From positions 1-27,838 of IMG/VR virus record IMGVR_UViG_3300045953_000001: a DNA stretch of 27,838 nucleotides, one strand, 5' to 3'. Below are positions 1 to 27,838 of this stretch, piece after piece. The position numbers and the translations under genes were made by a program. A model generated the notes under the pieces. It was not told where the DNA came from. It ran no database searches and worked only from the letters and a program-made list of their open reading frames with translations. This DNA comes from a virus. Each line of letters begins with the position of its first letter. The first letter of the stretch is position 1.

Positions 1-2
1 AG

Positions 3-635
3 AAAGTCCTGATGGGCGAGCATCGCGGGCGTCTTCAGTCGATGCTGGAACAGGCCAAGGTCGCCTATCGCGAAGCCCACGATGCCGGTGACGCCAATGG
101 CATGGTGGTGGCGCAGGAAGCCATTGCTTCGGCCATCGCCAAGATGGAACGCGCTGCGGCACAGCAGCCGATGCAGCTTCGCAAGGAAGACGAGAGCATC
201 TTCAATCGTCCGGCACCGGAGCCGCAGCAGCCACAACCAGACCCGGCGGCGGTGAAATGGGCAGAGAAGAATACGTGGTTCGGTCGCGATGATGCGATGA
301 CCGGCTACGCGCTTGGCTATCACAAGCAACTGGTTGAGCGGGACGGCATCATGCCCGATCAGCCGGAATATTACACCAAGCTGAACGAGGAGATGCGGCG
401 GCGCTTTCCGGATCGCTTCCGCTCAAACCGTTCCAACGGTGGACTGCCGGAACGCAGATCGTCTCCCCCGGTGGGAGCGGTGTCGCGCACCGGAAACGGC
501 GCTCCGCGCAGAGTACAGATCACGGAGAGCCAAGCCCGTCTTGCTCGCAGACTTGGATTGACCGTCGAGCAATACGCACAACAGCTTGTCGCAGAACAGG
601 ATCAGAGAGATGGCCGAAGCTTCACGCACACTTAG
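3..635 (+). CDS. Phage scaffolding (capsid assembly) protein, 5' end outside window
   Basis: Assembly scaffold expected inside the procapsid. The frame is open to the left edge, so the true start probably lies upstream; the first ATG in frame is at 12. From that Met, residues 1-50 are charged and probably coiled-coil, 50-80 are Pro/Gln-rich, and about 82-96 carry a W-A-E-K-N-x-W-F-G signature followed by a Tyr-rich helix and F-P-D-R-F near residue 133. That combination recurs in scaffold proteins just upstream of capsid genes in aquatic podophages (family recollection). The tail is basic. Position two genes before the capsid genes agrees. A TGA at 10-12 overlaps the ATG at 12, so a genuine start at 12 after an upstream gene is possible, but 207 residues would be short for the family. 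Confidence 0.72.
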   Translation, partial: KVLMGEHRGRLQSMLEQAKVAYREAHDAGDANGMVVAQEAIASAIAKMERAAAQQPMQLRKEDESIFNRPAPEPQQPQPDPAAVKWAEKNTWFGRDDAMTGYALGYHKQLVERDGIMPDQPEYYTKLNEEMRRRFPDRFRSNRSNGGLPERRSSPPVGAVSRTGNGAPRRVQITESQARLARRLGLTVEQYAQQLVAEQDQRDGRSFTHT

Positions 636-1065
636 AGACAAAGAAACCCGTGAGGCAGAGAAGAGAGAGCAATCTTGGAAGCCGTCGTCACTGCTTCCTG
701 TACCGTTGCCGCAACCCGGCTACGCATTCCGCTGGATCAGAACCAGCAGCTTCGGGACACCGGACAACAAGAACGTGTCGTCCCGCATCAGGGAAGGATG
801 GGAGCCGGTCAAGGCAGCGGACCATCCTGAACTCCAGATCATGTCCGACAGGGACAGCCGCTTCCCCGATGGGGTGGAGGTTGGAGGATTGCTGCTTTGC
901 AAGACAGCCGTCGAGAATGTGACCGCCCGTACGAAATATTACGAGAAGCGCGCCGCAGACCAGATGTCCTCGGTAGATAACAACTATCTCCGCGAAAATG
1001 ACCCGCGCATGCCGCTCCTTAGACCGGAGCGCAAGTCGCGCACCACATTCGGCTCTGGCGAGTAA
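610..1065 (+). CDS. Conserved phage head-region protein of unknown function
   Basis: A 151-residue hydrophilic protein. The frame also offers a TTG at 586, but the ATG at 610 is preferred, with purine-rich AGG/GAGAG sequence just upstream; it overlaps the scaffold gene by 26 bases. Residues 1-28 are charged and helical. Residues about 39-75 hold a conserved-looking block: F-R-W-I-R-T, then N-V-S-S-R, then E-G-W-E-P-V and D-H-P-E-L. I associate this block with small proteins between scaffold and capsid in marine podophages, whose role I do not know. No membrane segment or catalytic motif is visible. It could be a minor head or head-completion protein; that is inference from position only. Confidence 0.65.
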   Translation: MAEASRTLRDKETREAEKREQSWKPSSLLPVPLPQPGYAFRWIRTSSFGTPDNKNVSSRIREGWEPVKAADHPELQIMSDRDSRFPDGVEVGGLLLCKTAVENVTARTKYYEKRAADQMSSVDNNYLRENDPRMPLLRPERKSRTTFGSGE

Positions 1066-1106
1066 CCTCGCTTAACCCTCCCCCACAAACCAATAGGAGA
1101 GAAGAG

Positions 1107-1679
1107 ATGGCAGCAGTTGCCGCTCCCTATGGCTTGCGGCCCGTCAATATGCAGGGCGGTCAGTACATGTCACACGGAGATCGTCTGATGAAGATCAGCG
1201 GCGGCTACGCCACGTCGATCTTCTGTGGCGATCTCGTCAAACTGGTCGCTGGCTTTATTGAAAAAGAAACAGCCACTACCGGCACCAAGCCGGTCGGTGT
1301 CTTCTGGGGCTGCGAGTACGAAGACACGTCGATGGGTCTGTTCCATCGGAACTTCTGGACCGCTGGTACGGTCATCAAACCCAACTCCTCCGCATGGGCT
1401 TACGTCTATGACGACCCTGATCTCCTGTTTGAGATACAGGCCAACGGTCCCGTGACGCAGGCGCAACTGGGTCTGAACGCCAACCTTGTCCAGACCGCAG
1501 GCTCACTGACCACCGGCAGATCGGCTGTTGCTTTGGCGACCGCTGGTATTGCCGCCACCGCCACCTTCCCCGTCAGGATCGTGGATTTTGTCCGTCGCCC
1601 CGGCAGTGCGGTGGGTGATGCGTTCACGGACTGCATTGTCCGTCTGAACACGCACCTCAACCGTGACCCGGCAGCTTAA
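1107..1679 (+). CDS. Capsid decoration-type minor head protein
   Basis: A 190-residue beta-rich protein. The start has an AGGAGA Shine-Dalgarno at 1095-1100. The N-terminus reads A-P-Y-G-L-R-P-V, then a G-G-Y-A-T-x-I-F-x-G-D-x-V-K-L block (about residues 31-46), P-V-G-V-F-x-G (about 62-68) and a Y-D-D-P-D-L-L-F-x-I stretch near residue 100. This series is typical of a widespread phage family encoded next to the capsid gene and presumed to decorate or cement the shell. It ends 15 bases before the capsid gene, whose Shine-Dalgarno lies in the gap, so the two are almost certainly co-expressed. Family match is from memory; the decoration role is inferred from position and fold class. Confidence 0.68.
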   Translation: MAAVAAPYGLRPVNMQGGQYMSHGDRLMKISGGYATSIFCGDLVKLVAGFIEKETATTGTKPVGVFWGCEYEDTSMGLFHRNFWTAGTVIKPNSSAWAYVYDDPDLLFEIQANGPVTQAQLGLNANLVQTAGSLTTGRSAVALATAGIAATATFPVRIVDFVRRPGSAVGDAFTDCIVRLNTHLNRDPAA

Positions 1680-1680
1680 G

Positions 1681-1687
1681 AAAGGAG
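1681..1687 (+). promoter_or_regulatory. Strong Shine-Dalgarno of the major capsid gene
   Basis: AAAGGAG lies 7 bases before the ATG at 1695. It is among the best ribosome-binding sites in the window, fitting the high output needed for capsid protein. Confidence 0.8.
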
Positions 1688-1694
1688 TTGAGAA

Positions 1695-2603
1695 ATGGCT
1701 ATCACTCGCGCTCAACTCTTCAAAGAGTTGCTGCCCGGTCTGAACAAACTGTTTGGGCTGGAGTACGCGAAGTACGAGAACGAGCACACCATGGTCTACA
1801 CGACCGAAAACAGTGACCGCTCGTTTGAGGAAGAGCAGAAACTCTCCGGTTTCGGAACTGCTCCGGTGAAGATGGAAGGTGCCGCCATTGCGTATGACAA
1901 TGCGCAGGAAGCATGGACCGCCCGCTACACCCACGAAACCATCGCCATGGGATTTGCGATCACCGAGGAGGCCATTGAGGACAACCTCTATGACCAGCTT
2001 TCGGCCCGCTACACCAAGGCGCTGGCACGCTCCATGGCCTACACCAAACAGGTCAAGGCTGCGGCTACCCTCAACAATGGCTTCAACACCAACTTTACGG
2101 GTGGTGATGGCAAGCCGTTGCTGGCTCCCGACCATCCGCTGGTTGCGGGTGGCGTCAACTCGAATGTCGCTGCGGTCGCAACGGACCTCAACGAGACGGC
2201 ACTGGAAAATGCGGTGATCGACATCGCGGCATGGACCGATGAACGTGGGCTTCTCATCGCCGCAAGGCCAAGGAAGCTGATCATCGCTCCCGGCAACCAG
2301 TTCGTCGCCACCCGTCTGTTGCAGACGGAACAGCGTCCCGGCACGGCAGACAATGATGTCAACGCGCTGAAGTCCAACGGGGCCATTCCCGAAGGCTACG
2401 GCGTCATGCATTACCTGACCGATCCGGACGCATGGTTCCTGACCACCGATATCCCGAACGGCCTCAAGCACTTCGTCAGAGCGCCACTGAAGACCGGCAT
2501 GGATACCGACTTCGATACCGGGAACTACCGTTACAAGAGCCGCGAACGCTACAGCTTCGGCTGGAGCGATCCGCTGGCGATTTACGGCTCGCCGGGAGCG
2601 TAA
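1695..2603 (+). CDS. Major capsid protein (Mu gpT-like, HK97-fold family)
   Basis: Main shell protein, 302 residues, the usual length for the gpT-like branch of HK97-fold capsid proteins. Visible hallmarks are an N-terminal helix with L-x-P-G-L, an E-E-E-Q-K-L-S-G-F-G segment near 45, the block G-F-A-I-T-E-E-A-I-E-D-N (about 86-97), L-L-A-P-D-H-P-L near 142, a P-R-x-L-I-I-A-P segment near 195 and an aromatic C-terminal block R-Y-S-F-G-W-S-D-P. No N-terminal prohead propeptide is obvious, consistent with a separate scaffold gene upstream. The gene has a strong ribosome-binding site and is followed directly by a terminator, both expected of the most abundant virion protein. Fold assignment is family knowledge. 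Confidence 0.9.
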   Translation: MAITRAQLFKELLPGLNKLFGLEYAKYENEHTMVYTTENSDRSFEEEQKLSGFGTAPVKMEGAAIAYDNAQEAWTARYTHETIAMGFAITEEAIEDNLYDQLSARYTKALARSMAYTKQVKAAATLNNGFNTNFTGGDGKPLLAPDHPLVAGGVNSNVAAVATDLNETALENAVIDIAAWTDERGLLIAARPRKLIIAPGNQFVATRLLQTEQRPGTADNDVNALKSNGAIPEGYGVMHYLTDPDAWFLTTDIPNGLKHFVRAPLKTGMDTDFDTGNYRYKSRERYSFGWSDPLAIYGSPGA

Positions 2604-2630
2604 TCTCCTCCCTCGCTCTCGGCTAATTGG

Positions 2631-2661
2631 AAGGGCCGGTTACTCCCCCGGCCCTTTCTTT
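2631..2661 (+). terminator. Intrinsic terminator after the capsid gene
   Basis: AAGGGCCGG (2631-2639) pairs perfectly with CCGGCCCTT (2648-2656) around an 8-base loop, and the 3' side runs into TTTCTTT. It sits 28 bases past the capsid stop in the only sizeable gap (2604-2700, 97 bases) of the window. It probably ends or attenuates a head transcript; I found no convincing promoter after it, so partial read-through is likely. Confidence 0.85.
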
Positions 2662-2700
2662 CACCCCGCCCTCCACCTTCTTGTGAAAGGTAACCACCCC

Positions 2701-2940
2701 ATGGGACGCACCACATTTTCTGGTCCCGTCGTTTCAACGGCAGGCTTCATCGGCAACATCTCTTCTGCGGAAGCTGGCGGAACCGTCAAGCTTCCGATCT
2801 ATGCCAAGGCATCGGTGCCTTCGGCAACCACCAATACCGGTGCGCTCATCTATGTCAGTGACGCCGCGACCGGCGCTTGCCCATGCTTCTCCAACGGCAC
2901 CAACTGGCTGCGTGTGGATACCAGCGCCGTCCTGTCGTAG
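2701..2940 (+). CDS. Small conserved phage structural protein, 79 aa
   Basis: The ATG at 2701 is chosen over an in-frame GTG at 2683 because GAAAGG at 2685-2690 is well spaced for it. The N-terminus R-T-T-F-S-G-P-V-x-S-x-x-G-F is a signature I know from small proteins just after phage capsid genes. The C-terminal half (G-A-L-I-Y-V-S-D-A near 48-56, then C-x-C and G-T-N-W-L-R-V) resembles the short beta-sheet units at tips of phage fibres and head-fibre-like proteins. It is probably an exposed virion protein, perhaps a head or neck fibre fragment. Exact role unknown. It is the first gene after the capsid terminator. Confidence 0.65.
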   Translation: MGRTTFSGPVVSTAGFIGNISSAEAGGTVKLPIYAKASVPSATTNTGALIYVSDAATGACPCFSNGTNWLRVDTSAVLS

Positions 2941-2949
2941 GAGGGAGCG

Positions 2950-3186
2950 ATGGCCGATCTCTGGTCTAATCCGGTCAAGGCGTTCAAGGATGTCGTGAAG
3001 AGCGACACACCCAACATGGGTGGATGCCGTGGCATCTGGGTTGGCGGCACCGGAACAGTCGTGGCTATCGACCGTGACGGCACCACCGTCACCTTCTCGG
3101 CTGTTCCGGCTGGCACGCTGCTGCCGATCTCTCCCCGCGCTATCAAGGTCGCCTCGACGGCAACCGGACTGGTGGCAATGTATTGA
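2950..3186 (+). CDS. Small beta protein resembling the GTA/phage spike-base family
   Basis: A 78-residue protein with a very strong Shine-Dalgarno (AGGAGGGAG, 2939-2947). The core C-R-G-I-W-V-G-G-T-G (about 26-35), V-T-F-x-x-V-P-A-G-T-L-L-P-I (about 47-60) and terminal A-T-G-L-V-A-M-Y closely follow the pattern I recall for the spike base protein family named after RCAP_rcc01079 of the Rhodobacter capsulatus gene transfer agent. There the protein anchors head spikes. A head-surface anchoring role here is inference. Its stop codon overlaps the start of the next gene by two bases. Confidence 0.6.
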   Translation: MADLWSNPVKAFKDVVKSDTPNMGGCRGIWVGGTGTVVAIDRDGTTVTFSAVPAGTLLPISPRAIKVASTATGLVAMY

Positions 3187-3689
3187 GGGTCTATCGGATC
3201 GAACACCGTGACACCGGCAAGGGTCCATGGTCGCTGACCGGCACCGTCCAGCTTTATGATGCGGTTAGTGGTCACGATCCTCTCGACAAGAGGCCAACCG
3301 GTCCACAGGACGAAGGTGGCCCCTTCTATGAGCGGTTCAAGGAAGAGGGCGGCATCTTCGGCTTCCTCTCCATTTCACAACTCTTGGACTGGTTCCCGTC
3401 GCCAGCCGGTCGTGAAGCGATGAAGGGACAGGGTTACATTGTCGCCGTCTACCGGGTGCCGTTTGTCAGCGTCAACAAGGGACGAAACTCGGTCGTCTTT
3501 CCGCAGGACAAAGCGGTTCGGGTCACGGTCCTGAACCTGATGACCATGGAGGAAGAAAGCGATGCCTCTGAAAAAGGGCAAGTCGAAGGAAACCATCGGC
3601 AAGAACATCAAGGAAATGAGGAAGGCGGGCTATCCGCAGAAGCAGGCGGTCGCCGCATCCCTCAGTCAGGCCCGCAGGAGCGGCGCTAA
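3183..3689 (+). CDS. Conserved phage protein of unknown function, TTG start
   Basis: A 168-residue product from a TTG at 3183 overlapping the previous TGA. The opening R-V-Y-R-I-E-H-x-D-T-G-x-G-P-W is the expected N-terminus of a small phage family I recognise by pattern, so the TTG looks real. The middle has G-P-F-Y-E-R-F, F-G-F-L-S-I and L-L-D-W-F-P, and a beta segment ending V-L-N-L-M near residue 119. The last 43 residues are low-complexity, Glu/Gly/Arg-rich, and are read across the start of the next gene in another frame, so they look like an overprinted tail rather than a folded domain. Function unknown; its place suggests a structural or head-completion role. Confidence 0.6.
3548..3555 (+). 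promoter_or_regulatory. Shine-Dalgarno deciding the start at 3562
   Basis: GGAGGAAG ends 6 bases before the ATG at 3562. It lies inside the upstream gene and supports independent translation of the small overlapping gene. Confidence 0.65.
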
Positions 3690-3717
3690 AATCCCGGCCA
3701 AAAAGGGTAAGAAGTGA
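3562..3717 (+). CDS. Small basic DUF6496-like phage protein, 51 aa
   Basis: A 51-residue protein starting M-P-L-K-K-G-K-S and ending [11 protein letters not shown], with I-x-K-N-I-K-E-M and [12 protein letters not shown] between. The G-Y-P-x-K-Q-A-V-A-x-x-L helix after a Lys-rich start is the hallmark of a very common small phage family (I recall it as DUF6496). Net charge is strongly positive, so nucleic acid contact is plausible but unproven. It overlaps the upstream gene by 128 bases in a different frame and its TGA overlaps the GTG start of the next gene, so it links the two. The good ribosome-binding site and family match make it more convincing than the C-terminus it overlaps. Confidence 0.8.
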
Positions 3718-4394
3718 CCACATCCGGCGTTGCCACCTTCAATCCGGACATCATCGACCTGATTGAAGAAGCCTATGAAATGGTGGGGATCGAAGTGCGC
3801 GGCGGCTATGACCTAAAGACTGCCCGCCGCTCACTCGATTTGCTGATGCGTGAATGGGGCAATCGCGGCCTCAACATGTGGACGCTGACACAGTTCAGCG
3901 TGCCGATGACCATGGGCAACGATACGGTCGAACTGCCCGCCGAAACCATCGACTTGCTGGATGCAGCATGGCGCACCGGCACCGGCCTTGAGCAGAACGA
4001 CCAGACGATGACGCGGCTGGGTGGGGCACAGTGGGCCGGAATGGCCAACAAGAATGAAACCGGCACCCCGTCGCAATACTATGTGCATCGCACCTATCCG
4101 CCGAAGCTGCGCATCTGGCCGACACCCACGGAGGACGGAACCTTCATCTGCTGGGGCATTCGCACCATTCAGGATGCCGGGAACTACACCAACACGGTGG
4201 ATATCCCGCCACGCTTTCTCCCGGCACTGGTTTCGGGACTGGCCTATTTCCTTGCGATGAAGTCTCCGAACGCAACGGATCGCATCCCCATGCTGCAAGC
4301 GGAGTATGAGCGCCAGTACATGCTGGCTGCGGAGGAGGATCGCGACCGCGCCTCCTTCTTCATGGTTCCCGACATGTCGAGTTACAACCGATGA
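3714..4394 (+). CDS. Head-tail adaptor / tail accessory protein (P22 gp4-like)
   Basis: A 226-residue connector protein expected to sit under the portal and extend the DNA channel. It starts at a GTG overlapping the previous stop. Signatures: [13 protein letters not shown] (about 9-21), [10 protein letters not shown]-x-N-R-G-L-N-M-W (about 40-57), a N-K-N-E-T-G-x-P-x-x-Y segment near 108-118, then L-R-I-W-P-x-P and a helical C-terminus with [13 protein letters not shown] and E-Y-E-R-Q-Y. This order is characteristic of the aquatic podophage adaptor family related to P22 gp4. P22 gp4 also has lytic activity; no catalytic residue can be assigned here. The next gene overlaps by four bases. Confidence 0.82.
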
Positions 4395-4696
4395 AGCCGG
4401 TTCCCGGCATTTGTGACCGCTGCGGCCTGCGTTTCAAACTGTCCCATCTGAGAGATGAGTACCTTCTCGGTCGCCCGACCGGGCTGAAGGTATGCAAGTC
4501 CTGCTACGACGAGAGCCATCCGCAACTCGACACACGCGGCGTCAAGACTTCCGACAAGCAGACCGTCAAGGGTTCGCGTTCCGATAAAGCGGAACTGGCA
4601 GAGAGCCGCAGGCTGTACGGCTGGAACCCTGTCGGTCACGAGACAACCAACATCCTGCTCACGGATGTCGGGCGGGTCACGGTGAGGATTACATGA
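4391..4696 (+). CDS. Zinc-ribbon phage protein between the two adaptor genes
   Basis: A 101-residue protein with C8-x2-C11 and C35-x2-C38, a clean four-cysteine zinc-binding pair at the N-terminus (I-C-D-R-C-G and V-C-K-S-C-Y-D). A H-P-Q-L segment follows at about 43-46. Such small C-D-R-C-G proteins are regularly found between the two connector genes of marine podophages (pattern recollection). The C-terminal half is basic, then turns to short beta strands. It overlaps both neighbours through ATGA junctions, so it is almost certainly made together with the adaptors and may be a minor connector part or assembly factor. Function not established. Confidence 0.75.
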   Translation: MKPVPGICDRCGLRFKLSHLRDEYLLGRPTGLKVCKSCYDESHPQLDTRGVKTSDKQTVKGSRSDKAELAESRRLYGWNPVGHETTNILLTDVGRVTVRIT

Positions 4697-5331
4697 ACTG
4701 GGGTCAGATACAGGCTGTCGTCAAACAGTATCTGGAGAACGAAGAGCCGTCCTTTCTCGCCAACATTCCGCTGCATGCCCGCCTTGCCGAAGAGGATATC
4801 TATCGCAAGGTGCAGCTTCCGATGACCAAGGAGACAGCGACCTCGACGCTGGTTATCGGTGACCGTTTCCTGTCGGTGCCGGAGGACTACGTGTCCGCGT
4901 ATTCGCTGGCAGTTATTACGCCGACTTACGATTACCTGTTGCCCAAGGACGAAGCGTTCCTCAATGAAGCCTACCCGGACCCCACTCAGGTAGGAAAGCC
5001 GCGCTTCTACGCTGTCCGCAACGAGACGGACCTGTTGCTCGCCCCAACACCGGGGGAGAACTACGAAGTCGAGATGCACTACTTCAAGAAGCCGCCGTCG
5101 ATCAGCCTCAACAATGATCCCGACAATACCAACTGGCTGTCAGAGAACGGCGAGAACGCGCTGATCTTCGGCATCATCATGCATGGCTACATCTACGAGA
5201 AGGGCGATCAGGATGTGATCCAAGCCTACGGCAAGCAGTTCGAAGTGGCGATCACCGATCTCAAGCTGATTGTCGAGGGACGCCAGCGCAAGGATACCTA
5301 CCGGATGCCTGACCAGAGGATGCCGACATGA
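4693..5331 (+). CDS. Phage adaptor protein (SU10/gp6-like connector)
   Basis: A 212-residue second connector. Signatures are Y-L-E-N-E-E-P-S-F-L-A-N-I-P (about 13-26), a helix with A-E-E-D-I-Y-R-K-V-Q-L-P (about 32-43), V-P-E-D-Y, then G-K-P-R-F-Y-A and L-L-L-A-P-T-P, M-H-Y-F-K-K-P, and W-L-S-E-N-G-E-N-A-L-I-F-G with a helical end. This is the expected order for the phage adaptor family that forms a ring between portal/first adaptor and nozzle in SU10-like and related podophages. In relatives the nozzle gene normally lies close by; here it is 12 kb away. Start is the ATG overlapping the previous TGA. Confidence 0.8.
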   Translation: MNWGQIQAVVKQYLENEEPSFLANIPLHARLAEEDIYRKVQLPMTKETATSTLVIGDRFLSVPEDYVSAYSLAVITPTYDYLLPKDEAFLNEAYPDPTQVGKPRFYAVRNETDLLLAPTPGENYEVEMHYFKKPPSISLNNDPDNTNWLSENGENALIFGIIMHGYIYEKGDQDVIQAYGKQFEVAITDLKLIVEGRQRKDTYRMPDQRMPT

Positions 5332-5582
5332 GCATTGGGCAAGAAGCTGGGGCCAGCGTTGGCAGTGTCACCGTGGTCACCACCATGGATGGCGGGCATC
5401 CAGCGGAGTTCTTCGCGCAGAGGATTGTCGAGCGGCTGATCCAGATCGCGGACACGGCACCGGAGCCGATCAGGGCGCAGGCTATGGAGTACAGGGAACG
5501 CATGTATGCGGTTGTTCTGGATGGGGTCAAACGCGCCATCGCCTCAGACCGCGCTTACTTCTTGACCGGAAAGGAAAGGTGA
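5328..5582 (+). CDS. Small conserved phage protein, 84 aa, function unknown
   Basis: Starts at an ATG overlapping the adaptor stop. Residues 1-22 are Ser/Thr/Val/Gly-rich. The rest is helical with H-P-A-E-F-F-A-Q-R-I-V, I-A-D-T-A-P-E-P-I-R-A-Q-A and a final helix. I have seen similar H-P-x-E-F-x-A plus P-E-P-I-R-x-Q-A proteins just after adaptor genes in environmental phages, but know no function. No cysteines, signal peptide or membrane helix. Its position suggests a minor tail or assembly protein. Confidence 0.65.
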   Translation: MSIGQEAGASVGSVTVVTTMDGGHPAEFFAQRIVERLIQIADTAPEPIRAQAMEYRERMYAVVLDGVKRAIASDRAYFLTGKER

Positions 5583-5583
5583 G

Positions 5584-6012
5584 ATGGCGATTACCCAAGC
5601 AGTGGCGACAACCTTCAAGCAGGAACTGATGCAGGGGTTGCACAACTTCAACACAGCGGGCGGCAACTCCTTCAAGATCGCGCTCTACACCAGCGCGGCG
5701 ACATTGGACAGTTCGACCACGACCTATACGGCGAGCAATGAGGTTTCCGGAACCGGCTATACGGCGGGCGGCAACACGCTGACCAATGTGTCGCCAGTCG
5801 TCTCCGGCACCACGGCCTACACGGACTTCAACGACAGTACGTGGACAACCGCCACCATCACTGCCAGAGGGGCGATGATCTACAACTCCACCAATGGCAA
5901 CAGGACTGCGGTCATTCTGGACTTCGGCTCCGACAAAGCCAGTTCTGCGGGAGACTTCACCATCATCTTCCCGGCACCGGCAGCAGCGACGGCGATCATC
6001 AGGATTGCGTAG
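5584..6012 (+). CDS. Conserved beta-rich phage structural protein
   Basis: A 142-residue Thr/Ser/Gly/Ala-rich protein with a GAAAGG-type ribosome-binding site. It follows a very recognisable phage pattern: F-K-Q-E-L-M-Q-G-L-H-N-F (about 11-22), F-K-I-A-L-Y-T (about 30-36), G-T-G-Y-T-A-G-G-N-T-L (about 56-66), then F-N-D-S-T-W and A-R-G-A-M-I-Y-N, ending in V-I-L-D-F-G and I-I-F-P-A. The family is common in tailed phages next to fibre genes; I know it only as a structural protein of beta-sandwich character. It is the first gene of the adhesin island and may be a platform or collar for the fibres (inference). Confidence 0.75.
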   Translation: MAITQAVATTFKQELMQGLHNFNTAGGNSFKIALYTSAATLDSSTTTYTASNEVSGTGYTAGGNTLTNVSPVVSGTTAYTDFNDSTWTTATITARGAMIYNSTNGNRTAVILDFGSDKASSAGDFTIIFPAPAAATAIIRIA

Positions 6013-8169
6013 ATGGGCGTCGAAAGCGGCGATCTGTTCTCAAGCCTGAACGAAGCGTGGCCTCTGGGATCAGACCAGAAACAGTTTGGCGACGACCACT
6101 TCCGCAACATCAAGCACATCCTGAAGTACACCTTCAGCGACACCACGACTTCCTTCACCATCACCAAGGGTACGTCCACCTTCACCTTCGAAAGCGACGG
6201 TAACATCACCACCAACAGCGGCCTGTCCTACAACGCCACCAACGGCCAGATGGTGGTGACGTGGAAGACAGGCGGTTATGGGACCGGCGGCTACAAGATC
6301 ATTGATCAGGGAACCGGTCAGTCGCTGGTCTTCCAGACCGTCGCAGGCTCGACGCTCTACATCACCAACGGGGCCGGTTCGCCAGCCGGGTTCACCGCTG
6401 AATTCTTCAACAGCCCATACAATGGAGCCGTCAAGCTTCAGACAAGCGGCACCGGCATGTCACTGGCTGGTGACCTGACGGTCACGGGCAGCGTCATCGC
6501 GAACACCAATGCGGCTGGCGGCACCGGCACTGAATTCGTCATCAACGATACGCAGGCATTGAGTGCAGACAATGCGTCCATGTTCGCATGGAAGCGTGGT
6601 GGAACGCCACGCTGGCGGATGTTCCTGAACTCTGGTGAAAGCGGCAGCAACAGTGGTTCCAAGTGGACCGTTTCCCGTTATGCGGACAATGGCGCATGGC
6701 TTGGCAATCCATTCGAAATAGACCGCTCTAACGGTTCCGCCAAGTTCGCTGGTGCGCTTGATGTCATGGGTATTCTGAGCGCGCCAAACGGCATTACAGC
6801 TACAGGTGCCAACTTAACTTCCAGCGCCATATACACCTTGGCTGCGACATCGGCCAATGCGTGGTTTCGCCTGCCGCATGGTACGGCTCCATCCGTTCCG
6901 GCAAATGGCGACATGTGGACGACGACCGCAGGGCTGTATGCCCACATCAATGGCGGGACCGTAGGGCCGATTGGGGCGGCACCCGATCTTTCCGGTTATG
7001 CGCCGCTTGCCAGCCCTGCTCTCACCGGCAATCCGACTGCACCGACACCAAGTCCCGGTGACAACGATACCTCCATCGCCACAACGGCTTTCGTGACACA
7101 GATGATCGCGGACGCACCGGGAGGCGATGTCATCGGTCCTGCCGGTGCGACGGACAATACTGTCCCTCGCTTCGATGGTGTGACCGGCAAGATCATTCAG
7201 GGTAGCACCCTGTCCATCGAAGACAGCAATGGACGGTTCGCCTTCGTCAATGGTGGGCAAACAGTCATCGCACGCGATACGTCAGTTGCCAGCACCGGCA
7301 CCTTCGTCATTCGGGCAGACCCGCCGCATGGTCAGACGGTGCAGATATCACCGCGCCACGACAGTATTGGCAGCGCAACGTTTACCGGCAGCGGCCTGTA
7401 TACGTTCGACAATGCGGTCTACATCGGCAACGCCTCAGTCCTCAATACGGTTGGCCTTTTCAATTCGACCAGTGGCACTACTCGCGGGATGAAGATCGAT
7501 ACCGGTCTGCTCAATCTGCCGCACACTGCCGCACCTTCCTCCCCCACCAATGGCGATGTGTGGACAACGGCGACCGGAATGTACGCCCGTATCAATGGCG
7601 CAACCGTTGGGCCAATCGGTGCCGCGCCCGATCTGTCCAACTACTACACCAAGACAGAGAGCAACACGAACTTCGTTGATGCCGCTGGCGACACGATGAC
7701 CGGAGGATTGGTCATGAAGCCGACGACTGGATCGGCGTCGATAGTTTTGGATAAGTCTGCTGATTATGAAAAGAACAGTATCACTGGAAAGAAAGCAACA
7801 CTTGATCGATGGGTTATGTATTTAGGTAATAACGCTACTGAAACTGGATCAAATGCAGGCTCTAACTTTGACTTACAGTATTGTGACGATGGTGGATACA
7901 CCGCTGGTTCAGTTTTAACTTTTAATCGCAATACAGGGTTGGGCACTGTTAGTGGTGATCCTACATCTCCTCAAGGGATAGCTACAAAATCATACGTTGA
8001 TACGCTTATAAATGTTGTTTCTGTTGCTAAAGCAACCATTAACGATAGTGCTCCCAGTTCCCCGCAGCACGGGCAACTGTGGTGGAACTCGTTTGATGGC
8101 AACCTTTACATTTACTACAATGACGGTTCGTCCTCGCAGTGGGTCCAGATCAATACGGTAGGAGCGTGA
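6013..8169 (+). CDS. Large mosaic tail fibre protein, 718 aa
   Basis: The N-terminus has the fibre-anchor motif L-N-E-A-W-P-L-G-S-D-Q-K-Q-F-G-D-D-H-F-R (about 13-32). The body is a beta-rich shaft with duplicated modules. An R-W-x-M-[FY]-L-N block followed by G-S-N-x-G-S lies in a first copy (about 175-245) and a second (about 573-665). A P-H-x-x-x-P-S-x-P-x-N-G-D-x-W-T-T unit ending G-P-I-G-A-A-P-D-L occurs at about 287-327 and 502-543, with a degenerate third copy (P-S-S-P-Q-H-G-Q-L-W-W) at the C-terminus. Around 350 sits G-D-N-D-T-S-I-A-T-T-A-F-V, a classic tail-fibre segment, and K-S-Y-V-D-T appears near 660. Residues about 577-676 are encoded by clearly lower-GC DNA. Probably trimeric, binding a host surface polymer. 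Confidence 0.85.
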   Translation: MGVESGDLFSSLNEAWPLGSDQKQFGDDHFRNIKHILKYTFSDTTTSFTITKGTSTFTFESDGNITTNSGLSYNATNGQMVVTWKTGGYGTGGYKIIDQGTGQSLVFQTVAGSTLYITNGAGSPAGFTAEFFNSPYNGAVKLQTSGTGMSLAGDLTVTGSVIANTNAAGGTGTEFVINDTQALSADNASMFAWKRGGTPRWRMFLNSGESGSNSGSKWTVSRYADNGAWLGNPFEIDRSNGSAKFAGALDVMGILSAPNGITATGANLTSSAIYTLAATSANAWFRLPHGTAPSVPANGDMWTTTAGLYAHINGGTVGPIGAAPDLSGYAPLASPALTGNPTAPTPSPGDNDTSIATTAFVTQMIADAPGGDVIGPAGATDNTVPRFDGVTGKIIQGSTLSIEDSNGRFAFVNGGQTVIARDTSVASTGTFVIRADPPHGQTVQISPRHDSIGSATFTGSGLYTFDNAVYIGNASVLNTVGLFNSTSGTTRGMKIDTGLLNLPHTAAPSSPTNGDVWTTATGMYARINGATVGPIGAAPDLSNYYTKTESNTNFVDAAGDTMTGGLVMKPTTGSASIVLDKSADYEKNSITGKKATLDRWVMYLGNNATETGSNAGSNFDLQYCDDGGYTAGSVLTFNRNTGLGTVSGDPTSPQGIATKSYVDTLINVVSVAKATINDSAPSSPQHGQLWWNSFDGNLYIYYNDGSSSQWVQINTVGA
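7741..8040 (+). other. Low-GC insert inside the large fibre gene
   Basis: Hand count gives 115 G+C in 300 bases (38%), against 53-62% in sampled 60-base lines elsewhere in the same gene. Codons turn to A/T-ending forms and the composition recovers abruptly near 8040. The reading frame is intact. This looks like a segment recently acquired from a lower-GC phage. Confidence 0.8.
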
Positions 8170-9311
8170 TGGGGTACAATTTCCCGACCTCGCCCGCTAA
8201 TGGTCATGTCCATTGGGCTGGTGGCGGCTGGCCTACCTACGTTTACAGTTCCGCCAAAGGCACATGGACCAGACGGGCCGGTACGGCATCTCGAAAGAAC
8301 CTCCTGTTCAACCCATGCTTCCTGATCAATGACCAGAACGGTTTGACGGATGGGTCGAACGTCGCTGGCCTGATCATGGCGGAAGGCTATTACGCCACCT
8401 ACACCAGCGATGTCGGGGTCTATCGTGGTCAGCGTCTGGCTATTACGACACCGGACGGTTCCAAATACAGGCTGCGGCTGTCGATCACGACCGCCGATGC
8501 GACGCTCGGTTCCGGAGAGTGGCTGACATTCTACCACTATCTGGAAGGTCTTAGGATGACGGACCTTTTCTACGGAACCACCAATGCGAAATGGAGCGTG
8601 TTGCGGTTCGGATGGAAAGCCCCGGCTGGAACCTACAATGTCGCCATCAGGAACTTCGGTTCCACGCGGTCCTATGTGTATCCGTTCACCATCTCGGCGG
8701 CACAGGCGAATACCGATACGGTGCAAGTCTGTGTCGTTCCGCCCTGCACCGATGGGGCTTGGGTGACTGACAATACCAGATGGGGGTTCATCCACTGGAT
8801 TGCCTGCAACGCCAGCTTCACGTCCAGCACCTATCAATGGCTTTCCGGAAATTATGCCGGGGCCAGCACGCTGACCAACACGTTCTATCAGACGGTCGGC
8901 AACACCGTGGAACTGTTCGATGTCGGCTGGTATGTGGACCCCAACATCACCGGCTTGGCCCCACCATTCGAGCCAACGCACATTGAGGACGACCAGCAGG
9001 ACTGCCTGCGCTACTGGTACAGGTGCTTCCGCATGGATGGGGTCGTCAACACCACGTCGCAAGGCATCGCTTGGGCCTCGCATTATGTCCCGATGCGAGT
9101 GGCTCCAACTGCTGCATTGGTTGGCTCTCTGAGAACCCATGACATCTCTGTCGCGCCAAATGCCAGTTCGGTGACCAACTACCAGAACCATGCCGACAGC
9201 ACGGCACTGACCATCGGTCAGGCTGGCGCGACATACACGATTGGACGACCGTTCCGGACCTTGGTCGATACTCAGACCGCCAATTACATCTCGATGAATG
9301 CGAGGCCATAA
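8169..9311 (+). CDS. Tail fibre/adhesin, paralogue 1 of 3 (380 aa)
   Basis: The ATG at 8169 overlaps the preceding TGA (TGATG) and follows TAGGAG; an upstream in-frame GTG at 8139 is rejected. The N-terminus N-F-P-T-S-P-A-N-G is the short phage fibre anchor ending in a Trp-containing strand. Then comes N-P-C-F-L-I-N near 47, a beta-sandwich body of about 200 residues, F-D-V-G-W-Y-V-D-P and the T-G-L-A-P-P-F-E-P...C-L-R-Y-W-Y-R block (about 258-285). That block corresponds to the P-F-E...C-Q-R-Y-Y motif seen near the ends of many tail fibres. The C-terminus is Y-I-S-M-N-A-R-P. The two genes downstream share this architecture but diverge through the middle, so it is probably one of three alternative or co-displayed sugar-binding adhesins. 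Confidence 0.8.
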   Translation: MGYNFPTSPANGHVHWAGGGWPTYVYSSAKGTWTRRAGTASRKNLLFNPCFLINDQNGLTDGSNVAGLIMAEGYYATYTSDVGVYRGQRLAITTPDGSKYRLRLSITTADATLGSGEWLTFYHYLEGLRMTDLFYGTTNAKWSVLRFGWKAPAGTYNVAIRNFGSTRSYVYPFTISAAQANTDTVQVCVVPPCTDGAWVTDNTRWGFIHWIACNASFTSSTYQWLSGNYAGASTLTNTFYQTVGNTVELFDVGWYVDPNITGLAPPFEPTHIEDDQQDCLRYWYRCFRMDGVVNTTSQGIAWASHYVPMRVAPTAALVGSLRTHDISVAPNASSVTNYQNHADSTALTIGQAGATYTIGRPFRTLVDTQTANYISMNARP

Positions 9312-10447
9312 TGGCGATCAACTTCCCGTCCTCGCCCACACAAGGACAGGTTTTCAACGCTGTTCCCGGCACATCGTTTGTCTACAGCAATGGACTTTGG
9401 ACCAAGGCACCGCTGACTACGGCACTGCCGAAGAACTACATCGTCAATCCCGCCTTTCAGGTCAGCCAGCCATTCGGGACAACGGCGACCACCGGAGGGA
9501 ATGCCGCTTATATTTCGGAGAACTGGAAAGTCTCCGCCACCACGACAGGCGCGGTAACTGGACAGCAAGTCGCTGTCGTAACTCCTTATGGTTCTCCTAA
9601 CCGCCTGCGCTTCACGATCAACAACGTTGCCGGTTCTCCGATTGGTACGCGGAATGTCTGGGTTTTCTGTCCGATAGAGGGTGTTCGCATAGCCGATTTG
9701 ATGTTCGGGACAGCCAGCGCAAAGCAGATCGTCGTGCGTTTCGGCTTCAAGGCATCCGTTGTCGGGTCCACTGGCGTTGAGTTCACTGTCCGTACTCCAG
9801 CCGGATACGGGTATCGAACATCGACAGGAGCAAACACTGCTAACACGGACGCCTATTGCACGCTTGTCATACCCGGTGCCACGGGTGGCACATGGGCAAA
9901 TGACAATTCGGCAGCAATGGAGCTTTGCTTCTCGTTTGTATGGGGCAGTGGAAATAGCGGCGGGACCACCAATAGCTGGACGACCGGCGTAGCGGATGGT
10001 GGCGCGGCTGGCGCAGCGCAGTTCTTTACTGTTGGCGATACGTTGGAAATCTTCGACTTCGGCCTCTACGCCGATCCCTACAAGACCGGTGTTGCGCCGC
10101 CGTTTGCGCTTCCGGAAATCACAGCGGAAACCAAACGCTGCCAGCGGTACTGGTACAGGGCATATGGACTGCATGGCGGCGTGGCGAGCGGCACCGCTGT
10201 GTCACGCAGTGGGATGCGGCATCCGGTGCCGATGCGGCTTGCGCCAACCGCAACCGCAGCGGGTTCTGTTCGGTTCTACGATGGCACAACGACAGCCCTC
10301 TTCTCGTCCATCTCTGCCAATACCAGCAACTACTGGGCTGCGGAACTCGACATCACGACAGGGGGAACCTTTGCCACGGGCGGCAAGCAGGCATGCATGT
10401 ACTACCAGACGGAAGCCGACTACATCGCCATGAATGCGAGGATGTGA
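9311..10447 (+). CDS. Tail fibre/adhesin, paralogue 2 of 3 (378 aa)
   Basis: Same plan as its neighbours: A-I-N-F-P-S-S-P-T-Q-G-Q anchor, a Y-S-N-G-L-W-T strand near 27-33, V-N-P-A-F-Q-V-S-Q near 47-55, a beta-sandwich body, F-D-F-G-L-Y-A-D-P and K-T-G-V-A-P-P-F (about 257-264), then C-Q-R-Y-W-Y-R and the C-terminus Y-I-A-M-N-A-R-M. The N-P-x-F-Q-V-S-Q strand is a familiar element after the anchor in phage fibres that begin with N-F-P-S-S-P. It starts at the ATG following a TAA, sharing one base with it. The core between residues 60 and 250 differs strongly from paralogue 1, which suggests a different ligand. Confidence 0.8.
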   Translation: MAINFPSSPTQGQVFNAVPGTSFVYSNGLWTKAPLTTALPKNYIVNPAFQVSQPFGTTATTGGNAAYISENWKVSATTTGAVTGQQVAVVTPYGSPNRLRFTINNVAGSPIGTRNVWVFCPIEGVRIADLMFGTASAKQIVVRFGFKASVVGSTGVEFTVRTPAGYGYRTSTGANTANTDAYCTLVIPGATGGTWANDNSAAMELCFSFVWGSGNSGGTTNSWTTGVADGGAAGAAQFFTVGDTLEIFDFGLYADPYKTGVAPPFALPEITAETKRCQRYWYRAYGLHGGVASGTAVSRSGMRHPVPMRLAPTATAAGSVRFYDGTTTALFSSISANTSNYWAAELDITTGGTFATGGKQACMYYQTEADYIAMNARM

Positions 10448-11583
10448 TGGCAATCAACTTCCCATCCTCCCCTACCGATGGCCAGAAGTTCACCAGCGGC
10501 ACGGTGGTCTACACATACAGCACCACGACAGGGACTTGGACGGCGGCATCGTTGGGTACTGCTTTGCCGTTCAACTACATCATCAACCCGTCGATGCAAA
10601 TCAGCCAGCAGAATGGCGACAATCTTGGCCTCACTCCACCTTACTATATGGCTGATCAGTGGGGGTATTTTGCCAATGCATCGCGGCCTATTACTGTAAA
10701 TCGTAGAGCCTATGCCGCCAGTTCATCCAGATACGCATTGGAATATAACGCTTCTGACAGCGTTGCTGTTGTTGCTGCTGACTATCAGATGATCGACCAC
10801 CGCATTGAGGGCAGCCGTGCCGCCCCATTCAAATGGGGAACATCATCTGCGGAACAGGTCGTTTTGAGATTTGGCGCAGAGCGTTATGGAAATGCAACGG
10901 ACTTTGCGGTCGCCCTCAGAAATGAGGCTGGCAACCGGGCCTACGTCATCCCGTTTTCCGTCTCCACCTCATCGACGCCCACCGTATTTACCTTTGCAAT
11001 CCCCGGCGAGACGACCGGAACATGGTCGGGCGGCACCGGTATGGGGGTCAGCATTGATTGGGTGGTGGTGTGCGGATCAACCTATTTCGCCCCGGCAACG
11101 CTCTCTTGGCAGAACGGCAATTACCTTGGCTACAATGGCATCCATAACATCATCTCTACGGCAGGCCAGAACTGGCTCTACATCTACGATGTCGGTCTGT
11201 ATCTCGACCCGCTGAAGACCGGCAAAGCACCGTCCTACGAAATGCCGCCCCATCGCCAGACCTTCAGTGAATGCCAGCGGTACTGGCAGAAGCAGATGGG
11301 GTCCATCGGTGTCGGCATCGCGTCAACTGCTACATCACAACGGTCAGCCTACCCAAACCAAGCAGTGATGCGGATTTTTCCAACACCGACACTGGTCGGC
11401 ACACCAAGAGCATGGGAACCGGCTGCGTATCCCAATGTTACAGCCGTCGCCAATAACTACAGCAACACCTACGTCTTTGAGCATAACTACACATCTGCCG
11501 CCGCCAACACGGCTGGTCGTGCGGTGGCCCTCATCGACATGACGCCATCCCTCTACATAGCCGAGAATGCGAGGTTAGCCTGA
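10447..11583 (+). CDS. Tail fibre/adhesin, paralogue 3 of 3 (378 aa)
   Basis: The ATG at 10447 overlaps the previous TGA; an in-frame ATG at 10393 lies inside the preceding gene and is rejected. Anchor A-I-N-F-P-S-S-P-T-D-G-Q, N-P-S-M-Q-I-S-Q near 47-54, a beta body, Y-D-V-G-L-Y-L-D-P and K-T-G-K-A-P-S-Y (about 255-262), C-Q-R-Y-W and a C-terminus with E-N-A-R-L-A. Identical length to paralogue 2. Bases 10621-10800 are about 48% GC by hand count, a mild dip suggesting a separately acquired receptor-binding segment. Role as a sugar-binding fibre is inferred from family motifs and context. Confidence 0.8.
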   Translation: MAINFPSSPTDGQKFTSGTVVYTYSTTTGTWTAASLGTALPFNYIINPSMQISQQNGDNLGLTPPYYMADQWGYFANASRPITVNRRAYAASSSRYALEYNASDSVAVVAADYQMIDHRIEGSRAAPFKWGTSSAEQVVLRFGAERYGNATDFAVALRNEAGNRAYVIPFSVSTSSTPTVFTFAIPGETTGTWSGGTGMGVSIDWVVVCGSTYFAPATLSWQNGNYLGYNGIHNIISTAGQNWLYIYDVGLYLDPLKTGKAPSYEMPPHRQTFSECQRYWQKQMGSIGVGIASTATSQRSAYPNQAVMRIFPTPTLVGTPRAWEPAAYPNVTAVANNYSNTYVFEHNYTSAAANTAGRAVALIDMTPSLYIAENARLA

Positions 11584-11876
11584 TGCCTGAAATTGTCGTC
11601 AACGCGGAGAAGCACGTCGCTGGCGTCTATATCGATCTCACCTACGGCGTGGACGACTTCGTGCAAGGCACGGTGCAAGTCCTGCTGACGCTACCGGAGA
11701 CGGCAAGATCGGAAGCGGAGACGCCGGTTTCCTCCAGTGTGGCGTCATCAGTCATCACCAAGCGTCTGCTTGCCGACACCAATCCGGAAGTGCAGGCGGC
11801 AATCGAAACATTGAAGACGGCTGTTCTGGTGTGGGAGCAGGAAGACAGCACGCCGCCACCGGAACCTGAAACTTAA
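11583..11876 (+). CDS. Small acidic protein after the fibre triplet, 97 aa
   Basis: It begins at the ATG of a TGATG overlap. The first 40 residues look like beta strands (I-V-V-N-A-E, V-A-G-V-Y-I-D-L, V-Q-V-L-L-T-L-P); the rest is helical, with a Pro/Glu tail. Composition is acidic. I do not recognise the family. Small acidic proteins next to fibre genes sometimes act as fibre assembly chaperones, so that is one possibility; a minor structural protein is another. Neither is supported by a specific motif. Confidence 0.6.
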   Translation: MPEIVVNAEKHVAGVYIDLTYGVDDFVQGTVQVLLTLPETARSEAETPVSSSVASSVITKRLLADTNPEVQAAIETLKTAVLVWEQEDSTPPPEPET

Positions 11877-11900
11877 CACCAACCGATGGGGGATTGCTGA

Positions 11901-14900
11901 ATGGCATTTGGCACCCCCGTCAACCTTGGCTCAGTCGGCAGCAAGACCGGCACCACGGCTTCCATAACACTGGCGACAACCGTCAACGCCGGATCGCTGA
12001 TCGTCGTTACGGTCGGTGCCGACAACAAGGCGACGACGGACGTAACCGGCGCGGATGATGTTGTCGGCGTTTCCGATAGCAAGGGCAATACTTACGTTCT
12101 GGCGGCTGGCCAGACCAACGGCCAAGGCTCTGCCAATGCTGGCGCACATGGTTCGATCTGGTACTCGAACACCACCGTGCAACTGGTCAGCAGTGACACC
12201 ATCACCCTGACCATCGGGACCAGCGGCAACGCCCGCGCTTTTTTCGCTGGTTCCTATTCGGTGGGCGCGGGCAACATAGCCCAAGTGGTGGGAACCGCCA
12301 GCGGCGTGGGGGATACCGGGGCCGATCCGGCTTCCGTGATCTCCGGTTTGACCAGTGGGAATTACCTGTACGTTGGCGTCAGTTCCGACGAAACGACGAC
12401 TGGTTCAGCCGCTTACACCGGCTTCACCCGTCTTGGTATTGTTGCTTCGACCGGTGGCGCGGCGGCATCGAACATTGCCACCTCGCACCAGTACGCCATT
12501 GACAGTGCCTCGACCGGCAAAACCTTTACGCCCGCGACGGCGGTTGATGCTGTTTCGGTGCTTGTCGCTTTCAGGGAAATCGCCAACCCCAACATCAGCG
12601 TGACTGTCACCGGACAGGCGGTCACGGCTTCGATAGGCACAGCCAAGGCTGTCGCTACCCCGGCGGACTTTCTTTGCACATCCTTCACGCCCGGTGCTGA
12701 CCGCAACGACTTCTCTGGCAGTGTCGGCGTTCGCATCTGGTTCAACCAGAACATGACGTTTGAGTGGCTCGGCGCACGGTGCGGGACGGACAACACCGGG
12801 CTGCACAGGGTTGCCGTTTACGAGTGGATGGCGGACAGCCTCGTTGCGGAAGGCTATGTCGATTTCACCGACAGAACCGTTGGTGACTACGCATGGGTCA
12901 AGGTCGCCCCCTTCTCGGTCGTCTCCGGCAATTACTACGCGATCATGAAGGACACCACGGCATCGGACGGCCAGTGGTGGGCCAATATCGGGGGAACCGT
13001 ATTTCAGTTTTCCTCGCAGACTGTGGGTGCCTACAGACCATCGGGAGGGGCGCTCAGTGGCGCAACGCCAGACCAGCAATATGTTGGCGTTGATCTGGGG
13101 TGGGACAGTGTATCCACCCCGATATCGGTTAACGTTACCGGTCAGGAAGTTACGGCTTCTGTTGGGAATGCTTCGGCCAGCATAAAGATAAGCGCCACGC
13201 TCGCCAGCCAGTGGTTTGCTGCCTATGTCGGAACCGTAGCCGTCACTGCCGCAAGCGCACAGAGCGTCACGCTTACCGGGCAGGAACTGACGGCAGGCAT
13301 TGGAGATGCGTCCGTCACCACCGGGACAGGTGCCGCCGGTCCTGAGTGGAACACCGACAGCGACACATGGGACAGCGACCTCATCCCTTGGGATGTCGTG
13401 ACTGCCGATGTCACTGTCTCGCTAACCGGGCTGGGGCTGACCGCTTCGGTCGGCACGGTTACCGCAAGTTCGAACGCCAGCGTCACGGTCGCCGGTCAGT
13501 CGGTCACAGCATCGGTCGGCACTGTCAGTGTCGTCGGCAAGGCCAGACCGCTGGTTGCTGGTGACCCGCAGACGGCCTCTGTCGGAACGGTTTCGGTCAC
13601 TGGCAAAGCGAACGTCACCGTCACCGGACTGCAAGTGGCAGCTTCGGTCGGAACGGTTTCGGCTGTTCAGTCTGCGAATGTCTATCCAACTGGCCTCGTC
13701 CTCAATCCGTTGGTCAGCGATGTCTCGGTGTCCAATGCGGGCAACATGTCGGTCGGCGTTGCCAGCCCGACAGTCAATGCCTACAGCGGCATACTTGGCA
13801 TCACAGGCAAGGCCAACGTCTACATTACCGAAGGCGCTCCGCTTGTTCCGTGGACGCCCGATCTCCAGACCGGACTGAACATCTGGCTGGATGCCGATGC
13901 ACTTGGTCTGGCGGACGGGGCTGCGGTCAGTCCGTGGCCGAACCCCGGCTACGGTCCCGATCTTGCGGTTGTCGGGTCACCGGCTCCGACAGTTGCCGCC
14001 AACACGCTGAACAGCAAACCGGTCGTCCGCTTCAGGACCAATGAAGGACGGCTGCGCCAGACCAGTACCGGCATCGCTTACGAGTACACACTGTCCTACA
14101 TCGTCCGTCACATTGTCGGTCCGCCGGGACGGGCAATGTCCTGCATCTATCCGCCACCCAACTTCCTTGTCGGCTTCCACTCGTCCGGTCAGGACACGAT
14201 GTACGACAATGGCTGGATCGTGTCGGGCACCGGATGGGTGTCCGCACCGGGGCCATGGAAGCTGTATGGGGCAGATGGCAAGTCGCCCGGTGGCGTCCTC
14301 ATCCGCTTCTTCAAGGACGGCACCCTGCTGGGGTCCGCCACCAGCGGCGCGGGAATGCAGGGCACCTTCGCCATCAGTGGGTACGATGCCAGCGGTACAC
14401 AGGAGACGATGGACTGCGAGGTCGCGGAACTCGTTCTCTACGACAACAAGCTGGCCGATGCAGACCGCGAGAAGCTGGAAGGCTACCTGTCCCACAAATG
14501 GGGGCTACAGGCCAACCTCCCGGCAGGACATCCGTACAAGGCATCCGCGCCGATGGAAGGTGGCGGCGGCGGCAACTCGCTTGGACTGACGGCTTCTGTC
14601 GGAACCGTTTCGACAGCCGTCAAGATGACCGCAGCGGTGACCGGCCAACAGGTCGCTGTCTCGGTCGGCACAGTTCAGGTCACGACGCAGCAGAAGATAA
14701 CCGTCGCAAGCCAACAGGTTGCGGTCGGTCTTGGCACCGTCTCGGTTGCCACCAAACAGGCGGTCAGCGTTACCGGGCAAAGTGTCACCGTCTCGCTCGG
14801 AACCCTGTCGATCAGCGCAAGGGCAGGCGTCTCCGTCACCGGTCAGTCTGTCTCCGTCTCTGCCGGGACGGTTTCGGTCAGAACAGTCCAGAACGTCAAT

Positions 14901-15464
14901 GCTCTGACGACGGTGGCCTTTGTTTCGGTCGGCAGCGTCTCTGTCGCACTGGTCACCAACCTGTACGTCAGCGGCCAGAGCCTCACCGCTTCTGCCGGAA
15001 CGGTGACAGTCAGAGGCACAGCCACCGCAACGCTTCTCGGTGAGCAACTGACGGTCGAAGTCGGTGAGGTCGATTTTGCCCTCGGCATCACCTTCCCGGT
15101 ATTGGGACAGGAGGTCACTGCCTATCTCGGCAATGTCATTGCGTCTGCCGGTGTCAGCATTGAGCCGCCCGGCTTTGAGATGCAGGTGCTGACCGGCGAT
15201 GTTTTCGTTGCCTACGATTACGTCTTCGAACTGCCGTATCCGACAGAGGCAATGACTGTCCACCTCGGTCGCGCCGTCTCCACGAACTGGGGGCACAGAC
15301 CGGAGGACGACATCAGGGACGAGAACTGGATACCAGTGGACGAAGGCGGTCACGGTGACTGGGTGCCGGTGCCGACAGACAAGCATGTATGGGTGAAGAC
15401 CACTTCACCGGGAGAGGATTGGATCAAGCATCCCCACCAGAAACACGAGTGGACACATGGCTAG
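11901..15464 (+). CDS. Giant repeat-containing tail protein with LamG-like domain, 1187 aa
   Basis: The start ATG follows a GGGGGA element. Domains by eye: residues 1-228, a Gly/Thr-rich beta domain; one 22-residue repeat near 231; about 250-400, a beta-sandwich resembling DUF4082-type carbohydrate-associated domains (weak call); about 407-640, a block of 22-residue repeats; about 653-882, a LamG/concanavalin-like domain ending in the telling sequence L-E-G-Y-L-S-H-K-W-G-L then L-P-A-G-H-P-Y-K; about 892-1105, a second repeat block; then an acidic, Trp/His-rich C-terminus. The repeat consensus is V-x-V-T-G-Q-x-V-x-A-S-V-G-T-V-S-V. Small V-T-G-Q/S-V-G-T repeats are known in phage virion proteins. 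It is probably a long, flexible or solenoid adhesin presenting a lectin domain. The next gene overlaps by 8 bases. Confidence 0.8.
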   Translation: MAFGTPVNLGSVGSKTGTTASITLATTVNAGSLIVVTVGADNKATTDVTGADDVVGVSDSKGNTYVLAAGQTNGQGSANAGAHGSIWYSNTTVQLVSSDTITLTIGTSGNARAFFAGSYSVGAGNIAQVVGTASGVGDTGADPASVISGLTSGNYLYVGVSSDETTTGSAAYTGFTRLGIVASTGGAAASNIATSHQYAIDSASTGKTFTPATAVDAVSVLVAFREIANPNISVTVTGQAVTASIGTAKAVATPADFLCTSFTPGADRNDFSGSVGVRIWFNQNMTFEWLGARCGTDNTGLHRVAVYEWMADSLVAEGYVDFTDRTVGDYAWVKVAPFSVVSGNYYAIMKDTTASDGQWWANIGGTVFQFSSQTVGAYRPSGGALSGATPDQQYVGVDLGWDSVSTPISVNVTGQEVTASVGNASASIKISATLASQWFAAYVGTVAVTAASAQSVTLTGQELTAGIGDASVTTGTGAAGPEWNTDSDTWDSDLIPWDVVTADVTVSLTGLGLTASVGTVTASSNASVTVAGQSVTASVGTVSVVGKARPLVAGDPQTASVGTVSVTGKANVTVTGLQVAASVGTVSAVQSANVYPTGLVLNPLVSDVSVSNAGNMSVGVASPTVNAYSGILGITGKANVYITEGAPLVPWTPDLQTGLNIWLDADALGLADGAAVSPWPNPGYGPDLAVVGSPAPTVAANTLNSKPVVRFRTNEGRLRQTSTGIAYEYTLSYIVRHIVGPPGRAMSCIYPPPNFLVGFHSSGQDTMYDNGWIVSGTGWVSAPGPWKLYGADGKSPGGVLIRFFKDGTLLGSATSGAGMQGTFAISGYDASGTQETMDCEVAELVLYDNKLADADREKLEGYLSHKWGLQANLPAGHPYKASAPMEGGGGGNSLGLTASVGTVSTAVKMTAAVTGQQVAVSVGTVQVTTQQKITVASQQVAVGLGTVSVATKQAVSVTGQSVTVSLGTLSISARAGVSVTGQSVSVSAGTVSVRTVQNVNALTTVAFVSVGSVSVALVTNLYVSGQSLTASAGTVTVRGTATATLLGEQLTVEVGEVDFALGITFPVLGQEVTAYLGNVIASAGVSIEPPGFEMQVLTGDVFVAYDYVFELPYPTEAMTVHLGRAVSTNWGHRPEDDIRDENWIPVDEGGHGDWVPVPTDKHVWVKTTSPGEDWIKHPHQKHEWTHG
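13119..13830 (+). repeat. 22-residue (66-base) repeats, block A
   Basis: Degenerate copies at about 13119-13322 are followed by a spacer and then regular units beginning at 13407, 13473, 13539, 13605 and 13671, then one irregular 24-residue unit from 13737. Unit: about V-x-V-x-G-x-x-x-T-A-S-V-G-T-V-S. The Gly at unit position 8 is kept in all five regular units. An isolated copy starts at 12591. Confidence 0.85.
14574..15215 (+). repeat. 22-residue (66-base) repeats, block B
   Basis: A partial unit at 14574 is followed by nine units in strict 66-base register from 14622 (14622, 14688, 14754, 14820, 14886, 14952, 15018, 15084, 15150). Later units diverge most. The G-x-V-x-V of the second half is better kept than the first half. 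Confidence 0.88.
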
Positions 15465-16350
15465 CACATACACGACCAGCCTCGGCCTTGAACTTCAGGC
15501 GACCGGTGAGAACCGGGCGTCTTGGGGATCGAAGACCAACACCAACCTGTCGCTGATCGAAGAAGCCCTCAGCGCGATGAAGACCATCCCGATGACGGAT
15601 GCCGACATGACGCTGACCAAGGTCAATGCCGGGACCGATCAGTCGCGCCCGATGTTCCTGCGCTTCACCGGAACCACAACGGCTGTCCGCAAGGTCAGCA
15701 TACCGACCGTCTCCAAGTTCTTCTTCATGGAGAATGCCACGACAGGCGGCTTCTCGCTGACCATTTCGACGGGAGCAGGACCGACGCAGAACTACGAACT
15801 GATCCACAATCAGTGGAAACTGGTGTTCACGGACGGCTCCAATATCTGGTCCAGCGACAGCCTGTTCTCGACATCATCTGAGCAACACCGCTGGGGTATT
15901 GTCCCACAGGTCAGTTCGACCGGCATCACCGACACCGGCAAGGCTTTCGATTTCCACAACGCCAATGTCGATGCGACGGACTATGCAGTGCGGCTGGAGA
16001 CAGGCGGCACCACCACCGATCTCTACATCACCCCGTCAGGCAGCACCGGAAAAAAGATATGGAATGCTGGCAACATGGGACCGGGATCAGGTCTGAATGC
16101 CGATCTCTTGGACAACAAGCATGCTTCTGAAATTTTCACGGAACCACCGGATGACGGCAAGCTTTACGTGCGCAGGACCAGCGGTGGCGTTTCCTCTTGG
16201 GTTGCCATTGACGCGCCATGGAAGGTGGAAACCAACAGCGATGTGACACTCAACTGGGGGTCCGGCATCAAGATACGCATCCGCTCCGATGGCTTCATCC
16301 GCACCGCAAGCGACGTGCAGATTTACTCAACCACGGTGGCGACGGGATGA
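15457..16350 (+). CDS. Tail fibre protein, 297 aa
   Basis: The N-terminus carries a well-known phage fibre anchor: L-G-L-E-L-Q-A-T-G-E-N (about 9-19), then W-G-S-K-T-N-T-N-L and L-I-E-E-A. The middle is beta-rich with N-Y-E-L-I-H-N-Q-W-K near 110. A second familiar fibre element is W-N-A-G-N-M-G-x-G-S-G-L-N-A-D-L-L-D, residues about 202-219, usual in the distal part of fibres. The C-terminus is beta-rich and less conserved. It overlaps the giant repeat protein by 8 bases and the adhesin downstream by 4. In T-even-type systems the gene after a long fibre encodes its tip adhesin; the Gly-rich protein that follows here would fit that pairing. Confidence 0.78.
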   Translation: MASTYTTSLGLELQATGENRASWGSKTNTNLSLIEEALSAMKTIPMTDADMTLTKVNAGTDQSRPMFLRFTGTTTAVRKVSIPTVSKFFFMENATTGGFSLTISTGAGPTQNYELIHNQWKLVFTDGSNIWSSDSLFSTSSEQHRWGIVPQVSSTGITDTGKAFDFHNANVDATDYAVRLETGGTTTDLYITPSGSTGKKIWNAGNMGPGSGLNADLLDNKHASEIFTEPPDDGKLYVRRTSGGVSSWVAIDAPWKVETNSDVTLNWGSGIKIRIRSDGFIRTASDVQIYSTTVATG

Positions 16351-17591
16351 CCATTCAAGGCTCGGCCAATCTCCAGATGGGGCACCTGTGTACTGAGTAC
16401 GGCGTGGCTGTGGCGAATGCCTACCTGTCACAGTTCCATCGTGGTCATGCCAGCAAATATGTCCGTGCCAATTCCGGTGACAATGCTGCGGTCAATGGCT
16501 CTGCCGGTGTCCCGGCAACCTATGTCAATCTCCAGATCGCCCACTTTGCCGGTCAGGCCAAGGGTTGGACCTATACCAACTCAGTGGTGCGGATAAACAA
16601 CTACTATCCACATGGTGAGTTCGGTAGCGACTGGCTGGGTGCGAACGGCACCGGTTGGCCATGCACCTTCATCAACAACAACGGCATCTATTCACAGGGA
16701 ACGTCATGGTATGCCTGTATCATCTACGGGCGTCAGAACAATGGTTCCTTCCTTTTCCAGAACAATTCTGAAATCCAAGGGGGTGGCGGCGCACCCAATT
16801 CGGGTGCCGGTCAGCATGCCATCTACCTCTACAATTCCGAAAACGCTTCCTATGACAATCGTCCCATCATCCACAATCATGGGGCCATTCGTGGTGGTGG
16901 AGGAGCGGGTGGCGTAGGCGGTACGGGTGGCACCGGAGGACCGGGTTATTACGATACACCCTACACCGCACAGGAAGGACCGGCTTACGACAAGAGTACC
17001 TATCGCTGGATGACCGACAGCGGTGGAACCGATACCGCCATATGGGCTGGCACCTTGGTCGGCTCCGCTACGACGCTGGCCAACCCATTTGCCAACGGTG
17101 CCTACACCTACTACCGGCACACGTTACGGGAACAGAACTCTTATGGCGGCGGCTCCCCCGGCCCGCACGAGCCGCCCAACCCGACCTACTGGAAAAGCTA
17201 TTACGAGATTTACCGTCAATACACGGCATACAGCCGGACGATCACCAGTGGTGGCGGGGGTGGTGCTGGCGGCAACGGCGGGCGCGGCATCGGTTACAAC
17301 TCCCCCAATCAGGGTGGCAGCGGTGGTTCTCCCGGTGCCGGTGGTCAAGCCTATGCAGGCTCCGGCGGCTATGGCGGAACCGGTGGAACGGGAGGGTCGT
17401 GGGGCGCGGTCGGCAATACCGGCAATACCGGGGCGACAGGCAATGGCGGAAACTATGGCGGCGGCTATGGAGGAGCGGCGGGCGCTGGGGGTGGTGCTGC
17501 TGGTTATTCGATCTATGCGGCATCCAAGTGGGGATACTGGTCACCCGGCACCAATAACGGCCCGTATGGTGGAGGCGTGGCGAACTCATGA
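16347..17591 (+). CDS. Glycine-rich gp38-like receptor-binding adhesin, 414 aa
   Basis: The ATG at 16347 overlaps the fibre stop; an upstream in-frame start at 16218 lies inside that gene and is rejected. Residues 1-170 are polar and beta-rich with short I-N-N-x-G-x-I turns. Glycine tracts occur near 148-153 and 181-198 and form a long region at about 300-385 (G-G-G-G-G-A-G-G, G-G-T-G-G-T-G-G and similar). Asn-x-Gly-x-Ile followed by polyglycine is the mark of phage adhesins related to T-even gp38, where polyglycine-II helices carry variable loops that contact the receptor. A roughly 100-residue aromatic, Tyr/Pro-rich region lies between the two main Gly stretches and could be the specificity segment. 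Position after a fibre gene supports a detachable tip role. Confidence 0.75.
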   Translation: MTIQGSANLQMGHLCTEYGVAVANAYLSQFHRGHASKYVRANSGDNAAVNGSAGVPATYVNLQIAHFAGQAKGWTYTNSVVRINNYYPHGEFGSDWLGANGTGWPCTFINNNGIYSQGTSWYACIIYGRQNNGSFLFQNNSEIQGGGGAPNSGAGQHAIYLYNSENASYDNRPIIHNHGAIRGGGGAGGVGGTGGTGGPGYYDTPYTAQEGPAYDKSTYRWMTDSGGTDTAIWAGTLVGSATTLANPFANGAYTYYRHTLREQNSYGGGSPGPHEPPNPTYWKSYYEIYRQYTAYSRTITSGGGGGAGGNGGRGIGYNSPNQGGSGGSPGAGGQAYAGSGGYGGTGGTGGSWGAVGNTGNTGATGNGGNYGGGYGGAAGAGGGAAGYSIYAASKWGYWSPGTNNGPYGGGVANS

Positions 17592-19516
17592 GTTGGACAA
17601 GCCTGAAGATTGCGCCCGGTCTGGTCAGAAACACCACAAGGTACGCCACGGCTGGCACGTGGTTCGACTGCTCGCTCGTCCGTTTCCGTGACGGCACTCC
17701 GGAGAAATGGGCCGGATGGGAAGAGGAGTATCCCGGCCTGAAGATGGACGGCATCTGCCGCTCGCTGCATCGGCACGGCGACCTACAGGGGTTCTCGTGG
17801 GTGAGCGCCGGAACCTCCAAGCGGTTCTACATGCTGTCAGACGACAATCAGTGGGACGTAACACCATGGGCTGGACCGGCAGTGACGCTCGGCACCGATC
17901 CACTAAGTGTCACCGATGGCTCAACCGTGATGACCATCACCCAGAATACACACCAGCACTTCCCCGGTGACACGGTGTTCATCTCCGGCGCAACGGCTTT
18001 TGCCGGACTGCCGGACAGTGGCGACAACAACATCAACCGGGAATACATCATCCAGTCCTATGTGGATGACAACCACTACACGGTCACCCTGCCTGTTGCC
18101 GCGACGGCAACCACAACAGGAGGAGGAGCAGCGGTTCAGGCCCGCTATCTGCTTCGCGCTGGCACCGACGACTACATCATCGGCGGCGGCTGGGGATCGC
18201 TGACTTGGAACGAAGAGGAATGGGGCGGCGAACCCGACAAGGCCATTCTGGATCAAATGGGCATCTGGTCGCAGGACAACTGGGGCGAGGATTTGCTCGC
18301 CTGTCCACTGAGTGGCGGCATCTATTACTGGGACGCCACCACACCGCAGAACAGGATGATCAACATCCTCGACATCCCTGAAGATTTCTTCGGTCCCGAC
18401 ACGCCGGGTGCCGATGGGCACGCCCCGCAGGAAGCGGAGTTCATTATCATCTCGCACCGTGACCGGCACTGTCTGGCGTTCGGCGCATCGGCTTTCATGG
18501 GAGGCGGCATCAAGGAACCGATGTCATTCCGCTGGTGCAGTCAAGAGAACATCCTCAATTGGGATGACGCCAACAAGACGACCGGGACTGCCGGAACCCT
18601 GCCGCTGTCGAACGGCTCCAAGTTTGTCGCCGGTCATGCGACGGCGCGTGAAATTCTGGTGTGGACGGATCAGGCAATGTACTCGGTCCAGTATGTCGGT
18701 GCGCCGCTGATCTACGTGGCGGAACTCCTCGACCGCTGGTCCGACATTGCCGGGATGAAGGCGGTCTGTTCCTACAATGGCGTGGTCTACTGGATGGGAC
18801 GCTCCGGCATCTATGCCTATTCGGGGCGCACGGAGAAGGTGCCCTGCCCGATTTGGGGCTATGTCTCCGACCGCATGGATACCGACCAGTTCCCGAAGAT
18901 TTATGCCAGCGCCAACCAGAAGCACAACGAAGTGCTGTGGTTTTATCCAAGCGCCGAAAGCGGTGGCATGATTGACAGCTATATCGCCTTCAATGTGATG
19001 GAGCAGATATGGACCTTCGGCAATCTGCACCGCACTGCATGGCTGGATGTCGATGCCTTGCATGGAGCGATTGCCGCGACCGATGATGGACGCATATTCG
19101 CCCACGATGTCGGTGCCGACGACGGGTCCACCTCACCGGTTTCACCGCTTAATGCCTTCATCGAAAGCGGCCCCATTGAACTGTCTTCGGAAGGCAGCTT
19201 CGACAAGGGCGACAAGATGATGTTCGTACGGCGTATCCTACCCGATGTTACGTTCCGCGAAGGCGTAACATCGTCCGATGCGCCGCAGATGAACATCGTC
19301 TTGAGAATGATGGACAAACCGGGTGGCGGCTTCGTGCAGGAAGAGAGCCGGGAAACACAGCGCACCGCGACCATTCCCATCGAAGAGTTTACCGAAGAGG
19401 CGTGGGTCCGGTTGCGCGGACGGTCGATGACGGTCAGAGCGGAGAGCAACACGACCGGCACCAACTGGCGTATGGGTATCGTTCGCATCGATGCACGGAC
19501 GGATGGACAGCGATGA
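17588..19516 (+). CDS. Tail nozzle / stabilisation protein (P22 gp10-like)
   Basis: A 642-residue protein of the family whose beta-propeller rings form the nozzle of short tails. Residues 1-40 give I-A-P-G-L-V-R-N-x-T-R-Y-A and W-F-D-C-S-L-V-R-F-R-D-G-x-P-E-K, the standard opening. Residues about 100-185 look like the Ig-like domain often inserted here (H-F-P-G-D-T-V-F-I-S-G-A and Y-T-V-T-L). The propeller follows with A-F-G-A-S, F-R-W-C-S-Q-E-N-I-L-N-W near 312-323, W-T-D-Q-A-M-Y-S-V-Q-Y and G-I-Y-A-Y-S-G-R-T-E. It overlaps genes on both sides by ATGA. In many relatives it follows the adaptor genes closely; here adhesin genes intervene. Confidence 0.85.
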   Translation: MSWTSLKIAPGLVRNTTRYATAGTWFDCSLVRFRDGTPEKWAGWEEEYPGLKMDGICRSLHRHGDLQGFSWVSAGTSKRFYMLSDDNQWDVTPWAGPAVTLGTDPLSVTDGSTVMTITQNTHQHFPGDTVFISGATAFAGLPDSGDNNINREYIIQSYVDDNHYTVTLPVAATATTTGGGAAVQARYLLRAGTDDYIIGGGWGSLTWNEEEWGGEPDKAILDQMGIWSQDNWGEDLLACPLSGGIYYWDATTPQNRMINILDIPEDFFGPDTPGADGHAPQEAEFIIISHRDRHCLAFGASAFMGGGIKEPMSFRWCSQENILNWDDANKTTGTAGTLPLSNGSKFVAGHATAREILVWTDQAMYSVQYVGAPLIYVAELLDRWSDIAGMKAVCSYNGVVYWMGRSGIYAYSGRTEKVPCPIWGYVSDRMDTDQFPKIYASANQKHNEVLWFYPSAESGGMIDSYIAFNVMEQIWTFGNLHRTAWLDVDALHGAIAATDDGRIFAHDVGADDGSTSPVSPLNAFIESGPIELSSEGSFDKGDKMMFVRRILPDVTFREGVTSSDAPQMNIVLRMMDKPGGGFVQEESRETQRTATIPIEEFTEEAWVRLRGRSMTVRAESNTTGTNWRMGIVRIDARTDGQR

Positions 19517-20145
19517 GGGATGACCTATCCGCTCCTAACTTGGGACAGGCCAAGCGAGATGGTTTCGACGCTCCCTTCTTTTGGCAGTCCTATCACACCA
19601 TCGAACAGTGGATGACCCGCATCCTGTCAAAGGGACCGCTCAATGTCAGCAAACTGACAGCCGACGAAGTGATTACCGATAAGCTGTCAGCCAAAGCTGC
19701 GAACATTAATGGAGAGGATATCGCGACCAAAGCCTACGTCGATGCCGGTGACGCAACGCTAGCCAATGACAAGGTGGCCAAGGCTGGCGACATTGTGACA
19801 GGATCGTTGGAGATCAATGAAGACCTCACCGTGCATGGCGATACCCTCATCAATGGGCCGTTCATTGCAGAGGTCAACGCTGAGTTCAATGGCAATGCAC
19901 AGTTCTGGAACACCACCACAACTCTTGGTGGGGATGTTCTTTTGTATGGTCACATAACGCCGAACGCCAACGGTTTCTCCAATCTTGGTTCAGCCACGAA
20001 GCGGTTCGGCACCATCTACACTTCGGACCTGAGCCTTAAGAACAACGTTGGAGACTGGACCATCGTGGAGGGTGCGGACGATCTGTTCATCACCAACAAT
20101 AGGACGAACACGACCTACAAGTTCGTTCTGCAAAAGGTGGGTTGA
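19513..20145 (+). CDS. Short tail fibre protein, 210 aa
   Basis: Start at the ATG overlapping the nozzle stop; the upstream in-frame start at 19402 is rejected. Residues 1-40 look like an attachment helix (F-F-W-Q-S-Y-H-T-I-E-Q-W-M). A shaft follows with K-A-Y-V-D-A-G, G-D-I-V-T-G-S-L and strand repeats. The C-terminal part has G-S-A-T-K-R-F-G-T-I-Y, then S-L-K-N-N-V-G-D-W-T-I-V-E-G-A-D-D-L-F-I. This last block is a very common ending for phage fibre or chaperone-linked tips, and T-Y-K-F closes it. It sits between the nozzle and three C1q-like proteins, so it may be the stalk to which one of those heads attaches (inference). Confidence 0.78.
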   Translation: MRDDLSAPNLGQAKRDGFDAPFFWQSYHTIEQWMTRILSKGPLNVSKLTADEVITDKLSAKAANINGEDIATKAYVDAGDATLANDKVAKAGDIVTGSLEINEDLTVHGDTLINGPFIAEVNAEFNGNAQFWNTTTTLGGDVLLYGHITPNANGFSNLGSATKRFGTIYTSDLSLKNNVGDWTIVEGADDLFITNNRTNTTYKFVLQKVG

Positions 20146-20687
20146 TGCCTATCGATATCGGTGGCGCTTTCACGATCTCAGGAGCCAGTGGTTCGCAAGC
20201 CCTGAAGATTGCCGGGACCGCTGATGGATTGGTCATCGACACCACAGGCCGTTCTTTCACGCCGAACCAGCCGGGTTTCAACGCTGGCCTGACCACCGAT
20301 CCCGGTTGGGTTGCACAGCCCGCTGACACTTGGGTCTACCAGAACTATTTCAACAACACGACTTACAACAAGGGATATGCATCGAACCGCTTCACCGCGC
20401 CGGTTGCGGGGCGCTACTGGTTCCACGTTTACAGCTATCACAACAAGGCATCGTCAACGGCTGGAACGGGATGGGTCTATGCACAGGTCTATATCAATGG
20501 GGTTGCAGTGGGACCGCACCAGATTATCGGGCATCCTAACCCTGCTAGTCATTCTTACGGGGCAGAACAGGCCATCGTTCTGAACATGGCGGCGGGCGAC
20601 TACGCCGATATGTACATCTATGCCAGTGGGGCAGGCACAAATTGCTATCGCCGTTATTCCGGCTTTGAAGGTTATCTGGTGGGCTAG
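20145..20687 (+). CDS. C1q/TNF-like adhesin, paralogue 1 of 3 (180 aa)
   Basis: The ATG at 20145 shares a base with the previous TGA. A short N-terminal strand region (about 1-40) is followed by a jelly-roll-like domain: Y-Q-N-Y-F-N-N-T near 67, N-R-F-T-A-P-V-A-G-R-Y-W-F near 84-96, a V-Y-I-N-G-V strand near 119-124, a G-D-Y-A-D-M-Y segment near 150 and the ending F-E-G-Y-L-V-G. The F-T-A-P-V-x-G-x-Y-x-F strand and F-x-G-Y-L end are the classic C1q-domain landmarks, a trimeric fold used by many phage tail tips. No collagen-like stalk is attached. It probably forms a trimeric receptor-binding head. Confidence 0.8.
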   Translation: MPIDIGGAFTISGASGSQALKIAGTADGLVIDTTGRSFTPNQPGFNAGLTTDPGWVAQPADTWVYQNYFNNTTYNKGYASNRFTAPVAGRYWFHVYSYHNKASSTAGTGWVYAQVYINGVAVGPHQIIGHPNPASHSYGAEQAIVLNMAAGDYADMYIYASGAGTNCYRRYSGFEGYLVG

Positions 20688-21248
20688 ATGGGCTTCGATC
20701 TCAACGGCACTCAACTGACTGCCACCCAAGGCTTTGAAGTGATGTCGGGGGCTACGCAGTTTCTGCGGATTACGCCTGCCGGTCTGTTCCGACGCAATGC
20801 CATGCAGCCGATGTTCCGCGCCGGAAATTCCGGCACCGCAGCCGGTGTTGCCTATGGTACGACTGCTTGGACTGCGATCAATTTCAACGCCACCAACGTC
20901 AATGTCGGGTCATGCTTCAACACCAGTACGCGGCGCTTCACTGCGCCGGTCGCCGGAATGTACCTGTTCAGTGCATCGGCATATTACAACACCCCCGCTA
21001 CGGCGGGCGTGAACTACGCTCACGGCATGTTCTGGGTCAATGGCGATAGTGTCGGGAGGCGACCCGGTGGGCCGCAGCACAGGCTATATACGCATGGGCT
21101 GACGCAGGGATACAGCGGCGACAACGATAGCACCGAGATCATTCCGCTTCTCGCGGGCGACTATGTGGAGTTCCGCAATGCTGCCGCAGGGACCGATCTT
21201 GCGATTGTTCCGCAATACTCGCGCTTTGAGGGGTATCTGTTGGGCTGA
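20688..21248 (+). CDS. C1q/TNF-like adhesin, paralogue 2 of 3 (186 aa)
   Basis: Begins immediately after the previous TAG. N-terminus G-F-D-L-N-G-T-Q-L-T; M-F-R-A-G-N-S-G near 43; R-R-F-T-A-P-V-A-G-M-Y-L-F-S-A near 82-96; G-D-Y-V-E-F-R-N-A near 157-165; ending S-R-F-E-G-Y-L-L-G. This is the most complete C1q pattern of the three. The central loops have Pro/Gly and His-Arg stretches that differ from the neighbours. Trimeric tail-tip adhesin inferred from fold and context; the ligand cannot be predicted. Confidence 0.8.
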   Translation: MGFDLNGTQLTATQGFEVMSGATQFLRITPAGLFRRNAMQPMFRAGNSGTAAGVAYGTTAWTAINFNATNVNVGSCFNTSTRRFTAPVAGMYLFSASAYYNTPATAGVNYAHGMFWVNGDSVGRRPGGPQHRLYTHGLTQGYSGDNDSTEIIPLLAGDYVEFRNAAAGTDLAIVPQYSRFEGYLLG

Positions 21249-21802
21249 TGGGACTTGATATCAACAACACGACGCTGACGCAGGCCAGCGGAACACTCAC
21301 CATCAACACGGGTGTAACAACCTCTCTCACGTTGGCGGGTGCGCTGATGCGACCGAACAATGCGCTGTTCTCAGCCAATGGACCGGGCACTTGGACCTAT
21401 CTGACCGCAGGGGCATGGAACAAGCTTTCGATGCCGAATGTCATCATCAACGCCAGCAATTGCTATAGCGGTGCAAGTGCAAGGTTTACTGCGCCGGTCG
21501 ATGGGAAATATGCGTTCCAGCTTGCTTTGTACCTTCTCAAGGATGAAGCCCCTGCTGACCGTTATTTCCATCCGATCTTCGCCGTGAATGGCGCAATGGG
21601 CGGGCGCACGGTCAATCCTTCCTACCCTGATTATCGATTACGCGGCCACGGCTGGGGGATAGCCGCTTACTTTTGGGGCAATCTCTCTGAAAATTATGAT
21701 CTCCTCGCTGGTGATTACGTCGAGCCTTACTCGTACTCATCGTATGCCACCAATCGCTGGTATCCGGCAAACTCCCGCTTCACCGGCTTCATGATGGGAT
21801 AG
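21248..21802 (+). CDS. C1q/TNF-like adhesin, paralogue 3 of 3 (184 aa)
   Basis: Starts with a TGATG overlap. N-terminus G-L-D-I-N-N-T-T-L-T; A-R-F-T-A-P-V-D-G-K-Y-A-F near 77-89; L-L-A-G-D-Y-V-E-P near 159-167; ending S-R-F-T-G-F-M-M-G, the most drifted terminus. The segment between about 100 and 155 is rich in Tyr, Trp and Arg, as in carbohydrate-contacting loops. It is the last gene of the second adhesin group. Confidence 0.77.
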   Translation: MGLDINNTTLTQASGTLTINTGVTTSLTLAGALMRPNNALFSANGPGTWTYLTAGAWNKLSMPNVIINASNCYSGASARFTAPVDGKYAFQLALYLLKDEAPADRYFHPIFAVNGAMGGRTVNPSYPDYRLRGHGWGIAAYFWGNLSENYDLLAGDYVEPYSYSSYATNRWYPANSRFTGFMMG

Positions 21803-21806
21803 GACC

Positions 21807-22103
21807 ATGCCGACCATCACGATCATACTGACCGACGCAGAGATGAAAGCACTCGAATATGTAGCGGTGGACCCGGTGGAGTGGGTCACCAACTTCACCA
21901 AGAACCGCTGTGAAGCTGCCATGCAGGAAATATACGAGAACGAGATAAAGCGGCTGAATGCAGACCCAGATGTCGAGAGCATCCCAGCCGATCCGGCTGA
22001 AGTGTTGCGTAACGCCCCAATCGTGAGCGCAGCCGAACGCCAAGCGGAGTTTCTGGCTAACCCGCCAATCCCACCCATTGAGCCAGAAGGAGAGAAGCAA
22101 TGA
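21807..22103 (+). CDS. Small helical phage protein, 98 aa
   Basis: An ATAGGA element precedes the start. The opening I-T-I-I-L-T-D-A-E-M-K-A-L-E-Y-V and E-W-V-T-N-F-T-K-N-R-C match a frequent small phage protein found after fibre genes (usual form L-T-D-A-E...A-L...V, then W...N...R-C). A long helix and A-E-R-Q-A-E-F follow, then a Pro-rich tail. The function of the family is not known to me; small size, acidity and position would suit a fibre-assembly helper, without direct evidence. The stop overlaps the next start. Confidence 0.7.
   Translation: MPTITIILTDAEMKALEYVAVDPVEWVTNFTKNRCEAAMQEIYENEIKRLNADPDVESIPADPAEVLRNAPIVSAAERQAEFLANPPIPPIEPEGEKQ
22087..22092 (+). promoter_or_regulatory. Shine-Dalgarno deciding the start at 22100
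   Basis: AAGGAG ends 7 bases before the ATG at 22100, inside the end of the upstream gene. It is the main evidence that the short acidic frame is translated. Confidence 0.7.
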
Positions 22104-22273
22104 TTGGTGATCCAGAAAGGCCAGACAGCACCGAAGAACCACAGACGCCACCTCCTGCTCCCAATGAACTGCCACCGGAGGAGCCGGAAGAGGAAGAGGA
22201 CGGCGAAGAAGAAAGCGGAGACGCTGGCGAAGGGGATGCGGGTAACGATCCCGGCACGCGCGATCCAAGATAA
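22100..22273 (+). CDS. Short, highly acidic Pro/Glu-rich protein, 57 aa
   Basis: The ATG overlaps the previous TGA and has an ideal ribosome-binding site. The product is almost wholly disordered by composition: a Pro/Glu stretch (P-P-E-E-P-E-E-E-E-D) in the middle, then E-S-G-D-A-G-E-G-D, ending in P-R. It has no hydrophobic core, cysteines or family signature that I recognise. Options are a DNA-mimic-like or charge-balancing virion protein, an assembly partner for the basic 51-residue protein or the internal proteins, or a non-functional frame. Genomic fit and the ribosome-binding site favour real translation. Confidence 0.6.
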   Translation: MIGDPERPDSTEEPQTPPPAPNELPPEEPEEEEDGEEESGDAGEGDAGNDPGTRDPR

Positions 22274-22285
22274 GGACTAAAAGCC

Positions 22286-24025
22286 ATGACTGACATGAGG
22301 CATGCTGCCCAACAAGTGGCGGCACGGGGAAGGTTTGGCGACACCATGCTCCTGCATGTGTCACCGGCTGAGTTGGAGGGCATTGCCTCGCTCATTCCCG
22401 GTGGTCTGACCACCAACCCTCAAACAGGTTTGCCGGAAGCATTCTTCTTCCTGCCTTTCTTGGCATCCCTGTTCGGGGCTGCTGCTCCTGCCGCTGCGGC
22501 GGCAACGGCAGCGGCTCCAGCCTTGGCGGCGGGGGCCGGGGCAGCGGCAGCAGGAGCAGGAACGGCGGCTGCTCTTGGTGCGCCAGCCGCCGCTATGACG
22601 GCTGGCACGCTCGCTTCGGCAGCGGCTCCAGCCATCACGACCGGACTTGGCACGGTGACCGGAGGGCTGGGCGGTCTGATGAAGGGTGTCGGTGCGATAG
22701 GCAAAGGCATCGGCTCCCTGTTTGGTGCCGGTCAGGCTCCAGCGGCACAGGTTGCAGGGAATGCGATCCGCCATGTCGGAGGTGCCGGTTCGGCAGCAGC
22801 CAACTTTGCTCCAGCGGCAGGATCGTTTGCCGCCATGCATCCGCCGATCACCGCCGCGACGATGGCCCCGGCGGCGCAGACGGCAGTCAAGACAGCCGTC
22901 ACACCTCCAGCCAAGGGTGGCATCCGTGGACTGTTCACCATGAAGAACCTCCCGCTACTGGCAGTCGGGGCGCAGGGTCTGAGCAACATGGTGGGCGGTC
23001 TGTTCCAGAAGAAGGAGAAGGGCGAGAAGTCCCGCGACATCTCCAAGATCAAGTACAGCGGTGGCGATGCCAGCTTCCCAGAGCGGGCAGAGAGCGCCGC
23101 CTATCGCGAACACAACTACTTCCCCAACTACCAGTACGCCCAAGGCGGCATCGTCACGCTGGCCGATGGCGGCATGGTCGATCCGCAGATGCAGCAGCCG
23201 CAGGACTTGAGTTTCCCGATGGCGGGCGTTCCCGCTGGCGGCACCGATGAAGCCCCGGCGCTGGAGGACATTCCGTCCAGCCCATATCCCACATCACAGA
23301 TTGGCACAGAGCCGGAACCCACTGGAGAGACGGCGGAACCCACCACCGACAATGACCGCGAACTGATCGCCCAGACGGTCGAGGTGATACAGGGGAAGAT
23401 ACCGCCACAGGATGCCCAGCCGATCATCTTGTCCTTCGTGCAGGAGTTCGGTGAACCGGCGCTTCAGGACTTGGCGGCACGGGTCAAGGCAATGCCGAAG
23501 AGTGAAGGGCGCAGCGATGGCATGTCGGACAGCATCCCGGCAATGATCGACGGCAAACAACCCGCCGCCCTCAGTGAGGGCGAGTATGTGGTTCCCGCCG
23601 ATGTGGTTTCAGGAATGGGCAACGGCTCCACCCAAGCTGGTGCGCAGGCGCTCGACGGCATGGTGGGCGATGTTCGCACTGCCAGAACCGGTTCGCCACA
23701 ACAGCCACCGCAGATGAATACCGGAGGGCTGGTCAGTTCCTATGCCCAAGGCGGCATCGTCGGACTGAAGAAGGGCGGCAAGGTCAGGGTCGAGGAAGTC
23801 CCGGTGATCCTGAACTACGGAGAGCAGCGGCTTCAGGAACAGATGGAGCCGCGTGACGTGATCTGGGGCGAACCCGATCTGATCAACCGGTCCCGCCTGC
23901 AAGGGATTTTCAGGGACTACAACATCCCGGCTCAAGCCATTCCCGGCACCGGTTACACGGAAGAATGGGCAAAGGGTCAGGGTGCATATCAAAGGGCCAT
24001 GCGCGAACTCGCCCGTGGCAGATAG
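22286..24025 (+). CDS. Internal virion / ejection protein candidate, 579 aa
   Basis: AAGGA precedes the start. Residues 50-130 are an Ala/Gly hydrophobic stretch (F-F-F-L-P-F-L-A then long Ala runs), and about 133-150 is a glycine-zipper-like segment (G-G-L-G-G-L-M-K-G-V-G-A-I-G-K-G); both could enter membranes. Y-A-Q-G-G-I-V-T-L-A-D-G-G (about 284-296) and Y-A-Q-G-G-I-V-G-L-K-K-G-G (about 485-497) flank a middle domain. L-S-E-G-E-Y-V-V-P-A-D-V-V near 432-444, followed by G-N-G-S-T and V-R-T-A-R-T-G, is a block I recall from marine podophage virion proteins. The place, where T7-like phages carry internal core genes, supports an ejected protein that helps DNA cross the envelope. Exact role unproven. 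Confidence 0.7.
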   Translation: MTDMRHAAQQVAARGRFGDTMLLHVSPAELEGIASLIPGGLTTNPQTGLPEAFFFLPFLASLFGAAAPAAAAATAAAPALAAGAGAAAAGAGTAAALGAPAAAMTAGTLASAAAPAITTGLGTVTGGLGGLMKGVGAIGKGIGSLFGAGQAPAAQVAGNAIRHVGGAGSAAANFAPAAGSFAAMHPPITAATMAPAAQTAVKTAVTPPAKGGIRGLFTMKNLPLLAVGAQGLSNMVGGLFQKKEKGEKSRDISKIKYSGGDASFPERAESAAYREHNYFPNYQYAQGGIVTLADGGMVDPQMQQPQDLSFPMAGVPAGGTDEAPALEDIPSSPYPTSQIGTEPEPTGETAEPTTDNDRELIAQTVEVIQGKIPPQDAQPIILSFVQEFGEPALQDLAARVKAMPKSEGRSDGMSDSIPAMIDGKQPAALSEGEYVVPADVVSGMGNGSTQAGAQALDGMVGDVRTARTGSPQQPPQMNTGGLVSSYAQGGIVGLKKGGKVRVEEVPVILNYGEQRLQEQMEPRDVIWGEPDLINRSRLQGIFRDYNIPAQAIPGTGYTEEWAKGQGAYQRAMRELARGR

Positions 24026-24041
24026 GACAAGGAGACAGGTC

Positions 24042-25115
24042 ATGGGTATGGGTGCTGGTGGTGGAAAGGGCGCTGGCGGACAGGCACTGAGCCAGTTGGC
24101 TTCGCAAGGCAGAGGTGCCGGTGCGCCACCGGGAGGTCAAGCCGCCTTTGCACGGCCCTATCAACAGGCCATGCAGCAGCGCATGGCGCAAGCCAGACCA
24201 GCCGCCATGCAAGCGAGGGCGCAGATGCCGCCAAGGCCGATGGCACCGCAGGCGGCGCAGCTTCAGCAGGCATACCAGCAGTTCGCGGCAGGCAGACCGC
24301 CGCCTCCCATGCCGGGAGGAAAAGGTGGACCCGGCGCTCCCATGCAGGCAGGAAAGGGTGGACCCGGAGGAATGATGCCGGGAGGACAGCCGGTTGGTGG
24401 ACCACCCGGACTGGGTGGACTTGCCGGTCTGTGGTTCAACCAGCAGAGAACCCCACCGCCCGCAGCCGCACCCGATCCGATGGCCGCTGCCAATACGCCA
24501 GCCGCGATCACCAATGCGTTCGGGTCCACGGTATCGGGAGCAGCCCCTGTCACACCGACAGAACCGATGGCACCGGCACCTGAAGTACCGGCTTACGCTG
24601 GCGCACCCAACTCTCTGTACCGTGGCGGCATCGTCAGTCTCGCCAATGGGGGCGCAGTCTGGGAACCCGCTAGCCGGGGTGGCGTAACACTTGCGCCAGC
24701 CGCTCCGGCTCCAGTGGCTCCGGCACCTGTTGCTCCGGCACCTGTCGCAGCGACACCGGCAGCAACGGTTTCTTGGAAACCCGGCGCAGCAGCAACCACC
24801 GGCAACACCGGCAGCATGTTCAGCGGCATCAACATGAGTGAGATCAAGACGCCGGAGAAATTTGTTGCGGGTCCGAAACAAACGATCTGGCAACCGCCAG
24901 CCAAGGTGGAAGACACCTCAACCAAGAACAAGGGCATCAGCAAGTTCGACATGTTCATCGGCGGCATGGGTGCTGGCGGACAGAAATACCTCCAGCAGAA
25001 ATACGCGAAAGACCCGAACTACAGGCCGACCGATCTGCAACGCATGCAGATGATGAACAAGGGTGGCTCCGGTCTGTATGCCGGTGGTCCGAAGGCAGGA
25101 GGACAGCGGGGATGA
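24042..25115 (+). CDS. Gly/Pro/Ala/Gln-rich internal virion protein candidate, 357 aa
   Basis: The ATG at 24042 has AAGGAG 7 bases upstream, so the longer frame from 23982 is rejected. The first 25 residues are nearly all Gly/Ala. Then come Gln/Arg/Met-rich helices (about 30-85), G-G-K-G-G-P-G repeats (about 90-120), Y-R-G-G-I-V-S-L-A-N-G-G (about 190-201), and a P-A-P-V-A repeat near 220-240 likely forming an extended rod. The C-terminus has the more ordered G-A-G-G-Q-K-Y-L-Q-Q-K-Y. It shares the GGIV motif with two other proteins in this region. Low complexity limits prediction; an ejected or core-scaffold protein is inferred from context. Confidence 0.65.
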   Translation: MGMGAGGGKGAGGQALSQLASQGRGAGAPPGGQAAFARPYQQAMQQRMAQARPAAMQARAQMPPRPMAPQAAQLQQAYQQFAAGRPPPPMPGGKGGPGAPMQAGKGGPGGMMPGGQPVGGPPGLGGLAGLWFNQQRTPPPAAAPDPMAAANTPAAITNAFGSTVSGAAPVTPTEPMAPAPEVPAYAGAPNSLYRGGIVSLANGGAVWEPASRGGVTLAPAAPAPVAPAPVAPAPVAATPAATVSWKPGAAATTGNTGSMFSGINMSEIKTPEKFVAGPKQTIWQPPAKVEDTSTKNKGISKFDMFIGGMGAGGQKYLQQKYAKDPNYRPTDLQRMQMMNKGGSGLYAGGPKAGGQRG

Positions 25116-25549
25116 GTTCGATGATTACCGCAGTCCCGCGTGAGCACATCTCCAACGTCTGGCTGTCGATCAGTCCCGACATGGACAAGGCGATCAAGCG
25201 AACGCATGGCCGCTTCCACAATGTCGATATCCTGACATCGCTGCTTGAGGGCGTGGCGTCCCTGTGGCTGGCGCTTCATGACAAGGAGATCATCGGCTCG
25301 CTGGTGTTCGTCATCACCGAATATCCCAGCGGCATGAAGTGCGGACGCATCGACTACATCGCGGGCAAGAACCGCGAAGAGTGGTTCGATGACATGTGGA
25401 ACGCCATCGTGGACTACGCCAGAGATCAGGGCTGCACATCCATGGAGATGGTCGCTCGCCCCGGCACCGCTGCCTACGTGGACAAGTGGGGCGGCAAGCG
25501 CATGGGCATCCTGATGGAGTACGACATAAAGGAAAAGACCGATGGGTAA
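25112..25549 (+). CDS. GNAT-like acyltransferase-fold protein, 145 aa
   Basis: ATGA overlap with the preceding gene. The length and strand order fit a compact GNAT fold: V-W-L-S-I near 17-21, a helix to about 48, L-W-L-A-L-H-D-K-E-I-I-G-S-L-V-F-V (about 51-67), R-I-D-Y-I-A-G (about 79-85), a helix with W-F-D-D-M-W-N-A-I-V-D-Y-A, then C-T-S-M-E-M-V-A and a Y-V-D-K-W-G-G-K-R strand-helix end. The usual acetyl-CoA loop Q/R-x-x-G-x-G/A is not visible, so catalysis is doubtful. GNAT-like proteins recur beside internal core genes in podophages (recollection), where they may be structural. It overlaps the next gene by 8 bases. Confidence 0.7.
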   Translation: MSSMITAVPREHISNVWLSISPDMDKAIKRTHGRFHNVDILTSLLEGVASLWLALHDKEIIGSLVFVITEYPSGMKCGRIDYIAGKNREEWFDDMWNAIVDYARDQGCTSMEMVARPGTAAYVDKWGGKRMGILMEYDIKEKTDG

Positions 25550-26708
25550 AGGTGGCGGCAAGCAGAGTTCGACCTCACAGGTCTATCAGTCCACCCTGCC
25601 GAAATACGCAGAGCCGTACTATCACAGCCTGATGGACCGGGCGCAGGCGGAAAGCCAGCGCCCCTACCAGACCTATGAAGGGCAGCGGATCGCGGACCAG
25701 ACGGCGCAGACCACGGCTGGCATGAACATGGCGCAACAGTTCGCCACGTCCGGTGCGGGCGATCTCGACAACGCCAGAAGCCTCGCCAATACCGTGGCGC
25801 AAGGTGCGGTCGATCTTCAGAACTATCAGGCTGGCGGGGTCAACAACACCTATATGGGACCAGCCGACTGGCAGGCCGGACAGTTCACTGCCGATCAGGT
25901 GCGAACCGGAGAGTTCGATGCGGCGGCTCGCGACAGGTACATGTCGCCCTACATGGACGCGGTGACGGCGGCTGCGCAGCGGGACGCCCAAGAAAAGGCC
26001 ATGGAAGAGATGACCATGCTTCGGTCCCAACAGGGGCTGACGGGTGGTTTCGGAGGGTCACGCGCCGCAGTCCAGCAACAGATGGCTGCAAACGCCGCGC
26101 AACAGCGCATCAGTGACATCGGTGTGCAGGGACGACAGGCGGCATTCGAGAATGCCCAGCAACAGTTTGAGCGGGACCAAGGGCGTGGCCTTCAGGCGCA
26201 GCTTGCCAATCAGGCCAAGAACTTGGAAGCCCTTGGCATGGGCGAGAGTTCCCGCCAGTTCGGTTATGCCCAAGGCGAGGAGGGCAGGCGGGCGGCATCG
26301 GAACTCGGTATGCAGGCACAGAGCCAGACGGAACAGTTGCGTCAGGCTGGCAAGCAGTTGGGATTGCAGGGACTACAGCTTGCCGGGAACACCGCCAGCC
26401 AGATGGCCGACTTCCAGAAACTGTCGGACAGCATGCAGATGCAGCGGTTCCAGACCATGCTCGGTATCGGCCAGATGCAGGAGGACCGACAGCAACGGGC
26501 GCTTGATCTGGCCTATGAGGATTTCCAGAACCAAGTGAACTGGCCACGCCAGAACCTGTCCTTTGTCTCCAGCATGCTGGCCAGCCAACCAATGGGAACC
26601 AACCAGTCGATCACCACCAGTTCGCCGCAGAACAACATCGCCGGAATGGCTGGCACGGCGATGGGTCTTCAGGCGCTCTATAACCTCGGCAGAGGGACAA
26701 GCAGCTAA
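25542..26708 (+). CDS. Gln/Ala-rich helical internal virion (DNA ejection) protein, 388 aa
   Basis: Residues 1-60 give a K-x-x-x-S-S-T-S-Q-V-Y-Q-S-T-L-P-K-Y-A-E-P-Y-type opening that I associate with internal proteins of marine podophages. From about 60 to 345 the protein is long helices rich in Gln, Ala and Met with heptad-like spacing; G-L-T-G-G-F-G-G-S-R near 164-173 is a glycine hinge. W-P-R-Q-N-L follows near 342-347, then a Ser/Gly/Met tail. Composition resembles P22- and T7-type ejected proteins (gp14/gp16 class) that assemble into a tube across the periplasm. No enzymatic motif. Its stop shares one base with the next start. Confidence 0.7.
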   Translation: MGKGGGKQSSTSQVYQSTLPKYAEPYYHSLMDRAQAESQRPYQTYEGQRIADQTAQTTAGMNMAQQFATSGAGDLDNARSLANTVAQGAVDLQNYQAGGVNNTYMGPADWQAGQFTADQVRTGEFDAAARDRYMSPYMDAVTAAAQRDAQEKAMEEMTMLRSQQGLTGGFGGSRAAVQQQMAANAAQQRISDIGVQGRQAAFENAQQQFERDQGRGLQAQLANQAKNLEALGMGESSRQFGYAQGEEGRRAASELGMQAQSQTEQLRQAGKQLGLQGLQLAGNTASQMADFQKLSDSMQMQRFQTMLGIGQMQEDRQQRALDLAYEDFQNQVNWPRQNLSFVSSMLASQPMGTNQSITTSSPQNNIAGMAGTAMGLQALYNLGRGTSS

Positions 26709-27838
26709 TGGCCGATCTGGCGCAGGCTTTCTCCGAAATCAAAAGCCTTCCCGATCATATCCTCCAGAAAGAAATCTCTTCTCCCTCCGGTTCGATCCCC
26801 GGCTGGCTGGCGCTTGGGGAAATCCATGAGCGCAAGAGGATACGGGCAACCACCGGCAGCAACCAGAACAAGCGTCCGTCGATGGCGGAAGAGTATGCAG
26901 GCAACATCCAGAACATCTATGCGGGTGCTGGCTTGTCCCAACCGGCCACACCGCAGGCGATGCCGCCACCGGGAGTGCTCCCTCCACAATCCCAACCCGG
27001 TGGTGGTATCGCTGGTCTGCCACCTCCGGCACCCAGCGGCCTTGCTTCAATGCCGCAGGCGCAAGCACCGCAAGGGTATCATAATGGTGGCGTCGTTGGC
27101 TTGGCCCGTGGTGGTCCCGTCTTCTACATGAACCAAGACGCCATCCGAAATCAGCAGCTTACCGAACAGTTGTATGGCTATCTCGGTGATGCGGTCAGCA
27201 ACGTCTATGGTCCCGGCTACAGGCTGGGGGTCTACAGCGGCGGACAATCCGGTGAAAGGCGAACCGGCTCCGTGCGTCACAACGAGGGACGCGCCGCCGA
27301 TGTCTATGTCATCGACCCAGAGGGTAACCGGTTAAGCGGCGATGCACTGGCTCCGCTCGGTCAGTATTGGGCGGCGAAGAAGTATGGCGGCGTTGGCATG
27401 GAGATGCATGGCGGCGGCATCCATCTGGACGAATGGGCAACCCCGCCTGCCGGTGGCGGCATGAGTTGGAACTATGCCGATCAGGGCGGGCAATACACCA
27501 CAGCACAACAGGCGGCAATCGAAGCCGGACTGCGCGGTGAACTGCCGCTGATGTATACCGGTGGCGGCGGACAGGTCGTCTCAGCCCTCAGTCCGCAGGC
27601 CCGCGCTCTCTTGGATACGATTGCGGGACCGGAGAGCGCCGGGAAGTACAACGTCATCTATGGCGGACAGACCTTCGATGACTACACACGGCATCCCGGC
27701 GTAGCGATCCCAATCAGGACGGGGCCGAATGCCGGAGACACTTCCAGTGCCGCAGGCCGCTACCAGTTCCTCGGTTCGACGTGGGATGACATCTCCCAGA
27801 GGTACAACCTCGCTGACTTCTCGCCGCAGAACCAAGAC
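26708..27838 (+). CDS. Large virion protein with M15-like peptidase and lysozyme-like domains, 3' end outside window
   Basis: 377 codons are visible and the frame is open at the edge. Residues 8-46 (I-K-S-L-P-D-H-I-L-Q-K-E and I-P-G-W-L-A-L-G-E-I-H-E-R) match the N-terminus of large internal proteins in aquatic podophages. A Pro-rich linker contains H-N-G-G-V-V-G-L-A-R-G-G (about 124-135). An M15-type zinc peptidase-like domain follows: H191-x2-G-x-A-x-D198, then E232 and H239 in G-I-H-L-D, the metal and base positions of that fold. From about 300 a lambda-lysozyme-like (GH104 muramidase/transglycosylase) domain begins: G-P-E309-S-A with the likely catalytic Glu, Y-G-G, then A-G-R-Y-Q-F-L-G-S-T-W. 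It probably digests peptidoglycan during DNA entry, comparable in position and role to T7 gp16. The end of the second domain is unseen. Confidence 0.75.
   Translation, partial: MADLAQAFSEIKSLPDHILQKEISSPSGSIPGWLALGEIHERKRIRATTGSNQNKRPSMAEEYAGNIQNIYAGAGLSQPATPQAMPPPGVLPPQSQPGGGIAGLPPPAPSGLASMPQAQAPQGYHNGGVVGLARGGPVFYMNQDAIRNQQLTEQLYGYLGDAVSNVYGPGYRLGVYSGGQSGERRTGSVRHNEGRAADVYVIDPEGNRLSGDALAPLGQYWAAKKYGGVGMEMHGGGIHLDEWATPPAGGGMSWNYADQGGQYTTAQQAAIEAGLRGELPLMYTGGGGQVVSALSPQARALLDTIAGPESAGKYNVIYGGQTFDDYTRHPGVAIPIRTGPNAGDTSSAAGRYQFLGSTWDDISQRYNLADFSPQNQD

Follow-up and report, generated by a model that had tools for sequence, protein, structure and literature searches.

Between its adaptor and nozzle genes, the analysed stretch of viral DNA (27,838 nucleotides, hereafter the window) encodes a fibre shaft followed by three adhesins, A, B and C. 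These three are best explained, from comparison of their sequences, as ancient position-specific paralogues that occur once each and in fixed order across phage lineages. The left half of the interval may be read as a four-gene cassette made up of the shaft gene and, behind it, the three adhesin genes, coupled in translation. Whether the shaft and the three adhesins make one tripartite receptor-binding head per fibre appears to us evenly balanced. Taken as a whole, the interval is best explained as the place where short-tailed phages with an SU10/HTVC023P-type connector ordinarily carry their fibre genes, and it is unusually long in this case.

Gene content of the fibre interval

The features of the connector, the interval and the region after the nozzle gene are as follows.

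3714..4394, + strand: adaptor gene 1 (SU10_adaptor; PF24175, 46.3 bits, cut-off 27)
4391..4696, + strand: small protein of 101 aa between the adaptors (blastp matches in 11 of 23 loci tested)
4693..5331, + strand: adaptor gene 2 (SU10_adaptor; PF24175, 83 bits, cut-off 27)
5328..5582, + strand: conserved small protein of 84 aa (blastp matches in 10 of 23 loci tested)
5584..6012, + strand: p644, a conserved beta protein of virion type and candidate adaptor between fibre and tail (phrog_644)
6013..8169, + strand: fibre shaft, 718 aa (tail-fibre PHROGs)
8026..8166, + strand: C-terminal module of the shaft, its last 47 residues, ending the ORF before slot A
8169..9311, + strand: slot A adhesin, 380 aa (phrog_4492 in its C-terminal part; slot trees)
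9311..10447, + strand: slot B adhesin, 378 aa (slot trees)
10447..11583, + strand: slot C adhesin, 378 aa (phrog_4492; slot trees)
11583..11876, + strand: acidic protein of 97 aa (16 D/E, 5 K/R)
11901..15464, + strand: repeat-containing protein of 1187 aa (22-residue unit, recurring every 66 nt or a multiple of it, with exceptions)
15457..16350, + strand: second fibre (phrog_31104)
16347..17591, + strand: glycine-rich tip-type protein (phrog_10745, 1.4e-22)
17588..19516, + strand: nozzle-type gene (phrog_3287, E 1.4e-46)
19513..20145, + strand: fibre-type gene after the nozzle (weak tail-fibre PHROG match, 0.0017; relatives in loci L003 and L004)
20142..20687, + strand: C1q-like copy 1 (phrog_15750, 4.3e-10; no Pfam match)
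20688..21248, + strand: C1q-like copy 2 (PF00386, 31.3 bits, cut-off 23.7)
21248..21802, + strand: C1q-like copy 3 (phrog_15750, 0.002; PF00386, 19 bits, below the cut-off of 23.7)

Much of the gene content proposed by an earlier, sequence-only reading was borne out: both connector genes (3714-5331) scored above the PF24175 cut-off, the nozzle-type gene at 17588 matched phrog_3287 at the E-value listed, and between 5584 and 17591 lie the 97-aa acidic ORF and eight ORFs of structural, fibre or adhesin type, all on the + strand. With start codons set at 8169, 10447 and 16347 instead of 8139, 10393 and 16218, seven of the ten junctions from 5582/5584 to the nozzle gene overlap, in agreement with the stop/start coupling claimed. 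The same reading saw no promoters or terminators. None was demonstrated, and since promoter-like (7 against a shuffled mean of 7.7) and terminator-like sites (17 against 14.2) in 3600-22300 stood at shuffle level, internal ones are neither shown nor excluded.

The fibre and adhesin genes form three groups, namely the shaft with A, B and C, the second fibre (15457) with the glycine-rich protein (16347), and the 19513 gene with the three C1q-like genes. Because separate groups are encoded, several kinds of appendage are plausible, and to that extent the suggestion of a many-armed virion stands. Two contigs (G008 and G001) overlap the window and each other to give a circular map of ~77.9 kb, and cover the whole genome except window positions 10842-16931. 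The estimate that well over a third of the window serves host binding holds at 51%, the second group included, if all these genes bind the host; as the window is only about a third of the map, their share of the genome is ~18%. A megablast search of 3700-17600 against 50,697 phage records found no close DNA relatives.

Outside the trio, p644 has a counterpart in 16 of the 26 related intervals. Of five models made for it, two were fair, with mean pLDDT 79 and 68 (the other three 37-41). The best gave VIA Z scores of 12.3/11.8 to phage baseplate chains and, against 8jou_a ('Fiber I and fiber-tail-adaptor of phage GP4'), 8.2; Foldseek at 0.001 returned no match for the model, and the p644 profile no credible one among PDB chains. 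Residues 1-92 of the shaft matched the N-terminus of a solved phage tail fibre, 9nxk_A ('Tail fibers protein'), at E 4e-4. The acidic protein had no PHROG match (0.01), nothing above Pfam cut-off and no blastp match in 23 loci. For the repeat protein there was no PHROG (0.01) or Pfam (0.1) match; its repeat HMM hit 12 of the 26 related intervals, and shorter relatives sit just before the next gene in other phages. The middle of 11901-15464 was presumed by eye to have a laminin-G/concanavalin-like lectin fold, a candidate rejected as it was without Pfam, PHROG or PDB support. The N-terminal 130 residues of the second fibre are conserved throughout the group, and glycine makes up 50% of residues 301-360 in the 16347 protein. 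The C1q-like gene at 20688 had no tblastn match in the 50,697 phage records.

Position-specific descent of the three adhesin genes

Nine viral loci with compact triplets were compared, having been picked for that compactness; the scans retained no more than the best 80 matches. Their 27 slot proteins measured 369-386 aa as cut for the trees, and of 26 readable junctions 22 overlapped and four abutted. In the window, slot B was grouped with its neighbours by alignment and on its own had no PHROG (0.01) or Pfam (0.1) match. In L004 and L120 an in-frame stop breaks the slot A gene. The trio spans at least two tail types.

The tree of the 24 proteins from the first eight loci split perfectly by position, with two label changes, the minimum possible; shuffled labels needed 11.8 on average and none of 200 shuffles was as low. 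The ninth locus (L152), found later, was classified with A, B and C profiles built from other loci, and its genes scored best with A, B and C, in order. With this locus included, the 27 proteins again grouped by position and not by phage (two changes, the minimum, against a shuffled mean of 13.2; 0/200 as low), with support of 83/96 for A, 98/97 for B and 95/95 for C. A recent, lineage-specific duplication as the origin of the three genes was rejected on the eight-locus tree. Within the groups of the 27-protein tree, L122 paired with L121 in slot A and with L120 in slot B, so that slots reassort between phages.

In the eight-locus set the nearest neighbour was a same-slot protein for 22 of the 24. 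Identity between same-slot proteins (0.371) exceeded that of other pairs only modestly (0.329 for pairs from one locus, 0.325 for the remainder). Slot-specific identity peaked at residues 1-40 (0.487 vs 0.397) and 241-280 (0.516 vs 0.408); it was weakest at 81-120, where 22 of 200 permutations were as large; for the slot signal overall, none of 200 label permutations within loci reached the observed value. This distribution is the one expected if the slots are interfaces and the loops bind ligand.

In each of the nine loci, the ORF preceding slot A finishes with one short module, recognised by phmmer in eight of them (E 8e-15 or better) and by eye in L119. That ORF need not be a long shaft: in L122 it has only 124 aa. 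By eye, the module resembles the one at the N-termini of A, B and C.

Slot B was the only slot modelled, from six sequences, and the weak model (pLDDT 51) has an N-terminal module of ~40 aa followed by a CBM4-like beta-sandwich. Its residues 39-255 matched CBM4-2 with Z 11.7 over 160 residues, and chains of phage tailspikes, fibres and baseplates with Z 9.4-10.5, a range that unrelated non-CBM sandwich proteins also reach (Z 9.4-10). A CBM4-like fold for the trio is thus suggested by a low-confidence model.

A candidate three-part fibre head and its alternatives

The tip of a phage fibre is commonly regarded as a homotrimer. A three-gene trio fixed in order across quite different phages suggests one three-part gripping head. 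In such a head, the module at the shaft end and the N-terminal modules of the three adhesins, which it resembles by eye, would underlie a single structure, each subunit would carry a CBM4-like, putative sugar-binding sandwich, and the three proteins would fill different structural slots, in a heterotrimeric or branched arrangement. The simplest form would be a homotrimeric shaft topped by an A:B:C heterotrimer; here we infer joint assembly, stoichiometry, sugar binding and shaft symmetry. A bolder version, with a mobile four-gene cassette that crosses tail types and encodes a homotrimeric shaft and an A:B:C heterotrimer of obligate subunits, is proposed tentatively, at less than even probability. 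In this version each of the three sugar-binding faces could be exchanged separately, and a single fibre would recognise three glycans in combination. The reassortment of slots between phages is as compatible with loose coupling of the slots as with a tight heterotrimer.

A, B and C might otherwise be three homotrimers on one branched complex, each docked in a separate slot, as TSP1-4 are in Ackermannviridae. This arrangement, a serious contender that we consider somewhat unlikely, agrees with the slot-specific N-terminal module and the independent swapping of slots, and Ackermannviridae virions likewise carry several adhesins with conserved, place-setting N-termini and receptor domains that vary and are exchanged (PMC11721090). 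However, those tailspikes are enzymatic beta-helix trimers with very diverse receptor domains, whereas all 27 slot proteins belong to one fold family and are nearly of one length, and their slot signal extends into the body, at 241-280. Improbable, in our view, is a set of alternative adhesins that gives binding breadth and does not assemble jointly: other phages do hold two to four looser copies without slot identity (e.g. L127, L276, L285 and L292), but breadth alone leaves the one-of-each composition, the fixed order and the upstream module in nine loci unexplained. The grouping by position could also be spurious, produced by building trees from diverged paralogues and by the choice of compact triplets. 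Many forks are weakly supported, and in a quick tree of 181 rows that included single-copy and other multi-copy relatives the clustering was kept while clean groups were lost. There 2 changes were needed for A, 2 for B and 3 for C; the C proteins of L004 and L126 lay with outsiders and the A proteins of L004, L120 and L152 beside C, on branches that were mostly weakly supported. The agreement of nearest neighbours (22/24), the profile classification of L152 (3/3) and the permutations (0/200) nevertheless make an artefact very improbable.

Partial precedents for a tripartite head exist. The fibre of podophage DEV is modelled as a gp56 homotrimer whose tip bears gp54 and gp55, one monomer of each (PMC12892993), again a tailed-phage fibre with a homotrimeric stem and differing single tip subunits; its two tip proteins are DEV-specific and its receptor is a protein, LptD, whereas the window has three same-length paralogues of one sugar-binding-like family. 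In virophage DSLV2, three consecutive tail proteins of similar length and conserved relative position are reported to form a 1:1:1 heterotrimer (PMC12724248). That system is a virophage with T4 gp37-like tips carrying PF07484; the window's trio belongs to a tailed phage, is CBM4-like and lies behind a shaft gene. In Milano, T1 and diffocin the heterotrimers reported are baseplate or capsid parts, and a paper on phage 7-7-1 mentions none. The same adhesin domain family occurs in phrog_4492-type tail-fibre C-termini of cyanophages and Methylophilales phages, at up to three separate places per record and with 35.2% identity at best; no compact triplet was apparent among the matches listed. The PMC literature searched on heterotrimeric or paralogous fibre sets yielded no description of a fixed-order A-B-C trio of this family.

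If the trio is fixed across phage lineages, one fibre would combine three binding surfaces and could evolve by exchanging single slots, and host-range prediction would gain a unit larger than the gene. The trio also makes 1:1:1 co-assembly a clear testable question.

The adaptor-nozzle interval in related phages

The expectation that adaptor and nozzle genes usually lie close together was not upheld. Across 26 related records, not all of them independent, the gap ranged from 1.2 to 12.7 kb and enclosed the conserved N-terminus of the second fibre in 24. The arrangement, though not its size, is shared by the relatives, an outcome that the earlier reading had itself named as counting against it, and in this SU10/HTVC023P-type tail the two genes are not normally adjacent, which corrects the earlier idea; the window's gap of 12.3 kb is near the maximum seen. 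In SU10 (Kuravirus), whose adaptor model the window's two adaptors match, the adaptor is likewise followed by long and short fibre genes and then the nozzle gene. The SU10 paper names one adaptor protein, however, and the gap there is 6.2 kb with genes annotated as holin and lysis, whereas PHROG and Pfam searches recognised no lysis gene in the window's gap, which holds the trio. The window's nozzle-type protein had no blastp similarity to SU10 ORFs; its relatives carry the annotation 'stabilization protein', and its residues 323-480 matched the solved chain 9nwi_Y at E 5.7e-6. In a search run without a positive control, nozzle alignment A2 matched none of ten triplet-locus records.

HTVC023P and HTVC027P (Pelagibacter), CRP-901 (Roseobacter) and DSL-LC04 have two adaptors, p644, the fibre N-terminus and a nozzle-type gene in the window's order; the window shows the HTVC023P/CRP-901-type order adaptor-gene-adaptor-p644-fibre-nozzle. 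The repeat protein is also shared, except that none was seen in CRP-901, and gaps reach 12.7 kb. These four differ in that their inter-adaptor gene has no blastp match to the window's and their extra gap genes are, by annotation, 2OG oxygenases, ferrochelatase, lysis and lectin genes, not the trio. The window's inter-adaptor protein (4391..4696) has cysteine pairs and looks zinc-ribbon-like by eye.

The sequence-only reading had further taken the interval for a 12-kb adhesin island, inserted between genes that belong together and conferring a switchable host range. The window's gap is indeed among the three longest of 27 (window counted), yet the conserved fibre gene in 24 of 26 relatives and the fibre genes at the same place in SU10 oppose insertion. 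Nor was switching machinery found. Reverse transcriptase, the criterion for a diversity-generating retroelement, was absent from all 13 records, including the two contigs that complete the map; serine invertases or resolvases were absent from those two contigs, and neither family was seen in family searches of the genes in 10842-16931. Among the 25 longest of 48 inverted-repeat pairs, no long one surrounds the region (the best was 40 nt at 70%). An inserted, switchable island is therefore largely refuted and retains scarcely any probability; its one loose end is a single tyrosine recombinase encoded ~10.8 kb past the window's end.

The adaptor-nozzle interval and its filling

Every gene named in an earlier, sequence-only reading of the window was found to exist, both connector genes being SU10_adaptor proteins and the last gene being of nozzle type; three predicted starts were revised, the new ones being 8169, 10447 and 16347. 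The genes concerned are the following.

3714..4394 and 4693..5331, + strand, adaptor genes
5584..6012, + strand, p644 (phrog_644)
6013..8169, + strand, fibre gene of 718 aa (the shaft), the last 47 residues of which (8026..8166) are termed the module
8169..9311, 9311..10447 and 10447..11583, + strand, adhesin genes in slots A, B and C (the trio)
11901..15464, + strand, repeat protein (1187 aa)
15457..16350, + strand, second fibre gene, whose first 130 residues are the conserved fibre N-terminus
from 16347, + strand, glycine-rich protein
17588..19516, + strand, nozzle-type gene

Based on phrog_3287, relatives named 'stabilization protein', a partial match to 9nwi_Y and its position, 17588..19516 was putatively assigned as nozzle type; no direct similarity of its product to SU10 gp17 was found by blastp. 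At least two SU10_adaptor matches were present in 21 of the 22 records having any, three of these being the window's own phage and some of the second matches lying below the cut-off. A small cysteine-rich gene is sandwiched by the two adaptor genes within 3714-5331.

The sequence-only reading had taken close spacing of adaptor and nozzle genes as the norm and had described the genes between them as a 12-kb adhesin island. For SU10, PMC9509320 gives the adaptor as gp11, long fibres as gp12 and gp13, the short fibre as gp16 and the nozzle as gp17, and in the SU10 record the adaptor and nozzle genes are 6.2 kb apart. Relatives were surveyed with profiles for the adaptor, nozzle, p644 and the fibre N-terminus, distances being measured between profile hits. 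Both ends were found in order in 30 loci; after subtraction of the window and the second contig copies L123 and L158 (of L004's contig) and L253 (of L137's), 26 records were counted, some of them close kin of each other. Their gaps ranged from 1,193 to 12,739 bp, so the supposed norm fails. With the window counted in, the longest were those of HTVC023P (12,739 bp), the window (12,283 bp) and DSL-LC04 (12,054 bp), a ranking that is uncertain for the window because viral loci were taken with at most 10 kb per side and longer gaps were visible only in annotated records. The gap of one fragment (G016) would be only ~250 bp if the fragment were circular.

Of the 26 gaps, 24 contained the conserved fibre N-terminus, 16 contained p644 and 12 the repeat protein. 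As annotated, the long gap of HTVC023P is filled by 2OG oxygenases and a ferrochelatase, whereas that of DSL-LC04 holds lectin-like, oxygenase, holin and peptidase genes. Phages thus differ in what they carry within a constant frame, and do so at two sites: upstream of the repeat protein and downstream of the conserved fibre. The island stands as a set of real genes; its placing is ordinary and its share of the genome was overstated. The adhesin genes that it contains in tandem proved more interesting than that reading had recognized.

Among the other genes of the gap, p644 is widespread in relatives. For its best model, VIA gave Z scores of 12.3 and 11.8 with phage baseplate chains and of 8.2 with a GP4 fiber-tail-adaptor entry (Foldseek E only 0.075), and because of these modelled resemblances a role in fibre attachment is likely. 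In the shaft, the N-terminus resembles 9nxk_A, a solved tail fibre, and residues 563-645 match the solved surface protein 8ojn_C (E 2e-8). The 1187-aa protein contains a 22-residue repeat; in other phages, short relatives of this repeat precede the conserved fibre. The glycine-rich product of the gene starting at 16347 presumably resembles S16 gp38-type tip adhesins.

Position-specific identity of the adhesin trio

When the A, B and C genes of the window and L004 were used as queries, 33 loci were retrieved. Eight loci, the window and L004 among them, carried a compact tandem of three copies. Labels were assigned by position before tree building; an upstream ORF of L124 without an adhesin domain and a partial copy in L122 were left out. 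In the resulting tree the proteins separated completely by position. When B, A and C were then each used in a further scan (for B and A, the best 80 matches were listed), one new triplet group emerged among the matches listed: L152 with L153, L154, L302, L304 and L305, on three contigs. L160 and L161 were fragments of the L126 kind. Profiles from the other eight loci typed the L152 genes as A, B and C in order, and the 27-row tree with L152 added again gave three clean groups. A quick tree with all relatives (181 rows, from 259 less those alike at >=70%) required six changes against a minimum of three and a shuffled value of 26.7; this counts against clean slot groups, though it is far below the shuffled value. 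Loose arrays of 2-4 copies elsewhere showed no slot identity by profiles.

Within the 27-row tree, L122 grouped with L121 in A (100/99) and with L120 in B (91/79), and L004 grouped with L120 in A (100/100) and with L126 in B (93/86). These conflicts indicate that slots were exchanged between phages, each keeping its place.

In L004 and L120, slot A consists of two parts. An in-frame stop (one TAA, one TGA), closely followed by an in-frame ATG, breaks it at L004:4554-4556 and, in about the same place, L120:917-919; perhaps this is a split gene with reinitiation. L004 also has 564 additional bases ahead of the aligning part of slot A. Two near-identical contigs from different samples, L084 and L085, both stop exactly at window position 10841, inside slot C, where the window continues; a pattern just upstream of 10841 retrieved these two only. 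Possibly, the contig ends reflect population variation of slot C.

The shaft module terminates the ORF preceding slot A in eight of nine loci (E 8e-15 or lower). In L119 it was recognized by eye in the few nucleotides ahead of slot A. Not every such ORF is a long shaft, that of L122 having only 124 aa. This spacer ORF (L122:616-987) has a collagen-like stretch, is flanked by the partial extra adhesin and by slot A, and has the module at its end.

The trio occurs with an SU10-type connector and window-type nozzle in the window and L004, and with a phrog_511 protein in L120 and L124. For that of L124, the closest are Rhizobium phages RHph_TM and Burkholderia phages, among them DC1 and BcepIL02. 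One SU10_adaptor match each was found in the records of L122 and L160 (the L126 relative), and neither SU10_adaptor nor phrog_511 was matched in those of L121 (77.6 kb) and L152 (82.2 kb). Nozzle alignment A2, which had no positive control, gave no match in ten triplet-locus records. Among 50,697 annotated phages, B, A and C matched 16, 22 and 1 records, respectively, at no more than three places per record and with a best identity of 35.2%.

Possible assembly of the trio

Slot-specific identity peaked at the N-terminal module and residues 241-280 and was lowest at 81-120. If contacts are made through the N-terminal modules and the face at 241-280, and the variable stretches are ligand loops, the trio would form a head with a slot-specific frame whose binding loops evolve freely. 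An A:B:C heterotrimer is favoured from the sequences, the three genes being of equal length, one of each, in fixed order and with coupled frames. A serious rival, by analogy with the Ackermannviridae, is that each protein forms a separate trimer on a branched complex (PMC11721090). A mixed tip is made credible by two precedents: three virophage tail proteins reported as a 1:1:1 heterotrimer (PMC12724248), and the DEV fibre, modelled as a gp56 homotrimer with a single gp54 and a single gp55 at the tip (PMC12892993). Further literature was consulted (PMC9599517, PMC10149686, PMC10611076, PMC13299392, PMC10811340, PMC11945409, PMC10996793, PMC12796354).

Three tandem C1q/TNF-like genes lie at 20142-21802, downstream of the nozzle and a fibre gene; L003 has two copies. 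C1q-type heads are trimeric, and hence the question of homo- versus heterotrimer arises for this triplet too.

Genome context

The window, one virus record of 27,838 bases, is extended by two near-identical contigs, G008 (57,507 bases) and G001 (42,154 bases). Outside the window the two share an overlap of ~27.9 kb (99.99-100% identical), so that the map closes into a circle of ~77.9 kb (27,838 + 3,378 + 46,666) carrying portal, large terminase and primase/helicase genes. Apart from a tyrosine recombinase gene (PF00589; G001:21740-22210, ~10.8 kb past the window end), which may mark a temperate phage, no invertase or RT matches were found in this genome. Just past the window, a 2,575-residue open frame (L104:2158-9882) matches giant function-unassigned phage proteins (phrog_14770) at its C-terminus. 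Within the virion gene block, a gene at 25112-25549 resembles, by eye, a GNAT acetyltransferase and is conserved in L003-L007; the CRP-901 record also has an annotated GNAT gene, after its nozzle-type gene.
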